A DNA stretch of 64,000 bases, taken from positions 1 to 64,000 of the forward strand of contig NZ_BCST01000010.1 of assembly GCF_001571005.1 (NCBI RefSeq), read 5' to 3'. The position numbers and the translations under genes are program-made. Under the pieces are notes generated by a model, which was given only the letters and a program-made list of their open reading frames with translations, did no database searches and was not told where the DNA came from. The DNA is from Herbiconiux solani NBRC 106740 (GTDB lineage: Bacteria; Actinomycetota; Actinomycetes; Actinomycetales; Microbacteriaceae). Positions 1-64,000 of this stretch are shown here, in pieces. Within the stretch, counting starts at the first letter, position 1. Every line of letters begins with the position of its first letter.

Positions 1-232
1 GGTGGGTGAGGCCGCTGCGGCTGTAGACGACGCCGTCGGCCAGATCCGTCATGCGCCGGCTGCCCGCGGGCGCATCGCCCAGGGTCGCGAGCAGCTGGAA
101 CTGCACGTAGCTCAGCCCGCCGGCCTCTCGCAGCTGCCCCTCGACCGCGTGCCGGAGCAGGCTGCTCACCTCGATCAGCGAGAAGTACGCGCTCAGCTGG
201 GCGGGGTCGAGGGCTGCCGGTTCGTCTGCCAT
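1..232 (-). CDS. MarR-family transcriptional regulator, N-terminal part (cut by window edge)
   Basis: The reverse strand reads from an ATG at 232 into the window edge and gives about 77 residues. It begins MADEPAALDPAQ and runs through a helix (LSAYFSLIEVSSLLRHAVEG) into a winged-helix type segment with LSYVQFQLLATLGD and MTDLADGVVYSRSGLTH. This is the usual N-terminal layout of MarR-type repressors: dimer helix, then the first half of the DNA-binding domain with the recognition helix near SRSGLT. The C-terminal half lies outside the window. A purine-rich GAGGGG abuts the ATG directly, so the ribosome site is unusually close. The target genes cannot be told from this fragment. Confidence 0.8.
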   Translation of the reverse strand, partial: MADEPAALDPAQLSAYFSLIEVSSLLRHAVEGQLREAGGLSYVQFQLLATLGDAPAGSRRMTDLADGVVYSRSGLTH

Positions 233-289
233 CCCCTCAGCGTACGTGCTTCGACCTCAAAGCACCCCGCTCACGCGGGTGGTGCGTTC

Positions 290-359
290 CGAACGGAATG
301 AAAAACGGGGGGGTACGAGTGCATAGTGCACTCGTACCCCCCGAATCTCATTCCATTCG
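290..359. repeat. Long palindrome, copy 1 (GTGCATAGTGCAC core)
   Basis: A 16-bp perfect stem (308-323 with 327-342) surrounds a TAG centre at 324-326. An outer imperfect stem (about 290-306 with 343-359) extends the hairpin to roughly 70 bases. The core GTGCATAGTGCAC recurs in the palindrome at 3508-3574, with the same three-base centre. It lies 15 bases past the stop of the aldo/keto reductase and 58 bases upstream of the MarR start. No T-tract follows, so a terminator role is possible but not shown; a REP-like repeat family is the alternative. Confidence 0.85.
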
Positions 360-374
360 AATGAGAGGCGAGGC

Positions 375-1379
375 TCAGACCACGCGCTGCGGCGGCGAGA
401 CGGTCTTCGCGGGGTCGCGCTCGGCGACCGAGCCGATGACCTCGTCGATCCGCGCGAGCACGTCGGCGTCGAGCTCGACGCCCGAGGCCTGCGCGTTCGA
501 CTCGACCTGCTCGGGCCTCGAGGCGCCGATGATCGCACCGGCCACGTTCTCGTTCGAGAGCACCCAGGCCACCGCGAGCTGCGCGAGCGTCAGGTCGAGC
601 GACGACGCGATCGGCTCGAGCTGCTGCACGCGCTGCAGGATGTCGTCGGTCAGGAACGACTTGACCGTGTCGGCCCCGCCCTTCTCGTCCGTCGCCCGCG
701 AGCCCTCGGGCAGCGGCTGACCCGGCTTGTACTTGCCGGTCAGCACGCCCTGCGCCACCGGCGACCAGACGATCTGCGAGATGCCGAGCTCCTTCGAGGT
801 GGGCACGACCTGCTCCTCGATCACGCGCCAGAGCATCGAGTACTGCGGCTGGTTCGACACCAGCTGGATGCCGAGCGACCGCGCGAGGTCGTGTCCGGCC
901 CGCAGCTGGTCGGCGTTCCACTCGCTCACGCCGATGTAGAGGGCCTTGCCCTGCCGCACGACGTCGGCGAAGGCCTGCATCGTCTCTTCCAGCGGGGTCT
1001 CGTAGTCGTAGCGGTGCGCCTGGTAGAGGTCGACGTAGTCGGTGCCGAGGCGGGTGAGCGAGCCGTCGATCGACTCGAGGATGTGCTTGCGCGAGAGTCC
1101 GGTGTCGTTGTGCCCCTTGGGGCCGGTGGGCCAGTAGACCTTCGTGAAGATCTCGAGCGACTCGCGCCGCTCGCCCTTCAGTGCGTCGCCCAGGACCTGC
1201 TCGGCGACGGTGTTCGCGTACGCGTCCGCCGTGTCGAAGGTCGAGATGCCCGCGTCGAGTGCAGCGCGCACGCACTGCGTCGCGATGTCGTTCTCGACCT
1301 GAGAACCGTGGGTGAGCCAGTTGCCGTAGATGATCTCGGAGATCTTGAGTCCGCTGTTGCCGAGGTGTCGAAACTTCAT
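375..1379 (-). CDS. Aldo/keto reductase (Kv-beta/YghZ-like)
   Basis: This 334-residue protein is a TIM-barrel NAD(P)H-dependent oxidoreductase of the aldo/keto reductase superfamily, acting in the cytosol on carbonyl substrates. It opens with MKFRHLGNSGLKISEI. The catalytic tetrad is visible: Asp and Tyr in FDTADAYANT, Lys in IFTKVYWP and His in LYQAHRYD. The late segment GAIIGASRPEQV is the usual nucleotide-binding loop. Length is normal for the family. The ATG at 1379 is chosen because the homologous N-terminus begins there; the frame stays open upstream only as an antisense shadow of the divergent gene. The divergent start at 1416 leaves 36 bases, so promoters must overlap. Physiological substrate unknown. 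Confidence 0.92.
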   Translation of the reverse strand: MKFRHLGNSGLKISEIIYGNWLTHGSQVENDIATQCVRAALDAGISTFDTADAYANTVAEQVLGDALKGERRESLEIFTKVYWPTGPKGHNDTGLSRKHILESIDGSLTRLGTDYVDLYQAHRYDYETPLEETMQAFADVVRQGKALYIGVSEWNADQLRAGHDLARSLGIQLVSNQPQYSMLWRVIEEQVVPTSKELGISQIVWSPVAQGVLTGKYKPGQPLPEGSRATDEKGGADTVKSFLTDDILQRVQQLEPIASSLDLTLAQLAVAWVLSNENVAGAIIGASRPEQVESNAQASGVELDADVLARIDEVIGSVAERDPAKTVSPPQRVV

Positions 1380-1415
1380 GCTCCGAAACGTACTCCCCGG
1401 GAGTGGGAGCGCACC

Positions 1416-2627
1416 GTGCCTAGACTCGACTGCGTGATCGACGACGTGTCCCGGGCCTACTCCGATCGGGCGGCCGAGTACACGGCGCGGTTCGGGTCGA
1501 TGGATGCGGTGCACCCGTCCGACCGGGAGATCGTCGGCACGTGGGCCGACGCGATCGCAGCGCGGGATGCCGGCGCGCGGGCGGCCGGGGCGGCGGCAGG
1601 GCCAGCGGCAGGGGTCGCCTCGGCGTCGCGCGACGTGGTCGACGCCGGCAGCGGCCCGGGCCAATGGACCGCGTTCCTCGCCTCGAGGGGCCTGTCCGCC
1701 CGCGGCATCGACCTCGTACCGTCGTTCGTCGACCGCGCCCGAGCCGAGTACCCGGGCCTCCGCTTCGACGTGGGCCGCCTCGAGTCGCTGCCGGTTCCGG
1801 CGGGCACGCTCGGGGGAGTCCTCGCCTGGTACTCGCTCATCCACCACCGCCCCGACACGATCGACGCCGCCCTGCGCGAGTTCGGCCGGGCACTCGGCCC
1901 CGGCGGCGCCCTGCTCGTCGGCTTCTTCGAGGGCCCGGTGCTCGAGGAGTTCGCCCACGCCGTGCTCCCCGCCTACCGCTGGCCCGTCGACGAGCTCGCC
2001 GAGCGGCTGACGACGGCCGGGTTCGAGGTCGTCGAGACGCACGCGCGGCGAACGGCGGGGGAGCGCTCGCAGGCCGCGATCAGCGCCCGGCTCGGCGAGC
2101 TGCAGCTCGTCGGCGGCCGCGAGAAGCGCGAGCTCGTGCTCGAGGACTACGACGAGGCCTGGGCGACGTCCGCCGCCGAGCACCGCCATCGCATCCGCAC
2201 CGCCCTCGGCGACACCGCCCGCCTGGTCGAGCACATCGGCTCGACCTCGGTGCCGGGGCTCGCCGCCAAGCCGATCATCGACCTGCTCGTGACGGTCGAC
2301 GACGTCTCCGACGAGGGGCGGTACCTGGATGCGCTGATCGGTGCCGGGTACGAGCTGCGCGTGCGCGAGCCGGGCCATCGGATGCTGCGGAGCCCCGCTC
2401 GCGACGTGCACCTGCACGTGTGGCCCGACGGAGATGCGGCGGTCGAGAACTATCTGCTGTTCCGCGACCGGTTGCGGTCGGATGCGGCGGACCGCGCCCT
2501 CTACGAATCGACGAAGCGGTCGCTCATCGCGCGCGACTGGGCCGACATGAACGAGTACGCCGATGCGAAGACGGCGGTGGTCACGGCGATCCTCGCGCGG
2601 GCGCGCGCTGCGCGCGGTGGCAGCTAG
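1416..2627 (+). CDS. SAM-dependent methyltransferase fused to a GrpB-like domain
   Basis: A 403-residue two-domain protein. The first half is a class I methyltransferase: the SAM motif is VVDAGSGPGQW, followed by ARGIDLVPSFVDRAR and the post-motif ALGPGGALLVGFFE. From about residue 240 it becomes a GrpB/UPF0157-type nucleotidyltransferase-like domain, recognised by RLVEHIGSTSVPGLAAKPIID and the later DVHLHVWPDG. GrpB proteins are usually free-standing, about 170 residues, and of uncertain function. The GTG at 1416 is preferred over the GTG at 1434 because GGGAG lies six bases upstream. The stop overlaps that of the convergent SseB-like gene by four bases (CTAG). Substrates of either domain are unknown. 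Confidence 0.85.
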   Translation: MPRLDCVIDDVSRAYSDRAAEYTARFGSMDAVHPSDREIVGTWADAIAARDAGARAAGAAAGPAAGVASASRDVVDAGSGPGQWTAFLASRGLSARGIDLVPSFVDRARAEYPGLRFDVGRLESLPVPAGTLGGVLAWYSLIHHRPDTIDAALREFGRALGPGGALLVGFFEGPVLEEFAHAVLPAYRWPVDELAERLTTAGFEVVETHARRTAGERSQAAISARLGELQLVGGREKRELVLEDYDEAWATSAAEHRHRIRTALGDTARLVEHIGSTSVPGLAAKPIIDLLVTVDDVSDEGRYLDALIGAGYELRVREPGHRMLRSPARDVHLHVWPDGDAAVENYLLFRDRLRSDAADRALYESTKRSLIARDWADMNEYADAKTAVVTAILARARAARGGS

Positions 2628-3454
2628 CGACGGCGGAGGAAGCCGCGCTTGCGCCGGTAGAACGGCGGGATGCCGTCGAGCAGGTGCCCCTCCCGCGGTG
2701 CGACGAACTGCACGTCGACCGGGGCGCTGAGCGAGTAGGTCACGAGGGCCTGACCGAGCTCGGGGTTCAGTGCGTCACGGGCATCGGGCGAGCCGACGAC
2801 GACAACCAGGTAGCTCTCGTCCAGTCGGCGCTCGGGTGACCGGTACCCGCCGCCGGCGGCGTCAGGAGTGGCGCTGCCGGACGACTCGCCCGGCGCCTCG
2901 CCCTCCGGCGTCACCTTCCACCCGAGCACGGCCTCGTCGACCTCGGAATGCCGCGCGAACAGCGCCGAGAGCGCCTCCGTCATCCCCGGCGGCACGTGCG
3001 CCGGCTGCCCCACGAGCACGCGGGTCGCGACCGGCACGACCCGGGGCGTGAGGGTCGCCGCGCCATCCAGCAGCTGACCGATCTCGCCGGGCAGGAACTG
3101 CTTTCCGTGCGAGGAGTGCGGGTTGAGCACGAGGGTGGCGCCGCGGGTCGTCTCCCAGAAGGTGCGGCACGGGAGTGCGAGGTACGCGGTCTGGAAGCCG
3201 GGCACCGCCGCGAGTGTCTCGCGCATCCGTTCTACCGAGGTGTAGAACGGCTGAACGGATGCGCCGTCGGGCCCACGCAGGTCGGCGAGGGTCGCGAGGC
3301 CGTCGTCGGTCGCAGTGCCGGGAACGATGACCGTGGCCTCGAGCAGCGCCGTGAGGAACGCGGGCACCGCAGCCGGGTCGTTCGCCGCGGCGGCGAGCAG
3401 CTCTTCGACCTCGGTCGGGGCGGGAAGGGACTCCGGGAGCGGGGAGGCAGGCAT
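2624..3454 (-). CDS. SseB-family protein
   Basis: A 276-residue cytosolic protein resembling the SseB (enhanced serine sensitivity) family. The N-terminal half carries the SseB core with TVIVPGTATDDG, FYTSVERMRE and TLVLNPHSSHGKQFLPGEI. The C-terminal half, after a flexible Gly/Ser/Pro linker, ends ALVTYSLSAPVDVQFVAPRE and a basic tail KRGFLRRR. Family members are widespread in Actinobacteria; the biochemical role is not settled. The ATG at 3454 is chosen because the conserved part begins soon after it, although its GGAGG sits directly against the start codon. A longer reading would run into the palindrome at 3508-3574 and is rejected. Confidence 0.8.
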   Translation of the reverse strand: MPASPLPESLPAPTEVEELLAAAANDPAAVPAFLTALLEATVIVPGTATDDGLATLADLRGPDGASVQPFYTSVERMRETLAAVPGFQTAYLALPCRTFWETTRGATLVLNPHSSHGKQFLPGEIGQLLDGAATLTPRVVPVATRVLVGQPAHVPPGMTEALSALFARHSEVDEAVLGWKVTPEGEAPGESSGSATPDAAGGGYRSPERRLDESYLVVVVGSPDARDALNPELGQALVTYSLSAPVDVQFVAPREGHLLDGIPPFYRRKRGFLRRR

Positions 3455-3507
3455 CCTCCGAGCGTATCCGGGGCGGCCTTCGGTGCCAGGCGGGCGGGTG
3501 CCTTGTT

Positions 3508-3574
3508 CGAACGGGCTGAAGATCGTGCCTCTACGTGCATAGTGCACGTATGACTGCGATCTTCAGCCCGTTCG
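3508..3574. repeat. Long palindrome, copy 2 (GTGCATAGTGCAC core)
   Basis: An outer perfect 18-bp stem (3508-3525 with 3557-3574, reading GAACGGGCTGAAGATCG at its heart) encloses a mismatched internal loop, then an inner 8-bp stem (3532-3539 with 3543-3550) around a TAG centre. The core GTGCATAGTGCAC and the flanking GAACGG..TGAA match copy 1 at 290-359. It sits 24 bases past the stop of the membrane-protein gene at 3599-4243. The stem changes are compensated on both sides, so the fold seems to be what is kept. Confidence 0.88.
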
Positions 3575-3598
3575 TGCAGCACCGGGGAAGAGTCGGGC

Positions 3599-4243
3599 TC
3601 AGCGGCGGCCGCCCGGGCGGTCGTCGTCGAGCACGCCGGGGGAGGACTCGCCGGGGAGCGTGCCGGTCGAGAGCTCGACCAGTTTGGGCGAGGCGGGCAC
3701 CCCGTACCCGAGCCACATCGGTACCTTGCGGATCGCGCCGATGATGAAGAACAGCAGCGCGCCGAACACCGTCAGGCCGATGCCCCACGGCTGCAACCAG
3801 GCCTGGTCGAAGACCGGCGAGATCGCGAAGATCCCGATGCCGGTGACGAGTGTGAGGCCCACGGCGAAGCCGCCGCGCACGAGCGCCTCGCCGCCGAGCG
3901 CCGCCGCGATCGCGAGGGGGAGGAGCACCGAGGCGACCATGATCCACGCGCCGATCGCCGGGCCGATCGCGTTCTCCGCATCCTCGCCGGCCTGGTCCAC
4001 GATCGTCCAGGAGATGAACGAGACGAGGAAGCCGACCACGAGGAGCACCGGGATCGATACCAGGAGGATGATCGTCGCCCGCCTGATGAAGTCGTCGCTG
4101 AAACGGTAGACGCGCTCGCCGGCCTTGCGGCGACCGGGGCTGATCGGCGTCGCGGCCGCTTTCGCGGCGGCCTGCTCGCGCGTGCGGCGGGCCGCGGACT
4201 GCGCCCGGCGCTTCTTGCTTCGGCGTGCACGCGCGGTCGACAT
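3599..4243 (-). CDS. Four-helix integral membrane protein with basic N-terminus
   Basis: A 214-residue protein not assigned to a named family. The first 50 residues are strongly basic (SKKRRAQSAARRTREQ) and likely cytosolic. Four hydrophobic segments follow: ATIILLVSIPVLLVVGFLVS, IMVASVLLPLAIAAALGG, FAVGLTLVTGIGIFAISPVF and IGLTVFGALLFFIIGAI. The tail, about 40 residues, is polar. The layout resembles actinobacterial hypothetical membrane proteins of about 200 residues. The ATG at 4243 is the first in frame and is followed at once by the basic stretch. Convergent palindrome 3508-3574 lies beyond its stop. No function is assigned. Confidence 0.75.
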   Translation of the reverse strand: MSTARARRSKKRRAQSAARRTREQAAAKAAATPISPGRRKAGERVYRFSDDFIRRATIILLVSIPVLLVVGFLVSFISWTIVDQAGEDAENAIGPAIGAWIMVASVLLPLAIAAALGGEALVRGGFAVGLTLVTGIGIFAISPVFDQAWLQPWGIGLTVFGALLFFIIGAIRKVPMWLGYGVPASPKLVELSTGTLPGESSPGVLDDDRPGGRR

Positions 4244-4417
4244 CCGAGCCCCCCGTCCTGGCCGTCGTCGACGGCGTCCCCCTGAGATTACGCGGCGAAT
4301 GGATGCGGGTCCAGCGACTCATCGACAGTTGTCACCCCCGCTCCGGTAGCGCCACGCGGGCTGGCGTTCGACGGGTCCGGGTCGAGCGACGTGACACGTT
4401 CTGGGGGTAAGGCGAGG

Positions 4418-4445
4418 CGGACAGGGCGTTCGCCAGGACTATACG
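4418..4445 (+). promoter_or_regulatory. Candidate promoter for the S8-like protease gene
   Basis: CGGACA at 4418-4423 and TATACG at 4440-4445 are separated by 16 bases, a fair match to a housekeeping actinobacterial promoter. The rest of the 278-base gap (4244-4521) shows no other clear element. Confidence 0.4.
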
Positions 4446-4521
4446 CTTGGGGGAAATCAGGACTCGACGACCTGCTGCCGCTTCCATGCCGGGGGTCGTC
4501 CGAATGCGGGGGAACGCACAG

Positions 4522-6831
4522 ATGCCGAGAACAACCCTGGGCCGATTGGCCCTCGTCGCCGGAGCGATCGTGGGCGCGGTCGCCCTTCCGTTGGGAGCGC
4601 TGGCCCCGGCCGGCGCGGTCGGCACCCCGGCGCCCGATGCCGGCACGCTCGCTGCCGCTGCCGCTGTCCGGGCCGACTCCTCGGACCCCTCCGGTGTCGC
4701 AGGACTCCTGGGCGGGGACGGCGTCATCGCGCCCTCGCTCCTGGCGCTCGCCGAGGCCGCGGAATCCGCCCCGACCGACGAAGCCCCGACCGACGAAGCC
4801 CCGAACGCCGCCGCCGGACTCGCAGCCGGGTTCACCCAGTCGGGCCCGGGCTCGGTCCCGCTCGACGAGCAGGGCCGCGTCGCCGTGTCGGTGCGGTTCT
4901 CGTCGGCCGCCGCACAGCAGGCCGCGGTGCCCACGCTGCAGTCGCTCGGCAACATCCGCTCGGTGACCACCAGCATCCCGACCGTGGTCGTGTACCTGCC
5001 GACCGCATCCTTCGACGACGCCGCGGCGCTCGCCGGAGTCGTCTCGGTCGCCGCGGTCGTCCGGCCCCGTCACGCCGGTGCGAGCGCCGCCCTCGAAGCG
5101 TCCGCCGCACCTGCGGCCGCCGCCACCCCGACCGCACCAGCGAGCTGCCGCAGCATCCCGGTCAACTCGGATGCCCCGCTCCGCGCCGACATCGCGCGCG
5201 CCGCCTTCGGAGTCGACGGCACCGGCGTGACCGTCGGCATCCTCTCGAACTCGTTCAACGCGCTCGGCCCGGACAACAGCGCCGTCTCCGACGAGGCGCA
5301 GGACATCGCCGCCGGCTCCCTCCCCGGCCCCGGCAACCCCTGCGGTTACACCACGCCCGTGAACGTGTTGATCGACGACACCCCCGCCGACGACGAGGGC
5401 CGTGCAATGGCCCAGACCGTGCACGGAATCGCCCCGGGTGCCACCCTGCTGTTCGCGGCGGCCGGTTACACCGAGGCGGAGTACGCCGACCGCATCCAGA
5501 AGCTCGCCGACAACGGCGCGCGGGTGATCGTCGACGACGACGTGCTCCCCACCGAGCCGTGGTTCCAGCAGGGCGCGGTGGCGCAGAAGATCGAGGCGCT
5601 CCGCGCGCAAGGCATCCTGTACTTCTCGGCGGCCCAGAACGAGTCGAGCATCGGCTACGTCGGCGAGGAGGAGAACCGCCCCACCGGTTCCTGGGAGGCG
5701 GATGCATATCGGCCGACGGACTGTCCCGCGGCCGTTCTGACCTGGGCCGCCGAGGCGGGGGTGAGCGCGGCACTCGACTGCAACGACTTCGGCGACGGCA
5801 GCGTCGTGGGCGCCGGACCCGCCGAACTCGGTGTCGACTTCATGGTCTACGCGAAGAATCCGGCCACCGTTGCCCTGCAATGGGCAGAGCCCGCTGACCG
5901 CGTATCGACCCTCCTCGTCCCGCTGCTGCTGCAGCAGGTCCCGGGGCCGCCCGCGGCCGACGGCACCCCGGGAGCCCTCGTCTGGGAGACCGTCGGGGAG
6001 CCGGTTCTGCCGGATGCGACGAAGCCCGGAACACTCCTCTCCATCGATGCTCTGCGCACCGGACAGCTGGATCTGCGGGTGGTGGTCGTGCGGCTCATGA
6101 AGGGAACGGAGCCCGCGCCGACTCCCCGGTTCAAGATGATCTTCCAGCTCGACAGTGCGGGGGTCCTGGCGATCGACCGGGCCGCGCCCGAGGGCGTCAC
6201 GATCGGATCGACGATCTTCGGCCACCCGACCGACCCGTCCGTGTTCACGGTCGGGGCGACCTCCGCCCTCGAACCCACCGTGATGGAGCCGTACTCGGGC
6301 ATCGGACCGGTGCAGTACTACTTCGGCCCGGTACGCGCCGACGCCGTCCCCGCCGAGCCGCTCGCCGACTCCCGGCCGCACTCGAAGCCCGACATCACCT
6401 CGGTCGACAACCCGCAGACGACGTTCTTCAATCAGCTCACCGAGACCGGCGCCTATTACTTCGGCGGAACCTCGGCGGCGGCACCCAACGCCGCCGGCGT
6501 CGCGGCGCTCGCCCTGCAGCATTCGCCGCAGAGCTCGGGCGACGCGGTCCGCTCGGCGTTCGAGCGCACGGCCACGCCGGTCCCGGCGCAGGCCTGGGAC
6601 TACGGGCGCAGCACCGAGAACTGGCAGGGCGCCGGCATGATCAACGCCTACGCCGTGCTCGCGGCCTTGCCCGCCGCACCCACACCCGTGGTCCCGGCCG
6701 GCAACTCGACGCGCCTGGCCGACACCGGGGCGCCCGTCACGGGCGAGCTGGTGCTCGGGGCGCTGGCCCCGTCCGCACTCCTCGGCGGCCTCCTCCTGCG
6801 CCGCCGCCGAGCCCTGGCGGCGCGCGCCTGA
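4522..6831 (+). CDS. Secreted S8-like serine peptidase with LAxTG anchor
   Basis: A 769-residue exported protein. The ATG at 4522 has GGGGGA about eight bases upstream and starts a signal peptide (MPRTTLGRLALVAGAIV, then a hydrophobic run to about residue 35). The body matches divergent bacterial S8 peptidases: GVTVGILSNSFN, DEGRAMAQTVHGIAPGA, LYFSAAQNESS and the serine motif FGGTSAAAPNAAG near the C-terminus. In relatives I know, the first motif reads SDSF; here it is SNSF, so the expected catalytic Asp appears to be Asn, and no HGTH histidine motif is seen. The end is a sorting signal: LADTG, a hydrophobic helix and RRRRALAAR. It may therefore be a surface-bound protease or an inactive homologue. 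Confidence 0.85.
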   Translation: MPRTTLGRLALVAGAIVGAVALPLGALAPAGAVGTPAPDAGTLAAAAAVRADSSDPSGVAGLLGGDGVIAPSLLALAEAAESAPTDEAPTDEAPNAAAGLAAGFTQSGPGSVPLDEQGRVAVSVRFSSAAAQQAAVPTLQSLGNIRSVTTSIPTVVVYLPTASFDDAAALAGVVSVAAVVRPRHAGASAALEASAAPAAAATPTAPASCRSIPVNSDAPLRADIARAAFGVDGTGVTVGILSNSFNALGPDNSAVSDEAQDIAAGSLPGPGNPCGYTTPVNVLIDDTPADDEGRAMAQTVHGIAPGATLLFAAAGYTEAEYADRIQKLADNGARVIVDDDVLPTEPWFQQGAVAQKIEALRAQGILYFSAAQNESSIGYVGEEENRPTGSWEADAYRPTDCPAAVLTWAAEAGVSAALDCNDFGDGSVVGAGPAELGVDFMVYAKNPATVALQWAEPADRVSTLLVPLLLQQVPGPPAADGTPGALVWETVGEPVLPDATKPGTLLSIDALRTGQLDLRVVVVRLMKGTEPAPTPRFKMIFQLDSAGVLAIDRAAPEGVTIGSTIFGHPTDPSVFTVGATSALEPTVMEPYSGIGPVQYYFGPVRADAVPAEPLADSRPHSKPDITSVDNPQTTFFNQLTETGAYYFGGTSAAAPNAAGVAALALQHSPQSSGDAVRSAFERTATPVPAQAWDYGRSTENWQGAGMINAYAVLAALPAAPTPVVPAGNSTRLADTGAPVTGELVLGALAPSALLGGLLLRRRRALAARA

Positions 6832-6846
6832 GCGGAGTTCTGGATG

Positions 6847-6879
6847 CGGGGGCCGCAAGTTACCACGATGCGGCCCCCG
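6847..6879 (+). terminator. GC-rich hairpin after the S8-like gene
   Basis: CGGGGGCCGC (6847-6856) pairs with GCGGCCCCCG (6870-6879) over a 13-base loop, 15 bases past the stop. No long T-tract follows, as is common in GC-rich actinobacteria. Confidence 0.65.
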
Positions 6880-6972
6880 TGGAACCCCCTTGGGGTGGGA
6901 GGATCCTCCGCATAGCGTGAGAGGGCGCGTTCGCGTACGCATGCCCATCCCTACTCCGGTTAAGGAATCTCT

Positions 6973-8238
6973 GTGAAAATCCTGCCTTCTGCGAGACGCT
7001 CCGTCGCGTCCCGCCTCGCGATGATCGGCGCCGCTGCCGTCATCGTGGTCGCCCCCGTCCTGATCACGACCACCGCCGCCAGCGCCGACGCGGGGTTCGA
7101 TGTGACCACGCCGTCGCAGGGGCAGCTCAACGTCCCCGAGTACCTGCCGAACACCGCGCAGTTCGCGGGCGTCGGGCTCTCCGACGGCAACCACGTCGAC
7201 GTGCAGTACGTGACCGGCGACGGCACCCAGCACACTGCCATCTACGGCGGCAACCAGCGGAACGCCGACGGCACCTGGACCGCGATCGCGAACTTCGACC
7301 TCCTCGGCGTCGGCCAGACGCAGGTCGTGAGCGTCGTGCAGGAGGTCGCTGCCGACGGCACGGTGCTGCAGGCGCGTCCGCTGACCTTCTCGCTCCAGGT
7401 CGCCCCGAACCCGGCGAACCCGTTCGAGGTCACCTACCCCGGAGTCACCCAGACCGTCGACTCCACCACCCCGACCTTCACCGGAACCGGTGAGCCCGGC
7501 GCCGAGATCGTGATCACCTACGGCGCCCGCAGCCTCACCACCGCTGTGGCGGGCCGCGGCTTCGTCGGCGCCGACGGAACGTTCTCGATCGAGACCGACT
7601 TCAGCCGCCTCGAGCCCGGTGCGGGCACGGAGGCGACCGGCGGAGTCGGAGCCACCTTCACCCAGACGCTGAACGGTCAGCCCGTTCCCGGCTTCGGACC
7701 CCTCTCGGTGCTGTTCTACTTCGCCGAGGCTCCCGTGGCGCTCATCCCGGTCACGCTCACGATCGATCCCGCCTCGCTGACGCTGTCGGATGTCACGAAC
7801 CCCGACAAGGGCGTCACCGTCTCGGCGACCGGCTTCAGCCCCAACGAGGGCCTGACCTTCGCGCTCACCGGCCCCGACGGCCAGCCCGTCGACCTCGACG
7901 CGAACGGCCTGTTCGCCGATGACGAGGACGGCAGCTTCGCCGGACCTCTGACCCTCTCGGGCGACATCCTCGTCGGCAACTACTCGCTCAGCATCTCGGG
8001 CGACCGCAGCGGCCGTTCCGTGACCGCCGCCTTCACGGTCGTCGCCGACCCCGCCACCCCGGTCACGCCGACCACCCCGGCCAACCCGGGTACCGGCACC
8101 GGCACGACGACCACGGGCGCCGGCGGCGCACGTCTGGCGGCCACGGGCTCCGACGCGGCACCCCTCGGCGCTCTCGCCGGTGGCCTGGTCCTCGGCGGTC
8201 TCGCCCTGGCCCTCCTCCGCCGTCGCGCCACGGTCTGA
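6973..8238 (+). CDS. LAxTG-anchored surface protein with Ig-like domains
   Basis: A 421-residue exported protein starting at a GTG (6973) with AAGGAA seven bases upstream. Residues 1-38 form a signal peptide (basic MKILPSARRS, hydrophobic core, ASADA cleavage region). The mature part looks like two or three beta-sandwich modules: one around residues 40-150, one near TVDSTTPTFTGTGEPGAEI (an adhesin-type Ig repeat) and one near ASLTLSDVTNPDKGVTVSATGF. A Pro/Thr/Gly spacer (ATPVTPTTPANPGTGTGTTT) leads to the sorting signal LAATG, a hydrophobic helix and RRRATV. It lacks any catalytic motif I recognise; an adhesive or structural role is inferred. It lies 141 bases after the S8-like gene, with a hairpin between, so it is probably transcribed separately. 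Confidence 0.82.
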   Translation: MKILPSARRSVASRLAMIGAAAVIVVAPVLITTTAASADAGFDVTTPSQGQLNVPEYLPNTAQFAGVGLSDGNHVDVQYVTGDGTQHTAIYGGNQRNADGTWTAIANFDLLGVGQTQVVSVVQEVAADGTVLQARPLTFSLQVAPNPANPFEVTYPGVTQTVDSTTPTFTGTGEPGAEIVITYGARSLTTAVAGRGFVGADGTFSIETDFSRLEPGAGTEATGGVGATFTQTLNGQPVPGFGPLSVLFYFAEAPVALIPVTLTIDPASLTLSDVTNPDKGVTVSATGFSPNEGLTFALTGPDGQPVDLDANGLFADDEDGSFAGPLTLSGDILVGNYSLSISGDRSGRSVTAAFTVVADPATPVTPTTPANPGTGTGTTTTGAGGARLAATGSDAAPLGALAGGLVLGGLALALLRRRATV

Positions 8239-8289
8239 TCCGACCACCTCGCGGCGCGCGCCGGCTGACCGTCGCGCGCCGCACCCTTC

Positions 8290-8319
8290 GATGAGGCCGC
8301 CCACCCGGGCGGCCTCATC
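8290..8319 (+). terminator. Intrinsic terminator
   Basis: A perfect 13-bp stem GATGAGGCCGCCC / GGGCGGCCTCATC with a four-base loop, followed by GTCGTTT. It ends the surface-protein transcript. The remaining gap to 8451 shows nothing further. Confidence 0.88.
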
Positions 8320-8451
8320 GTCGTTTCGGCGCGGCCGTTCCCCGACTCTCGGTTCGAGCGGCCGACGGTCGGCGGCCGGGCGAGAACGTCGCGGGTGGTT
8401 AGGCGCGGCGCGTGCGACTCACGGGCCGGGCGCGCTCAGCACGCCCCCAGC

Positions 8452-9120
8452 TCAGGCCGGGCGGCGGGTCGTGGGGAGGTAGTGGTCCTGGTGGTCGTGG
8501 AGCACGCGCTCGGCGCGATCGGCATCGCCTGAGCCGATGGCCTCGACGATCTCGGCGTGCGCCCGCGCCGCCTCGACCAGCGGGCCGTCGTGGTTCGCCG
8601 TCGCCATGATCGTCATGACCTCGATGCCGAGCGAGTTCCAGGCGCGCTCGAGCGCATCGTTTCCGGCCGCGCGCACCACCGAGCGGTGGAACTCGGTGCT
8701 GGCCTTGGCGTAGACGAGCGGATCCCCGCCCTCGGCCGCCTCGAGCAGATCGTCGTACGCGAGCTGGATGGCGTCGCGCGCCGGCTGCGGCACCGACACC
8801 GCGATCCGCCCGGCGAGGGATTCGAGGGCCGCCCGCACGGGCACGCTGTCGACCAGATCCTGCTCGGCCATGTCCCGCACCCGCGCCCCGACGTGCCGGC
8901 GCACGTCGATCAAGCCGAGGGCCGCGAGCTCGCGGAGCGCCTCGCGGACGGGGGTCTGGCTGGTGCCGAGCAGCTCGGCGATCTCGAGCTCGCGGATGGG
9001 GCTGCCGGGAGCGAGTCGCCCCTCGGAGATCTCGACGACGAGGTAGTCGCGCACCTGGTCGGCGACGGTCAGCCGGGCGAGACGGGTCGAGCCGCTCGCC
9101 GGTCGGGCTTGATTGCTCAC
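8452..9120 (-). CDS. GntR-family regulator, FCD type
   Basis: A 222-residue repressor-type protein divergent from the sugar operon at 9272. The N-terminal winged helix (TVADQVRDYLVVEISEG, then ELEIAELLGTSQTPVREALREL) is typical GntR. The C-terminal all-helical FCD ligand domain shows VRAALESLAGRIAV, TEFHRSVVRAAGN and ARAHAEIVEAI, holding the acidic and histidine residues that bind a metal and a small acid or sugar acid in this family. The GTG at 9120 has AAGGGGG six bases upstream; ATG 9162 and GTG 9168 are possible longer starts. It likely binds the palindrome at 9171-9182 and controls the transporter-dehydrogenase operon and itself. Confidence 0.9.
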   Translation of the reverse strand: MSNQARPASGSTRLARLTVADQVRDYLVVEISEGRLAPGSPIRELEIAELLGTSQTPVREALRELAALGLIDVRRHVGARVRDMAEQDLVDSVPVRAALESLAGRIAVSVPQPARDAIQLAYDDLLEAAEGGDPLVYAKASTEFHRSVVRAAGNDALERAWNSLGIEVMTIMATANHDGPLVEAARAHAEIVEAIGSGDADRAERVLHDHQDHYLPTTRRPA

Positions 9121-9170
9121 GCGTGCCCCCTTCTCGTCTCCGATGGTAGTCCCCCTGGACATCCTCACAC

Positions 9171-9182
9171 ATTATCGATAAT
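9171..9182. promoter_or_regulatory. Perfect palindrome ATTATCGATAAT, candidate GntR operator
   Basis: A 12-bp perfect inverted repeat, AT-rich in a GC-rich genome, placed three bases upstream of the TTGACA box of the operon promoter and between the divergent GntR gene and its probable target. Confidence 0.7.
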
Positions 9183-9184
9183 CC

Positions 9185-9214
9185 TTGACAGCCGAACGAG
9201 CCACGTTCTACTCT
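9185..9214 (+). promoter_or_regulatory. Promoter of the CUT2 transporter-GMC operon
   Basis: A consensus TTGACA (9185-9190) and TACTCT (9209-9214) with an 18-base spacer. Transcription would begin near 9221, just upstream of a LacI-type operator. Confidence 0.7.
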
Positions 9215-9229
9215 CGACGAAACCGAGGT

Positions 9230-9243
9230 GGAAAGCGCATTCC
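9230..9243. promoter_or_regulatory. LacI-type operator GGAAAGCGCATTCC
   Basis: A near-palindrome that differs by one base from the perfect operator at 27697-27710 and shares the following GCG. Its place just downstream of the predicted transcript start fits a roadblock site for the LacI regulator at 32287-33309. Confidence 0.7.
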
Positions 9244-9271
9244 GCGCAATCACGATGATGTGAGGAAACCC

Positions 9272-10816
9272 ATGCCAGTCCTGCAGATCGCCGGCGTCTC
9301 GAAGAGATTCTTCGGCTTCAGCGCCCTCTCCGGGGTCGACCTGACCGTCGAGGCCGGCGAGGTGCACGCGCTCGTCGGCGAGAACGGCGCCGGCAAGTCG
9401 ACCCTGATGAAGATCCTCGCCGGCGTCGACCAGGCCGACGAGGGCACGATCGAGCTCGAGGGGCGCCCGGTCTCGTTCGCACATCCGGCCGCCGCCTACG
9501 CCGCGGGAATCTCGACCGTCTTCCAGGAGTTCACGCTGCTGCCCGAGCGCACCGTCGCCCAGAACATCTACCTCGGCCGCGAACCCCGCCGCCGCGGGGT
9601 CGTCTCCGCGTCGCTGATGAACCGGCGGGCCGCCGAGCTGCTCGAGTCGATGGGGGTGCACGGCATCCACCCGGCCGACCGGGTCGGTGCGCTCTCGGTG
9701 GCCCAGCAGCAGATCGTCGAGATCGCGAAGGCCCTGAGCTACGAGCCGCGCGTGATCTCGATGGACGAGCCGACCGCGGCCCTGGCCGAGCACGAGGTCG
9801 ACCTGCTCTACGGCATCATCCGCCGCCTCGCCGATCGCGGCGTGGCCGTGCTCTACGTCTCGCACCGCCTGCGCGAGATCTTCGACCTCTGCGACCGGAT
9901 CACGGTGCTGAAGGACGGCGCGCTGGTCGCCACCACCGACTCCTCGGCCATCACCGAGGACGAGCTGGTGCGCCTGATGGTCGGCCGCTCCCTCTCCACC
10001 GTCTTCCCCGCCCGCGGCGACGGCGACGCGCCGGGCGAGGTCGTGCTCCAGCTCGACGGATGCGGCAACGGCTCCGTCGACGCGATCGACCTCACCGTGC
10101 GCGCCGGCGAGATCGTCGGCCTCGCCGGCCTCCAGGGGGCCGGGCGCACCGAGGTGCTCGAGGGCATCTCGGGTGCGGTGCCCTTCTCCCGGGGCCGGAT
10201 GCGGCTGGACGGCGCCGAGCTCACCTCGGGCACGCCGGCCCGCGCCATCCGCGCCGGCGTCGCCCACCTCACCGAGGACAGGAAGGGCACCGGGCTGGCC
10301 CTCGGCCAGACCATCCTCGACAACGCGCTCTCGGTGACGCGCGCGGTGCGGCGCACGCCGCGGGCCGGCGGCGGTGCCGCACAGGCCTCCGGCGGTGCAG
10401 CACTGGCCTCCGGCGGTTCGGGCCGGGTCGCTCGGCTCACCGCCCTCCTCGACGATCTCGAGCTCGCCGCCCGCGGCCCCGATCAAGAGGTGCGCTACCT
10501 CTCCGGCGGCAACCAGCAGAAGGTCGTGCTGGCGAAATGGTTGCTCACCGAACCGCGGGTGATCCTGCTCGACGAGCCCACCCGGGGAATCGACGTGGGC
10601 GCCAAGCTCGCGGTCTACACGGTCATCCGGCGTCTCGCCGCCGCGGGGCTCGCGATCGTGCTCGTCTCGAGCGAGCTGCCCGAGCTGATCGGCATGGCCG
10701 ACCGCATCCTGGTGCTGCACGAGGGCCGCATCGCCGCCGAGCTGCCCGGGGGATCCGACGAGGAGTCGATCGCCCGAGCCGCCAGCGGCCTGCCGATCGG
10801 GGAGGCCGTCGCATGA
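9272..10816 (+). CDS. Sugar ABC transporter ATPase (CUT2, double domain)
   Basis: A 514-residue RbsA/XylG-type ATPase that powers monosaccharide uptake with the two permeases and lipoprotein that follow. Domain 1 has Walker A GENGAGKST (residues 36-44), signature LSVAQQQIVEIAK, Walker B VISMDEPTAA and the switch YVSHRLREI. Domain 2 has the degenerate P-loop GLQGAGRTEV usual for this class, the signature LSGGNQQKVVLAKW and VILLDEPTRGIDVG. A Gly/Ala/Ser-rich insertion (near residues 366-388, containing repeated ASGG) interrupts domain 2 and looks like recent repeat expansion. The ATG at 9272 follows TGAGGAAA. First gene of a seven-gene operon whose members all overlap by four bases. Confidence 0.94.
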   Translation: MPVLQIAGVSKRFFGFSALSGVDLTVEAGEVHALVGENGAGKSTLMKILAGVDQADEGTIELEGRPVSFAHPAAAYAAGISTVFQEFTLLPERTVAQNIYLGREPRRRGVVSASLMNRRAAELLESMGVHGIHPADRVGALSVAQQQIVEIAKALSYEPRVISMDEPTAALAEHEVDLLYGIIRRLADRGVAVLYVSHRLREIFDLCDRITVLKDGALVATTDSSAITEDELVRLMVGRSLSTVFPARGDGDAPGEVVLQLDGCGNGSVDAIDLTVRAGEIVGLAGLQGAGRTEVLEGISGAVPFSRGRMRLDGAELTSGTPARAIRAGVAHLTEDRKGTGLALGQTILDNALSVTRAVRRTPRAGGGAAQASGGAALASGGSGRVARLTALLDDLELAARGPDQEVRYLSGGNQQKVVLAKWLLTEPRVILLDEPTRGIDVGAKLAVYTVIRRLAAAGLAIVLVSSELPELIGMADRILVLHEGRIAAELPGGSDEESIARAASGLPIGEAVA

Positions 10817-12012
10817 GCGCCCCTACCACGAACCAGTCCGGCACCCCCTCCGGCAACCGCTCCGGCAACCTGGCTGCCGCTGCCGCCACCAGCCCGCGCC
10901 GCGCCGCCACCACCGTCCGCCGCCTCCGCGGCTCGACCACCGCGACCGTCTACCTCGTGCTCGTCGTCGTGCTCATCGCCTGCGCCGTGCTGTCGGCGCT
11001 CGCCGGCCGCTCCTTCTTCTCGCCCGGCAACCTCTCGGCCCTGCTCACCGCGACGACCGTGCTCGGCTTCGTCGCGATCGGGCAGACCCTCGTCATCCTG
11101 GTCGGCAGTCTCGACCTCTCGGTGCCGTTCCTGGTCAGCCTGTCCAGCGTGCTCGCCGCCGGCACGATGCAGGGCAGCCCCGACGCCTTCGCGACCGGGG
11201 TGCTCGTCGCCCTCGTGGCCACGACCGTCCTCGGCCTGGTCAACGGCGTGCTCGTCGGGCTGGTCGGCATCAACGGCTTCATGGCGACGCTCGGCGTCGG
11301 GCTGATCATCTCGGGCTACCTCTTCACGAACTACCAGGGCAGCACGGGCCAGGCCTCCCCGCAGCTGGTGTCGCTGGGCTCCGCCTCGATCGGCTTCGTG
11401 CCCGTGCTCTCCATCGTGCTGCTCGCGTTCTTCCTCGGCACCGCCGTGCTGCTCACGCGCACCCGCACCGGGATGCACCTCTACGCGGTGGGCGGCGACC
11501 CGCACGCGGCGCGGCTCTCCGGCGTGCGCACGGCCGCGCCGGTGCTCCTGGCGCACGCACTTTCCGGGCTCTTCTCGGGCATCGCCGGGCTCGTGATCGT
11601 CGCCCGGCTCGGCGTCGGCAGCCCCGGAGTCGGCGGCCAGGGCGGCTACGACCTGCTCTCGATCGCGGCCGTCGTGCTCGGCGGCGCCGCCCTCGCCGGC
11701 GGCCGGGGCTCGCTCTGGGGCACGCTCGGCGGCATCCTCATCTTCGCCAGCATCGACTCGCTGCTCGGCATCCTCGAGGTGAACCCCTATCTGAAGGATG
11801 TCGTGCGCGGCGTCGTGATCGTCGCGGCAGTCGCCGTCTACGCCCGCCGCAAGGGCCTGTCGAGCATCGTGCGCTTCCCGGGCGGCCCGACCCGGGCGGC
11901 GATCGATCGCGGAGGGGCCGAGACCGCCGACCCCGGCCCTGTGAACCGGAGCGACGTCGAAGTCGGCCCGATCGCCGCCCACCCCGAGACCACCGGAAGG
12001 AGCGGACGATGA
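10813..12012 (+). CDS. Sugar ABC transporter permease 1 (CUT2)
   Basis: A 399-residue RbsC-type membrane subunit. A polar N-terminus of about 45 residues is followed by eight to ten hydrophobic helices beginning TATVYLVLVVVLIACAVLS. The family signature LVGSLDLSVPFLVSL and the cytoplasmic coupling region GGDPHAARLSGVR are present, as is VVLGGAALAGGRGS near the end. The ATG overlaps the ATPase stop (ATGA), giving translational coupling. A polar 45-residue C-terminal tail is longer than usual. Having two different permease genes implies a heterodimeric pore. Confidence 0.93.
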   Translation: MSAPTTNQSGTPSGNRSGNLAAAAATSPRRAATTVRRLRGSTTATVYLVLVVVLIACAVLSALAGRSFFSPGNLSALLTATTVLGFVAIGQTLVILVGSLDLSVPFLVSLSSVLAAGTMQGSPDAFATGVLVALVATTVLGLVNGVLVGLVGINGFMATLGVGLIISGYLFTNYQGSTGQASPQLVSLGSASIGFVPVLSIVLLAFFLGTAVLLTRTRTGMHLYAVGGDPHAARLSGVRTAAPVLLAHALSGLFSGIAGLVIVARLGVGSPGVGGQGGYDLLSIAAVVLGGAALAGGRGSLWGTLGGILIFASIDSLLGILEVNPYLKDVVRGVVIVAAVAVYARRKGLSSIVRFPGGPTRAAIDRGGAETADPGPVNRSDVEVGPIAAHPETTGRSGR

Positions 12013-13175
12013 CCGCCACGATCACCACCGGCCCCGGCAACAACAACGGCAACAACGGCAACGGCAACGGCACCAACGCCACCCCCACCCGCGGCGACGC
12101 CGTCCCGCGCTACACCGGCAGGCGCTCGCCCCTGGCCCAGCGTTTCCGCCGCGGCATCGTCACCCCCGGCGGAGCGGTGTTCGTGCTGCTCGCCCTCCTC
12201 CTCGCCGCGCTCTTCGCCCTCAACCCGCAGCTCGCGGGCGAGGGCCAGTTCACCCGGTTCATCGGCCGCACGGCCCCGATCGCGATCGTCGCCCTGGGCC
12301 AGTACTTCGTGATCCTCTCGGGTGAGCTCGACCTCTCGATGGGAGCCGTGATCTCGGCCCAGGTCGTGCTGGCCGGCAACCTGATCGGCCAGGACGCCGG
12401 GATGATCCTCCCCGTGCTCGCCCTGATGATCCTGGTCGCCCTCGTCGTCGGCCTCGTCAACGGCCTGATCGTCACCTTCCTGCGGGTGCCCAGCTTCATC
12501 GCCACCCTCGGCACCGCCTTGGTGATCTCAGGCCTGACCTTCTACTCGACCGGCGGCGCCCCGAGCGGCAATCCGACCGACGCCTTCCGGGCCATCGGCC
12601 GCAGCGGCATCGACGGCATCCCGGTGCTCGGCTTCCTCCCGTTCTCGGTGATCGTGCTTGCCGTGCTGATCGTGCTGGCCGTGCTCCTCGTGCGCAGCCC
12701 GTTCGGCCGGATGCTCGCCGCCGCCGGCGACAACTCCCGCGCGACCGCGCTCACCGGCGCCTCGGTCGCCTTCCTCCGCATCCGGGCCTTCGCGATCTCC
12801 GCGATCGCCTCGACGGTGGCCGCCGTGCTGCTGATCGGCTACGCCGGGGTCAGCCCGGTGGTCGGTCAGGGCTACGAGTTCACCGCGATCACCGCGGTCG
12901 TGCTCGGGGGCGTGGCCCTGAGCGGCGGCCGCGGCTGGGTGCTGTCGGCGGTCGCCGGAGCATTCGTGCTCGAGGTGCTCTTCAGCCTGCTCGACTTCGC
13001 CGGGGTCGCCTCCACGTGGCGGCCCGCGGTGCAGGGCGCGATCATCCTGGTCGCGCTCGGTGTGCCCCTCATCCGCTGGGCACGCCTCCGAACCATCGTG
13101 CCGCGGCGCGCCCCCCAGGGCGGCGCGGCGCACCACACCGGGACCGGCAGCGTTGCCGGCCGACGAAAGGGATGA
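12009..13175 (+). CDS. Sugar ABC transporter permease 2 (CUT2)
   Basis: A 388-residue RbsC-type permease, partner of the preceding one. The first 30 residues include an Asn/Gly low-complexity run (NNNGNNGNGNGT) from repeated GGCAAC units, with no known role. Conserved CUT2 segments are LSGELDLSMGAVISAQ, AAGDNSRATALTGASV and AVVLGGVALSGGRG. Nine or so hydrophobic helices are visible. It starts with ATGA overlapping the previous stop. Its tail is basic (RRAPQGG and RRKG). Confidence 0.93.
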   Translation: MTATITTGPGNNNGNNGNGNGTNATPTRGDAVPRYTGRRSPLAQRFRRGIVTPGGAVFVLLALLLAALFALNPQLAGEGQFTRFIGRTAPIAIVALGQYFVILSGELDLSMGAVISAQVVLAGNLIGQDAGMILPVLALMILVALVVGLVNGLIVTFLRVPSFIATLGTALVISGLTFYSTGGAPSGNPTDAFRAIGRSGIDGIPVLGFLPFSVIVLAVLIVLAVLLVRSPFGRMLAAAGDNSRATALTGASVAFLRIRAFAISAIASTVAAVLLIGYAGVSPVVGQGYEFTAITAVVLGGVALSGGRGWVLSAVAGAFVLEVLFSLLDFAGVASTWRPAVQGAIILVALGVPLIRWARLRTIVPRRAPQGGAAHHTGTGSVAGRRKG

Positions 13176-14410
13176 CAGTGCAGAAACGAATCCTCACCAG
13201 AACCGTGGTGCTGGCCACCGGAGCAGCTCTCGCGGTGTCGCTGGCCGGATGCGCGCCGGGTGGCAACACGGGCGCGGCCGGCGGCGCGGGCGCCGGCGCG
13301 GGTGACAGCAGCTCAACCGCCGCCGCGGCGAACCCGTGGTTCGACCAGGCCCAGTTCGACACCGAGGACACCCAGCGCACGGCGAGCTTCGAGGGCGACC
13401 CGAGCCAGCCCTACCTGCAGTATCTGAAGGGCGACATGGTCGACGCCTCCGCCTACAAACTCGACCGCGCCGGCAAGGTCTGCTTCTCGAACGCCGCCCT
13501 CAGCAACACCTGGCGCCAGACCGGCTGGATCACGATGAACCAGCAGTTGCAGGTGCTGAAGGACCAGGGCGTGATCTCGCAGCTCGAGACCCGCAACGCG
13601 CAGGACAGCGACGACACCCAGGTCGCCGACATCGACTACTTCATCAGCGAGGGCGACTGCGACGGCTACATCATCGCGCCGAACTCGCCGCAGGCGACCG
13701 CCTCCGCCGTGCAGCGCGCCTGCGACACCGGCAAGCCCGTGGTGATCTTCGACCGCGGCGCCGGCACCGACTGCGAGACCTCCTTCGTGCACTCGGTCGG
13801 CGGCATGGCCTGGGGTATGGACTCCGCCGGCTTCATCGCGGGCAAGGTCGGCGACGGGGCGCACGTGGTGGCTCTCCGGACCGCCCCCGGCGTCGACGTC
13901 TTCGAGCAGCGCTGGGCCGCGGCGCAGCACGTGTTCGACGACGCCGGCATCCAGGTGACCGACTACATCACCGGTGCCGACCCCTCGAAGATCAAGAGCA
14001 CGATCACCGACGAGATCGCCAAGGGCAAGGTCGACGCGGTCTGGGTCGACCTGGGCGACCAGGCGGTCCCCGCGATCGAGGCCTTCGAGGATGCCGGGGT
14101 CGACATCCCGATCGTCACCGGCGAGGACAACCTGGCCTACCTGCGGGCCTGGAAGGACACCGGGATCGACGGCTTCGCCTCGGTCTACTCGGCCTACCAG
14201 TGGCGCACGGCCCTGATCGCGATGGGCGACCTGTTCCAGGGCACCGACATCCCGAAGGACTGGGTGCTCCCGCAGATCCCGGTGACCGGCGACGAGCTCG
14301 ACGCGGTGCTGAAGACCAACGACGGAATGCCCGACGGGCAGTACGCCTCCTTCGGCGGCGAAGACCTCCCCGGCTTCCCGCAGGTCTGGCAGGACCGGGT
14401 GATGCCGTGA
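13172..14410 (+). CDS. Sugar-binding lipoprotein of the CUT2 transporter
   Basis: A 412-residue extracytoplasmic receptor. The signal peptide ends in the lipobox SLAGC (Cys about residue 27), so the protein is tethered to the membrane outer face, followed by a Gly/Ala/Ser linker. The body is a periplasmic-binding fold of the ribose-binding class: YFISEGDCDGYIIAPNSPQ, KPVVIFDRGAG, VDAVWVDLGDQAVPAI and DIPIVTGEDN. The unusual Cys pairs near KVCFSN and GDCDG may form disulfides. It begins ATGACAGTG overlapping the permease stop; the internal GTG two codons later is an alternative start. The ligand is unknown; the downstream dehydrogenase suggests a sugar, sugar alcohol or cyclitol. Confidence 0.9.
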   Translation: MTVQKRILTRTVVLATGAALAVSLAGCAPGGNTGAAGGAGAGAGDSSSTAAAANPWFDQAQFDTEDTQRTASFEGDPSQPYLQYLKGDMVDASAYKLDRAGKVCFSNAALSNTWRQTGWITMNQQLQVLKDQGVISQLETRNAQDSDDTQVADIDYFISEGDCDGYIIAPNSPQATASAVQRACDTGKPVVIFDRGAGTDCETSFVHSVGGMAWGMDSAGFIAGKVGDGAHVVALRTAPGVDVFEQRWAAAQHVFDDAGIQVTDYITGADPSKIKSTITDEIAKGKVDAVWVDLGDQAVPAIEAFEDAGVDIPIVTGEDNLAYLRAWKDTGIDGFASVYSAYQWRTALIAMGDLFQGTDIPKDWVLPQIPVTGDELDAVLKTNDGMPDGQYASFGGEDLPGFPQVWQDRVMP

Positions 14411-14880
14411 GCGACCTGCTGACCGCCGACGACCGGCGCGACCTCGTCGCCATCGCCCGCGCCCTCTATCCGCACGCCGGCCTCGGCGACGGCCCCTACG
14501 AACGGGCGGTCGACGCGCTGATCGCCCAGGCCGCCCGGCAGCCCGCCGTGCTGCACGCCCTGACCGACGGGCTGGCCGGGGTGCGCGAGGCCACGAGCAT
14601 CCCCGATGCGGACGAGGGCACGCTGCAGGCACTGCTCGCCGAGCGCGAGCAGACCCCGTTCTTCCGCACCACCCGGGCGGTGATCGCCTGGGAGCTGTAC
14701 GACGACGAGGAGACCTGGGAGTACATCGGCTTCCCGGGCGCCTCGTTCGAGAAGGGCGGCTACCTCTCGCGCGGTTTCGACGACCTCGCCTGGCTGCCCG
14801 AGCCGCGGATCGAGGAGAGCCCGCTGCCGATGACCGAGGTGGGGCCGCTCGCGGCCCGGAGACAGGAGGAGGTCGCATGA
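14407..14880 (+). CDS. Small subunit partner of the GMC dehydrogenase (gluconate 2-dehydrogenase subunit 3-like)
   Basis: A 157-residue acidic protein starting with GTG in a GTGA overlap. It is largely helical at first (LTADDRRDLVAIARALYPHA, then YERAVDALIAQAARQPAVL), then TPFFRTTRAVIAWELYDDE and TWEYIGFPGASFEKGGYL. The order, size and place before a GMC oxidoreductase match the subunit-3 family that escorts flavin dehydrogenases. Classical members carry a Tat signal that exports the whole complex; none is visible here, so this pair should work in the cytosol. The GFPG and GGYL motifs are typical of the family's C-terminal half. Confidence 0.8.
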   Translation: MSDLLTADDRRDLVAIARALYPHAGLGDGPYERAVDALIAQAARQPAVLHALTDGLAGVREATSIPDADEGTLQALLAEREQTPFFRTTRAVIAWELYDDEETWEYIGFPGASFEKGGYLSRGFDDLAWLPEPRIEESPLPMTEVGPLAARRQEEVA

Positions 14881-16472
14881 CCGGCTATTCACACGACGAC
14901 GACGACGTCGCGGTCATCATCGGCTCGGGACCCGGTGGGGCGACGCTCGCCCTCGCCCTGGTGCGCGCCGGCCGTAAGGTCGTGCTGCTGGAGGCGGGAC
15001 CGTGGATCGACCCCGACGACTTCGTCAACGACGAGCGGATCGCCTACCAGCAGCTGACCTGGACCGACCCGCGGCTGGCCACCGGCGACTGGTCGCTGGC
15101 CCGGGACTTCCCGGCGAGCCCGGCCTGGATGGGCAAGGGCGTCGGCGGCACGTCGCTGTTCTGGACCGGGCTCACACCGCGGTTCAAGCGGCACGAGGTC
15201 CGCGCGGCGAGCACGTACGGCCGGGTGCCCGGCACGAGCCTCCGCGACTGGCCGGTCGACCTCGACGACCTCGACGAGCGATACGAAGAGGCCGAGCGGG
15301 CGATGGGCACCTCCCATCGCCAGGGCCGCCCGCCGATGCCCGCGAACAACAACTACAAGGTGCTGGCGAACGGGGCGAAGGCGATCGGCTACGAGCACTA
15401 CGCCACCGGCCCCTACGCCACGAACGTCGAGCCCTACGACGGCCGGCCCGGCACCCTTCAGGACGGCTTCTGCCAGCAGGGCGACAAGAGCAGGGCGAAG
15501 TGGAACCCGTCGGTCAGCGAGATCCCCAAGGCGCTCGCGACCGGCCTCCTCGACCTCCGCACCGAGGCGCGGGCCGTGCAGATCACGATCGGCCGCGACG
15601 GCCGGGCCGACGGGGTCGTCTACGCCGACCGCACCGGGCTGCACCGGCAGCGCGCCGCCCTGGTCTCGGTGGCCGGGAACGCGATCGAGACCCCGCGCCT
15701 GCTGCTGCTCTCGGCGACGACCGGGCATCCCGACGGCCTGGCGAACTCGTCGGGGCTGGTCGGCCGCAACTACATGCGGCACACCACGGGTGTGGTCTAC
15801 GCCGAGTTCCCGGACGAGGTGCACATGTACCGCGGCGAGCCCATGGCGGGCATCGTCAACGACGAGTCGCGCCACGACCCCTCGCGCGGCTTCGCGGGCG
15901 GGTACTACCTCGAGATGATCGCGCAGGGCCTGCCCTCGTTCAGCACCTTCATGGAGCCGGGCGGCTGGGGGCCGGAGTTCACCTCGAAGATCGAGGCCTA
16001 CACCCGCACCGCGGCCATCTGGATCTGCGGCGAGGACATGCCACAGGAGTCCAACCGGGTCACGCTGAGCGGCGCCGTGCTCGACGACCTCGGGCTGCCC
16101 GTCCCCGAGGTGCACTACGACGACCATCCGAACGACCTGGCGATGCGGCGGCACGGCTACGAGCAGGCCGAGAAGCTCTTCCGGGCCGTGGGCGCCGTGC
16201 GCACCACGCGCGCCCCGGCGATGCCCTCGGGGCACAACATGGGCACGGCACGGATGAGCGACGACCCCGCCGCGGGCGTCGTCGACGGCTACGGCCGCAG
16301 CCACGACATCCCGAACCTGTTCGTCTCCGACGGCTCGCTGTTCACCACGAGTGCGGCGGCGAACCCGACCCTCACGATCATGGCCCTGGTGCTTCGCCAG
16401 GCCGACCACATCCTCACCACCGGGGTCGCCGACCGCGTTCCGGCGGCGACCCGAGAAGGAGCACACCGATGA
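14877..16472 (+). CDS. GMC-family FAD-dependent dehydrogenase
   Basis: A 531-residue flavoprotein that should oxidise an alcohol group of a sugar or cyclitol to a ketone or lactone. The dinucleotide motif is VAVIIGSGPGGATLAL (glycines near 16-21) with the acidic end LLEAGPW. WMGKGVGGTSLFWTG is the substrate/flavin region. The active-site pair is probably His453 (SGHNMGTARM) and Asn496 (AANPTLTIMA). No signal peptide or heme motif is present, so the electron acceptor is unknown. It is coupled to the small subunit by ATGA. Relatives include gluconate, sorbose and glucoside 3-dehydrogenases; the length is normal for the bacterial branch. Confidence 0.9.
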   Translation: MTGYSHDDDDVAVIIGSGPGGATLALALVRAGRKVVLLEAGPWIDPDDFVNDERIAYQQLTWTDPRLATGDWSLARDFPASPAWMGKGVGGTSLFWTGLTPRFKRHEVRAASTYGRVPGTSLRDWPVDLDDLDERYEEAERAMGTSHRQGRPPMPANNNYKVLANGAKAIGYEHYATGPYATNVEPYDGRPGTLQDGFCQQGDKSRAKWNPSVSEIPKALATGLLDLRTEARAVQITIGRDGRADGVVYADRTGLHRQRAALVSVAGNAIETPRLLLLSATTGHPDGLANSSGLVGRNYMRHTTGVVYAEFPDEVHMYRGEPMAGIVNDESRHDPSRGFAGGYYLEMIAQGLPSFSTFMEPGGWGPEFTSKIEAYTRTAAIWICGEDMPQESNRVTLSGAVLDDLGLPVPEVHYDDHPNDLAMRRHGYEQAEKLFRAVGAVRTTRAPAMPSGHNMGTARMSDDPAAGVVDGYGRSHDIPNLFVSDGSLFTTSAAANPTLTIMALVLRQADHILTTGVADRVPAATREGAHR

Positions 16473-17845
16473 CCATCGCGACGATCGACCCCACGACCGG
16501 GGAGACCCTGAAGGAGTTCACCCCGCACACGCCGGCCGAGATCGAGGAGAGGATCGCGGCGGCGCACGCGGCCTACCTCGAGCTCGCCGGCACGACCTTC
16601 GAGCAGCGGGCCGGGTGGATGCGCGCCGCCGCCGACATCCTCGAGTCCGAGGTCGACACGGTCGCCTCGCTGATCACCACCGAGATGGGCAAGACGCTGG
16701 CGACGGCCCGCTACGAGGCGCTCAAGTCGGCCACCGGCATGCGGCACTACGCCGACAACGCCGAGCGCTACCTCGCGCCGGAGCAGCCCGTCGACCCGGC
16801 GAAGGCCGGGGCCTCCGGGCTCAGCGTGCGCTTCGATCCGATCGGCGTGGTGCTCGCGGTGATGCCGTGGAACTATCCGCTCTGGCAGGCCATGCGGTTC
16901 GCCGCCCCCGCGCTGATGGCGGGCAACACGGGGTTGCTCAAGCACGCCTCGAACGTGCCGCAGAGCGCGCTCTACCTGGGCGAGCTGTTCGAGCGCGGCG
17001 GGTTCCCGCACGGGGCATTCCAGACGCTGCTGATCGAGGGCGCGCAGGTGGCGCCGCTGCTGGACGACCGGCGCATCCGTGCGGCCACGCTCACCGGATC
17101 GGTCGCGGCCGGCGCCTCGGTGGCTGCGGCGGCGGGCCGCAACGTCAAGAAGACGGTGCTCGAGCTCGGGGGCACGGACGTGTTCATCGTGCTGCCCTCG
17201 GCCGACGTGCAGCGCGCCGCGGAGCTCGGCGTGACCGCGCGGGTGCAGAACTCGGGCCAGTCGTGCATCGCCTCGAAGCGCTACTACGTGCACTCCGACG
17301 TCTACGACGACTTCGCCGGCCGCTTCGTCGAGGGCATGGCCGCGACGACGACCGGAGACCCGCGCGCGGAGTCGACGACCTTCGGGCCGCTCGCCACCGA
17401 GCGCGGGCGGAGCGACGTGCACGAGCTGGTCGAGGACGCGGTGGCCAAGGGAGCGACCGTGCTCACCGGCGGCACGCTGCCCGAGGGGCCGGGCTGGTAC
17501 TACCCGGCGACGGTGCTGACGGATGTCACCCCCGAGATGCGGATCTTCCGTGAGGAGTGCTTCGGACCGGTGGCCTGCCTCTACCGGGTCGACGGCATCG
17601 ACGAGGCCATCGAGCGGGCGAACGACTCGGACTTCGGGCTCAGCTCGAGCGTGTGGACGAACGACGCCGCCGAGATCGAGCGGTTGGGTCGCGAGATCGA
17701 CGCCGGCGGTGTGTTCGTCAACGGGCTCACGGCCTCGTTCCCGGCCGTGCCCTTCGGCGGGGTGAAGGACTCGGGCTACGGCCGCGAGCTCTCGGATCTC
17801 GGCATCAAGGAGTTCGTCAACGCGAAGACGGTCTGGCAGGCCTGA
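16469..17845 (+). CDS. NAD(P)-dependent aldehyde dehydrogenase (succinate-semialdehyde dehydrogenase-like)
   Basis: A 458-residue enzyme oxidising an aldehyde to an acid. The cofactor segment PIGVVLAVMPWNYPLWQ, LTGSVAAGASV, the general base Glu232 (VLELGGTD) and nucleophile Cys266 (NSGQSCIASKR) are all present, as is the C-terminal PFGGVKDSGYGREL. The sequence style is that of the short SSADH/GabD branch, but substrates in this branch vary. As last gene of the transporter-GMC operon (ATGA overlap) it probably handles an aldehyde formed later in the same pathway, possibly glyceraldehyde or a sugar aldehyde; that is inference. Confidence 0.92.
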   Translation: MTIATIDPTTGETLKEFTPHTPAEIEERIAAAHAAYLELAGTTFEQRAGWMRAAADILESEVDTVASLITTEMGKTLATARYEALKSATGMRHYADNAERYLAPEQPVDPAKAGASGLSVRFDPIGVVLAVMPWNYPLWQAMRFAAPALMAGNTGLLKHASNVPQSALYLGELFERGGFPHGAFQTLLIEGAQVAPLLDDRRIRAATLTGSVAAGASVAAAAGRNVKKTVLELGGTDVFIVLPSADVQRAAELGVTARVQNSGQSCIASKRYYVHSDVYDDFAGRFVEGMAATTTGDPRAESTTFGPLATERGRSDVHELVEDAVAKGATVLTGGTLPEGPGWYYPATVLTDVTPEMRIFREECFGPVACLYRVDGIDEAIERANDSDFGLSSSVWTNDAAEIERLGREIDAGGVFVNGLTASFPAVPFGGVKDSGYGRELSDLGIKEFVNAKTVWQA

Positions 17846-17852
17846 TCCCGCA

Positions 17853-17895
17853 GCGCCCGGTACCGGCGGCCAGGGCGGTCGCCGGTGCCGGGCGC
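17853..17895. terminator. Bidirectional hairpin terminator
   Basis: A 16-bp stem with one G-U pair (GCGCCCGGTACCGGCG at 17853-17868, CGCCGGTGCCGGGCGC at 17880-17895) between the convergent ends of the aldehyde dehydrogenase and the membrane protein. Confidence 0.75.
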
Positions 17896-17913
17896 CGGCA
17901 TGCCCGGGGCGGG

Positions 17914-18429
17914 TCAGTGCAGCAGGAGCATGAGCCCCAGCTGCACGGCGGTCAGCCCGAACACCAGGGTCCCCGGCACCAGCGATCCGCCGCGGGCTCG
18001 GCGGAGGGCGATCACCGCGGCGCGCACCACGAACCAGACCACGAGCACCACCGCGGGGTCGGTCGCGAGCCCCCACGGGGTCAGGGCGGAGCCGGTGGCA
18101 TGATGCCCCCACATCGCACCCGCCCCGCCGGCGGCCGGCTCGGCGGCGGCTGTCGCCCCGGCCATCGGCAGCGTCAGCAGCGCCATGGCCCACAGGTCGA
18201 GGATCGCCTCCCGGGCCCAAGCGGCGGTGCGCGCCCTCGGGGCGATCAGCAGCGAGGTCAGGATGCACGCGGCCGCGACCGCGAGCGACACACCGGAGCG
18301 CGACCCGGCGGCCGCGAGCAGGAGCACGAGCATCCCGCCCGCCATCACGGCGTGCGGCCACACCATCAGATGCGGCGCCCGCCCCACAGGGCGCGCGCGG
18401 ACGCCGCCGGAGGCGACGAACCCGGTCAT
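17914..18429 (-). CDS. Small integral membrane protein of the amine oxidase operon
   Basis: A 171-residue protein, last in the minus-strand operon and coupled to the kinase gene by ATGA at 18426-18429. Four hydrophobic segments are visible: MAGGMLVLLLAAAG, VSLAVAAACILTSLLIA, LWAMALLTLPMAGATAAA and VLVVWFVVRAAVIAL, with a final LVFGLTAVQLGLMLLLH. Several His and Met residues lie near the membrane (HLMVWPHAVM, MWGHHATG), a feature sometimes linked to copper handling, which would suit the copper amine oxidase two genes upstream. I know no family for it and this role is only a suggestion. Confidence 0.65.
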   Translation of the reverse strand: MTGFVASGGVRARPVGRAPHLMVWPHAVMAGGMLVLLLAAAGSRSGVSLAVAAACILTSLLIAPRARTAAWAREAILDLWAMALLTLPMAGATAAAEPAAGGAGAMWGHHATGSALTPWGLATDPAVVLVVWFVVRAAVIALRRARGGSLVPGTLVFGLTAVQLGLMLLLH

Positions 18430-19427
18430 CGAGCCGGGAGGGCTCCGGCGCCGACCAGGCGCGCCGCGAGCTCGACGGCACCCGTGACGGGTGCGCGGTC
18501 GAGCAGGGCGACAGCGAGGCCGGGGTGGCGCGCGGTGACGAGCGCCGACATCCGGTCGAAGAGCACGGGCTGCGCCGTCACGACCGAGCCGGCCGCGATC
18601 ACGTCCGAGCCGATCGCCCCGTGGGCGAGCAGCTGGTCGACGAGCCGGGCCAGGTGGCTGGCGGCGCCGTCGATGACCAGGGCGGCCTCGACCGAGCCGT
18701 TCTCGGCGGCCCGGAAGACCGCGGGCGCGTGCGGGCCCCAGTTCTCGGTCGTCGGGTCGTCGTTGACGGCGCGGGCGAGGCGTTCGGCGTCGGCCACCCC
18801 GAAGCTCTCGAGCAGGATGCTGAGGAGCGGGTCGGCGGTGCCGGTGCCGTCCGGGCGAGCGACCCCGCCCGAGTCCGCGGCCGCTGCCGCGGCCGCTGCC
18901 CCGATCCCGGCATCGATGCCCGCGTCGATCCCGTCGTCGTGTCGCGCGAGCGCGCGCTTCACGGCCTCGCGCACGATGCCGGCGGCCCCGGCGTCGTCGC
19001 CGATCACCGAGCCCCAGCCTCCGGCGGTGAGGAAGGAGCCGTCCTCGTCCCAGCCGACCCCGATGGCTCCGGTCCCGGCGATCAGGCCGATCACGTGCTC
19101 GAGCCCCGCGGCCGGCGCGATCAGCGCCGCGTCGTTGACGGCGACCGTGGGGACGCGCAACCGGTTCGTCAGCGCTGTGCCGAACTCGAGCATCAGTGCC
19201 GTGTTGTCCAGGCCCTGCGCGCCGATGCCGAGCGCCGAGACCGGGCCGGGCAGCGCGGGCGCGAGCGTCTCGAGCGCCGCCGCGATCCAGGCGACCCCGT
19301 GCTCGACCGGCTCGGCGTCCCAGTCGTGGGAGGGCAGCGTCGTCTCGGTCACGAGCCGGCGGGCGCCGTCCTCCGCCCGCACGGCGGCCTTGGTGCCGCC
19401 GATGTCGAGTCCGATGAACAACGTCAT
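18426..19427 (-). CDS. BadF/BadG-type ATPase, N-acetylglucosamine kinase-like sugar kinase
   Basis: A 333-residue ASKHA-fold kinase. The phosphate-1 motif LFIGLDIGGTKAAV, the segment VPTVAVNDAALIA, phosphate-2 VIGLIAGTGAIGVGW and LTAGGWGSVIGDDAGAAG follow the order in N-acetylglucosamine kinases of the BadF/BadG superfamily; AAGSVVTAQPVLFDRM is the adenosine site. It should phosphorylate a hexose or hexosamine imported by the neighbouring transporter. A low-complexity run (DDGIDAGIDAGIG then eight Ala) interrupts the second domain near residue 165 and looks like a recent repeat. ATG at 19427 overlaps the SIS gene stop; downstream the membrane protein overlaps in turn. Confidence 0.85.
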   Translation of the reverse strand: MTLFIGLDIGGTKAAVRAEDGARRLVTETTLPSHDWDAEPVEHGVAWIAAALETLAPALPGPVSALGIGAQGLDNTALMLEFGTALTNRLRVPTVAVNDAALIAPAAGLEHVIGLIAGTGAIGVGWDEDGSFLTAGGWGSVIGDDAGAAGIVREAVKRALARHDDGIDAGIDAGIGAAAAAAAADSGGVARPDGTGTADPLLSILLESFGVADAERLARAVNDDPTTENWGPHAPAVFRAAENGSVEAALVIDGAASHLARLVDQLLAHGAIGSDVIAAGSVVTAQPVLFDRMSALVTARHPGLAVALLDRAPVTGAVELAARLVGAGALPAR

Positions 19428-20449
19428 GCGACGGTGCCCGACGAGGAGGTCTCGACCTTGGTGTCGGCGTTGTGGAAGACGAATTCCTCCACGTCGATGC
19501 CGCGCACGAAGGCCATGTCGTTGGCGAAGGCCTGCATGACGAGCGCCTCGAGGATGGCCCGCTGGGCCGCGTGCCGCCGCGGCAGCGGGATGACGGTGAG
19601 CGACTCGGTCTCCGGCACGTCCTGCGAGGTGATCAGCACCACGCGGTGGCCGGCGGCGCTCAGTGTCTGGGCCAGGTCGATCTCCCGTTCGTCGCCGAGC
19701 ACGATGTGCATCCCGTCGCCGGCCGACTCCATCGATCCGTGCAGGTACTGGCGGGTGCTCATCGCTGTGGAGTGTACCCGCGCGACCTCGCGGAACAGCA
19801 GGGCCCCGGCCTCGGCCGAGCCCACGGCGGGACCGGCCCCGACGAAGTCGGCGGTGGGCGCGGCGGCGAAGCGCGAGGCGATCGAGATCGAGCGCTGGGC
19901 GAGCTGGGCCTCCACGGCCCGCACGTCACCGGGCAGCAGGGCCCACTGCGGGTCGAGCTCACCGCCGTCCCAGAGATCGGCGATCATGCCGAGGGCGACG
20001 ATGGTCGCCGTGTAGCCGATCGTCGAGGCGTAGCTGTCGGGGATGTTGCCGAGCACGAGCGCCCGGTCGACGACCGACGAGATGGGGGAGGGGTCGTTGT
20101 TGACGACCGCGAAGCGCAGCGCCGGCTCGACGGATTTGAGCACCGCGAGGGTCTCCGAGCTCTTCCCGCTCTGCGAGATCCCGATGATGGGATGCACGCT
20201 CTCCGGGAACGGCAGCGGGTGGTCGCCCGCGCCGAGCCGCCACGAGTGGATGCCGCGCTTCCGCAGCGCCCAGACCGGGGCGGCGGCCGCGGCGAGACTC
20301 GCGCCGATGCCCACGAAGATCGGCCCGGGGCCGCTCAGCGCTCCGGCGGCCTGGAGGGCGAGTGCGTTCTCGGCGATCCGTGCGATCGCGTCGTCGAGCT
20401 GTTCGGCTTGCTTCCGACGCGCCTCGACGAGGGGGATGTAGCCCTTCAC
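19424..20449 (-). CDS. SIS-domain sugar isomerase/deaminase/deglycase
   Basis: A 341-residue protein with two SIS folds, as in GlmS isomerase domains, AgaS and the fructoselysine-6-phosphate deglycase FrlB. SIS-1: PIFVGIGASLAAAAAP and the phosphosugar loop ISQSGKSSET. SIS-2: DFVGAGPAVGSAEAGALLF then REVARVHSTAMSTRQYLHG, where related enzymes hold catalytic Glu and His, and HRVVLITSQDVPETES. The GTG at 20449 overlaps the amine oxidase stop (GTGA). The kinase follows directly, so a phosphorylated amino sugar or Amadori-type sugar-amine is a plausible substrate. The exact reaction cannot be read from the sequence. Confidence 0.85.
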   Translation of the reverse strand: MKGYIPLVEARRKQAEQLDDAIARIAENALALQAAGALSGPGPIFVGIGASLAAAAAPVWALRKRGIHSWRLGAGDHPLPFPESVHPIIGISQSGKSSETLAVLKSVEPALRFAVVNNDPSPISSVVDRALVLGNIPDSYASTIGYTATIVALGMIADLWDGGELDPQWALLPGDVRAVEAQLAQRSISIASRFAAAPTADFVGAGPAVGSAEAGALLFREVARVHSTAMSTRQYLHGSMESAGDGMHIVLGDEREIDLAQTLSAAGHRVVLITSQDVPETESLTVIPLPRRHAAQRAILEALVMQAFANDMAFVRGIDVEEFVFHNADTKVETSSSGTVA

Positions 20450-22437
20450 GCGTGGCCTCCGTTCTGGTGCGGGTGTTCCTGGTGGTGGTCGTGTCCCGGG
20501 GCGCAGTGGTCGCTGGTGGTCTCGGGGATGTCGAGGGTGGGGTTGCGCCCGAAGAAGTTGTGGGGCTTCAGGGTGAACCCGGCGGTGTCGACGGGCATGA
20601 TGGGCCAGTCCTCGAGGCGGGGGAAGTGGGTGAGGCCGAAGGTGTGCCAGAGCACGATGTCGGCGCCGTCGATGGGGCGGTCCTGCTCGACCCATTCGGG
20701 GAGGCCGGAGCCGCCGGGGTGCATGTTGACGAAGTCGCCGGCGGGATAGTTCTCGTCGGGGTCGTAGGCGGTGACCCAGAGGTGTTTCGTGGCGTAGGTG
20801 GCGCGCTTGTTGATGTCGGAGTCGGTGTCGGCGAGGAGCGCGGGTTGGCCTTCGGGGGCGAGCACCCAGCCCACGGGGTTCCCGAGCCGGTTGTCGACGG
20901 TGGGGTTGACGATGTGCCAGACGCGGCCGCGGGCGTTGTCGGCCATGCGTCGGGCGTCTTTCTCGGTGGCCAGGCGGGTGACGGTCTGGGTGAAGCCGGT
21001 GCCGGTGGGGTTGCCGGGGCCGCGGGGCACGAGGGCGGCTTCGAGTTCATCGACGGCGTTGTCCGGGCCGTCGATCATGGTGTCGAGGCGGGCGCTGAAC
21101 AGGTGCTGGTGGTACGGGGCACCGAGCCCGGGCGCGAGTTCGGAGGCGAACGGGTAGCCCGGTGCGGGGTAGGCGGAGGTGAAGACGACGCCGGTGGCCT
21201 TGACCTCGAGGCGGATGCTGCCGTCGAGGGAGAAGTACCAGTAGAACCCGTAGTCGTAGTTGCCGACGGTCACGAAGAACGAGATCACCAGGCGGCGGTT
21301 GCGGCGGGAATCGCTGGATCCGTTCCAGTTGTCCGAGTGCTTCCAGAGGATCCCGGCGTCCTCCTCGTGGATGCAGATCGCCTGCGGCACGATCCGGGCG
21401 TGGCCGTCGTTGCCGGCCATGACCGCGTCGAGGTAGGTGATGTCGCCGACGCAGTCGCAGCCGAGTTCGAGGGAGTTCGCGAACCCGCCGAGGAGGTACT
21501 CGCCGCAGTCGAAGAAGTTCTGGAACCAGCGCTGGGGTGCGGGGTCGCCGTAGGGGACCATCATCTCCGCGATCGACGCCCGGTAGAGCACGGGCCGCTG
21601 GGCGCCGGTGGCAGGGTCGCGGATGCCGATGTTGTGCAGCACGAGGCCCTCGCGCTGGTCGAACCCGACCTGCACCCGCCACCCCAACCAGTCCAGGACC
21701 CCGTCCTCGTCGATGGTGAAACTGGGTCCTTCGGGCTGGGTGATCTGGATCGGCTTCATCCCCGCCCGTGGGGTCTCGTTCACCCAGGAGGGAAGGTGGA
21801 AGTTCCCGTCCTCCTCCGGGACGGGGAACTCGACGTAGTCGTGGACTTCGAGCACTTCCCGGTTCGCGACGTCCACGATCACGGTGACCCCGTCCACGGG
21901 GTGGGCCCAGCCGAGGTCGTCGGGGGTCTTCTGCAGGAAGGTGAAGCAGCGCTGCAACCGGCGACCGGCTTCATCCGTGCTGAGCACGCCGGCCGAGAGG
22001 GGGTTCACCCGCAGCGTGCTGACATCGGTCAGGCCCCGCTTGGCCATCGCGGCCAGCCACCGCGCATCCTGATGGACGAGCTCTTCGACCAGCGAGAACT
22101 CCAGCAGCACCACCGGCGCCTGCCCGTCCGTGACGGGGTCGAGGTCATGCACCGAGACGACCGTGCCGGTGGCCGGGACCACGATCACGTCCTGCGAGAC
22201 CGCGGTGCCCATGTCGACCAGCATCACCCGGATGCGCCGGGTCGCCGCATCCACCGGCCCGCCCGCGATCAGCGGCCGCTTGTCCGGCTCGGCCAGGCCG
22301 AGGTAGGCCACGTGCGTGTCGGCGCCGAGCAGCCCCGCCTCGTCGAGGGCGGTGCGCACCCGCTCGATCTCGTCGGCGGTGATCGTGCGCAGGGCGGGGG
22401 CCAGACGCTCGGTCAGGTCGGGGACGGGTGTGCTCAC
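20446..22437 (-). CDS. Copper-containing primary amine oxidase (phenylethylamine oxidase-like)
   Basis: A 663-residue quinoprotein converting a primary amine, oxygen and water to aldehyde, ammonia and peroxide. All key parts are visible: topaquinone precursor Tyr394 in VGNYDYGFYW, catalytic base Asp310 in WFQNFFDCGEYL, copper ligands His443 and His445 in PYHQHLFSAR and a third His in VLWHTFGLTHFP. It closely resembles the Arthrobacter globiformis phenylethylamine enzyme in size and motifs; no signal peptide is seen. The GTG at 22437 follows GAGAGG. The last 20 residues are His-rich (HCAPGHDHHQEHPHQNGGHA), perhaps for copper loading. Unusually, it is coupled by GTGA to a SIS-domain sugar enzyme. 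Confidence 0.95.
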   Translation of the reverse strand: MSTPVPDLTERLAPALRTITADEIERVRTALDEAGLLGADTHVAYLGLAEPDKRPLIAGGPVDAATRRIRVMLVDMGTAVSQDVIVVPATGTVVSVHDLDPVTDGQAPVVLLEFSLVEELVHQDARWLAAMAKRGLTDVSTLRVNPLSAGVLSTDEAGRRLQRCFTFLQKTPDDLGWAHPVDGVTVIVDVANREVLEVHDYVEFPVPEEDGNFHLPSWVNETPRAGMKPIQITQPEGPSFTIDEDGVLDWLGWRVQVGFDQREGLVLHNIGIRDPATGAQRPVLYRASIAEMMVPYGDPAPQRWFQNFFDCGEYLLGGFANSLELGCDCVGDITYLDAVMAGNDGHARIVPQAICIHEEDAGILWKHSDNWNGSSDSRRNRRLVISFFVTVGNYDYGFYWYFSLDGSIRLEVKATGVVFTSAYPAPGYPFASELAPGLGAPYHQHLFSARLDTMIDGPDNAVDELEAALVPRGPGNPTGTGFTQTVTRLATEKDARRMADNARGRVWHIVNPTVDNRLGNPVGWVLAPEGQPALLADTDSDINKRATYATKHLWVTAYDPDENYPAGDFVNMHPGGSGLPEWVEQDRPIDGADIVLWHTFGLTHFPRLEDWPIMPVDTAGFTLKPHNFFGRNPTLDIPETTSDHCAPGHDHHQEHPHQNGGHA

Positions 22438-22493
22438 GGCGGAGTCCTCTCGGGGCAGGGGAAGGATGGGGGGACGAGCGGATGCGGGGGTCG

Positions 22494-23528
22494 TCACGGG
22501 TACACGACCGGCTCCCACTGCCCGGTGCGCATGGACCGGTAGCAGGCGTCGATGATCGTGTTGACGATCAATCCGTCGTAAAAGGTCTCGGAGGGGGCGG
22601 TGCCGGCCTCGAAGTGCGTGATGAAGTGCCGGAACTGCTGCGAGAAGCCGTAGGCCCGCGTCTCCTCCGGAACCGGGTAGACCCAGCCGGTGTCGGCATC
22701 CGCCTTCTCGACCAGGTAGCCGATCGGCTTCTCGATGAAGCCCCAGACGGGGGTCTGGGAGGTGTCGGTGATGATGCGGCCGCCGCTGCCGACGAACTCG
22801 TGGCGGAGCGCCATGCCGCCCTTCTCGATCCACGACGACTCGATCGTGGCCAGCTGGCCTCCCGCGAAGCGGAGCCAGGCGGTCGCCGTGTCCTCTCCGG
22901 TGGTCTTGTCGCCGTGGACGAGGGTGGCGCCCCAGGCCATGACGTCGACCACCCGGTTGTCCTTGCCGAAGAAGTGGCGGGCGGATTCCACGGTGTGGCA
23001 GCCCATGTCGAGCAGGGCGCCGCCGCCCGCGGTCTCCGCATCCCAGAAGTGCGCGGCATGCGGGCCGGAATGACCCTCGCGGGCGCGCATGGTCAGCACC
23101 TCGCCGATCCCACCGGCGGCCACCATCTCGTGGGCCTTCACGATGTTCGGCGAGAACACCGAGCTCTCGGCGTAGCCGTGCCAGATGCCGGACTCCTGGA
23201 CGACGGCGACGATCTCGGCCGCCTCCGCAGCGGTGCGGGCGAGGGGCTTGGTGCAGATGACGGCCTTGCCGAAGCGGGCGGCGGCGCGCACCGCCTCGAC
23301 GTGCACCTCGTTCGGCAGTGCGACGACCACCACGTCGACGGCCGGATCGGCGGCGAGCCCCTCCAGCGTCTCGTGGCTGTTCGGGATGCGCCACCGCTCG
23401 GCGAACCGTGCGGCGGATTCCGGGGTGCGCGAGTAGTTCGCCACCAGGTCGGCCGAGCGCACGTCCTGCAGCGCGTCGGCGTAGCACTCGGCGATGAAGC
23501 CCGAGCCGAGGATTCCGATTCCTGTCAT
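22494..23528 (-). CDS. Gfo/Idh/MocA-family oxidoreductase (operon lead gene)
   Basis: A 344-residue NAD(P)-dependent dehydrogenase. The Rossmann start is IGILGSGFIAECYADAL; the conserved lysine is in AVICTKPLAR (the common EKP is TKP here); the second domain shows GGGALLDMGCHTVESARHFFG, where the GxHxxD-type histidine sits. These enzymes oxidise or reduce sugars, inositols or their keto forms. ATG at 23528 faces the divergent binding-protein gene over a 146-base AT-rich control region. The amine oxidase start lies 56 bases downstream, so all five minus-strand genes probably form one transcript. Confidence 0.9.
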   Translation of the reverse strand: MTGIGILGSGFIAECYADALQDVRSADLVANYSRTPESAARFAERWRIPNSHETLEGLAADPAVDVVVVALPNEVHVEAVRAAARFGKAVICTKPLARTAAEAAEIVAVVQESGIWHGYAESSVFSPNIVKAHEMVAAGGIGEVLTMRAREGHSGPHAAHFWDAETAGGGALLDMGCHTVESARHFFGKDNRVVDVMAWGATLVHGDKTTGEDTATAWLRFAGGQLATIESSWIEKGGMALRHEFVGSGGRIITDTSQTPVWGFIEKPIGYLVEKADADTGWVYPVPEETRAYGFSQQFRHFITHFEAGTAPSETFYDGLIVNTIIDACYRSMRTGQWEPVVYP

Positions 23529-23674
23529 GAGCGAAACAATACCTCTAGAAACAAGAACGAGACAATCAGGCGAAACATGTTCGTTACATTAAGACCTCTT
23601 GTAACCTCATGTACTCGATGTATATGCTGTCGAAATCCCGCAATCACAAACCACTAGAAGAAGAAGGAGGCGCC
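23529..23674. promoter_or_regulatory. AT-rich divergent control region
   Basis: The 146-base gap between the divergent oxidoreductase and binding-protein genes is much more AT-rich than its surroundings. It holds three GAAACA repeats (near 23532, 23548 and 23571), the near-palindrome CGAAACATGTTCG, and a strong AAGGAGG at 23664-23670 for the GTG at 23675. It probably carries both promoters and operator sites; single boxes could not be fixed with confidence. Confidence 0.6.
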
Positions 23675-24964
23675 GTGCGATCCAAACTCGTGCCCATAGC
23701 GATCACCACAGCAAGCCTTGTCATGCTCGGTCTGGCCGGATGCTCCACGGGCGGATCCTCGTCGTCCACCGACGCCGCCGGCGGCGACGTGACCCTCACG
23801 CTCGCCACCTGGCGTACCGAGGACACGGCGATGTGGGAGGACGAGATCCTCCCCGCGTTCGAATCGTCCCACCCCGGGATCACCGTCGACTACGCCCCCG
23901 TCGGCACCGACGACTACAACGCGGCCATCCAGTCGCAGATCGAGGGTGGCACCGGCGCCGACCTGATCATGTGCCGCCCGTTCGACGTCAACCGCGCCTG
24001 GATCGATGACGGCTACTTCGCCCCGCTCAAGGGCACCGACGCCGTCTCGCACTTCGACGAGACCGCCCTCGCGGCCTGGACCGACACCGACGGCAACCCG
24101 TTCTGCGTGCCGACCGCATCCGTGCTCGCCGGCTTCTACTACAACACCGCGATCTTCGACGAGCTGGGCCTCAAGGTACCGACCACCCAGGCCGAGCTGC
24201 TCGACGTGCTCGACACGATCAAGCAGAGTGGCAAGTACGAGCCCCTCGCCCTCGGCTCGGCCGACGGTTGGCAGCTCGCCTACAACGTGCTCTACAGCAT
24301 GGGGCCGAACTACTGGAACGGCGAAGAGGGCCGGCTCGGGCTGATCGACGGCAGCCAGAAGCTCACCGATCCCGACTTCGTCGCCGCCTTCGACGCCTTC
24401 GACTCGCTGAAGCCGTACCTCCCGGCCGGCTACGAGTCCCTCACCTATGAGGACATGATGCAGCTGTTCACGCTGGGCAAGGCCGCGATCATCCCCGACG
24501 GCTCGTGGGACATCAGTGCCGCGACCGCCACGGGGCTGGATGTCGGCGTCTTCGGCGCTCCCGTCGCCAAGGCCGGCGACCAGCGGTACCAGCAGGAGAT
24601 GCCCGACCAGGGCATCGGCATGAACGCCAAGACGGAGCACCAGGAGGCGGCGCAGCAGTTCCTCGACTGGCTCGCGACGCCGGAGTTCCAGAGCCTGTAC
24701 GTCAACAAGCTGCCGGGATTCTTCGCCATGGGCGACGAGCCGGTAACCTACGACGACCCGCTGGCCCAGAAGTTCGCCGATCTGAAGACCGACGCGGAGC
24801 TCACGCCCCGCCTGGCCCTGGATCGCCTCAGTGCCGGGACGCCCCCGCTCGACGACGAGATCTGGGTCGCCCTGCAGAACATGTACAACTCCGACCTGAG
24901 CGCGAAGGATGCGACCGCCGAGCTCCAGGCGGGTCTGGACACCTGGTACAAGCCGGGTCAGTAG
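23675..24964 (+). CDS. Solute-binding lipoprotein of a CUT1 sugar transporter
   Basis: A 429-residue extracytoplasmic receptor of family 1. GTG at 23675 has a perfect AAGGAGG. The signal peptide ends in LGLAGC, then a Gly/Ser/Thr linker. The body shows VTLTLATWRTEDTAMWEDEI, AIQSQIEGGTGADLIM, AGFYYNTAIFDELGLKVP, FTLGKAAIIPDGSWDIS and EAAQQFLDWLATPEFQ, the standard order for oligosaccharide or glycoside receptors. Two permeases follow. The ligand is unknown; the divergent amine oxidase/SIS/kinase operon suggests a sugar-amine or amino sugar. Confidence 0.92.
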   Translation: MRSKLVPIAITTASLVMLGLAGCSTGGSSSSTDAAGGDVTLTLATWRTEDTAMWEDEILPAFESSHPGITVDYAPVGTDDYNAAIQSQIEGGTGADLIMCRPFDVNRAWIDDGYFAPLKGTDAVSHFDETALAAWTDTDGNPFCVPTASVLAGFYYNTAIFDELGLKVPTTQAELLDVLDTIKQSGKYEPLALGSADGWQLAYNVLYSMGPNYWNGEEGRLGLIDGSQKLTDPDFVAAFDAFDSLKPYLPAGYESLTYEDMMQLFTLGKAAIIPDGSWDISAATATGLDVGVFGAPVAKAGDQRYQQEMPDQGIGMNAKTEHQEAAQQFLDWLATPEFQSLYVNKLPGFFAMGDEPVTYDDPLAQKFADLKTDAELTPRLALDRLSAGTPPLDDEIWVALQNMYNSDLSAKDATAELQAGLDTWYKPGQ

Positions 24965-24973
24965 AACCCACCA

Positions 24974-25005
24974 CCGTGCCGGGCGGCCGAGGTCGCCCGG
25001 CACGG
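24974..25005 (+). terminator. Stem-loop between binding protein and permease
   Basis: CCGTGCCGGGCG (24974-24985) pairs with CGCCCGGCACGG (24994-25005), a perfect 12-bp stem with an 8-base loop. Placed inside an operon, it probably lowers permease expression relative to the receptor rather than ending transcription fully. Confidence 0.7.
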
Positions 25006-25058
25006 CCCCTCCCGCCCTCGGTGCGCTCACCCGCACCGGCCCGAACCAAGAGAGTCAG

Positions 25059-25943
25059 ATGAAGCGCACCGCCCGCTCCTACCGCAATCTGATCCTGTTC
25101 AGCGGCCCCGCCCTCGTGGTGTACGCCGGCTTCCTGGTCATCCCCCTGATCGCCTCGGTGGTCCTCAGCTTCTTCCAGTCCGGCAAGGGCACGTCGACCT
25201 TCGTCGGCTTCGGCAACTATGTCTACCTGTTCACGAATGGCTCGACCAGCGAGCGCTTCTGGAACGCGCTGGTCAACAACTTCGAGTTCTTCGGCGTGCA
25301 CCTCCTGGTCGAACTGCCGATCGGCCTCCTGATGGCGGCGCTCCTGACCTCCTCGACGCTCCGCCGGTCGCGCGGCGTCTACCGCACGCTGCTGTTCATC
25401 CCGGCGACGCTGTCGGTGGTGATCGTCGGCTTCGTCTGGCGGCTCATCATCAACCCGCTCTGGGGCATCGTCGACTTCCCGCTGCTCGGCGACGAGAACA
25501 CGGCTCTCCCGACGATCGCCCTGATGTCGGTCTGGGAGTACGTCGGCATCCCGATGATCTTCCTCTACACCGCCCTGATCGCCATCCCGGACGACATCCT
25601 CGAGGCGGCGAAGCTCGACGGCTCGAACGCCTGGTCGACCTTCTGGCGGGTGAAGTTCCCGCTGATCGCTCCGCAGTTCGGGCTGATCGCGATCCTCACC
25701 TACATCTGGACCTTCAACGGCTTCGACATCATCTACGCCCTGAACGGCTCGGCGCCCGGCCCGGACTACAGCACCGACATCCTCGGCACGCTGTTCTACC
25801 GCACCTTCTTCGGCTCCAGCGGCCAGGTGGCCGACCCCGACCTCGGCGCCACGGTGGCCTCGGTCGTGTTCTTCCTCATCCTGATCATCACGGCCCTCTA
25901 CTTCTTCGTCGTGCAGCGCCGGCTGAAGAACTACGAACTCTAG
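25059..25943 (+). CDS. Sugar ABC transporter permease (CUT1, MalF/UgpA type)
   Basis: A 294-residue permease with six hydrophobic helices starting at LILFSGPALVVYAGFLVIPL. The EAA loop that docks the ATPase is EAAKLDGSNAWSTFWRVKFP. ATG at 25059 follows AAGAGAG. It pairs with the next gene to form the membrane pore for the receptor encoded upstream. Confidence 0.93.
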   Translation: MKRTARSYRNLILFSGPALVVYAGFLVIPLIASVVLSFFQSGKGTSTFVGFGNYVYLFTNGSTSERFWNALVNNFEFFGVHLLVELPIGLLMAALLTSSTLRRSRGVYRTLLFIPATLSVVIVGFVWRLIINPLWGIVDFPLLGDENTALPTIALMSVWEYVGIPMIFLYTALIAIPDDILEAAKLDGSNAWSTFWRVKFPLIAPQFGLIAILTYIWTFNGFDIIYALNGSAPGPDYSTDILGTLFYRTFFGSSGQVADPDLGATVASVVFFLILIITALYFFVVQRRLKNYEL

Positions 25944-25952
25944 GACCCGCTC

Positions 25953-26837
25953 ATGACCTCTGCCACCACCGCCCGCAAGGCCAGGGCCGAAGGCCTCGGC
26001 CTCACCAAGCCCTCCCGGCGGGATCCCGGCGCCCTCGTGGTGCACGTGCTCCTGATCGTGTTCGTCGTGATCGCGATCGCCCCGATCCTCGTCGTGGTGA
26101 TGAACTCGTTCAAGACCACGCCCGGCATCTTCAACGGGCCGTTCGCGCTGCCGACGGCCGAGACCTTCAACCTCGACGGCTGGGCGAACGTGTTCAAGCG
26201 CGGCAACTTCGCGCTCAACTACGGCAACAGCATCGTCGTCACCGTCGTCTCCACCGGCCTCACGCTCGTGCTCAGCACCTTCGCGGCGTTCGCGATCACC
26301 GAGTACAAGGTGAAGCTCGCCCCGGTGCTGGCCGGCTTCTTCATCATCGGGATCATGCTGCCGATCCGGCTGGGCACCGTGCCGATCCTCCAGACCATGG
26401 TCGCCTGGCACCTCGTCGACACGCTGACCGCGCTGATCCTGGTCTACACGGCGATGAGCCTGCCGCTCGCGATCGCGCTGATGGCCACCTACTTCCGGCG
26501 CGTGCCGACCGAGCTGAAGGAGGCGGCGAAGATCGACGGCGCCGGCGAGCTCCGCACCCTCTCGATCGTGCTGCCGCTCGTGCGGCCGGGTCTCGCGGCC
26601 GTCGCCTCGGTGACGATGCTGCCGATCTGGAACGACCTCTGGTTCCCGCTGATCCTCGCGCCCAGCAAGGAGAACCAGACGGTGACGCTCGGGGTGCAGC
26701 AGTTCGTCGGGCAGTTCCAGAGCGACTACCCGGCGCTGCTGGCGGCCCTCACCCTCGGGGCGCTGCCGCTGATCATCCTGTTCACCGTGTTCTCGCGGAA
26801 CTTCATCCAGGGCCTCAGCCAGGGCTACGGCAAGTAG
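25953..26837 (+). CDS. Sugar ABC transporter permease (CUT1, MalG/UgpE type)
   Basis: A 294-residue partner permease, nine bases after the first. Helices include LLIVFVVIAIAPILVVVMNS and IIGIMLPIRLGTVPILQTM; the EAA loop is EAAKIDGAGELRTLSIVLP. The C-terminus FSRNFIQGLSQGYGK is typical of MalG-type subunits. No ATPase gene is present in this cluster, so a shared MsiK/UgpC-type ATPase elsewhere in the genome is expected. Its last 13 bases overlap the convergent GntR gene. Confidence 0.93.
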   Translation: MTSATTARKARAEGLGLTKPSRRDPGALVVHVLLIVFVVIAIAPILVVVMNSFKTTPGIFNGPFALPTAETFNLDGWANVFKRGNFALNYGNSIVVTVVSTGLTLVLSTFAAFAITEYKVKLAPVLAGFFIIGIMLPIRLGTVPILQTMVAWHLVDTLTALILVYTAMSLPLAIALMATYFRRVPTELKEAAKIDGAGELRTLSIVLPLVRPGLAAVASVTMLPIWNDLWFPLILAPSKENQTVTLGVQQFVGQFQSDYPALLAALTLGALPLIILFTVFSRNFIQGLSQGYGK

Positions 26838-27589
26838 CGCCGCGCCGGCTTCGAGCGGGTGAACACCGTGCGGAGCCGGTAGCGGTCGCCGCTGTACTCG
26901 ATCGTCGAGATGAGCACCGGCCGGTCGCGCGCGTCGACGGAGAGCTGCCTCATGACGAGGATCGGCCGGCCGGCGTCGATGCCGAGGTGGCCGGCGATCA
27001 CCTCGTCGGCATCCCGCGCCTCGATCGTCGCCTCGGAGCGGGTGATGTCGGTGCCGCACTCGTCGAGCACGGCGTAGAGCGAGGCGGTCGTGAAGTCGAT
27101 GTGATCGCCGCCCGGGATCAGGGCGGCGGGGAGCCGGGTGTGGTCGATCGCGATCGGCACGCCGTCGAGGCGGCGCACGCGGCCGAGGCGGAGGAGCGGG
27201 GTGCCCGGTGCGACGGCGAGCTCCTCGGCCTCGTCGAGGCTTGCGGGCGAGATCCGCTGATCGATCACGATGGAGTCCGAGACCAGCCCCATCCGGGCCG
27301 CCGTCTCGGTGAAGGACTCGAGGGAGTTCGGCCAGTCGCCGGCGGCCGGCTCGGCCTGGGCACCGGTCGCGACGTACCAGCCGCGGCCGTGCGAGGCGCT
27401 GAGCACGCCCTCCTCGACCAGCGACATCAGGGCCTTCCGCAGCGTGACGCGGCTGACGTTGAGGGTGAGGCAGAGCTCGCGCTCCGGGGGCAGGCGCATT
27501 CCTTCGAGGTAGTCGCCGGTCGCGATGTGCTCGCGCACATAATCGGCGGTCTGCGCCCAGAGCGGCTCGGCTTTGGAACTGTCGATCAT
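26825..27589 (-). CDS. GntR-family regulator, UTRA (HutC/FrlR) type
   Basis: A 254-residue repressor-type protein. The winged helix reads PLWAQTADYVREHIATGD, MRLPPERELCLTLNVSRVTLRKAL and GVLSASHGRGWYV. The UTRA ligand domain follows (APGTPLLRLGRVRRLDGVPI, then GRPILVMRQLSVDA). UTRA regulators commonly sense sugar phosphates or amino-sugar phosphates; FrlR and NagR belong here. ATG at 27589 has GGGG eight bases upstream. It converges on and overlaps the CUT1 permease gene by 13 bases. Likely targets are its own promoter (direct repeat at 27613-27635) and the divergent operons at 23.5 kb. Confidence 0.9.
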   Translation of the reverse strand: MIDSSKAEPLWAQTADYVREHIATGDYLEGMRLPPERELCLTLNVSRVTLRKALMSLVEEGVLSASHGRGWYVATGAQAEPAAGDWPNSLESFTETAARMGLVSDSIVIDQRISPASLDEAEELAVAPGTPLLRLGRVRRLDGVPIAIDHTRLPAALIPGGDHIDFTTASLYAVLDECGTDITRSEATIEARDADEVIAGHLGIDAGRPILVMRQLSVDARDRPVLISTIEYSGDRYRLRTVFTRSKPARRYLP

Positions 27590-27612
27590 CAGCACCCCAA
27601 TCTCGAGCCAAG

Positions 27613-27635
27613 GGTATACCACCGGCGATACCACC
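27613..27635. promoter_or_regulatory. GGTATACC palindrome and ATACCACC direct repeats
   Basis: TATACCACC (27615-27623) is repeated as GATACCACC (27627-27635), twelve bases apart, and the first copy lies in the palindrome GGTATACC (27613-27620). It sits just upstream of the UTRA regulator start and fits an operator for that protein. Confidence 0.5.
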
Positions 27636-27653
27636 AGACACATTGACGGGGTG

Positions 27654-27683
27654 TGGACTTTCTGGCGGGGTTCGTCGTATGCT
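27654..27683 (+). promoter_or_regulatory. Candidate promoter of the Gfo/Idh-DUF993 operon
   Basis: TGGACT (27654-27659) and TATGCT (27678-27683) with an 18-base spacer. The predicted start near 27690 lies just ahead of the LacI-type operator, the same geometry as at 9185-9243. Confidence 0.5.
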
Positions 27684-27696
27684 CGTCTCGCGAGCG

Positions 27697-27710
27697 GGAA
27701 AGCGCTTTCC
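27697..27710. promoter_or_regulatory. Perfect LacI-type operator GGAAAGCGCTTTCC
   Basis: A 14-bp perfect palindrome with the central CG step typical of LacI-family operators, 72 bases before the ATG of the operon. It matches the site at 9230-9243 in 13 of 14 positions. Confidence 0.85.
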
Positions 27711-27782
27711 GCGGTGACTTGGATCTCTCGCATTCCGTTCCATCCCTCCTTCCAACCCCTTACTTCCCAGACTGGAGAGAGC

Positions 27783-28934
27783 ATGTCGACGCAGACGCTC
27801 CGCATCATCATGAACGGCGTCACCGGGCGCATGGGCTACCGGCAGCACCTCGTGAGGTCGATCCTCGCGATCCGCGACGACGGGGGAGTGCTGCTCCCGA
27901 ACGGCGACCGAATCCAGGTCGAGCCCATCCTCGTGGGGCGGAACGCCGAGAAGCTCGCCGAGCTCGCTGCCTTGCACGGCGTCGCCGAGTACACGACCGA
28001 CCTCGCCGCCGCGCTCCGGGACGAGACGGCCACCATCTACTTCGACGCCCAGGTGACGAGCGCCCGCAAGGATGCGATCCTTCAGGCCATCGCCGCCGGC
28101 AAGCACATCTACACCGAGAAGCCGATCGCCAACACGGTCGCCGACGGTCTCGAGCTGGTGGCCGCCGCCGAAGAGGCCGGGATCATCAACGGGGTGGTGC
28201 ACGACAAGCTCTACCTGCCCGGCCTGCAGAAGCTCAAGCGCCTGATCGACTCCGGCTTCTTCGGCCGCATCCTGAGCGTGCGGGGCGAGTTCGGCTACTG
28301 GGTCTTCGAGGGCGACTACCTCCCGGCCCAGCGCCCCAGCTGGAACTACCGCGCCGAGGACGGCGGGGGCATGACCCTCGACATGTACTGCCACTGGAAC
28401 TACGTGCTCGAGAACCTGTTCGGCCGCGTCGAGGCCGTCAGCAGCAAGGCGGTCACCCACATCCACGAGCGCTGGGACGAGCAGGGCAACCGCTACGAGG
28501 CCACCGCCGACGACGCCGCCTACGGCACCTTCGAGCTCGCCGGCGACATCATCGCCCAGATCAACTCGAGCTGGGCGGTGCGGGTCGACCGCGGCGAGCT
28601 CGTCGAGTTCCAGGTCGACGGCACGCTCGGCTCGGCGGTCGCCGGCCTGTTCGGCTGCAAGGTGCAGCCGCGCGTCAACACCCCCAAGCCGGTCTGGAAC
28701 CCCGACCTGCCGACCGATCAGGACTTCGGGTCGCAGTGGACGCAGATCCCCGACAACCAGGAGTTCTCGAACGGGTTCCGCGCCCAGTGGGAGCAGTTCC
28801 TCGCCGACGTCGTGGCCGGTCGTCCGCACGCCTACGACCTCGCGGCCGGCGTGCGGGGCCTCCAGCTGGTGGATGCCGCCCTGCAGTCCTCGGCCGAGGG
28901 CCGGCGGATCGAGATCGAGCAGGTGCGGGCGTGA
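27783..28934 (+). CDS. Gfo/Idh/MocA-family oxidoreductase
   Basis: A 383-residue NAD(P)-dependent dehydrogenase, larger than the one at 22494. It starts RIIMNGVTGRMGYRQHL, has the EKPIANT motif for cofactor and catalysis (HIYTEKPIANTVADG), then WNYRAEDGGGMTLDMYCHWNY, where the conserved histidine lies. ATG at 27783 follows GGAGAG. With the DUF993 protein and the TIM-barrel isomerase it forms a coupled set seen together in actinobacterial sugar clusters. The substrate is probably a keto-sugar or cyclitol; the sequence does not settle it. Confidence 0.9.
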   Translation: MSTQTLRIIMNGVTGRMGYRQHLVRSILAIRDDGGVLLPNGDRIQVEPILVGRNAEKLAELAALHGVAEYTTDLAAALRDETATIYFDAQVTSARKDAILQAIAAGKHIYTEKPIANTVADGLELVAAAEEAGIINGVVHDKLYLPGLQKLKRLIDSGFFGRILSVRGEFGYWVFEGDYLPAQRPSWNYRAEDGGGMTLDMYCHWNYVLENLFGRVEAVSSKAVTHIHERWDEQGNRYEATADDAAYGTFELAGDIIAQINSSWAVRVDRGELVEFQVDGTLGSAVAGLFGCKVQPRVNTPKPVWNPDLPTDQDFGSQWTQIPDNQEFSNGFRAQWEQFLADVVAGRPHAYDLAAGVRGLQLVDAALQSSAEGRRIEIEQVRA

Positions 28935-30181
28935 CGGGCGGAGCGGTGACGGCCGGTGCAGTGGCGACGGGTGCGGTGACGGCCGGAGCGGTGACGACCG
29001 GGGGCCGGGTGGTGATCCCGACCCGCGACGGACGGCGCGAGATCGAGCTGAACGAGCCCCGGGAGTGGGCGGAGCATCCCGAGCCCTACCGCTCGCGCGT
29101 GGCGTTCGCCGCGGCGCACGTGGTCGCCGACCCGCGCGGCGAGAACGTGCCTGGCGCCCCCGCGGTGATCGACTGGGATGCGACGCTGGGGTTCCGCGAG
29201 CACCTCTTCCGCTACGGCTTCGGGGTCGCCGAGGCGATGGACACGGCCCAGCGCAACATGGGGCTGGACTGGCCGGCCATCCAGGAGCTCGTCGCACGGA
29301 GTGCCGCACAGGCGGCCGCCGCCGGGGCGCGCATCGCCTCGGGCGCCGGCACCGACCAGCTGGCCGACGTGGCGCAGGCCGCCGCCGCGGGCACCACGGC
29401 CTCGCTCGACGCGGTGCTCGAGGCCTACCTCGAGCAGGTCGCGTTCGTCGAGGGCACCGGTTCGCAGGTCATCGTGATGGCCAGTCGCCACCTCGCCCGC
29501 GCCGCGGCCGGGCCCGACGACTACCTCGCCGTCTACGACCGCATCCTCGGCCAGGTCTCCGAGCCGGTGGTGCTGCACTGGCTCGGCGAGGCCTTCGACC
29601 CGAACCTCGCGGGGTACTGGGGCTCGTCCGACATCGGGGCCGCGACCGAGACGTTCCTCCAGCTCGTGCGGAGCCACGCGGCCAAGGTCGACGGGGTCAA
29701 GGTCTCGCTGCTCTCGGCCGACCACGAGATCGGCCTCCGGCGCCTGCTGCCCGAGGGCGTGCGGCTCTACACCGGGGACGACTTCAACTACCCCGAGCTC
29801 ATCCGCGGCGACGACCAGGGCCACTCGGACGCCCTGCTCGGCGCCTTCGCGGCCATCGCGCCCGCGGCCTCGGCGGCCCTGTCGGCCCTGGACGACGGGG
29901 ATCTCGCCCGGTACGACGCCGAGATGGCGCCGACGCTGGCGCTCTCGCGGCACATCTTCGAGGCGCCGACGTTCCACTACAAGGTCGGCGTCGCCTTCAC
30001 GGCCTGGCTCACGGGCCGGCAGGAGGGCTTCCAGATGGTCGGCGGCCTGCAGTCGGCGCGCAGCCTGCCGCACCTGGCGCGCGTGTTCGAGCTGCTGAAC
30101 GAGGCCCGGCTGCTGCCGGATCCCGAGCTCGCCGCCGACCGGCTCGACCTCCTCGCCCGCACGCTGGGAGCCGGGCGATGA
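28931..30181 (+). CDS. DUF993-family protein (dihydrodipicolinate synthase-like barrel)
   Basis: A 416-residue protein of the DUF993 family, thought to adopt an aldolase-type TIM barrel. Recognisable segments are VIDWDATLGFREHLFRYGFG, AMDTAQRNMGLDW, VVLHWLGEAFDPNLAGYWG, KVDGVKVSLLSADHEIGLR, with a candidate barrel lysine in VDGVKVS, and ARLYTGDD-like GVRLYTGDDFNYPELI. The GTG at 28931 overlaps the previous stop, but the first 23 residues are a tandem repeat (GAVTA four times); GTG codons at 29009 and 29012 are later candidates nearer the conserved region. Function unknown; an aldol or retro-aldol step in sugar-acid breakdown is a fair guess from its neighbours. Confidence 0.85.
   Translation: MTGGAVTAGAVATGAVTAGAVTTGGRVVIPTRDGRREIELNEPREWAEHPEPYRSRVAFAAAHVVADPRGENVPGAPAVIDWDATLGFREHLFRYGFGVAEAMDTAQRNMGLDWPAIQELVARSAAQAAAAGARIASGAGTDQLADVAQAAAAGTTASLDAVLEAYLEQVAFVEGTGSQVIVMASRHLARAAAGPDDYLAVYDRILGQVSEPVVLHWLGEAFDPNLAGYWGSSDIGAATETFLQLVRSHAAKVDGVKVSLLSADHEIGLRRLLPEGVRLYTGDDFNYPELIRGDDQGHSDALLGAFAAIAPAASAALSALDDGDLARYDAEMAPTLALSRHIFEAPTFHYKVGVAFTAWLTGRQEGFQMVGGLQSARSLPHLARVFELLNEARLLPDPELAADRLDLLARTLGAGR
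28940..28999 (+). repeat. Four 15-bp tandem repeats at the DUF993 N-terminus
   Basis: Four near-identical units (GGAGCGGTGACGGCC and variants) encode GAVTA, GAVAT, GAVTA, GAVTT. They lie between the overlapping GTG start and the conserved part of the protein. Confidence 0.85.
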
Positions 30182-31077
30182 CCGAGCGGGACGTGCCGAG
30201 CGGCCTGACCGCGAGCATCCCGACACCGGAGAAGGGCGACCCGAGGCTCGCGCGCCTCTCGCTGAACCAGCGCACGACAGCGGAGTGGTCGCTGCGCGAG
30301 GCAATCGACGGCGCCGTCGCGGCCGGGCTGCCGGCGCTCGGCGTCTGGCGCGAGCCCCTCGCCGAGGTGGGGCTCGCCACGGCGGCCGAGTGGATCGCCG
30401 ACTCGGGGCTGCGGGTCTCGACGATCTGCCGGGGCGGCTTCTTCACCGTGATCGACCCGGCCGCCCGCCGCCTCGCCCACGACGAGAACCTGCGGGCGAT
30501 CGAGGAGGCGGCGACGCTCGGGGCGCCGACCCTCGTGCTCGTGCCCGGCGGTCTGCCCGAGGGCTCGAAGGACCTGGAGGGTGCGCGCTCGCGTGCCGTC
30601 GAGGCGATCGCCGCGCTGGCGCCCGAGGCGGCGGCCGCGGGGGTCGTGCTCGGTATCGAGCCGATGAACCCGATCTTCGCGGCCGACCGCGGCGTGGTCT
30701 CGACCCTGGGCCAGGCGCTCGACATCGCCCTGCAGTTCGCTCCCGAGGAGGTCGGCGTGATCGTCGACACCTTCCACCTCTGGTGGGAACCGGGGATCGA
30801 GGCGCAGATCGCGCGCGCCGGCGCGGCCGGGCGCATCCTCAGCTACCAGGTCTGCGACTGGATCACGCCGCTTCCGGCCGACACCCTGCTCTCGCGGGGC
30901 ATGATGGGCGACGGCCACATCGACTTCCCGGCGTTCACCCGCGCGGTGGCGGCCGCGGGGTACGACGGCGACGTCGAGGTCGAGATCTTCAACGCCGAGG
31001 TGTGGGCGGCGCCGGGCGCCGAGGTCGTGGCCACGATGGCGCGGCGCTACGCCGAGCTCGTCGAGCCGTGGCTCTGA
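30178..31077 (+). CDS. Sugar phosphate isomerase/epimerase (xylose isomerase-like TIM barrel)
   Basis: A 299-residue AP-endonuclease-2/xylose-isomerase-like barrel. Metal and substrate residues typical of this superfamily are seen in GVVLGIEPMNPIF (Glu), VGVIVDTFHLWWEP (Asp, His), MMGDGHIDFPAFTRA and YDGDVEVEIFNAEVW (Glu). These enzymes isomerise, epimerise or cleave keto sugars; members often work with Gfo/Idh/MocA dehydrogenases. ATGA overlaps the DUF993 stop. The short basic-free N-terminus MTERDVPSGLTASIPTPEKG shows no export signal, so it is cytosolic. Confidence 0.88.
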   Translation: MTERDVPSGLTASIPTPEKGDPRLARLSLNQRTTAEWSLREAIDGAVAAGLPALGVWREPLAEVGLATAAEWIADSGLRVSTICRGGFFTVIDPAARRLAHDENLRAIEEAATLGAPTLVLVPGGLPEGSKDLEGARSRAVEAIAALAPEAAAAGVVLGIEPMNPIFAADRGVVSTLGQALDIALQFAPEEVGVIVDTFHLWWEPGIEAQIARAGAAGRILSYQVCDWITPLPADTLLSRGMMGDGHIDFPAFTRAVAAAGYDGDVEVEIFNAEVWAAPGAEVVATMARRYAELVEPWL

Positions 31078-31111
31078 GCCGGCTCCCGGGCACGGCGCGG
31101 GGGCCGCAGGC

Positions 31112-32230
31112 ATGAGGGTGCTCGTCGCGCCCGACTCCTTCAAGGGCTCGATCAGCGCAGCGGATGCCGCGGCGGCGATCGCGGCCGGCTGGCGCACGCG
31201 GCGGCCCGCCGACGAGGTGGTCGAGCTGCCGCTGGCCGACGGAGGAGAGGGCACGCTCGACGCGATCCGCGCGGCCCGTCCCGGTTCGGTGCTGCACGCC
31301 CTCGACGTCACGGGGCCCGACGGCCGCACGGTCGCCGCGAGCTGGCTCGAGATCCCCTCGCCGGAGGGGTCGATCGCCGTCGTGGAGTTCGCCGCGACCA
31401 GCGGGATCACCCTGCTCGACCGGCCGCTCCCGCTCGACGCGCAGAGCACCGGCTTCGGCGAGGCCGTCGCCGATGCGCTCGACCACGGGTGCCGGGTGCT
31501 GCTGCTGACGCTCGGGGGCAGCGGGTCCTCGGATGGCGGGCAGGGCATCCTGACTGCGCTCGGCGCCCGCCTGCTCGACGCGGGCGGCGAGCCGATCGCG
31601 CCGGGCAACCGTGGTCTCGATGCGCTCGACCGGATCGACGTCTCCGGGCTCCGGCGCCCGCCGGCCGGCACCGAGGTGATCGTGCTCTCGGACGTGACGA
31701 ACCCGCTGCTCGGGCCCGAGGGGGCGATCGCCGTGTTCGGCGAGCAGAAGGGGGTCACGGCCTCGGTCGCCACCGCCGCCGAGGCGAATCTCGCCCGCTA
31801 CGCCCGGATGCTCGGGGACGTGCTGCCGGTGGATCCGGCGACTCCCGGGGCCGGGGCGGCCGGCGGGGCCGGGTTCGGGCTGCTGGCCTGGGGCGCGTCG
31901 CTCGTCTCGGGGGCCCGGCACGTGGGGGAGGTGATCGGCCTGCCTGCGGCGGTCTCGGGCGTCTCGCTCGTGATCACCGGGGAGGGGCGGTACGACGCCC
32001 AGTCGGAGGGCGGCAAGGCGACCGGCTCGCTGCGGGCGCTCGCCGCCGGGCTCGGCGTGCCCTGTGCGCTCGTGGCCGGCCAGATCGCCGGCGCCTCGGG
32101 GTCGGGTGCCTTCGTCGACCAGGTCTCGCTCACCGACGCCGCCGGCTCGTCCGAGGCGGCGCTCCGCGAGCCCGCCCGCTGGCTCACCACGGCGGGGGAG
32201 CGCCTGGCCGACCGGTTCGGCGCGGGCTGA
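31112..32230 (+). CDS. Glycerate kinase (GarK/GlxK family)
   Basis: A 372-residue kinase that phosphorylates D-glycerate, giving 2-phosphoglycerate in most members of this family. Diagnostic segments: MRVLVAPDSFKGSISA at the start, ELPLADGGEGTLDAI, GCRVLLLTLGGSGSSDGGQG, VLSDVTNPLLGPEGA and SLVITGEGRYDAQSEGGK. Length is normal. It is 34 bases after the isomerase and completes the operon, so the pathway probably releases glycerate or glyceraldehyde. The acid could come from the aldehyde dehydrogenase at 16469 if the two operons act together. Confidence 0.95.
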   Translation: MRVLVAPDSFKGSISAADAAAAIAAGWRTRRPADEVVELPLADGGEGTLDAIRAARPGSVLHALDVTGPDGRTVAASWLEIPSPEGSIAVVEFAATSGITLLDRPLPLDAQSTGFGEAVADALDHGCRVLLLTLGGSGSSDGGQGILTALGARLLDAGGEPIAPGNRGLDALDRIDVSGLRRPPAGTEVIVLSDVTNPLLGPEGAIAVFGEQKGVTASVATAAEANLARYARMLGDVLPVDPATPGAGAAGGAGFGLLAWGASLVSGARHVGEVIGLPAAVSGVSLVITGEGRYDAQSEGGKATGSLRALAAGLGVPCALVAGQIAGASGSGAFVDQVSLTDAAGSSEAALREPARWLTTAGERLADRFGAG

Positions 32231-32286
32231 GCGGGCCCTGGCGCCGGGGTTAGCGGGTTAACGGTCACCAGTCAGGGGTCAGCGGG

Positions 32287-33309
32287 TCAGCGCGGCGGCG
32301 TGCTGTCGCGCAGGATGACCTCGGCTGCGACCGAGCCGCCCGGCGCATCCGCCTCGGTGAGCGCGGTCTCGAGCGCCACCCGGCCGAGGAGGTGCAGCGG
32401 CAGCCGCACGGTGCTGAGCGACGGACTCACGTCCTGCAGCATCGTGATGTCGTCGAAGCCCGCGACCCCGATGTCGGCGCCGGGCCGGAGGCCCCGCGAC
32501 CGGATGGCCGCCATCGCGCCGACCGCCATCATGTCGGTGACCGCGAAGACGCACTCGGGGCGGGCGCCCGCATCCAGCAGCTCGGCCATGGCCGCGTATC
32601 CGCCGTCGCGCGTGAACTCCCCGTACCGCACGCCGCCTTCGGGCGGAGCCACCCCGGCGTCGGCGAGCCCGGCGAGGAATCCGGTCGCCCGGCGGTGCGG
32701 GGTGTCGAGGTCGGGTGCCCCGCCGAGCACGGCGAACGAGGAGTAGCCGATCCCGGCCAGTGCGACCGCGAGTGCCCGAGCGCTGGCGGCGTTGTCGACC
32801 GCGACGGTTCCGGATGGGCGGCCCTCGACGTCGGCGACGATCGCGGTGCCCCCTCCGGCCGAGCGGTAGGCGGCGAGGTCGGCGGCGACCCCGTCGTCGT
32901 CGAGCCCTTCCCGAGGACGGCTGTTGGCCAGCACGATGGCGCGTGGGCGCTGGGAGCGCAGCAGGCCGACGATCTCCCGTTCGCTCCGGCCGCTGGCTGA
33001 GATGGCCGACATGGTCACGACCAGGCCCCGCTCGGCGGCCGCGGCGATCACGCCCGAGGCGATGCCGGCGAAGTACGGGTCGGCGATGTCGCCGAGCACG
33101 AGGCCGACGCCGGCGCTGAGGCCTCTCGCCATCTCCTGGGCCCGCGCATCCACGACGTAGCCCAGCCGGTCGGCGGCGGCGCGCACCTGGGTGACGAGCT
33201 CGGGAGTGACCGTGCGCTCGCTGCCGTTGAGGGCGCGAGAGGCGGTGGCGAGCGAGACCCCGGCCGCGGCGGCGACGTCGCTCAGAGTGACCCGGGAGGG
33301 CGTCTTCAC
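32287..33309 (-). CDS. LacI-family transcriptional regulator
   Basis: A 340-residue repressor. The helix-turn-helix is VTLSDVAAAAGVSLATASRAL (residues 7 on; recognition helix within SLATASR), with the hinge helix AQEMARGLSAG. The ligand domain follows (VGLVLGDIADPYFAGIASGV, FAVTDMMAVGAMAAIRSRGL, IGVAGFDDITML). GTG at 33309 has GGAGG six bases upstream. It converges on the glycerate kinase gene. The palindromes at 27697-27710 and 9230-9243 are the natural candidate operators, so it may control both the glycerate-forming operon and the transporter-GMC operon. Confidence 0.92.
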   Translation of the reverse strand: MKTPSRVTLSDVAAAAGVSLATASRALNGSERTVTPELVTQVRAAADRLGYVVDARAQEMARGLSAGVGLVLGDIADPYFAGIASGVIAAAAERGLVVTMSAISASGRSEREIVGLLRSQRPRAIVLANSRPREGLDDDGVAADLAAYRSAGGGTAIVADVEGRPSGTVAVDNAASARALAVALAGIGYSSFAVLGGAPDLDTPHRRATGFLAGLADAGVAPPEGGVRYGEFTRDGGYAAMAELLDAGARPECVFAVTDMMAVGAMAAIRSRGLRPGADIGVAGFDDITMLQDVSPSLSTVRLPLHLLGRVALETALTEADAPGGSVAAEVILRDSTPPR

Positions 33310-33398
33310 CGGCCACCTCCGCTCCTCGACCACCGCAGCCAGGCTAGCCCATGCCCCGCTCCCGGGCGGGTCGCCGAGAGACCGGGGCTGGGCCGTGA

Positions 33399-33444
33399 GG
33401 TGCCCCCGCCCCACCCGTCCGTACCGGGGCGGGGCGGGGGCACC
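33399..33444. terminator. GC-rich hairpin terminator
   Basis: A perfect 14-bp stem (GGTGCCCCCGCCCC at 33399-33412, GGGGCGGGGGCACC at 33431-33444) just past the stop of the PAP2-type gene. Confidence 0.75.
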
Positions 33445-33450
33445 CGTGAC

Positions 33451-35094
33451 TCAGCGGATCGCGCGACGGCGTGCCCCGGCCCGGCCGGCCGCCAGCAGCA
33501 GCACTCCGCCCGAGATCAGCGTGCCGAGACCCCACGGGGCGACGTCGCCGGGCGAAGCGCCCGTCGCCGCCAGTGCGGGCGCGGCCGCCGGCACCGGGGC
33601 CGGAGCCGGCGCGGGAGCAGGCGCAGGAGTCGGAGCGGGCGCCGGTGCCGCGAGCACGGTGGCGTCGCCGCCCACTGCCAGCACGGTCGCCGAGCCGTCG
33701 GCGCCGAGCTGCACGGTCGCGCTCATCGCCGCGGCCAGGTCGAGCCGCTGCCACGAGCCCTCGCCCGAGGCCGAGCGGTCCAGCGGGTAGCCGGAGTCGA
33801 TCTGGGTCTGGGCGAGCACCGCGGTGCGCTGGGCGTCGGTGAGGGTGGGGAAGGTGGTCAGCAGCAGGTTCTCCGCCCCGGCCGGTACCGCGGGCGCGAG
33901 GCCCGGGGTGCCCACCTGCGGGAACGCGTAGGTCAACCGCTCGTCGTAGACCGCGACCGCTGAGGCCCGGTCGGTCACGACCTGCGCGGTTCCGCCCGGC
34001 ATGGCCGCTCCGCCGTAAGGGTCGGCCTGGTAGGGCGTGCCCGCGGCGATGCAGACGACCAGGGTCGCCCCGCACTGCTGCTCGAGGTAGCCGGTCAGCT
34101 CGCTGCGGGCGGGCTCGAGCACCTCGGTGCGGTACTGCGCGTCCGACCACCGGGCGGCGAGGGCCGCCTCGCCGTTGATCCGCCCTCCGACGATGTCGAG
34201 CGGCGAGTGCACGCCGATCACCAGCCGGTTGTTGCCGTTCTCCGATGCGCGGGACAAGATCTCCGGCGCGAGCTCCGGCAGCAGGGTCGCCAGCGTGATC
34301 CCGGCCTGGTAGGCCGTTGTGGTGTGGCCGCTCGGGAAGGCGCCGGCCGTGCAGATACCGGCATCGGCGTACCCGCCGCTCAGCGCGACGTCGTTCGGGG
34401 AGTAGGCGTGTGTGGTGTCCACGACATCCGGGATCCGGACGATCTCGAGCGTGCCCACGGCATCGGCGTACGGCTTGCCGATCCGGTTGGCCTGCAGCGG
34501 GGAGGCGTTGGTCACGGCCGGGTCGCACTCGGGGTCGTCGCCCGGGATCGGCGCGGCGTCCGCGTCACTGGAGATGTAGGGCCGGGGATAGCTGTAGGCC
34601 TGTTTGGCCGGATCGGGGCTGACGTAGGCGCCGCTCGTACCGTCCTCGCTGTTGATCAGCGCATCCATCAGCGGCAGGGAGCCGTTCTGGCGGCCCTCGG
34701 AGTAAAGGGGCCCGAGCACCGAGCCGAGGCCGGTGGCGATCGTCACGGACTGGTCGTAGGTCAGGCCGTCCTGCTGGTACTCCGAGTCCTGCAGTGCCTT
34801 GAACTGCTGCTCCGGGGTGGCGTTGTTGTTGATCCAGGTGACGAGCTCGTCGTTCCGGGCCAGCACGGCCGGGTCGACCACGGTGCCGTGAAGGTCCTTC
34901 AGGCCGTCGGACTGCCAGAAGTCGCTGAACCCGCTGAGCAGCGGCACGAGATCGGGTGGCGTCGAGTCGCTCGGGTAGGGAGCGGCCGCGGAGGCGGCGG
35001 TGGGGACGGACAGGGCCGTGACGGTGGCCGCGACGACCGCGACCAGGGTGATGCGCCGGAGCCGGCGGGTGTTCGACTGCACTTTCGACTGCAC
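33451..35094 (-). CDS. Secreted PAP2/vanadium haloperoxidase-type phosphatase with LAxTG anchor
   Basis: A 547-residue exported enzyme of the PAP2 acid phosphatase/vanadate haloperoxidase superfamily. The three motifs are present: KQAYSYPRPY (K-x6-RP), FPSGHTTTAY (PSGH) and SRASENGNNRLVIGVHSPLD (SR-x-H). It has a signal peptide to ASAAAP, a Pro/Ala repeat spacer (APAPAPTPAPAPAPAPAP) and a C-terminal sorting signal LAATG, hydrophobic helix, RRRAIR. Its start region is duplicated: GTGCAGTCGAA occurs twice, giving GTG starts at 35094 and 35079; the first has GAGG seven bases upstream. Phosphomonoesterase activity at the cell surface is likely, haloperoxidase activity possible. Confidence 0.88.
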   Translation of the reverse strand: MQSKVQSNTRRLRRITLVAVVAATVTALSVPTAASAAAPYPSDSTPPDLVPLLSGFSDFWQSDGLKDLHGTVVDPAVLARNDELVTWINNNATPEQQFKALQDSEYQQDGLTYDQSVTIATGLGSVLGPLYSEGRQNGSLPLMDALINSEDGTSGAYVSPDPAKQAYSYPRPYISSDADAAPIPGDDPECDPAVTNASPLQANRIGKPYADAVGTLEIVRIPDVVDTTHAYSPNDVALSGGYADAGICTAGAFPSGHTTTAYQAGITLATLLPELAPEILSRASENGNNRLVIGVHSPLDIVGGRINGEAALAARWSDAQYRTEVLEPARSELTGYLEQQCGATLVVCIAAGTPYQADPYGGAAMPGGTAQVVTDRASAVAVYDERLTYAFPQVGTPGLAPAVPAGAENLLLTTFPTLTDAQRTAVLAQTQIDSGYPLDRSASGEGSWQRLDLAAAMSATVQLGADGSATVLAVGGDATVLAAPAPAPTPAPAPAPAPAPVPAAAPALAATGASPGDVAPWGLGTLISGGVLLLAAGRAGARRRAIR

Positions 35095-35257
35095 TGCAGA
35101 CCTCGCAAGACGGTTCGATCGGGTCGTCGTGAGGGGTACCCGGCGTCGGTGCCGGCTCCGTCTCATTATCCCGCCGCATCCGGATCCCGCACCCCCGGTG
35201 CCGTGCCGGCCCGGCCGGACTAGCATCGGCCGCAACGATTCACAGAGGAGTGGACCC

Positions 35258-35380
35258 ATGACCGATCACCCGTACTTCGCCCTCGAGCTGCTCTACCTGG
35301 GTCTGCTCGGGCTCGCCTCGGTGGGGATCGTCTGGGTGTCGGCGATCGTCATCCTGCGCCTGTTCCGCGGCCAGCGCTGA
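35258..35380 (+). CDS. 40-residue single-helix membrane protein
   Basis: ATG at 35258 with AGAGGAG seven bases upstream encodes MTDHPYFALELLYLGLLGLA followed by SVGIVWVSAIVILRLFRGQR. It is one transmembrane helix with a short acidic N-terminus and a basic C-terminus, oriented with the tail in the cytosol by the positive-inside rule. Divergent from the PAP2-type gene with about 160 bases between. The strong ribosome site supports a real gene. No family or function is known to me. Confidence 0.65.
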   Translation: MTDHPYFALELLYLGLLGLASVGIVWVSAIVILRLFRGQR

Positions 35381-35623
35381 GCCGCTCCGCGCCGCGCGGT
35401 CACCGCGCAGGCACCTCGTAGTCACCTTGCAGGCAGCTCGCAGCCCTCTCCGGGTGGTCCGGCCCGACGGCCGACCTGATCAGAGAATCGTCCACATCCT
35501 CAGTTCGATAGTCCTCCGCGGGTTCCGCGCGGCACCGTAGCTTGGGGGGAGCGCTCACGTCCATCGGCGAGCGGGCATCCCCTCCGGCACCCCCGCCGGC
35601 AATCAATGAAGATAGGAACGCGG

Positions 35624-36670
35624 ATGAAGATCAACACAGCACGCAGCCCGTGGAAGCGGGCCGCCGCGGCGGGTGTCGCGGCCGTCGCTCTCCTGGCGCT
35701 CAGCGCCTGCACCTCGGGCATGGAGACCGGGGGAGGCGCCGCCTCCGGCGCCCCGGCCGGCCCCAAGGACGGAGCGCTCACCATCGCCCTCCTGCAGAAG
35801 CAGGGCGACCAGCAGTACTTCATCGACGAGGCCGACGGAGCCAAGGAGGCGGCCGAGGCCGCCGGCGACGTCACCATCAACGTCGTCGACCTGGGCACCG
35901 ACTCGAACAAGGCGATCTCCGAGGTCGAGGCCGCGATCGCGCAGCAGGTCGACGGCATCATCATCGTCGTGCCCGACCAGCAGATCGGCCCGCAGGTGAT
36001 CCAGCTCGCCAACGACGCCGGCATCCCGATCATGGCCGCCGACGACACGATCCAGGACAGCACCGGCCAGGCCGCGCCGTTCTCCGGATTCGACGGAACC
36101 TCCATGGGCGAGAAGGTCGGCGCCGAAGCGGCCCGCCTCTACCAGGCCGCCGGCTGGAGCCCCGCCGACACCCGCATCCTCTCCGCCTACAAGGAGGACC
36201 TCTCGGTCTGCCAGCAGCGGGTCGACGGCGCGAAGAGCGCCTTCACCCAGGCCGTCCCCGGCGGCCCCGAGATCATCAACGTGGGCACCGACAACTCGGC
36301 GACGGATGCGCAGGACAAGGCGGGCGCCATCATCACGGCGAACGCGGGCGTCAAGCACTGGGTCGTCTGGGGCTGCAACGACGAGAACGAGACCGGCGTC
36401 GTCACGGCGCTGCAGAACTCCGGCGTCTCCGCCTCCGACATCGTGGGTGTGGGCCTCGGCGCGTACCTGACCTGCAAGGACTGGAAGGCCGGCCAGGACA
36501 CGGGCAACAAGGCCGCCCTGTTCATCTCGGGCATCGAGGTCGGCAAGGCCGCGGTCGGCTCGATGATCGACCTGCTGCGTAACGGCACCGCCCTTCCGCC
36601 CCAGTCGATCGCGAATACCGAGATCGTGGATTCGTCCAACTGGGAGTCCGAAGGCGTCGTCTGCACCTAG
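35624..36670 (+). CDS. Sugar-binding lipoprotein (CUT2; arabinose/galactose-binding type)
   Basis: A 348-residue receptor. ATG at 35624 has AGGA seven bases upstream; the ATG at 35606 has none. Signal peptide ends in LALSAC with Gly/Ala linker. The body is of the AraF/ChvE style: LTIALLQKQGDQQYFIDEAD, IIIVVPDQQIGPQVI, GIPIMAADDTIQDS, HWVVWGCNDENETGV, and DIVGVGLGAYLTCKDW. It is followed by the ATPase and permease of the same importer. In view of the galactose genes downstream, galactose or arabinose are likely ligands. Confidence 0.92.
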   Translation: MKINTARSPWKRAAAAGVAAVALLALSACTSGMETGGGAASGAPAGPKDGALTIALLQKQGDQQYFIDEADGAKEAAEAAGDVTINVVDLGTDSNKAISEVEAAIAQQVDGIIIVVPDQQIGPQVIQLANDAGIPIMAADDTIQDSTGQAAPFSGFDGTSMGEKVGAEAARLYQAAGWSPADTRILSAYKEDLSVCQQRVDGAKSAFTQAVPGGPEIINVGTDNSATDAQDKAGAIITANAGVKHWVVWGCNDENETGVVTALQNSGVSASDIVGVGLGAYLTCKDWKAGQDTGNKAALFISGIEVGKAAVGSMIDLLRNGTALPPQSIANTEIVDSSNWESEGVVCT

Positions 36671-36679
36671 GCACTGAGG

Positions 36680-36716
36680 GCGGGGGCGGCCGTTCCCCGA
36701 GAACAGCCGCCCCCGC
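36680..36716 (+). terminator. Strong stem-loop after the binding-protein gene
   Basis: GCGGGGGCGGC (36680-36690) pairs with GCCGCCCCCGC (36706-36716), and the loop holds a second stem GTTC/GAAC. Inside an operon, it probably sets a higher receptor-to-transporter ratio. Confidence 0.75.
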
Positions 36717-36741
36717 TCCCACGCCCCGATCGGCCTTGCGC

Positions 36742-36791
36742 CGATCACCCGATCACGACCGCGATCACCCGATCACGACCACGATCACCCT
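36742..36791. repeat. 20-bp tandem repeat rich in GATC
   Basis: The unit CGATCACCCGATCACGACCG occurs at 36742-36761, again at 36762-36781 with one change, and as a half copy at 36782-36791. It lies in the 150-base gap between receptor and ATPase genes, ending 29 bases before the ATPase start. Confidence 0.85.
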
Positions 36792-36820
36792 CTCGACCCC
36801 GATCACGACGAGGACAGGCA

Positions 36821-38338
36821 ATGTCGCAGGACCCTCAGCACCCCACCGATCCGATCGCGCTCCGCGCCACCGGCATCACCAAGAACTTCGGCCCCGTCCG
36901 CGCCCTCAAGGGCGTCGAGCTCGAGCTGCGCGCCGGCGAGGTGACCGCGCTGATGGGCGAGAACGGCGCCGGCAAGTCCACCCTCCTCAAGATCCTCAAC
37001 GGCGACTACCGTCCCGACGACGGCGAGCTGATCATCGACGGCCGGCCCGTGGTCTTCACCGACCCGGCCGACGCCCGTGCCGCGGGCCTCCGGGTCATCG
37101 CCCAGGAGCCGGAGATCATCGCGGCCGTCTCGGTGGCCGAGAACATCTTCGTCGGCAACCTCGGCACCGTCGGCTTCAACCGCCGGGCCCTCCTCCGCCG
37201 CACCCGGGAGGAGCTGAAGCGCTGGGGCTTCGACCGCGTGATCCGCGCCGAGGCGCTCGGCTCCTCGCTCTCCCCGGCCCAGCGCCAGATCGTCGAGATC
37301 ATGCGCGCGGTCGTCAGCCGGCCCCGGATCATCTGCTTCGACGAGCCGACCTCCTCGCTCGGCGACGACGAGGTGGGCCTGCTGTTCGCCCTCATCCGCC
37401 AGCTGCAGACCGAGGGCATCGCCATCGCCTACGTCTCGCACCGGATGGCCGAGATCTTCCGGCTCGCCGACCGCATCACCGTGCTCAGGGACGGCGCCTT
37501 CGTCGGCACGAAGCGGGTCGACGAGACCAGCCACGAAGAGCTGGTGCGGATGATGGTGGGCCGCGACCTGAGCCAGTTCTTCCACCGCGACCCGGCTCCG
37601 CTCGGCGACACCGTGCTCGAGCTCCGCGGGGTCGGCAACCAGTTCGTCGACGGCATCGACCTCACGGTGCGTGCCGGCGAGGTGGTCGGCATCGCGGGTC
37701 TCGTGGGCGCCGGCCGCAGCGAGCTGATGAAGACCATCGCGGGCGACTACACGGTCACCTCGGGCGAGATCGTGATCTCGGGGCAGGCCCGCCGCATCCG
37801 TCAACCGGCCGACAGCATCCGCGCCGGCATCGGCTTCGCGCCCGAGGAGCGGAAGGCCGAGGCCCTCCTCCTCCAGCGCTCGGTGCGCGACAACGCCGCG
37901 CTCGTCGTGCTGAAGTCGGTCTCGCGCTGGATCTTCGTCGACAACCGGGCCGAGCGGGCGCTCGCGCAGGAATATGTCACGCGCTTGCGCATCCGCACCC
38001 CGTCGACCGAACAGCTCGTCGGCAACCTCTCCGGCGGCAACCAGCAGAAGGTCGTGCTGGCCCGCTGGCTCGCGACCAAACCGAAACTCCTCCTGCTGGA
38101 CGAGCCCACCCGCGGCATCGACGTCGGAGCCAAGTCGGAGATCTACGCGATCATCGACGAACTCGCCCACCAGGGCGTGGCGGTCGTCGTCGTCTCCAGC
38201 GAACTGCCCGAGGTGCTCGGCGTCTCGGACCGCATCTACGTCATGGCGGGCGGCCGCATCGCGGGCGAACTGCCGCGGGCGGATGCCACAGAAGAACGAA
38301 TCCTGGCCCTCGCGATGGACGACGAGGTCCTCGCATGA
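36821..38338 (+). CDS. Sugar ABC transporter ATPase (CUT2, AraG/MglA type)
   Basis: A 505-residue double ATPase. Domain 1: Walker A GENGAGKST (46-54), signature LSPAQRQIVEIMR, Walker B IICFDEPTSS, switch YVSHRMAEI. Domain 2: GLVGAGRSELMK, LSGGNQQKVVLARW and LLLLDEPTRGIDVG. No unusual insertion. ATG at 36821 follows GAGGACAGGC. The permease overlaps its stop. Confidence 0.95.
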   Translation: MSQDPQHPTDPIALRATGITKNFGPVRALKGVELELRAGEVTALMGENGAGKSTLLKILNGDYRPDDGELIIDGRPVVFTDPADARAAGLRVIAQEPEIIAAVSVAENIFVGNLGTVGFNRRALLRRTREELKRWGFDRVIRAEALGSSLSPAQRQIVEIMRAVVSRPRIICFDEPTSSLGDDEVGLLFALIRQLQTEGIAIAYVSHRMAEIFRLADRITVLRDGAFVGTKRVDETSHEELVRMMVGRDLSQFFHRDPAPLGDTVLELRGVGNQFVDGIDLTVRAGEVVGIAGLVGAGRSELMKTIAGDYTVTSGEIVISGQARRIRQPADSIRAGIGFAPEERKAEALLLQRSVRDNAALVVLKSVSRWIFVDNRAERALAQEYVTRLRIRTPSTEQLVGNLSGGNQQKVVLARWLATKPKLLLLDEPTRGIDVGAKSEIYAIIDELAHQGVAVVVVSSELPEVLGVSDRIYVMAGGRIAGELPRADATEERILALAMDDEVLA

Positions 38339-39426
38339 GCTCCACCACCCGAAAGGACATCCCCGTGACCACGACCGGAACCGCCGCGAGCACCTCGCCG
38401 GCCGCATCCTCGGCGACCCCGCCCCAGGGCGAGCAGGAGCACGACCGCGTGTCGCCGTTCAAGCGGGTCGTCTCCGCGATCGGCGTGCAGAACATCTCGC
38501 TCATCATCGCGATCGCCCTCGTGGTCGCGATCATCGGCATCCAGAACCCGCTGTTCTTCACCGTGCCGAACCTCAAGGTGATCGGCACGGCGATCGCGAT
38601 CGTCGGGCTGCTGGCCGTGGTGCAGACGATCGTGATCATCCTCGGCGCGCTCGACATCTCGGTCGGCTCGATCGCCGGACTCACCTCGGTGGCCTCGGCG
38701 ATGATCTTCACCGCCACCTCCTCGGCCGCCCTCGGCGTGCTCGGCGCGGTCGCGATCGGCGTGGCCTGTGGGCTCGTGAACGGCTGCATCATCGTCTTCG
38801 GCCGGGTCAACCCGGTGATCGCGACGCTCGCCACGCTCGCCGCCTTCAAGGGCATCGCTCAGCTGATCTCCGACGGCCGCGCCCAGGGCTACACCGGTGC
38901 CGACCCGTTCTTCGTCTTCCTCGCCCGCGGAACCCTGCTCGGCATCCCGACCCTGATCTGGGTGCTGATCGTGGTGGCGGTGCTCGCCCACGTGGTGCTG
39001 CGCTACACGACCATCGGCCGCAACATCTACGCGGTCGGCGGCAACAACATCGCCTCGCGCCTGGGTGGCATCAACATCAACCGCTACATCATCGGCGTCT
39101 ACATGGTCACGGGCGCGGTCGCCGCGATCGCCGGTGTGCTGATCACCGCCCGCACGGGATCCGGCCAGCCGATCTCGGGCTCCGAGGGCCTCGAGCTGCA
39201 GGCCATCACGGCCGCGGCCCTGGGCGGCGCGGCCCTCAAGGGCGGCAAGGGCGCGATCGCCGGAACCATCCTCGCGGTGATCCTGCTCGGCGTGCTGACC
39301 AACGGCATGACCCTGATCGGGGTGAACACCTTCTGGCAGAACGTCGCCCAGGGCACGCTGCTCGTGGTCGCGGTCGTCATCCAGCAGCTGCGGTCGGGCG
39401 AGCGCCGCATCGGCATCCCCGGCTAG
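38335..39426 (+). CDS. Sugar ABC transporter permease (CUT2)
   Basis: A 363-residue AraH/MglC-type permease with a 50-residue polar N-terminus and eight to ten helices from ISLIIAIALVVAIIGI. Signatures: ILGALDISVGSIAGL, RNIYAVGGNNIASRLGGINI and AAALGGAALKGGKG. ATGA overlap with the ATPase. Only one permease gene is present here, so the pore is a homodimer, unlike the system at 9.3 kb. Its stop lies three bases from that of the convergent AraC gene. Confidence 0.94.
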   Translation: MSSTTRKDIPVTTTGTAASTSPAASSATPPQGEQEHDRVSPFKRVVSAIGVQNISLIIAIALVVAIIGIQNPLFFTVPNLKVIGTAIAIVGLLAVVQTIVIILGALDISVGSIAGLTSVASAMIFTATSSAALGVLGAVAIGVACGLVNGCIIVFGRVNPVIATLATLAAFKGIAQLISDGRAQGYTGADPFFVFLARGTLLGIPTLIWVLIVVAVLAHVVLRYTTIGRNIYAVGGNNIASRLGGININRYIIGVYMVTGAVAAIAGVLITARTGSGQPISGSEGLELQAITAAALGGAALKGGKGAIAGTILAVILLGVLTNGMTLIGVNTFWQNVAQGTLLVVAVVIQQLRSGERRIGIPG

Positions 39427-39429
39427 CGG

Positions 39430-40320
39430 TCAGCCCTTGTGCTGCGAGCGGTAGGCCGAGGGGTTCACGCCGTGCAGACGGCGGAACTGGCGGGAGAAGT
39501 AGAGCGGATCCGCGTACCCCACCGCGGTCGCCACATCGCTGATCGGCAGCGACGTGGTGTCCAGCAGGGTGCGGGCGCGGCCCATCTTGAGCGACGTGTG
39601 GAAGGCCGCGGGCCCTCCGCCCGTGGCATTGCGGAAGAGAGCACTCAGATGAGACGGGGACATCCCCACGATGGCGGCGAGCTCGGTGACCTTGATGTTG
39701 CCCTCGACGCGGGCCTCGAGGTAGCGCATGGCGCGCTCGAGCGACGAACCGGAGGCGGGCAGGATGCTGTCGGCCGCCAGCCGGCTGAGCAGGTGCCAGG
39801 CGATGCCGGATGCCGCCAGCAGGTGGATCGGCGAGATCCGTCCCTCCAGCGCGGTGACGAGCTCGTCGAAGAGCGCGGCGACGCGGTCGATCGAGCGGAG
39901 CCGGGTCACCGGATGCTGGTCGCCGAGCACCGAGCCGATCAGCTCGCCGACATCGGCGCCGCGGACGTGCAGCCACCAGATCGTCCATGGGTCGTCGTCG
40001 TCGGCGGCGTAGTCGTGCGCAGTGCCCGGCGGGATGACCGCGCACGAGGACGCGGTGACCGGATGCACCTGACCGTCGACGGTCACGGTCCCGCTCCCCG
40101 ACACGCACAGGATCACGATCGTCTCGGCGGCGCCTTTGGCCCGCAGGCGGCGGTGGTGCTCGGCCGCCGGGAAGTAGCCGGCGTCGGTCACGAGCAGCTG
40201 ACGGGTGCCCGGCCGCTGGGCCGCGGCCTCGACCTGCGGGCGCGGAACCACGCACAGGCGCTGGTTCGGGAACCCGTCCTTCCGATAGTGCGGGGTGGAC
40301 TCCGTCGTCGTTTCGTACAT
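39430..40320 (-). CDS. AraC-family transcriptional regulator
   Basis: A 296-residue regulator. The N-terminal cupin-like ligand domain includes TIVILCVSGSGTVTVDGQVH and SCAVIPPGTAHDYAAD. The C-terminal pair of helix-turn-helices is IKVTELAAIVGMSPSHLSAL and ISDVATAVGYADPLYFSRQF, ending HGVNPSAYRSQH. This architecture fits arabinose- or galactose-responsive activators. It faces the DUF5107 gene across only 37 bases and converges on the transporter, so it probably activates one or both in response to the imported sugar. Confidence 0.92.
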   Translation of the reverse strand: MYETTTESTPHYRKDGFPNQRLCVVPRPQVEAAAQRPGTRQLLVTDAGYFPAAEHHRRLRAKGAAETIVILCVSGSGTVTVDGQVHPVTASSCAVIPPGTAHDYAADDDDPWTIWWLHVRGADVGELIGSVLGDQHPVTRLRSIDRVAALFDELVTALEGRISPIHLLAASGIAWHLLSRLAADSILPASGSSLERAMRYLEARVEGNIKVTELAAIVGMSPSHLSALFRNATGGGPAAFHTSLKMGRARTLLDTTSLPISDVATAVGYADPLYFSRQFRRLHGVNPSAYRSQHKG

Positions 40321-40357
40321 GCTCTCCCTCAGTCACACCCTACCGAACGGGGCCGAA

Positions 40358-43300
40358 ATGTCCGCTGAACCGATGACCGCCGTGCAGGACGACGAGAAGA
40401 TCGTGCTGCCCGAGGCTCCCGAGGCGTTGCGAGCCGACCTCGAGGCCGGCCGGCCCGTCGCCTGGAGCGAGCCCCTCCGCATCCGCACCTACGACGCCGG
40501 CGCCCCGAGCGCCTACCCGATGTACCTCGACCACCGGGTCTACCAGGGCTCCAGCGGCAAGGTCTACCCGATCCCGTTCGTCGACCACGTCTCGGACGAG
40601 GGGCGGATGCGCGACTGGGAGGCCATCCACCTCGAGAACGCCTATCTGCGACTGGTGATCCTGCCCGAGCTCGGCGGGCGCATCCACATCGGCTACGACA
40701 AGACCACCTCGTACGACTTCTTCTACCGCAACAACGTGATCAAGCCGGCCCTGGTCGGGCTCGCGGGGCCCTGGATCAGCGGCGGCGTCGAGTTCAACTG
40801 GCCGCAGCACCACCGCCCGGCCACCTACCTGCCGGTGTCGACGTCGATCGAGCAGGGCGACGACGGCTCGGTGACGGTGTGGTGCGCCGATCACGACCCG
40901 TTCGCGCGGATGGCGGCCCAGCACGGCATCCGGCTGCGGCCGGACAGCAGCGTGATCGAGCTGGTCGTGCGGCTGCACAACCGCACCTCGGAACGGCAGA
41001 GCTTCCTCTGGTGGGCGAACGTGGCGGCCCTCGTGCACGACGACTACCAGTCCTTCTTCCCGGAGGACGTGCGCTACGTGGCCGACCACGCCCGGCGCGC
41101 GATCACGGCCTTCCCGGCAGCCGACCGGCCCTACTACGGCGTCGACTACCCGGCGCTCGCCGAGGCGGCACCCGAGGCCGATCCGCCGGCCGACAGGATC
41201 GACTTCTACCGCAACATCCCGGTGCCGACCTCGTACATGGTCGTCGACTCGCAGCAGGACTTCTTCGGCGGCTACGACCATGCCGCAGGTGCCGGCTTCG
41301 TGCACTGGGCCGAGCGACGGCTCTCGCCGGGCAAGAAGCAGTGGACCTGGGGCGACTCGCCGTTCGGCCACGCCTGGGACGACCAGTTGACCGACGGCGA
41401 CGGGCCCTACATCGAGCTGATGGCCGGCGTCTACACCGACAACCAGCCCGACTTCACCTGGCTGCTGCCGGGGGAGACCAAGGTGTTCAGCCAGTACTGG
41501 TTCCCGATCCCCGCGATCGGGGCGGCCCACCAAGCGACTCCGGATGCCGCGGTGCACGTGTCGCGGGACGCCGCACCCGGTGCTGCCGCCGGTGTTGCCG
41601 ATGGTGCGGGTGCCGGCGGCTTCTTCGAGGCGTCCTTCGCGGTGACCTCGCCCCGGCCTCGCGCCGTGCTGCGGCTGCTCGACGGCGACACCGTCGTGGC
41701 GTCGCGGACGGCCGACCTGGTGCCGGGACGGCCGGAGACGATCACCGGGACGCTTCCCGCCCGGGCCCAGCTCGACGGGGCCCAGCTCGCCGGATCGCTG
41801 CCGGAGGGCGGTCGCCCCGCCGCCGAGCTGCTCGACGAGAACGGCCGGCTGCTCGTGCGCTGGGAGCCGAGCGACGCGGCCGAGGATGAGCCCTGGGTGG
41901 CCGAGGAGCCGCCGGCGCCCGCCGACATCGACTCGGTCGAGGAGCTCTACCTGACCGGGCTGCACCTCAGCCAGTACCGGCATCCGACCCGCTCGCCCCT
42001 GGCCTACTGGGGCGAGGCGCTCGTCCGCGATCCGGGCGACGTGCGCACCAACCTCGCGCTGGCCGACCACGACTACCGGCAGGGCCGTTACCGCGAGGCG
42101 CTCGACCGGGTCGAGCTCGCCCTCACCCGCCTCACGCGCCGTAACGCCAACCCGCCCGATGCCGAGGCCTTCTACCTGGCCGGCCTCGTCCTGCGCCGGC
42201 TGGGCCGCGACGAGGAGGCCGAACGGCAGTTCGGCAAAGCCGGCTGGGACGGCGCCTGGGCCGCGGCGGCCGGCTACGAGCTCGCCGCCTCGCTCGGCCG
42301 GCGAGGTCGCACGCGCTCCGCGCTCCGCGTGCTCGAGACCCTCGAGGGCGTGGTCGGGGCCGACAGCCGGCGCACGGCACTGCACGCGATCCTGCTCCGT
42401 CGCTCGGGCCGGGCCAGTGAGGCCGACCGGATGCTCGACGCCGGCCTGGAGATCGAACCGCTGAACCCGACGCTCAGGATGCTCGCCGGCCGGTCTGCGG
42501 ACATCGCCGATGCTCAGCTCGTAGACGCCCAGGTCGCCGACGCCGGCATCCTGCTCGACGTCGGCCTCGACCTGCGCGCCGCCGGAGCCTTCGAGCAGGC
42601 GCTGGACGTCATCGGCCTCGCCGCCGCCGCGCCCGCCACCCCGGCCGGAAACCTCGCCCCGATCGCGCACTACACGGCCGCCGAGCTCCGCGACCGCCTC
42701 GGCGATCCGGCGGGCGCGGCCGCCGAGCGCTCGGCCGCACAGCGCGCCGACCTCACCTGGGCCTTCCCCTACGGGCTCGACGCCCTGGATGCGCTGGAGA
42801 CCTCGATCGCCGCCGACCCGCAGGATGCGGTGGCGCGGTTCCTCCGCGGCATGCTGCTCTACGCGCACGGCCGCCGGCGCGAGGCGCTCGCTGACTGGGA
42901 CGAGGCCATCGCGCTCGGGCTGTCGCATCCGGTGCTCTTCCGGAACGCGGGGCTCGCCGCGTACACGATCGCGCACGAGGACGACCTCGCGTGGCGGCGC
43001 TACGAGCAGGCCGTCGCGGTGGCGCCGAGGGATGCGCGGCTGCTCTACGAGCAGGACCAGCTGGCGAGCGCGCTCGGCCGGTCCCCGCGCGAGCGCTGCG
43101 ACCGGCTCGCGCCGCTCGAAGACCTCGTGCTCACCCGCGACGACTTCACGATCGAGTACGTCGGGCTGCTGGTCGCCGAGGGTGCGGCGGCGAAGGCCCT
43201 CACGATTCTCTCGACCCGCTCCTTCCACCCCTGGGAGGGCGGCGAGGGGCGGGCGATCGCGGCCTGGGACGCGGTGCACGAGGCCCTCGGGCTGCCGCTC

Positions 43301-43441
43301 ACGGATCCGCCGGCCACCCTCGGTGAGGCGCGGCCGCGGTACACGCCGCCGGCCGCGGTGCGGGAGGACGGCGTGACCGACTACTTCGCCACGAGCCTGC
43401 CCGAGCTGCTCCTGTTCTTCCGGGAGGAGGGGGAGGCGTGA
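40358..43441 (+). CDS. DUF5107 protein with C-terminal TPR repeats
   Basis: A 1027-residue cytosolic protein without a signal peptide. The first 400 residues are DUF5107, with VILPELGGRIHIGYDKTTSY, YRNNVIKPALVGLAGPWISG, GVEFNWPQHHRP and FFGGYDHAAGAGFVHWAERR; this resembles the beta-sandwich of sugar mutarotase-like folds (GGxI, NWPxHxRP). A linker with Ala/Gly repeats follows, then from about residue 540 a long helical part with repeated TPR-like motifs (GEALVRDPGDVRTNLALADH, AFYLAGLVLRRLGRDEEAER, MLLYAHGRRREALADWDEAI). ATG at 40358 has GGGG upstream. It is coupled by GTGA to an aldose 1-epimerase. Function not established; a sugar-binding or glycosidase-like role is inferred from context. 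Confidence 0.88.
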   Translation: MSAEPMTAVQDDEKIVLPEAPEALRADLEAGRPVAWSEPLRIRTYDAGAPSAYPMYLDHRVYQGSSGKVYPIPFVDHVSDEGRMRDWEAIHLENAYLRLVILPELGGRIHIGYDKTTSYDFFYRNNVIKPALVGLAGPWISGGVEFNWPQHHRPATYLPVSTSIEQGDDGSVTVWCADHDPFARMAAQHGIRLRPDSSVIELVVRLHNRTSERQSFLWWANVAALVHDDYQSFFPEDVRYVADHARRAITAFPAADRPYYGVDYPALAEAAPEADPPADRIDFYRNIPVPTSYMVVDSQQDFFGGYDHAAGAGFVHWAERRLSPGKKQWTWGDSPFGHAWDDQLTDGDGPYIELMAGVYTDNQPDFTWLLPGETKVFSQYWFPIPAIGAAHQATPDAAVHVSRDAAPGAAAGVADGAGAGGFFEASFAVTSPRPRAVLRLLDGDTVVASRTADLVPGRPETITGTLPARAQLDGAQLAGSLPEGGRPAAELLDENGRLLVRWEPSDAAEDEPWVAEEPPAPADIDSVEELYLTGLHLSQYRHPTRSPLAYWGEALVRDPGDVRTNLALADHDYRQGRYREALDRVELALTRLTRRNANPPDAEAFYLAGLVLRRLGRDEEAERQFGKAGWDGAWAAAAGYELAASLGRRGRTRSALRVLETLEGVVGADSRRTALHAILLRRSGRASEADRMLDAGLEIEPLNPTLRMLAGRSADIADAQLVDAQVADAGILLDVGLDLRAAGAFEQALDVIGLAAAAPATPAGNLAPIAHYTAAELRDRLGDPAGAAAERSAAQRADLTWAFPYGLDALDALETSIAADPQDAVARFLRGMLLYAHGRRREALADWDEAIALGLSHPVLFRNAGLAAYTIAHEDDLAWRRYEQAVAVAPRDARLLYEQDQLASALGRSPRERCDRLAPLEDLVLTRDDFTIEYVGLLVAEGAAAKALTILSTRSFHPWEGGEGRAIAAWDAVHEALGLPLTDPPATLGEARPRYTPPAAVREDGVTDYFATSLPELLLFFREEGEA

Positions 43442-44481
43442 GCGACGGGGCGGACAGCTCGGGGCGCCCGGAAGGCACGGATCGCACGCCGGTCTCGGGA
43501 GCCGGGTGGAGCATCCGTGCCGGTGGCTACACGGCCGAGATCGCGAGCGTGGGCGCGAGCCTTCGCGCGCTGCGGATGGATGCCGGCAGCGCCGGCGGCA
43601 CCGGTGCCGGCCCGGCCCGCGACCTGATCGTGCCCTTCGACGCCGACGAGCTGCGGCCCGCGCTCCGGGGCGGCGTGCTCGCCCCCTGGCCCAACCGGCT
43701 CGCCGACGGCCGCTACCGGTTCGGCGGCGAGGAGCACCAGCTGCCGATCACCGAACCCGAGCTCCGCACGGCGGCCCACGGGCTCGTGACCTGGCTCGAC
43801 TTCGCACCGGTGGATGCACAGGACGACCGGCTCGTGCTGTCGGCCCGCATCCAGCCCCAGCCCGGCTACCCCTGGCGGGTGCGGGTCGACGTCGAGTTCG
43901 CGGTCTCGGCCGAGGGCTTCACGCAGCGGATCACGGCGACCAACGAGAGCGCGACCCCCGCCCCGTTCGGCGCGGGGGCGCATCCGTACCTGGTGGCGGG
44001 GGAGCCCGTGCCCGGTGCGGTGGACGACTGGGTGCTCGAGCTGCCCGCCTCCGAGGTGCTGCGGGTGACGGCCGACCGCCTGCTGCCCGACGGGGTCGTG
44101 CCGGTCGACGGGCACAACCGGCGCGACGACGGGCCTGGCGGTGGGCGCGCCGACGGCGCCTTCGACTTCCGGCGTCCCCGGCTGATCGAGGAGACCGAAC
44201 TGAACAACGCCTTCACGGCCCTCGCGCCCGACCGCGACGGAGTCGTCACCGCCCGCCTCACCGGCCCGGACGGCCACGGCGTCGAGGCGCGCTGGCCGGT
44301 GTCGGAGGCCCCGTGGGTTCAGCTCTACACGGCGGATGCGGGACCCGCCGAGACCCGTCGGCACGCGCTCGCCCTCGAACCGATGACCTGCCCGCCGGAC
44401 GCGTTCAACTCGGGGGTCGACCTGCTCGTGCTCGAGCCGGGCGGCTCGGTGCGGTTGGAGTGGATGCTGCGCGCGGTGTGA
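43438..44481 (+). CDS. galM: Aldose 1-epimerase (galactose mutarotase)
   Basis: A 347-residue beta-sandwich enzyme interconverting alpha and beta anomers of galactose and other aldoses before phosphorylation. Substrate-site residues: Asn/Arg in LAPWPNRLADGRY, His in AAHGLVTWLDF, second His in GAGAHPYLVAGE and the base Glu in LALEPMTCPPDAFNSG. Starts with GTG in a GTGA overlap with the DUF5107 gene. An Ala/Gly-rich stretch (GSAGGTGAGPA) near residue 50 is an insertion relative to shorter homologues. Confidence 0.92.
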   Translation: MSDGADSSGRPEGTDRTPVSGAGWSIRAGGYTAEIASVGASLRALRMDAGSAGGTGAGPARDLIVPFDADELRPALRGGVLAPWPNRLADGRYRFGGEEHQLPITEPELRTAAHGLVTWLDFAPVDAQDDRLVLSARIQPQPGYPWRVRVDVEFAVSAEGFTQRITATNESATPAPFGAGAHPYLVAGEPVPGAVDDWVLELPASEVLRVTADRLLPDGVVPVDGHNRRDDGPGGGRADGAFDFRRPRLIEETELNNAFTALAPDRDGVVTARLTGPDGHGVEARWPVSEAPWVQLYTADAGPAETRRHALALEPMTCPPDAFNSGVDLLVLEPGGSVRLEWMLRAV

Positions 44482-44529
44482 GCGGCAGGCCAGACGCCGG
44501 TGCAGGCCCGGTCTCGCGCCGCGGCCCGC

Positions 44530-45399
44530 TCACTCAGCGACGGTGACGTCGAGCCCCTCGGCCCGCAGCCGCGCGAGCTCGGCCTCGAACGTCGGGCGGC
44601 CCTCGTCGGGCGCCGCGGTGACGAGCTGCTCGAAGCGGTCGAGGGCTCCGATCACCCCGAGACTCGTGCGCCCCAGCTTCGACGGGTCGGCGACGACGAC
44701 GGCCCGGTCGGCGGCGGCCAGCATGGCGCGCTTCAGCTCGGTCTCGGGCAGGTTGACGTTCGTGACGCCCGCCGCCGCATCCACACCGGTGCAGCCGATG
44801 AAGGCGAGATCGGCGCGGATGCCCGTCAGCAGCATCGACGCATAGGGCGCGACCAGCGAGTGCTGCAGCGGGCGCAGGGTGCCGCCGGTGACCACGACCG
44901 TGAAGCGCGGGATGGCCGGTTCGAGCGCCAGGGCGATCGACAGACCGTTGGTGATCACCACGACGTCCTCCAGCCCGTCCTCCTCGGCCCGGCGAAGCAG
45001 TGCGTCGGCCACCGCGGCGGTGGTGGTGCCCACGTCGAGCAGCACGCTCGAGCCGCTCTCGACCAGGGCGGCGGCCGCGCGGCCGATCCGCTGCTTCTGG
45101 TCGGCAGAGGATTCGCGGGCCAGTTCGAACGGGGGCTCGCTACGATCGGCGAGGCCGCGGAGCATCGCCCCGCCGTGCACTCGGTCGAGCACGCCGTCGC
45201 GCTCGAGGGCCGCGAGGTCGCTCCGCACCGTGACCTCCGAGACGCCGAGCTCGCGGCTGAGCACCGCCACACGGGCGAAGCCGGTGGCCGACACGAGCTC
45301 GATCAGGCGGACCCGCCGGGCAGCGGCCGGCGCAGCAGGCACGGCAGTCGCAGCGGGCACGGTAGTAACGGCGGTGGGCTGCGGCACGGATCCGTCCAT
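44530..45399 (-). CDS. DeoR/GlpR-family repressor of the gal operon
   Basis: A 289-residue regulator with an N-terminal low-complexity tail (PQPTAVTTVPAATAVPAAPA) ahead of the helix-turn-helix: RVRLIELVSATGFARVAVLS, ELGVSEVTVRSDLAALERDG, VLDRVHGGAM. The ligand domain of the DeoR type follows (SSVLLDVGTTTAAVADAL, DVVVITNGLSIALAL, ADLAFIGCTGVDAAAG, RAVVVADPSKLG). Such proteins sense phosphorylated sugars such as galactose 1-phosphate. Divergent from galT across 71 bases containing inverted GAAAG half-sites, so autoregulation and control of galTKE are likely. Confidence 0.92.
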   Translation of the reverse strand: MDGSVPQPTAVTTVPAATAVPAAPAAARRVRLIELVSATGFARVAVLSRELGVSEVTVRSDLAALERDGVLDRVHGGAMLRGLADRSEPPFELARESSADQKQRIGRAAAALVESGSSVLLDVGTTTAAVADALLRRAEEDGLEDVVVITNGLSIALALEPAIPRFTVVVTGGTLRPLQHSLVAPYASMLLTGIRADLAFIGCTGVDAAAGVTNVNLPETELKRAMLAAADRAVVVADPSKLGRTSLGVIGALDRFEQLVTAAPDEGRPTFEAELARLRAEGLDVTVAE

Positions 45400-45412
45400 G
45401 GCTCGAGCTTAC

Positions 45413-45464
45413 AGAAGTGAAAGCGGATGCGCGGCTTGACTTTCGTTTTCATAAGTGCCGTAAT
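45413..45464. promoter_or_regulatory. gal operon promoter with DeoR-type inverted sites
   Basis: GAAGTGAAAG (45413-45422) and CTTTCGTTTTC (45440-45450) form inverted half-sites about 17 bases apart. TTGACT (45436-45441) is a good -35 box, with a weaker CGTAAT or GTAATC about 17-18 bases further on. Transcription would start within a few bases of the galT GTG at 45471. Confidence 0.6.
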
Positions 45465-45470
45465 CGAGGG

Positions 45471-46672
<1,202 letters not shown>

Positions 46673-46676
<4 letters not shown>

Positions 46677-47982
46677 CCGCCACCGACGCCGAGAGCGCCC
46701 TCGCCCGCGAGGCCGCCGAGGGCTTCGCCGCCCTCTACGGCCGCGCGCCCGAATCCCTCTGGTCGGCACCCGGCCGAGTGAACCTGATCGGCGAGCACAC
46801 CGACTACAACGACGGCTTCGTGCTCCCCTTCGCGATCGACCGGCACACGGTGATGGCCGCGGCGCCCCGCACCGACCGCCGCATCCGGGTGGCGAGCGCG
46901 TCGGCGCCGGCTGCTGCCGCTGACAGCTCCGGGGCCGAAGCCGAAGCCGAAGCCCAGGCCCGAACCGCCGTCGACGTCGACGTCGACGTCGACGTCGTCG
47001 AGTTCGCGATCGACGACCTGGCCCCCGACGCCCTCGACGGCTGGTCGGCCTACCCCCTCGGGGTCGTCTGGGCCGCCGGCCGCCACGGCGCCGACCTCGC
47101 CGCGGTGCACGGCCTCGACCTCTACCTGGTCTCGGACATCCCGATCGGCGCCGGCCTGTCCTCCTCCGCCGCCATCGAGTCGGTGGTCGCGATCGCGATC
47201 GACGAGCTCTGGGGCCTCGGGTACGACCGCGGCACCCTGGCCACGATCGGGCGCCAGGCCGAGAACGAGGCCGTCGGCGCCCCCACCGGGATCATGGATC
47301 AGTCGGCCGTGCTGCTCGGCGAGGCCGGCTCGGCGGTGCTGCTGGACTGCCGGTCGCTCGCGACCGAGGCGGTGCCCTTGGGTCTGGACGACCAGGACCT
47401 CACCATCGTCGTCACCGACACCCGCGTCTCCCACGCCCACGCGACCGGGGGCTACGCGGCGAGGCGTGCCTCCTGCGAACTCGGGGCGCGCCTGCTCGGG
47501 GTCCCCTCGCTCCGCGACGTCGAGGTCGGCGACCTCGGGCGGGCCGAGTCCCTGATGGACGACGAGACCTTCCGTCGTGTCCGCCACATCGTGACCGAGA
47601 ACGCCCGGGTGCTCGAACTCGTGGCCCGGCTGCGTGACCAGGGCCCGGGTGCGATCGGCGACCTGCTGGATGCCTCCCACACCTCGATGCGCGACGACTT
47701 CGAGATCTCGGTGCCCGAGCTCGACCTCGCCGTCGAGACCGCGCGGCTGGCCGGAGCGATCGGGTCGCGGATGACGGGCGGGGGATTCGGCGGCTCGTCG
47801 ATCGCCCTGATCCGCCGCGACAAGGTCGACGCCCTCCGCGCGGCGCAGCTCGAGGCCTTCGAACGGGGCGGCTACCGCGCGCCGGTAGTGTTCGAGGTGA
47901 CACCGTCGCAGGGGGCCGAGCGGATCGAACCGGCCGCTTCACCCCGCGCCGAGACCCCCCTCGCGGGGACGGAGGAGGCACG

Positions 47983-47986
<4 letters not shown>
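46673..47986 (+). CDS. galK: Galactokinase
   Basis: A 437-residue GHMP kinase forming galactose 1-phosphate from galactose and ATP. Galactokinase signature GRVNLIGEHTDYNDG (residues 34-48), ATP loop PIGAGLSSSAAIE, catalytic region GAPTGIMDQSAVLLG and the third motif GSRMTGGGFGGSSI. An insertion at about residues 77-109 (Ala/Glu-rich, then VDVDVDVDVV from GTCGAC repeats) lies in the N-terminal domain and is not typical. ATG overlaps the galT stop and galE overlaps its end. Confidence 0.95.
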
Positions 47987-48951
<965 letters not shown>

Positions 48952-48988
48952 GAAGAGCGCAGAGCTGACGCCTGCGCAGAACTGAGAA

Positions 48989-49025
48989 CGGCCGGCCGGG
49001 CGGTACATCCACGCCCGGCCGGCCG
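48989..49025. terminator. Bidirectional terminator after galE
   Basis: A perfect 14-bp stem (CGGCCGGCCGGGCG at 48989-49002, CGCCCGGCCGGCCG at 49012-49025) between the convergent galE and DUF2188 genes. Confidence 0.8.
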
Positions 49026-49034
49026 CTCGGCAGG

Positions 49035-49223
49035 CTACTCCTCGTCCGGCTTGTGCCCGTGGTGCTCGTGGTGCTCGGGCCGGCGGTGACCGCCGTAGCG
49101 GCGCCCGGCCTCGATCGCCTCTTCCTTCGTGCGGAAGGGGCCGCTCACGTTGCGGGATTCGCCGGAGTTCCGGTTGTACCAGGAACCGTCCTGGTGATAG
49201 GTGTCCACATCATCTTGTGCCAT
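49035..49223 (-). CDS. DUF2188-family small protein
   Basis: A 62-residue hydrophilic protein: the core YHQDGSWYNRNSGESRNVSG and FRTKEEAIEAGRRYG is the DUF2188 pattern of a short beta hairpin and helix. The tail is His-rich (GHRRPEHHEHHGHKPDEE). ATG at 49223 has AAGGAG five bases upstream. Members are often stress-linked, but no function is proven. Metal binding by the tail is possible. Confidence 0.8.
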   Translation of the reverse strand: MAQDDVDTYHQDGSWYNRNSGESRNVSGPFRTKEEAIEAGRRYGGHRRPEHHEHHGHKPDEE

Positions 49224-49325
49224 GGTGGCTCCTTTGCTAGCTGAGTACTTTCTACTCCGGCCGCGCGTTCCTGTCCTGCGACAGTCGTCGGAACCGTGCG
49301 AACTCGCGAGTCGAGGTCGGCGACC

Positions 49326-49556
49326 TCAGGAGTCGAGGTAGCGGCGGATGAACACCTCGTGCGTGCGGAACCGGAGGCGCACCCGCACCATCGTGTACCC
49401 GAGCTCCCGCAGCTCCTCGGCCGTTCCGCGGGTGAGCCGGATGCGGTCCGGCGGTGCCGTCCAGCCTCCCGCACCGCGGTAGACGCTCACGATCCTGGGG
49501 CGGGCCGACGCCGAGCCGAACTTCTGTGCGCCGTACCGGGTGACGCTGTCAGGCAA
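49326..49556 (-). CDS. Small hypothetical protein, TTG start
   Basis: A 76-residue basic protein: LPDSVTRYGAQKFGSASARP, RIVSVYRGAGGWTAPPDRIR, LTRGTAEELRELGYTMVRVR, then LRFRTHEVFIRRYLDS. The TTG at 49556 is chosen because GAGGAGG lies five bases upstream; the frame is open to an ATG at 49661 but without a ribosome site. The strand order beta, helix, beta suggests a compact alpha/beta fold. I recognise no family. Confidence 0.55.
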   Translation of the reverse strand: MPDSVTRYGAQKFGSASARPRIVSVYRGAGGWTAPPDRIRLTRGTAEELRELGYTMVRVRLRFRTHEVFIRRYLDS

Positions 49557-49737
49557 GGGAGCCTCCTCATCGGTCCGCTGGACCGGAGGGCGATGACGAT
49601 CGATGTCTCCGGCCCAGCGTTCGGAGCCGACGCGAGCGGGTGGGACGTGCGGCGGCTGCACCGCCAGGTTAGGGCGTGCCCGAACGCCCGGATAGGCCCC
49701 CGAACGGGTCGGGCCGAGGCCGAACGGGGTACCGGGC

Positions 49738-51207
49738 TCAGCGACCCGAGTCCTCGACCCCGATGGCGGCGGCCTGGGCGCGGCGCTGGGCGAGGGAGGG
49801 CGCCAGCGCCGCGGCGATGATCGCGAGCACCGCGACGGCCGCGCAGGCCCAGAACCCGATCGTGAACGCGTCGTCGGTCGGCAGGCCCTGGGGCGTGCTG
49901 TGCGAGGAGATGATCGCCGCGATCACGGCCGTGCCCACGCTGCTGCCGATGGTGCGCGCGATCGTGTTGACGCTGATCGCCTCGCCGGTGTTGGTCGCGG
50001 GCACGCTCTCGATGATCGCGTTCGAGACGGAGGCGAGGGCCAGGCCGATCCCGGCTCCGGTGAACAGCCCGGAGACCACCACCTGCCAGAGCTCGCCGTG
50101 GGCGATCGCGGGCAGCACGAACGCCACGGTGGCGAACACGCCGCCGAGCAGCAGCGGGGGCTTGGGCCCGACCTTCCGCACCAGGATGCCCGCGACCGGC
50201 CCGAAGATCACCATCATGATGACGGTGGGCAGCAGGAACAGCCCGGCCTGCGAGACGCTCTCGCCGAATCCGTATCCCGTCGCGCTGGGCAGCTGCAGCA
50301 GGGTCGGCACGAGCACGAAGGTGCCGAACATCGCGAAGCCGAAGACGAGCGCGACGAGGTGGGCCGTCCAGACGCCGCGGATCCGCATCAGCCGCATGTC
50401 GATCAGCGGCTCCTTGACCCTCAGCTCGACGAGCACGAACACGACCGCGGCGATCGCGCCCAGCACCAGCAGCCCGATCGTGGCGAAGGAGCCCCAGCCC
50501 CAGCGCTCACCCTCGCTGATCGCGAGCAGGATCGACACCACCGAGACGCCCAGGATGCCGGCGCCGAGCAGGTCGAGACGGCCGGGCGACCGCACGGGTG
50601 ACTCGGGCATTCCGAAGATCACGCCCAGCAGGGCGACGACGATGAGCACGGCGGGCAGCCAGAACAGCCAGTGCCACGAGAGGTTCTCGACGATCGGTCC
50701 CGCGGCGACGATGCCGACCCCGGCGCCGATGCCGAAGATCGCCGAGAGCAGGCCGATCGTGACGCTGACGCGCTCCTTGGGCAGCTCGTCGCGGACGACG
50801 CCGATCGAGAGCGGCATGATCGCTCCGGCGGCCCCCTGCAGGGCGCGGGCGACGATCAGCACACCGAGGTTCGGCGCGACCGCGGCGAGCACGGTCCCGA
50901 CCAGCAGCAGCGAGAGCACGATGATGAGCACCCGGCGCTTGCCGACCATGTCGCCGAGCCGGCCGAGGATGGGCGTCAGCACCGCGGCCGAGAGCAGGTA
51001 CGCCGTCAGCACCCAGGACGCGTCGCTCGTGGCGACCCCGAGATCCTGCCCGATGGTCGCGAGTGCCGGGGCGACGAGCGACTGCAGCACGGCGAACGAG
51101 AGCCCTCCCAGCGAGAGGTACAGAACCACGAGCACCGTGTTCGGGCGCCGCGTGCCGGAGGCGAGGGAGACGGAGCCGGTCGACGGCTCCTCGGTCGTGC
51201 GGGACAT
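49738..51207 (-). CDS. MFS transporter, DHA2 (14-helix) drug-efflux type
   Basis: A 489-residue proton-driven exporter. The N-terminal half has VLVVLYLSLGGLSFAVLQSL, the loop motif GRLGDMVGKRRVLI (motif A) and ARALQGAAGAIMPLSIGVVR. Fourteen hydrophobic segments are consistent with the DHA2 group that exports antibiotics, dyes and antiseptics. The cytoplasmic loop LVELRVKEPLIDMRLMR between helices 8 and 9 is typical. It is divergent from a TetR repressor, with paired operators between them, which supports a substrate-induced efflux pump. Confidence 0.93.
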   Translation of the reverse strand: MSRTTEEPSTGSVSLASGTRRPNTVLVVLYLSLGGLSFAVLQSLVAPALATIGQDLGVATSDASWVLTAYLLSAAVLTPILGRLGDMVGKRRVLIIVLSLLLVGTVLAAVAPNLGVLIVARALQGAAGAIMPLSIGVVRDELPKERVSVTIGLLSAIFGIGAGVGIVAAGPIVENLSWHWLFWLPAVLIVVALLGVIFGMPESPVRSPGRLDLLGAGILGVSVVSILLAISEGERWGWGSFATIGLLVLGAIAAVVFVLVELRVKEPLIDMRLMRIRGVWTAHLVALVFGFAMFGTFVLVPTLLQLPSATGYGFGESVSQAGLFLLPTVIMMVIFGPVAGILVRKVGPKPPLLLGGVFATVAFVLPAIAHGELWQVVVSGLFTGAGIGLALASVSNAIIESVPATNTGEAISVNTIARTIGSSVGTAVIAAIISSHSTPQGLPTDDAFTIGFWACAAVAVLAIIAAALAPSLAQRRAQAAAIGVEDSGR

Positions 51208-51232
51208 CGTTCTCCTGGGGTGAGATGGGGGG

Positions 51233-51252
51233 GTGTAAACGTGGGTTTACAC
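51233..51252. promoter_or_regulatory. TetR-type operator 1
   Basis: GTGTAAAC and GTTTACAC separated by GTGG, a perfect inverted repeat, 25 bases upstream of the MFS start and likely over its promoter. Confidence 0.8.
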
Positions 51253-51277
51253 AAGCTTCCTCTGGCGGTCACAATAA

Positions 51278-51294
51278 GTCAACCCGCGTTTACA
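51278..51294. promoter_or_regulatory. TetR-type operator 2
   Basis: GTCAACCCGCGTTTACA is, on the other strand, a near copy of operator 1 (TGTAAACGCGGGTTGAC), about 43 bases away centre to centre, or four helical turns. Confidence 0.7.
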
Positions 51295-51370
51295 TCGGAG
51301 CCGGGATCGCCTACGGTCGAAGGATGTCCGCAGCCTGACCCGATACGGTGTCCGCGAGAGAGGACCTTCG

Positions 51371-52042
51371 ATGACGACGACCCCGCCCCGCCCGCGCGAT
51401 GCCGAGGACACCCGGCGCCGACTGCTGCACGCCGCCCGCGAGCGCTTCGCCCGGGACGGGTACGTGCCGACCACGGTGCGCGACATCGCCGCCGACGCCG
51501 GCGTCAACGTCGCCCTGATCAATCGGTACTTCGACTCCAAGGAGGGCCTGTTCGAGGCCTGCCTCGCCCGGGTCGCCGAGGACGCGGGACGCACGCCGTC
51601 CTCCGACGGCACGCCGAAGGGCCTGATCGACGCCGTGGTCCGCACCCTCACCGAGGCGCCGGACGGGGAGCAGTCGCTGCAACTGCTGCTCCTGCTCCGC
51701 TCCTCGGGCGACGATCGTGCCGACGTCATCCGCAAGGAGGCGCTGCGCGAATTCGCCGGGATGCTGGCCGGAGCGGCCGGGAGAGCGGGAGGCGCGAGCG
51801 ACGACGCCTTGCTCCGGGCCCAGCTCGTGCTGGCCGCCGGCATCGGGGTCGCTCTGTTCCGGCGCTCGTCGGGCCTCGAGCCGCTCTCGTCGGCCACGAC
51901 CGACCAGCTCGAAGGCCCGCTCGCCGGCCTCGTCGCGACCCTGCTCGGTCTTCCGGGCGGCGGACCGGAGGCGGAGCCTACTCGCGCCCCTGCCGCACGG
52001 GAAGCCCCTGGGAAACCAGCCGATACCGGCCTACATTCGTAG
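51371..52042 (+). CDS. TetR-family repressor of the MFS exporter
   Basis: A 223-residue regulator. DNA-binding domain: DTRRRLLHAARERFARDGYV, TTVRDIAADAGVNVALINRY and FDSKEGLFEAC. The C-terminal helical domain (TKGLIDAV-like KGLIDAVVRTLTEAPDGEQS, then LLLLRSSGDDRADVI) resembles the group with TetR_C_20 type ligand pockets. It ends in a Pro/Ala tail. ATG at 51371 follows AGAGAGG. The two matching operators upstream lie between it and the exporter, so it probably represses both genes and is relieved by the exported compound. Confidence 0.9.
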   Translation: MTTTPPRPRDAEDTRRRLLHAARERFARDGYVPTTVRDIAADAGVNVALINRYFDSKEGLFEACLARVAEDAGRTPSSDGTPKGLIDAVVRTLTEAPDGEQSLQLLLLLRSSGDDRADVIRKEALREFAGMLAGAAGRAGGASDDALLRAQLVLAAGIGVALFRRSSGLEPLSSATTDQLEGPLAGLVATLLGLPGGGPEAEPTRAPAAREAPGKPADTGLHS

Positions 52043-52082
52043 AAGTAATCATCAGTGACGAGATGGTTCAGATGAATCCAGG

Positions 52083-52124
52083 CAGCCCCCGGATCCCCGT
52101 CCCGTGACGAGGGGCCGGGGGCTG
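52083..52124. terminator. Hairpin terminator after the TetR gene
   Basis: CAGCCCCCGG (52083-52092) pairs with CCGGGGGCTG (52115-52124); the loop adds a weaker CCCGTC/GACGAGGG pairing; TCGTCTT follows. Confidence 0.75.
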
Positions 52125-52157
52125 TCGTCTTCCCGGGAACTCACACGTCTGCCGGGC

Positions 52158-52493
52158 TCAGAGGTCGTCGTAGTCCCGCGTGTCCGTCTGCTCGGAGACG
52201 GGCTCGCCCTGCGGCCGTGCGGGCGCGAGGTCGCCGATCAAGGCGCGCAGCCGTGCCACGAGTTCGTCGTCGACGACGTCGTCGAGGTCCGACTCCTCGG
52301 TCTCGGTGACCACCTGGCTCGCCGGGCCGAGGAGCAGGTTCGCTCGGCCGAGGGATCCGTCCTCGTGCCGGACGGGGATCTCCATCGACCCCGACGTGTT
52401 GTTCTTGGCGAGCGCTTCGGCGTAGTCGACGACGGCTTTCGCGATGGCGTGCCCGGTGAGCAGCGAGTCGTTGGCATAGTGGATGCGTTCCAT
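52158..52493 (-). CDS. Small acidic hypothetical protein
   Basis: A 111-residue protein: MERIHYANDSLLTGHAIAKA, VVDYAEALAKNNTSGSMEIP, then GSLGRANLLLGPASQVVTET and an acidic helix DLDDVVDDELVARLRALIGD. The compact pattern IHYANDSLLTG..IA..V is common in actinobacterial hypothetical proteins. ATG at 52493 has CAGGG just upstream; the longer frame to 52613 lacks a ribosome site. It could be a nucleotide-associated or stress protein; nothing in the sequence decides. Confidence 0.65.
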   Translation of the reverse strand: MERIHYANDSLLTGHAIAKAVVDYAEALAKNNTSGSMEIPVRHEDGSLGRANLLLGPASQVVTETEESDLDDVVDDELVARLRALIGDLAPARPQGEPVSEQTDTRDYDDL

Positions 52494-52634
52494 ACCCTGA
52501 AGCGTTCTCCCTTCCGTCGTTATCGGCAATGGGTGCGGGATGCGGCAATGGTGCGGTACGGCGGCAATGGATGCGGGATGCCGGTGATCGGCGTTGACTG
52601 ACGGAATCATCACTTTTCAGAATCGGAGACCAGC

Positions 52635-52751
52635 ATGAGCGACCCCAAGCCCGAGCCCCAGACCGACCCCTCGACCCCCGACCCCGAGACCGTCGACCCC
52701 GAGACGGGCACTGAACCCGACGGATCTCCGGTCGAGAACCCCTCCGGTTGA
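52635..52751 (+). CDS. 38-residue Pro/Asp/Glu-rich small protein
   Basis: ATG at 52635 with GGAG six bases upstream encodes MSDPKPEPQTDPSTPDPETV and DPETGTEPDGSPVENPSG. It is fully hydrophilic, acidic and probably unstructured, with a DPET repeat. It is below the size usually annotated. The ribosome site supports it; codon use is like that of neighbours. Function unknown. Confidence 0.5.
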   Translation: MSDPKPEPQTDPSTPDPETVDPETGTEPDGSPVENPSG

Positions 52752-52774
52752 CGACCTGCGCCCGTGACGCGCCG

Positions 52775-52999
52775 TCAGCGCTCGCGGGCGTGACTGATCG
52801 CCCACAGGATGCCGGCGATGATCGCGGCCCACAGCATCCCGAGGCCGAAGATCCAGCCCGGCAGCCGGATGCCCGGGATCGCGCTCACGGCGAGACCCGC
52901 GATCGCGCAGGCGCCGGCGAGGCGCATCAGGCCCTTGGCCACCCTGCGCACGATCACGATCCGGCGGGCGCGCTCCGTGCGCGACAGCCGATTCCCCAT
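52775..52999 (-). CDS. Small two-helix membrane protein
   Basis: A 74-residue protein with a basic N-terminus (MGNRLSRTERARRIVIVRRV) and two hydrophobic segments (LMRLAGACAIAGLAVSAIPG and PGWIFGLGMLWAAIIAGILW) ending SHARER. ATG at 52999 follows CGAGG. Such short paired-helix proteins are frequent in this bacterial group. No function assigned. It is convergent with the 38-residue gene. Confidence 0.6.
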   Translation of the reverse strand: MGNRLSRTERARRIVIVRRVAKGLMRLAGACAIAGLAVSAIPGIRLPGWIFGLGMLWAAIIAGILWAISHARER

Positions 53000-53086
53000 G
53001 ACCTCGAGTTTACCCGGCACCTCGCGCGCTCGACGCCGGAGCAGACGGGGTTGACGAACGCCCATCCGAAGCGAAGGAGCACCACG

Positions 53087-53548
53087 ATGAGAGACGAATC
53101 CCAGGGATTCACCCTGACCCGCGAATTCGACGCCACCCCCGAGGCCATCTGGACGGCCTGGACGGATGCCGACGAGGCAGCCGCCTGGTGGCATCCCCGC
53201 GGCCTCACGACCCCGCGCGACACCGTGAGCATCGACGCCCGTGTCGGTGAGCACTACCGGTACACGATGGTCGACGAGACGACCGGCGACTCCTACCCCA
53301 CGGGAGGGGTCTACGTCGAGGTCGAACCGTTCACGCGGTTGGCCTTCACCTGGGGCGATCCGGCGGCCTCGCCCGCCGATGCCCCGCTGGTCACCGTGAC
53401 GATCGCCGATCTCGGCGAACTCACCCGGCTGACCTTCGAGATCACGGGCGTCGACGGCATGAGCGGCGACTCGGACTTCTTCGACGGCTGGGAGAGCGCC
53501 CTCGACGGTCTCGCCGAGCACCTGGGGCAGCTCGGCGTACGCGGCTAG
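53087..53548 (+). CDS. SRPBCC/AHSA1-family protein
   Basis: A 153-residue protein with the START-like helix-grip fold of the AHSA1 group. It begins GFTLTREFDATPEAIWTAWT and DADEAAAWWHPRGL, the usual entry to the hydrophobic cavity, followed by YTMVDETTGDSYPTGGVYVE, RLAFTWGD and the C-terminal helix DFFDGWESALDGLAEHLGQL. ATG at 53087 has AAGGAG seven bases upstream. Family members bind hydrophobic ligands or act as Hsp90-like co-chaperone homologues; the ligand here is unknown. Confidence 0.88.
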   Translation: MRDESQGFTLTREFDATPEAIWTAWTDADEAAAWWHPRGLTTPRDTVSIDARVGEHYRYTMVDETTGDSYPTGGVYVEVEPFTRLAFTWGDPAASPADAPLVTVTIADLGELTRLTFEITGVDGMSGDSDFFDGWESALDGLAEHLGQLGVRG

Positions 53549-53588
53549 ACCGCAGCAGCTCCGCAGCCCGTCCCGGGCCGGACAGGCC

Positions 53589-53630
53589 GATGGCCGGGCA
53601 CCGCGTCTCACGACGCAATGCCCGGCCATC
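53589..53630. terminator. Bidirectional terminator
   Basis: A perfect 12-bp stem (GATGGCCGGGCA at 53589-53600, TGCCCGGCCATC at 53619-53630) with an inner GCGTC/GACGC stem, between convergent genes. Confidence 0.85.
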
Positions 53631-53659
53631 GGGCCGTGGGGCGGAGATCCGCCGGGAGG

Positions 53660-56350
53660 CTACTCCTCCGAGCCGCTCGGTCCCGCATCCGCCGCGTGGC
53701 GACGGCGACGGGTGATCAGGACGGCTCCGCCGCCCAGCACCAGCAGCGCGACCACGATCGCGAGCGGGATCATCACCGTGGCTCCGGTCGACGCGAGGTC
53801 GCCCGTGGCCGATCCCGATCCGGTGCCCGTGCCCGCCGGGGCGGACGTGGCGCTCGGGCTCGGGGTGCCCGTCGGGGACGGGGTGGCGGTGGGCGTCGGC
53901 ACGGCGGCCGGCACGACCTCGATCGTCACGCTCGCCGACACGTCACGGAGCGTTCCCGTGATCACGTGCGGGCTGGCGTGCGGGAAACGCACGGTGGCGC
54001 CCTCGATCACGTCGGTCGCGACCGAGCTCGAGAACGTCACCGCGGAGGTGACGTCGCCGAGCGATTCGCCGTCGGCGTCGAAGCCGGTCGCGGTCAGGGT
54101 GACCGAACCGCCCTGGTCGACGCTCAGCGCGCTCGCCGTGACCTGGAGGCTCCGCACCGCGTCCGCGACGGTCGACCAGAGCGCGTACACGGTGGTGTCC
54201 GCGGTGATCGGGGTCGCGAAGTCGAACGGGACCGTCCGGGCCTCGTCGGCGAACCAGCCCTGGAAGACGAAGCCCGCCTCGGCCGGCTCGGCCGGTTCGG
54301 TCGCGGTGCCGTCGTAGACGACCGTCTGCGGGGCGATCGCCGTGCCGTGTCCGCCGAGGTCGAAGGCGACGGTCGAGGGGTCGGGCACGCCGAGGCCGCC
54401 CGCGGCGACGGCGGCAGCCGTGCCGCCGACCACCGGGAGGGTGATCGAGCTGACGGTGGTGTCGAGCGAGACGGTCGCGCTCGGCGACCCGGCCACGAAG
54501 CCCGAGAGGTTCGTGGTCAGCACGACGCCGATGCGGTGACCCGCCTCGAAGACGTGGTCGTACGGCTCGAGCGGCCAGCTGAACGTGTACGGCTGGCCGG
54601 GCACGACCGGCGTGGCCTGCCCCTCGATCAGGGAGTCGCGGTTCGACGAGTCGAGGGCGCCGCGGGCGACGCGCCACTGCTCCACGGTGGACGAGCGGCG
54701 CTCGACCTCGAGGTAGCACGCGTTGTCGCTCGCGCTCTGCTCTCCCCAGCACGAACGCACCGCGGTGTTCACGACGCCGTCACCGGGGCTCCGCGGGATG
54801 CGGGTCGCGGTTCCGTAGTCGACCAGCAGTGCGCCGAGGTTCGACTGGTCCTGGCTGAGCGACGCCGTGAGGTCGATCATCGCCTGGCCCGACACGTGCA
54901 GCGGCTCCGTGAGCGGCTGCGAGAGGAACGACAGGCGCGAGGCCTGCTGACCCTCGGGTGCGGTCATCAGCGTGTTCTCGTTCGGCGAGTTCGCCGGGCC
55001 CGTGAAGCTCACGGTCGGGAGCCCCGTGCTGTCCTGCAGCTGCAGGGTGCCGGCGGAACCCGCCGTCGTGGCCGCGAGCTTCAGCTCGACGTCCTCGGTG
55101 CCGGGGACGGGCCAGCTGGTGTAGTCCTCGTAGACGCCGGGCTCCATGGTCTCCACGGTCGCCATCGGCTCATCCATGATGCCGTTGGGCACGCCCTGCA
55201 GCCAGTAGTCGAACCAGTGGTGCAGCGTCTGCACCCACTCGGCGCGGTTGTAGTCGAACGGGTCGACGTGACCGAGTCGGGCCAGCCAGATCTTGCGCGG
55301 CACGTTCTGCTCGCCGAGCTCGGTCCAGTAGTCGCCGAGCTGGCTCATCCGCACGTTGTCGTCGTTCAGGCCGTGCACGGCGAAGACCGAGGCCTTCACG
55401 TCGCCGACGTCGGTGCGGTAGTCGCGCGCCGCCCAGAAGTCGTTGATGTCACCGGTGGCGTCCCCGTCGACGAGGTTCATCGCATCCCGGGTCGGGGCGC
55501 AGAGCGCGCGCCGGTCGGGGTTCGTGACCGTGTTCGACAGGCTGGCCGGGTAGTGCGTGTTGTGGCGGATGCCGCCGGTGCGGGAGTAGCCGTACCAGTT
55601 CGAGATGGCCGAGATCGGGACGATGGTCGTCAGGCCCTCGACGCCCGTGGCGGCCACACCGTTGGCCAGCGTGCCGTCGTAGGACTTGCCGATCATGCCG
55701 GCCTTGCCGTTGTGCCAGTCGGCGGTCACCGCGGCGCCGGAGTTGTCGTAGCCCGCGACCCGGCCCTGCAGCCAGTCGATGACGACCTTCATGCTCGCGA
55801 TGTCGCCGGGGCCGCCCTGCATCGGGCACCCGGTGGAGTAGCCCGTGCCATCCATCTCGGCGAGGATCACGGCGTAGCCGCGGGGCACGAAGTAGTTGTC
55901 GTAGAACAGCGGCCAGACGTCGTTGATGCCGTCGCCGTCCGTGTCGGCGATCAGCTGCGACTCGTTGCCACGGCCGACCGTGGTGTAGTACGGGCTGGCG
56001 TCGATGATCGCCGGCACCTTGAGGCCCGCCTCGGAGGCGGCGGGGCGGATGATCTCGATCGAGGTGACGTCGTCGACGCCGTCACCGTCCTGATCGACAC
56101 CCGCGACGGGGATCTTGATGTGCTCACGCACGGCGTCGGCGTAGCCGAAGACCGGGGCGGTCTCGCCGTCGACGATGCTGATCTCGTCGACACCCGGTGC
56201 CGCGAAGGCGGCGGCCGGAGCGAAGACGGGGGAGAGGGCGAGTGCGGTGGCCGCGACGACGGCTCCACCGAGGCGACCGAATCGCCCGGGCCTGTATCGA
56301 CCCCGCCTGGGATGGGAATCGGACTGTGTGCTGTTCTTCAACGAAGGCAT
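53660..56350 (-). CDS. Secreted S15-type (X-Pro dipeptidyl-peptidase/CocE) hydrolase with LAxTG anchor
   Basis: An 896-residue surface enzyme. Signal peptide to AAAFA at about residue 51. The alpha/beta hydrolase core carries Ser223 in GMIGKSYDGTLANG, the acid in HGLNDDNVRMSQ and the His in LARLGHVDPFDYNRAEW. The CocE/NonD C-terminal beta domain follows (EPYDHVFEAGHRIGVVLTTN). Then come a Listeria-Bacteroides type repeat (GFVFQGWFADEARTVPFDF), a BIG-2-like Ig domain and a Pro/Thr/Ser spacer. LASTG, a hydrophobic helix and TRRRRH end the protein. It probably cleaves proline-containing peptides or esters at the cell wall; calcium-like DGDGVDDV and DTDGDGIND loops are present near the N-terminus. 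Confidence 0.9.
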   Translation of the reverse strand: MPSLKNSTQSDSHPRRGRYRPGRFGRLGGAVVAATALALSPVFAPAAAFAAPGVDEISIVDGETAPVFGYADAVREHIKIPVAGVDQDGDGVDDVTSIEIIRPAASEAGLKVPAIIDASPYYTTVGRGNESQLIADTDGDGINDVWPLFYDNYFVPRGYAVILAEMDGTGYSTGCPMQGGPGDIASMKVVIDWLQGRVAGYDNSGAAVTADWHNGKAGMIGKSYDGTLANGVAATGVEGLTTIVPISAISNWYGYSRTGGIRHNTHYPASLSNTVTNPDRRALCAPTRDAMNLVDGDATGDINDFWAARDYRTDVGDVKASVFAVHGLNDDNVRMSQLGDYWTELGEQNVPRKIWLARLGHVDPFDYNRAEWVQTLHHWFDYWLQGVPNGIMDEPMATVETMEPGVYEDYTSWPVPGTEDVELKLAATTAGSAGTLQLQDSTGLPTVSFTGPANSPNENTLMTAPEGQQASRLSFLSQPLTEPLHVSGQAMIDLTASLSQDQSNLGALLVDYGTATRIPRSPGDGVVNTAVRSCWGEQSASDNACYLEVERRSSTVEQWRVARGALDSSNRDSLIEGQATPVVPGQPYTFSWPLEPYDHVFEAGHRIGVVLTTNLSGFVAGSPSATVSLDTTVSSITLPVVGGTAAAVAAGGLGVPDPSTVAFDLGGHGTAIAPQTVVYDGTATEPAEPAEAGFVFQGWFADEARTVPFDFATPITADTTVYALWSTVADAVRSLQVTASALSVDQGGSVTLTATGFDADGESLGDVTSAVTFSSSVATDVIEGATVRFPHASPHVITGTLRDVSASVTIEVVPAAVPTPTATPSPTGTPSPSATSAPAGTGTGSGSATGDLASTGATVMIPLAIVVALLVLGGGAVLITRRRRHAADAGPSGSEE

Positions 56351-56525
56351 GCCTTATGCCTATCGGTTCATCTACAGGCATTCATAGTGAATTGATTCAC
56401 AGTTCACATGCTTTTAACAATTTCACGTCGGGACCGCGAAGGAGAACCCGGTGAGAGAAGCGGTGTACGGCCCGGCCTGAACCCGAAACAGACGGGGCCG
56501 TACACGGCATGAAGTGAGGCTAGCC
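56351..56525. promoter_or_regulatory. AT-rich upstream region of the S15 gene
   Basis: The gap upstream of 56350 is notably AT-rich to about 56430 and holds the inverted repeat GTGAAT..ATTCAC (56387-56400), a candidate operator or promoter element of the S15 gene. No clear -10/-35 pair could be assigned. Confidence 0.45.
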
Positions 56526-56559
56526 AAAAAGCGTTGAGACTCCAACTCCCAAGTCTCAA
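56526..56559 (-). terminator. Intrinsic terminator with T-tract for the GtrA gene
   Basis: On the minus strand TTGAGACT pairs with AGTCTCAA over a 10-base loop, followed three bases later by TTTTT. It lies 25 bases past the GtrA stop and is one of few in the window with a true T-tract. Confidence 0.7.
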
Positions 56560-56584
56560 GCGACCCGGGCGGGCGGGATCCGGC

Positions 56585-57145
56585 CTAGTCGGCGGCGGGG
56601 CGCGAGGCCTGTGCGGCCGTGCTGGCGGTCGCGGTGGAGACCGCGGCGAGGCCCTTCGCAGCGGCGACCGCCGCGGCGGCGGCCGGCGTGGTGACGCGGG
56701 CCTTGGGGAAGACGAAGCGGTTCATCGCCCAATAGCGGAAGGCCATGGCGATCAGGGTTCCGAGGATGGCGCCGCTCGCGAAGTCGGCGATCTCCTGCGT
56801 GAGGAGCGAGACGTTCGGTGTCGCGAGACCGAAGAAGTACCGCGAGACGTACAGCGGAGCCGAGTTCAGGCCGATACCGATCAGGCTGACCGCGGCGAAG
56901 AGCAGCATCTCGTGCCAGGTGCGCAGCTCGCCCCGGTCGTCGAAGGACCACTTCTTGTTCATCCAGTAGGAGAAGATCGTGGCCACGATGGTGCCGATCG
57001 CCAGCGCCGTGACGGGCTGATCGGGGATGACGAAGATCTTCAACCCGTAGTTGATGACCATCGTGATGACGAAGGAAGCCCCGCCGATGATCAGGAATCT
57101 GATCAGCGAAGGGTTCGCTGTCACCACTCGGAATACTGAACGCAC
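56585..57145 (-). CDS. GtrA-family membrane protein
   Basis: A 186-residue protein with the four-helix GtrA fold: RFLIIGGASFVITMVINYGL, TALAIGTIVATIFSYWMNKKW, EMLLFAAVSLIGIGLNSAPL and ADFASGAILGTLIAMAFRYWA. The motif NKKWSFDD between helices 2 and 3 and NRFVFPK after helix 4 are hallmarks. GtrA proteins are thought to move or flip polyprenyl-linked sugars used for cell-wall glycans. GTG at 57145 is the best start; GGTGG lies upstream. An Ala-rich tail of about 30 residues is extra. Confidence 0.88.
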   Translation of the reverse strand: MRSVFRVVTANPSLIRFLIIGGASFVITMVINYGLKIFVIPDQPVTALAIGTIVATIFSYWMNKKWSFDDRGELRTWHEMLLFAAVSLIGIGLNSAPLYVSRYFFGLATPNVSLLTQEIADFASGAILGTLIAMAFRYWAMNRFVFPKARVTTPAAAAAVAAAKGLAAVSTATASTAAQASRPAAD

Positions 57146-57168
57146 TTCACCACCGTATCCCCGGTCGG

Positions 57169-57768
57169 CTAGGAACTCGCTGAATGCCCGATCCGTGATG
57201 AATTCGATATCCGGAGGATCCGGCGAGCGACGAGGGCGCCCACGAGCGTGCCGAGCGTGTTCGCGATGACGTCGTCGACCGTGCCGTACCGTCCGGCGAT
57301 GAAGAAGAACTGCAGGGTCTCGATCAGGCCCGACGCGGCGAACCCGGCCAGGATGATCCATCCCCAGCGCCCGCGGCCGAGCACGACACCGCCCAGCAGC
57401 CCCAGAGGCACGAACATCACGACGTTCGCCAGGAACTCGACCTGCGGATAGCCCAGGAAGACCAGCAGCCTCCGGTCGTGCAGGGCCTTCAGCACGTGTT
57501 TCAGCCACTCGCCCTGGCTGCCGGCGTCGACCGGTGTGGGCCAGGCGACGATCACGAGGACCACGACAGCGTAGACCGCCAGCAGCACGGCGGCGGCCAG
57601 GCGCAGTCGGGCGGGGCGCAGGCGGCCGGGGCTCGGGCGGGGCGTGCGCGGGCCGGGTTCGCGCGGGCCGGCCGGGGCGGTCAGGACGGCTCCGTCGAGA
57701 GGTCGACGACCGCGGAGATCAGGCCGTCCGCGTCGCGGGCGCCGAGCCCGGTCAGCAGCTTCCGCCAC
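57169..57768 (-). CDS. VanZ-like family membrane protein
   Basis: The conserved part runs from about residue 56: RLAAAVLLAVYAVVVLVIVA, EFLANVVMFVPLGLLGGVVL, WIILAGFAASGLIETLQFFF and DDVIANTLGTLVGALVARRI, the typical VanZ set (N..MF.PLG and D...N..G). VanZ homologues affect cell-wall or teicoplanin resistance, but most members are unassigned. The start is unclear: the only ATG in frame (57768) lies 88 bases inside the upstream TetR gene. A CTG at 57684 overlaps the TetR stop as CTGA and has GGAG six bases upstream, so it may be the real start. Confidence 0.75.
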   Translation of the reverse strand: MAEAADRARRPRRGRPDLRGRRPLDGAVLTAPAGPREPGPRTPRPSPGRLRPARLRLAAAVLLAVYAVVVLVIVAWPTPVDAGSQGEWLKHVLKALHDRRLLVFLGYPQVEFLANVVMFVPLGLLGGVVLGRGRWGWIILAGFAASGLIETLQFFFIAGRYGTVDDVIANTLGTLVGALVARRILRISNSSRIGHSASS

Positions 57769-58325
57769 ATCTGAGGCAGCTCGACGCGCAGGTCGACGGG
57801 GCGCAGGCCCTGGTTGTCGGCCTCGTAGACGCCGAAGCTCGTGCTGGTGATCATGTCGGCCACCTCCTGGACGGAGGAGGAGGGCGGCAGCTGGCCCGAG
57901 GCGACCGCCTCCTCGACCTCGCCGCGGATGAACGCGGTCCAGTCGAAGGGCGGCTCCGGGAGGTCGATGCCCCGCCGGGTGCGCTCGAGCAGCAGTCGCA
58001 CGGTGGCGCCGCCGTACGGGCCCGAGCGGGTGTCGAGCGCGGTGGTCAGCAGGAGGCTGAGCAGTCGCGGCAGGCCGGCCGGCGCCTGCGCCAGGGCGGC
58101 GGCGTGGAAGCGCTCCCAGACCGCGAACTGCTCCTCGACGATCGCGCAGGCCATCTCGTCCTTGGAACGGAACTGGTAGTAGCTGAGCGCCGACTTGGGC
58201 CGGCCCATCCGCGCCGCGATGCTCGAGAAGGTGGCGGCGGCGAAGCCCTGCGTCGCGAACTCGGTCGCGGCGGCGTGGAGGATGGCGGAGCGGGTCTCCG
58301 CCTTCTGCTGCTGGCGCGTGGGCAT
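57681..58325 (-). CDS. TetR-family regulator (ScbR/ArpA-like)
   Basis: A 214-residue regulator. DNA-binding domain: ETRSAILHAAATEFATQGFA, AATFSSIAARMGRPKSALSY and YQFRSKDEMACAIVEEQF; the QFRSKDE and phenylalanine-rich helix resemble gamma-butyrolactone receptor-type TetR proteins. The ligand half includes LLSLLLTTALDTRSGPYGGA and LRPVDLRVELPQMWRKLLTG. ATG at 58325. A VanZ-like gene follows at its stop. The inducing molecule and targets are unknown. Confidence 0.88.
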   Translation of the reverse strand: MPTRQQQKAETRSAILHAAATEFATQGFAAATFSSIAARMGRPKSALSYYQFRSKDEMACAIVEEQFAVWERFHAAALAQAPAGLPRLLSLLLTTALDTRSGPYGGATVRLLLERTRRGIDLPEPPFDWTAFIRGEVEEAVASGQLPPSSSVQEVADMITSTSFGVYEADNQGLRPVDLRVELPQMWRKLLTGLGARDADGLISAVVDLSTEPS

Positions 58326-58379
58326 GGCGTCAGCGTAGTGCCGGCGGTCCCCGGCACCTGGGAGTCGCGAGGGAAAGGG

Positions 58380-58422
58380 GAAGGCCCGCTCCCCGGTGTG
58401 GGGAACCGGGGAGCGGGCCTTC
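58380..58422. terminator. Strong 17-bp hairpin terminator
   Basis: A perfect 17-bp stem (GAAGGCCCGCTCCCCGG at 58380-58396, CCGGGGAGCGGGCCTTC at 58406-58422) with a 9-base loop, past the 3' end of the large hydrolase gene. Confidence 0.88.
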
Positions 58423-58455
58423 GTCATGTCGTCCAGCCGATCGGCGGGGCGGGGC

Positions 58456-61400
58456 TCAGCCTGCGGTGCAGGGGGTGAGGTCCTCGACGGCCTCGGTCAG
58501 GGTCGCGACCCCGCCGAGGAGGGTGACCTGGCGGGCGCCGAGCGCGGTGATCTGCGCCAGGGTCTCGGCCGGGACGCACCCGGACGGGACCGTGAACAGC
58601 GGAGCACCCAGCTTCGGAGCCAGCGCCGACCCGGCGAGCGCATCCGGGAACTTCTCACCCGTCGCCAGGAGGACCCGGTCGGCCGAGGTGAAGAAGTGCG
58701 CGTTGATCGCCCGCGACGACGCGTACCGGTCCGCACCCGACAGACGCTCGGTGGTCGCGATACCGGCCGCGGCGGTCTGGATGCCGGCTGAGACCGACCC
58801 CTCACCACCGGCGATCACGATGTCGGTCACCTTCAGCTCCTTCAGCAGGTCGGTGGTGGCCGCATCCAGAGCGGATGCGGTGCCGTCGACCAGGATCACC
58901 GGACCCTGACCGGCGATCGCCGAACCCGCCGACAGTGCGTCGGGGAAGTTCGACCCCGCCGCCAGCACCGCGGTGCTCGCGCCCGGCTCCGCGCCGGACC
59001 CGGTGCCGAACGCCGACTCCGCGATCGCTCGCGAGGTCGCGTAGCGGTCGGTGCCCTGCAGGCGCTCGACCGGGGCGATCTTCGCCAGCTCCGCCTCGAC
59101 GGCCGGGCTGATGGTGTTCGGCCCGCCCACGATCACGATGGAGGACGCCTTGAGGCGTCCGATCTCATCCGAGACCGCGCTCGAGACCGAGCCGGCCTGG
59201 GTGAGCAGGATCGGCGCACCGGCGACCGCGGCGGCGGGCGCCGCCGACAGCGCATCCGGGAACGACTCGCCCGACGCGACGAAGACGGTCTTCGCGCCCT
59301 CGGGGAAGCCGGCCATGGATGCGGCCACGGAGGCCTCGTACCGGTCCGCGCCCGCGATCCGGTCGACCGGGATGGTCACCTGGAGCGCGGCCGTGGCCGT
59401 GAACGCCGACCCGGCGCCGACGGCCGTGAGGGCCGCCTCGCCGAAGGCCGCATCCGCGGGGACGGTGGCCGTGAACGACACCGAGCCGTCGGTGCTGACC
59501 ACGGGGGCGGCGACGGATGCACCGGCGAGGGTCAGCGAGACCGACTCGCCGCTCCGGAACCCGGACCCCGTGACGGTGATCGTGTCACCCGGGTGCGCGG
59601 TCGCCGACGACAGGGTCAGCGTGCCCGGGGCGGCGAGCGCCTCGGCACAGGCGTCGCCCTGCGTGCCGACCGGAGGCAGCGGGGTGCCGGGCTGGCCGCC
59701 CGTGACCACACCGTCGTCCTCGCGGACCAGGATGCTGCCGAAGGCCTCGCCGAGGGTCGCACCCTGCTGGGTGTTCGACACGTTGGTGATGTAGCTCGCC
59801 GACGCGGCGGAACCCGCGGTCGAGTCGCCCTGCACCGCGACGGTGACCGGCTTGCAGATCTCGCCGACCGCGAAGTCGACCTGCTGCATGGCCGAGAGCA
59901 CCTTGCTCGAGCCGTTCGGGGCGATCGCGCTGACGTACACCGTGGTGGGCACCTCGGCGGGGCGGGAGAGCACGACCGGGAGATCGGCGTAGCTGACACC
60001 GGCGCCCTCCTCGACCTTGACGTCGGTCATCGAGACGAACGGTCGGGTCGAGAGCTCGGGCGTACCGAGCGTGACCGGCTTCAGCAGGCTGAGGTCGGAG
60101 AGCAGCACGCCGCCGGCCGCCCGGGGCGCGGTGAGGCGCACCTGCTGCACGGTGGTGATGTCGACGCCCGTGAAGGCGGTCGTCGGGATCTCGATCTGCT
60201 GCAGCAGCACCTTGCGGAGCGGGTCGACCGAACCCGGCAGCACCCGGAGGGCGTCGCCGAAGCTCGAGGCGGTGACGGAGGCCGTGCCCCCCTTGGAGTC
60301 GACGACGGTCACCGTGAGGTCGGTGCTGCCACCGACCGCGACCGAGTCATCCGGAGAGACCCGGAACGACAGGCTCTCGTGAGCGCTGAAGTCCGAGGCC
60401 GCGGCCGGGACCGGGATGCGGAGCTGACCGGCTGCCGCAGTGGCCGAGGCCGGAGCGGTGTAGGTGAAGTGCAGCGACGGGGTCGACGGCACCGAGGTCG
60501 CACGGCCGTTGCCGTACGGGGTGCTGAGGAAGCCGTAGTCCGGCGCCTGGGCGAAGCCGAGCTTCGTCACGCAGTACGGCAGCGTCGACGGCACGTCTAG
60601 CGGGCTCATGCTGACGCACGCCTGGTAGGTGCCGGCGCCGGTCGCCTGGATGGTCTGGTCGGGAGCCGTGAACAGGTTGATGTCCGTGCGGTCGCTCGGG
60701 GCATGCGTGGCGGAGACGCGCACGTCGGCCTTCGAACCGGCCGAGGCGGGCTTCGCATCCGAACCGTCGAACATCGGCATGAACTCGTCGTCGCCGCCCA
60801 GGGTCAGGCGGAACCACGCGGCGATGTAAGCGTTGCCGGCCTGGTACTGCTCGTCGCTGTTCAGGCGGGTGGTCGAGACGTTGGCGCCACAGGTCGGGTC
60901 GGTCTGACGGGAGTCCATGATGGACCAGTCGTCGCTCGTCGCGACCGGGTACTTGCCGGGGGTCCACGCGGTGTTGAAGAAGTTGTGGTTCGTCCCCATG
61001 ATGAGCACCGAGGAGCGGAACACGTCGTCGCCGTAGGCGTGACGGGAGTCGTCGATGTACTTCTGGCCCATCTGGTCCTCGACGTCGCCGTCGCAGTAGG
61101 GGAGGACGACCGCGGTCGGGATGCCGGGCACCGTCATGCGGGTGTAGTCGGTCGGAGCGAGCGGGAGGACCGCCTTGATGCCGTAGGGCTCGCCCTGCTG
61201 CAGGTTGAGGAGGGCGGCACGCATGATGCCCTCACCGCCGCGGGAGTGGCCCATCAGGCCCACGTTGCCGAGGTCGAGGTGGCCCTTGAGCTCGGGGCTC
61301 AGGCCGTTGTCGACGCCCTCGTTCGCGGCGCGGAGCAGCGCGAGGTGATCCATCACGAGCTGGGCACGGGCGAGCGCACCGGTGTCGTCGGCGAGCGTGC

Positions 61401-62211
61401 CGTCGAGTGCGTTGATCGCGTTCGCCGAGATCGAGACGACGGCGTAGCCCTGCGACGCGAGGATCTGCGCCGCGTCGTTGTAGCCGAGGTAGCTGGCGAC
61501 GTCGACCTGGTTCGGTCCGCAGGGCCAGGCGAGCGGGTTGCGCGTGCCGCCGGTGCAGGAGGTGTGCCGGCCGTGCAGGAAGACGACGACGGGAGCCTCG
61601 CCCGTCACGCCCTCCGGCATGAAGACGGCCGCGCGGATCTCGCCCTTCCGGTTGAAGCCGCGGATGTCCTCGGCCTCGTCACCGAGGTTGTAGTCCAGGC
61701 GCTTCACCGCGTAGCTGCCGGCCGCGGTCGGGTCGGCGGCGAGCACCGGGTTGACCAGCGTCGAGGGCAGCTGGGTGGCGAGCTGCTCGGCCGCGGAGCG
61801 GTCGACGTCGGCCGCGACGGCGGGGTCGCCCGAACCGAGCCAGCCCTGGTCGACGACGGTCGCGGTGGCCGCGGCCTCGTCGGGGGTCGTGACTGTCAGG
61901 GTCAGGCCGTCCAGCGACTCGGTCGCGGCGCCCAGCTCGACGCCGTCGGCCCACAGGGTCGGGACGTCGCTGCGCACCTCGATCGGCTCGCTCAGGGTCT
62001 TCGTGACCTGGTAGCCGCCGGGCACCTCGGTGACCGTGAAGTCGTCACCGGCTGCGACGGGTGAGGCGATGGACAGGGCGGCGGCTGCTGACACCGCTGC
62101 GGGGGCCGCCGGGGCGGCGAACGCCGGAGCGCTCAGGAAGGCGGGAGTCACGGCGGCGACGACGGCCGTGAACACGGCTGCCGCCCTCCACCGCGGATGT
62201 GATGCGGACAC
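58456..62211 (-). CDS. Large secreted alpha/beta hydrolase with three cell-wall-binding type 2 repeats
   Basis: A 1251-residue exported protein. Signal peptide to AFAAPA at about residue 34. A hydrolase domain follows: VVVFLHGRHTSCTGGTRNP (oxyanion loop with Cys), nucleophile Ser323 in GLMGHSRGGEG, acid in VVLPYCDGDVEDQ, His in MGTNHNFFNTAW. Beta-sandwich and Calx-beta-like parts follow (VEEGAGVSYADLPVVLSRPA, PGDTITVTGSGFRSGESVSL). From about residue 965 three CWB2 repeats occur: VDRIAGADRYEASVAASM, VERLQGTDRYATSRAIAE and TERLSGADRYASSRAINA, each with FPDALS. CWB2 repeats hold proteins on the wall non-covalently. The substrate is unknown; lipid or polyester are options. Confidence 0.9.
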   Translation of the reverse strand: MSASHPRWRAAAVFTAVVAAVTPAFLSAPAFAAPAAPAAVSAAAALSIASPVAAGDDFTVTEVPGGYQVTKTLSEPIEVRSDVPTLWADGVELGAATESLDGLTLTVTTPDEAAATATVVDQGWLGSGDPAVAADVDRSAAEQLATQLPSTLVNPVLAADPTAAGSYAVKRLDYNLGDEAEDIRGFNRKGEIRAAVFMPEGVTGEAPVVVFLHGRHTSCTGGTRNPLAWPCGPNQVDVASYLGYNDAAQILASQGYAVVSISANAINALDGTLADDTGALARAQLVMDHLALLRAANEGVDNGLSPELKGHLDLGNVGLMGHSRGGEGIMRAALLNLQQGEPYGIKAVLPLAPTDYTRMTVPGIPTAVVLPYCDGDVEDQMGQKYIDDSRHAYGDDVFRSSVLIMGTNHNFFNTAWTPGKYPVATSDDWSIMDSRQTDPTCGANVSTTRLNSDEQYQAGNAYIAAWFRLTLGGDDEFMPMFDGSDAKPASAGSKADVRVSATHAPSDRTDINLFTAPDQTIQATGAGTYQACVSMSPLDVPSTLPYCVTKLGFAQAPDYGFLSTPYGNGRATSVPSTPSLHFTYTAPASATAAAGQLRIPVPAAASDFSAHESLSFRVSPDDSVAVGGSTDLTVTVVDSKGGTASVTASSFGDALRVLPGSVDPLRKVLLQQIEIPTTAFTGVDITTVQQVRLTAPRAAGGVLLSDLSLLKPVTLGTPELSTRPFVSMTDVKVEEGAGVSYADLPVVLSRPAEVPTTVYVSAIAPNGSSKVLSAMQQVDFAVGEICKPVTVAVQGDSTAGSAASASYITNVSNTQQGATLGEAFGSILVREDDGVVTGGQPGTPLPPVGTQGDACAEALAAPGTLTLSSATAHPGDTITVTGSGFRSGESVSLTLAGASVAAPVVSTDGSVSFTATVPADAAFGEAALTAVGAGSAFTATAALQVTIPVDRIAGADRYEASVAASMAGFPEGAKTVFVASGESFPDALSAAPAAAVAGAPILLTQAGSVSSAVSDEIGRLKASSIVIVGGPNTISPAVEAELAKIAPVERLQGTDRYATSRAIAESAFGTGSGAEPGASTAVLAAGSNFPDALSAGSAIAGQGPVILVDGTASALDAATTDLLKELKVTDIVIAGGEGSVSAGIQTAAAGIATTERLSGADRYASSRAINAHFFTSADRVLLATGEKFPDALAGSALAPKLGAPLFTVPSGCVPAETLAQITALGARQVTLLGGVATLTEAVEDLTPCTAG

Positions 62212-62307
62212 AGGTCTCCTACTCGGTAAAAGGGGGGATCCTCAGCACGCTATCGGCGCGGGCGAGGCCGGAAGGCCCGCGAAATAGGATGGAAACACAC
62301 TGTTTAC

Positions 62308-62319
62308 AGACGATCGTCT
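62308..62319. promoter_or_regulatory. Perfect palindrome AGACGATCGTCT
   Basis: A 12-bp perfect inverted repeat between the divergent large hydrolase and histidine kinase genes. The AGAC..GTCT form is typical of TetR-family operators; the TetR at 57681 is the nearest candidate. Confidence 0.6.
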
Positions 62320-62377
62320 AACGAACGGCGACGGCCGGTCGTGACACACTTCTCGCAGGACCTCGGGGGGAGGGGAC

Positions 62378-63583
62378 GTGCCGGCACTTCCGCAGGGAGC
62401 GAGTGCGCGCAGCTCCGCCGCCGCCCTCTCCAGCGCCACCCTCGGCCTCGGCTCGAGCGCCCTGGTGATCGCGGCCGTCCTCGTCGTGCTGCGGAACATC
62501 GCCTCGCCGGACCACGACTCCTGGGCGGCCCTCCTCCTGCTCGTCCCGCTGGCCGGGCTCATGGTGCTCGCCCATCTGAGGCGGACCGTGCCGGTGATGG
62601 TGCTCTACCTCGTCGCCGGCTCGGCGTGCATCGGCGCGTACGCGGGGATCATCCTGATGAACGCCCCACCCGCGCTGGCCGAGTCGCCGTTCCTCCTGGC
62701 CCTGCCGCAGATCGCCTTCGTCTACACGATCGCCCCCACCGTGCTCGGCGCCCGGTCGATCGTCTTCATCGCGCTGGCCTACCTGTTCGGGCAGACGGCC
62801 GTGCTCCTCACCGCGATCTGCACGGGGATCTTCCCCCGTTTCGACTCGATGACCGCCTTCTCGACCTTCGTGATCCTGGCGGTCGGGGTGTCCAACCTAG
62901 TGTTCCGCCGGCGTTCGGCCGTCGATTTCCGGGCCGTCGAACGAGCCCGCCGCGAGTCGGACGCGATCGCCTACCAGCAGGAGCTCGAGGCGCAGGTCGT
63001 CGCGCTCTTCCACGACACCGTGCTGAGCGAGCTCACCGTGCTCTCCCACCAGGAGCCCGGCCCGCTCAGCGACACCCAGCGGGGCGCCATCCGCCGCGAC
63101 CTGACCATGATCGAGGAGGGCGCCTGGTGGCCGAGCCACACCGCGGGCCCCGACCGCGGCACGCTCCCCGGGCTCGTCGCCGAGGTCATCGACGGCATGC
63201 GGAGCGAGGGCCTCGTGATCGAGGTCGGCGGCGACATCGCCTCCCTCCACCGGCTGACGCCCGAGGTCGTGACCGCGACCGCGCTCGCGCTCTGGCAGGC
63301 CCTCGTCAACGTGCAGCAGCACTCCGGCACGGACCGCGCCGAGATCGGGGTCGACGGCGCTCCGGATGCGGTGGTCGTGATGGTCGCGGACGCCGGCTCC
63401 GGCTTCGACGAGACCGCGGTCCCGGCCGACCGTCTCGGGGTGGCCCAGTCGATCCGCGGCCGCATCCAGGACGTCGGGGGCGAGGTCAAGCTCTGGACCT
63501 CGCCCGGCAGCGGAACCGCCTACCTGTTCACCCTCCCGGTCGCTCCCGAGCACCGCTGGCCGGGGGAGGCGACGCGACCATGA
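62378..63583 (+). CDS. Sensor histidine kinase (NarL-type partner, membrane bound)
   Basis: A 401-residue protein. GTG at 62378 has GGGGGGAGGGGAC upstream. Five or six hydrophobic segments (SALVIAAVLVVLRNIAS through FVILAVGVSNLVFRR) form the sensor part; a helical linker follows. The dimer/phosphoacceptor helix QVVALFHDTVLSELTVLSHQ contains the likely phosphorylated His in FHDTV. The ATPase domain has VTATALALWQALVNVQQHSG (N box), VADAGSGFDE (G1) and GSGTAYLFTL. These kinases signal to LuxR/NarL-type response regulators, which may lie beyond the window. The next gene overlaps by ATGA. Confidence 0.9.
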   Translation: MPALPQGASARSSAAALSSATLGLGSSALVIAAVLVVLRNIASPDHDSWAALLLLVPLAGLMVLAHLRRTVPVMVLYLVAGSACIGAYAGIILMNAPPALAESPFLLALPQIAFVYTIAPTVLGARSIVFIALAYLFGQTAVLLTAICTGIFPRFDSMTAFSTFVILAVGVSNLVFRRRSAVDFRAVERARRESDAIAYQQELEAQVVALFHDTVLSELTVLSHQEPGPLSDTQRGAIRRDLTMIEEGAWWPSHTAGPDRGTLPGLVAEVIDGMRSEGLVIEVGGDIASLHRLTPEVVTATALALWQALVNVQQHSGTDRAEIGVDGAPDAVVVMVADAGSGFDETAVPADRLGVAQSIRGRIQDVGGEVKLWTSPGSGTAYLFTLPVAPEHRWPGEATRP

Positions 63584-64000
63584 GGGGCTTCCTCGCCTGG
63601 CGGAGCGCTCCGCACCGCTTCGACCCGATCAGCGCCGGGGCGATCTATCCCCTGATCGGGGTCGCCGGTGCCGGTGTGCTGGTCTACGCCATCCTCAGGA
63701 CAGTGATCGGCGCCGACCTCATCACCGACGCCGCTGCCGCCTCCGCCGCGCTGCTGCTGCTCGTCGTGGCGACGTCGATCCTCGTCGTCGTGACCGATCC
63801 CGTCCGCACCCCGGTGCGGTTCCGCGGCTTCGCCGCCGCCGTGGTCACCGTGAACCTCGCCAACATCGCCTCGGCCGTCGGCAGCTGGGACTCCGCCGAC
63901 CTGATCTGGGACAGGTGGGGGCCGATCGTGGTCGGCGTCCTCATCCTTGCCTTCGCCGAGTTCCGGCCCGGGCGCGACCTCGCCGCGGCGACCGCGGTGT
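63580..64000 (+). CDS. Membrane protein, N-terminal part (cut by window edge)
   Basis: Starts ATGA over the kinase stop and stays open to the window edge (140 residues seen). Residues MRGFLAWRSAPHRFDPISAG are followed by hydrophobic segments IYPLIGVAGAGVLVYAILR, ASAALLLLVVATSILVVV and GFAAAVVTVNLANIASAVG, then WGPIVVGVLILAFAEF. It is not a response regulator in the visible part and is probably a companion sensor or second kinase of the same operon. Complete function cannot be assigned. Confidence 0.75.
   Translation, partial: MRGFLAWRSAPHRFDPISAGAIYPLIGVAGAGVLVYAILRTVIGADLITDAAAASAALLLLVVATSILVVVTDPVRTPVRFRGFAAAVVTVNLANIASAVGSWDSADLIWDRWGPIVVGVLILAFAEFRPGRDLAAATAV

Follow-up and report, generated by a model that had tools for sequence, protein, structure and literature searches.

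A conserved gene cluster joining a copper amine oxidase to a double-SIS protein and a BadF-type kinase points to an uncharacterised sugar-amine breakdown pathway in soil bacteria

Bacterial copper amine oxidases (CAOs) are usually seen as stand-alone amine scavengers. In Herbiconiux solani NBRC 106740, the gene for such an enzyme is built into a sugar operon, which raises the question whether amine oxidation and sugar catabolism form a single pathway at this locus and, if so, which compound is degraded. The window analysed here is a stretch of 64,000 nucleotides (contig NZ_BCST01000010.1, positions 1 to 64,000). It contains the following features:

16469–17845, plus strand: aldehyde dehydrogenase (ALDH), AldH/SSADH-like (PF00171; NF042989, 898 bits, cut-off 800)
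17914–18429, minus strand: small membrane-type protein
18426–19427, minus strand: BadF/BcrAD-type sugar kinase (PF01869, E 1.2e-14)
19424–20449, minus strand: double-SIS protein, GlmS/GlcN-6-P-deaminase-like (Pfam/NCBIfam, PDB search, alignment, Foldseek)
20446–22437, minus strand: CAO, AGAO-like (PF01179, E 3.5e-147; start as chosen by the gene caller)
22494–23528, minus strand: Gfo/Idh/MocA dehydrogenase (PF01408/PF22725), heading the minus-strand operon
23592–23606, minus strand: direct repeat GGTTACAAGAGGTCT resembling an operator, in the promoter region between the divergent Gfo and SBP genes
23675–24964, plus strand: CUT1 sugar ABC substrate-binding lipoprotein (SBP; PF01547, E 2.7e-39; start and ribosome-binding site read from the sequence)
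25059–25943, plus strand: CUT1 permease 1 (PF00528)
25953–26837, plus strand: CUT1 permease 2 (PF00528)
26825–27589, minus strand: GntR/UTRA regulator (PF00392, PF07702; start read from the sequence)

An earlier note on this DNA had placed Gfo/Idh, CAO, double-SIS and BadF genes on one strand, coupled by GTGA and ATGA overlaps and accompanied by a divergent CUT1 importer and a UTRA-type GntR regulator. Sequence inspection together with Pfam and NCBIfam searches confirmed this layout: CAO and double-SIS genes overlap by GTGA, double-SIS and BadF genes by ATGA, and both importer and regulator are present according to Pfam.

The conservation of the cluster was analysed in 81 loci, namely the window and the best 80 of 96 SIS relatives found by two peptide patterns, a sample biased to close relatives. 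Gene counts over these loci were set by identity thresholds (e.g. 38% for GntR, at which the count may take in paralogues, and 35% for CAO). A CAO gene was located within 10 kb of the SIS gene in 56 of the 81 loci, in one of which (L103) the match spans only 207 aa; the other 25 loci showed none within this distance, in some of them because the contigs end. In all 49 loci with a CAO of at least 50% identity, the gene is upstream of the SIS gene on the same strand. The gap between the two is at most 60 bp in 24 of these 49 loci and 1.5–2.6 kb in 18, where it holds a TIM-barrel gene and mostly a second Gfo gene, an arrangement that goes beyond a simple pathway model and is not explained by it. 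BadF was present in 78/81 loci and directly 3' of the SIS gene in 76/77, while Gfo was found in 62 other loci, including Rhizobium, with 70–87% identity to the protein of the window. The small protein also overlaps its neighbour (ATGA, with the BadF gene). Its Pfam and NCBIfam searches gave no match, and it was dropped as a cluster component since only two of the 81 loci, the window and L041 (38%), have a match; it is probably outside the core.

The cluster recurs in Actinomycetota and Alphaproteobacteria, with carriers in the cultured genera Leifsonia, Microbacterium, Streptomyces and Rhizobium. Recurrence in two phyla shows that the grouping is not due to chance, with the loci being linked by shared ancestry and transfer and thus not counting as independent events. 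The earlier note had made its claim depend on a gene order conserved beyond this strain; such conservation was found among the relatives, and the claim was not refuted on this point.

The CAO scored 807 bits against the primary-amine oxidase model NF008559 (cut-off 651). Its best PDB matches are entries named phenylethylamine oxidase (E 1.8e-221), which we take to be AGAO of Arthrobacter globiformis. The TPQ tyrosine, the catalytic aspartate and the three copper-binding histidines are kept in all 49 rows of the cluster clade, and no signal peptide was seen by eye in the translation of the window's CAO. In a quick tree, from which the 207-aa match was excluded, this clade (49 rows, 48 distinct sequences, SH-aLRT 100) is separate from AGAO and from 29 other CAOs of the family, which were picked from the best-scoring family copies and called non-cluster when the genome lacked an SIS copy of at least 50%. 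The CAOs of L111 and of six Rhizobium/Devosia clusters sit in other lineages. The cluster CAOs thus make up three lineages in the unrooted tree, which suggests three separate recruitments into the cluster.

Although the cluster CAO belongs to the same subfamily as AGAO and retains all catalytic residues, the two differ around the substrate channel. Compared to AGAO, A135 is replaced by N or Q (49/49), L358 by N, H, S or T (47/49) and Y296 by F (49/49), in addition to M460R. In the residue table, from which six more distant of the 29 other CAOs were left out, the hydrophobic channel and Tyr296 of the AGAO substrate type are absent from the cluster clade. Judged from these positions, the channel is predicted to be more polar than that of the phenylethylamine enzyme. 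The designation 'phenylethylamine-type' therefore holds for family membership but not for the residues at 296, 135 and 358, and phenylethylamine is disfavoured as the likely substrate. Amino-cyclitols were set aside as CAO substrates, since these enzymes act on R-CH2-NH2.

The polar residues at 135 and 358 and the Y296F exchange could also mean that the CAO acts on the sugar itself, turning a CH2-NH2 group, carried by an amino-deoxy sugar or a compound similar to aminoglycosides, into an aldehyde which ALDH would oxidise to a uronic-type acid. The best PDB matches of the Gfo protein, 6jw6 and 6nor, fit this reading, as both are presumably dehydrogenases of aminoglycoside biosynthesis. However, no obvious role would be left for a kinase and an SIS protein on the same ring, and in three loci (L080, L091 and L097) CAO and ALDH adjoin PotABCD-like transporter genes. 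Oxidation of the sugar by the CAO is hence regarded as distinctly improbable.

An ALDH gene was found within 6.5 kb of the SIS gene in 37 of the 56 CAO loci and in 2 of 17 CAO-less loci with an SIS protein of at least 50%; the remaining 19 CAO loci showed none within this distance. By sequence, the nearest ALDHs form three groups (20, 14 and 8 loci), two of which were obtained only by a laxer search, as the 45% identity threshold yields 20/81 loci. The ALDH of the window, located beyond the range 17914–27589 covered by the earlier note, is a conserved partner of the CAO. Its gene is convergent to the operon and overlaps a GMC oxidoreductase gene (ending at 16472) of another operon, so that co-regulation is unproven. 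In two CAO-less Rhizobium loci, L079 and L096, a class-III or omega-aminotransferase takes the place of the CAO.

The direct repeat between the divergent promoters occurs exactly once per genome in 10/10 genomes, drawn from those with an exact site, and always at the cluster's own site. Among 62 cluster promoters it is exact in 29 and present with at most one mismatch in 33, and none of 1240 letter shuffles gave a site at under two mismatches; the pattern was derived from the same 62 promoters, which makes the genome-wide count the more independent figure. With a looser pattern, seven sites with one mismatch were found in the genome of H. solani besides a single exact one (control: two). Within the window itself, two matches are obtained when up to two mismatches are allowed, a number that chance alone would give. 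The GntR regulator probably binds this repeat.

These observations bear on the possibility that chance or hitch-hiking placed functionally unlinked genes side by side. CAOs are frequent among the genomes of the family (91 of 299), but an order kept across two phyla, three CAO lineages, a dedicated clade and a shared site make this extremely improbable. Instead, the conserved order, the three CAO lineages, the co-occurrence of ALDH and the once-per-genome site support the proposal that a sugar-phosphate branch and an amine-oxidising branch belong to one functional unit.

What the sugar branch may do depends largely on the SIS protein. It matched GlmS and NagB-II models of NCBIfam with 53, 51 and 43 bits, far under the cut-offs (53 versus 381 bits; 43.2 versus 430 bits for the NagB-II equivalog). 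It shares the double-SIS fold and the catalytic Glu, His and C-terminal Lys with the GlmS isomerase domain and NagB-II (alignment, Foldseek) and can be placed in this superfamily, differing by its identity of only about 20–24%, its scores and its link to a CAO. Residues E221, H237 and K331 are invariant in 28/28 aligned sequences and align with the Glu, His and C-terminal Lys of GlmS. The lysine, placed by sequence alignment only in a C-terminal stretch of low pLDDT, is missing in E. coli FrlB. According to excerpts of PMC12680351, the NagS dehydratase of Streptomyces is also an SIS-domain protein, but MurQ-related.

The earlier note had recognised in the locus the layout of fructosamine (frl) operons. 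Like E. coli frlABCDR, the cluster combines a two-domain SIS enzyme, a sugar kinase and a dedicated regulator, and phosphorylation would precede C–N cleavage in both. We take FrlD to be a PfkB-type fructosamine 6-kinase and FrlR to be of the GntR type. In B. subtilis frlBONMD-frlP/frlR, an ABC importer is encoded as well, as in the cluster (layout according to excerpts of PMC12632257). The likeness in ABC importer and GntR-type regulator was upheld by Pfam. The kinase, however, is of the BadF type (PF01869) instead of PfkB, the SIS protein gave no match to the FrlB model NF008481 at E ≤ 0.001 in the NCBIfam search, and CAO, ALDH and Gfo/Idh are additional. Plain membership in the frl group was rejected on the basis of the SIS model match and the BadF kinase.

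This argument is weakened by a control with E. coli FrlB, the only FrlB used for comparison. It scored 812 bits on NF008481 but also 72.8 bits on a GlmS model and 52.4 on NagB-II, so that likeness to GlmS alone leaves deglycase chemistry possible and family likeness does not fix the position of the amine at C1 or C2. On the other hand, the deglycases retrieved from the PDB with E. coli FrlB (3eua, 3fkj, 2a3n and others) are absent among the 20 PDB matches and the 50 Foldseek matches listed for the SIS protein, which aligns to GlmS at E 2e-8 and to E. coli FrlB with 21% identity at E 0.004. An frl-type catabolism of C1-linked Amadori compounds, in which an SIS deglycase would release glucose-6-phosphate and an amine for the CAO, would also fit the Opp-type SBPs that stand in for CUT1 in some loci (nickel/oligopeptide/opine models, below cut-off) and the AA-permease-like genes beside ALDH in L030/L031. 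The control made this reading slightly less unlikely and slightly lowered our confidence in the main one; unlikely it still is.

The kinase showed PDB matches to MurNAc/GlcNAc kinase and hexokinase, and scored 29.9 bits, far below the cut-off of 370, on the equivalog model of N-acetylglucosamine kinase (NagK). SIS protein and kinase might serve a plain hexosamine such as glucosamine, with CAO and ALDH scavenging nitrogen from unrelated amines under one regulator. A GH9 gene (glucosidase/glucosaminidase subgroup) occurs in 11/81 loci, in Agromyces and Microbacterium next to a second importer, and would suit such separate uses, as would the retention of SIS, BadF and GH9 in CAO-less Mycetocola loci and the Pot-type genes next to CAO and ALDH mentioned above. 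Against them stand the tight CAO–SIS order and the fact that the same SIS protein is also accompanied by CAOs of other lineages. Moreover, the genome of H. solani already contains a canonical NagB-family match (PF01182, 240.8 bits), so that an SIS protein deaminating plain GlcN-6-P would be redundant, and it gave no GH9 match at E ≤ 1e-10 in a search run without positive control. We therefore consider separate uses improbable. The second importer and GH9 of Agromyces were also compared with the chitosan operon csnREFGHK; this assignment was dropped, as the csn hydrolase is a GH4 enzyme according to excerpts of a review (PMC6097792).

The reading we prefer, at slightly less than even confidence, is that the genes of the cluster form a catabolic unit complete in itself, serving to break down a compound in which a sugar is joined to a primary amine; the sugar part is most likely an amino sugar, with or without an N-substituent. 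While gene content, order, conservation, catalytic residues and the site are observed, we infer all reactions, their directions and substrates. The compound would enter via the CUT1 importer and be phosphorylated by the BadF kinase, probably at C6. The SIS protein, with its GlmS/GlcN-6-P-deaminase-type site, would then isomerise the sugar phosphate and split the C–N bond, releasing a primary amine and leaving a sugar phosphate for glycolysis; the Gfo dehydrogenase may oxidise the sugar ahead of cleavage. The amine would be converted by a cytosolic CAO to aldehyde, NH3 and H2O2, and the aldehyde to the acid by ALDH. GntR/UTRA would govern the divergent promoters via the GGTNNCAAGAGGTAT direct repeat.

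A more specific version, which we hold to be doubtful, is an undescribed, widespread pathway that degrades hexosamines with an N-substituent (N-alkyl or Heyns-type amino sugars), with the SIS protein as a C2-amine deglycase forming a fructose-6-phosphate-type product and a primary amine. The released amine would be consumed by a dedicated CAO and ALDH, and three CAO lineages would have been recruited to the pathway. Such a route would mirror, at C2, the Amadori (frl/fra) pathway.

No description of this gene set was found in the titles and opening parts of abstracts of the open-licence papers listed. A clade of CAOs is dedicated to a sugar-phosphate operon, which in other bacteria includes a CAO of a different lineage. 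Since the CAO is tied to the operon, its physiological substrate becomes testable as the operon's inducer or a derivative thereof. A screen for the substrate is practical, given the compactness of the cluster (one exact site in each of the 10 genomes examined) and its presence in cultured genera. Solving the pathway would annotate the two-domain SIS family and the CAO clade together. Taken together, the cluster points to an uncharacterised sugar-amine breakdown pathway in numerous soil bacteria belonging to two phyla.

At and beside the cluster, the window contains the following genes (the basis of assignment is given in brackets):

16469-17845: aldehyde dehydrogenase (ALDH), outside the range covered by the earlier note
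17914-18429: small membrane-type protein, overlapping the BadF gene
18426-19427, minus strand: BadF kinase (domain search)
19424-20449, minus strand: double-SIS protein (domain and family-model searches)
20446-22437, minus strand: copper amine oxidase, CAO (domain and family-model searches)
22494-23528, minus strand: Gfo/Idh protein (gene models and domain searches)
23675-24964, divergent to Gfo/Idh: substrate-binding protein (SBP) of the CUT1 importer (domain search)
25059-25943 and 25953-26837, divergent to the minus-strand operon: CUT1 permeases (domain search)
26825-27589: GntR/UTRA regulator (domain search)

GTGA and ATGA overlaps, read from the sequence, join the CAO, double-SIS and BadF genes. 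The assembly (3.85 Mb, 18 contigs) features one CAO.

The SIS query matched 24 of 299 family genomes, nine of which, the strain's own included, carry a copy that is at least about 50% identical. A CAO adjoins SIS in six of the eight others (loci L029-L033 and L036), while none was found beside it in L034 and L035. Four loci with SIS identities of 29-36% (L037-L040) are also without a CAO. CAOs of any kind occur in 91 of the 299 genomes. The wider sample consisted of the best 80 of 96 relatives from a scan of named genomes, with hosts in Microbacteriaceae, Streptomyces, Actinacidiphila, Herbidospora, Asanoa, Rhizobium, Devosia and others; the closest named relative among these 80 is Herbiconiux daphne (SIS 87%, CAO 89%). 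With the window included (81 loci), partners set by identity thresholds were counted as follows: BadF 78, GntR 77, Gfo 63, CAO 56 and CUT1 importer 42. The small membrane-type protein is present in only two.

The CAO gene lies 5' of SIS and in the same direction in all 49 loci with a CAO at 50% or more, at a distance within 60 bp (24 loci), of 60-500 bp (6), 1.5-2.6 kb (18) or 4.4 kb (1). By our own reading of the neighbourhoods, a TIM-barrel gene, mostly together with a second Gfo gene, separates the two in 18 loci. BadF directly follows SIS on its 3' side in 76/77 cases, and Gfo stands next to SBP in divergent orientation in 42/42. The search for the gene order in other genomes, proposed as a check in the earlier note, found it conserved beyond this strain, in both Actinomycetota and Alphaproteobacteria. 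Since Gfo proteins of the Rhizobium loci are 72-75% identical to that of the window, the comparison suggests that the unit moved by horizontal transfer.

The divergent Gfo/SBP region contains a direct-repeat site with the consensus GGTNNCAAGAGGTAT. It is exact in 29/62 promoters and has at most one mismatch in 33/62, counts that are partly circular because the pattern was read off the same promoters; 19/62 differ by three or more mismatches. In each of 1240 shuffled promoters, the best match had at least two mismatches. In ten whole genomes, each picked for having the exact site, GGTNNCAAGAGGTAT occurs exactly once, always as the cluster's own site, and the reversed control does not occur. In the strain's own genome, the looser pattern GGTNNCAAGAGGTNT is exact once, at 23592-23606, and has seven one-mismatch matches versus two in the control. 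We infer that GntR binds this site as a putative operator.

Several further genes were observed around the cluster. Gfo/Idh, DUF993, TIM-barrel and glycerate-kinase genes adjoin it at 27783-32230 (plus strand), with the palindrome GGGAAAGCGCTTTCC just 5' of them and a LacI-type gene at 32287-33333. A relative of this Gfo adjoins the cluster in nine of the 81 loci (counting the window) and one of DUF993 in ten, with a Rhizobium locus among them. A variant cluster with an Opp-type importer and ThuA-like, SDR and TIM-barrel genes (L059, L061, L062, L063, L082, L105, L107 and others) is possibly a 3-keto-glycoside route; OppA-like proteins occur in 19/81 loci, mostly replacing CUT1. Five loci (L044, L047, L058, L059, L062) have an ethanolamine-permease-like gene nearby, typed in L044 under the model cut-off, as well as further co-conserved unannotated neighbours. 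In the CAO-less SIS-BadF loci of Mycetocola (L034/L109, L035/L110; families typed on L034), a RidA-like gene lies 5' of SIS; genes for GH9 enzymes, an amidohydrolase and a D-serine-dehydratase-like protein are also present.

The CAO tree unites 49 cluster rows (48 distinct sequences) in a single clade (SH-aLRT support 100), separate from Arthrobacter globiformis phenylethylamine oxidase (AGAO) and 29 other family CAOs. The Microbispora CAO (L111) falls outside this clade, and another lineage is made up of six CAOs from Rhizobium/Devosia with 38-43% identity to that of the window; exact placements are unsure in this quick tree with long branches. The best indication of a functional link is that different CAOs adjoin the same SIS, Gfo and importer, and the lineages appear to have been recruited separately. 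In L080, L091 and L097, a PotABCD-like transporter (subunits typed on L080 and L091) adjoins the CAO and ALDH genes. No CAO lies within 10 kb in L079 or L096; these two loci carry a gene of one common family at the same place, typed as class-III aminotransferase in L079 and, above the model cut-off, as omega-aminotransferase AptA in L096.

The catalytic residues Tyr382, Asp298, His431, His433 and His592 (AGAO numbering) are shared with AGAO and kept in 49/49 cluster rows, whereas four other positions differ when these are compared with 23 AGAO-like other CAOs. Position 296 is F in 49/49 versus Y in 23/23, position 135 is N or Q in 49/49 versus A, V or G, and position 460 is R in 49/49 versus I, M, V or T; we take these three to line the substrate channel. 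Position 358 is N, H, S or T in 47/49 versus mainly L or M. A polar substrate would be the natural reading. In AGAO, the channel entrance is reported to be capped by Phe105 together with Leu358' from the adjacent subunit (PMC3004256).

An ALDH gene lies at most 6.5 kb from SIS in 37/56 CAO loci. Among loci that lack a CAO and whose SIS is at least 50% identical, the figure is 2/17 (Fisher p 1.6e-4, ignoring relatedness among loci). Being commoner near SIS in CAO loci, ALDH fits a CAO-made aldehyde. Joined at 50% identity or more, the closest ALDHs from 42 loci make up three groups (20, 14 and 8). The window ALDH overlaps a GMC oxidoreductase gene, with which it may be transcribed. This gene, which overlaps the ALDH start at 16469, belongs to a plus-strand stretch (9272-16472) with a ribose-type ABC importer and a periplasmic binding protein. 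The Devosia locus L084 and the Rhizobium locus L106 also have GMC-type genes close to the cluster; the one in L084 matches nothing in the window at 35% identity.

The earlier note had compared the layout to fructosamine (frl) operons. This likeness holds, but membership is disfavoured: the SIS protein has no match to the model of the frl deglycase FrlB in the NCBIfam profile search and carries a Lys missing from E. coli FrlB. E221, H237 and K331 are invariant in 28/28 aligned relatives. Their aligned counterparts in E. coli GlmS are a Glu, a His and a C-terminal Lys (presumably E488, H504 and K603); of these, E. coli FrlB has the Glu and the His. A BLASTP comparison with three E. coli references gave GlmS at 24% (E 2e-8), FrlB at 21% (E 0.004) and AgaS (E 1.1). 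NCBIfam scores for GlmS and NagB-II models were 53, 51 and 43 bits, and 21.5 for GlmD, all far under cut-offs. With the predicted structure (pLDDT 89.7, C-terminus low), GlmS isomerase domains rank first (E 2.3e-18); the 50 matches listed include Lmo0035 and archaeal/bacterial GlcN-6-P deaminases and none of the deglycase entries found by the E. coli FrlB sequence. GlmS/NagB-II likeness cannot by itself separate deaminase from deglycase, because E. coli FrlB scores 72.8 bits on a GlmS model and 52.4 on NagB-II. The missing FrlB-model match and the Lys are more telling. Should the SIS protein indeed be kin to GlmS, the amine would be on C2 of the sugar phosphate and not on C1. A canonical NagB-family match lies elsewhere in the genome; therefore, plain GlcN-6-P is not an obvious substrate.

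GH9 enzymes at relatives' loci have PDB relatives including 6gdt, which we take to be a V. cholerae glucosidase/glucosaminidase structure; the strain's own genome gave no GH9 match at E<=1e-10. A more distant SIS group (42-44%, L113-L120) is without CAO. Typed on representatives, 6/8 of these loci (L115-L120) have ThuA-like, SDR and zinc alcohol dehydrogenase genes in common, and L116 a GH20 hexosaminidase. The GH9 and GH20 context weakly indicates an amino sugar. In open-licence literature, judged by title and start of abstract, no description of the gene set was found.

Taken together, we conclude that the cluster is a real, widely conserved catabolic unit, in which a sugar-phosphate branch is coupled to amine oxidation. 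In the best model, a sugar-amine compound would be phosphorylated, its C-N bond would then be cleaved, and the freed product would be handled by CAO and subsequently by ALDH.
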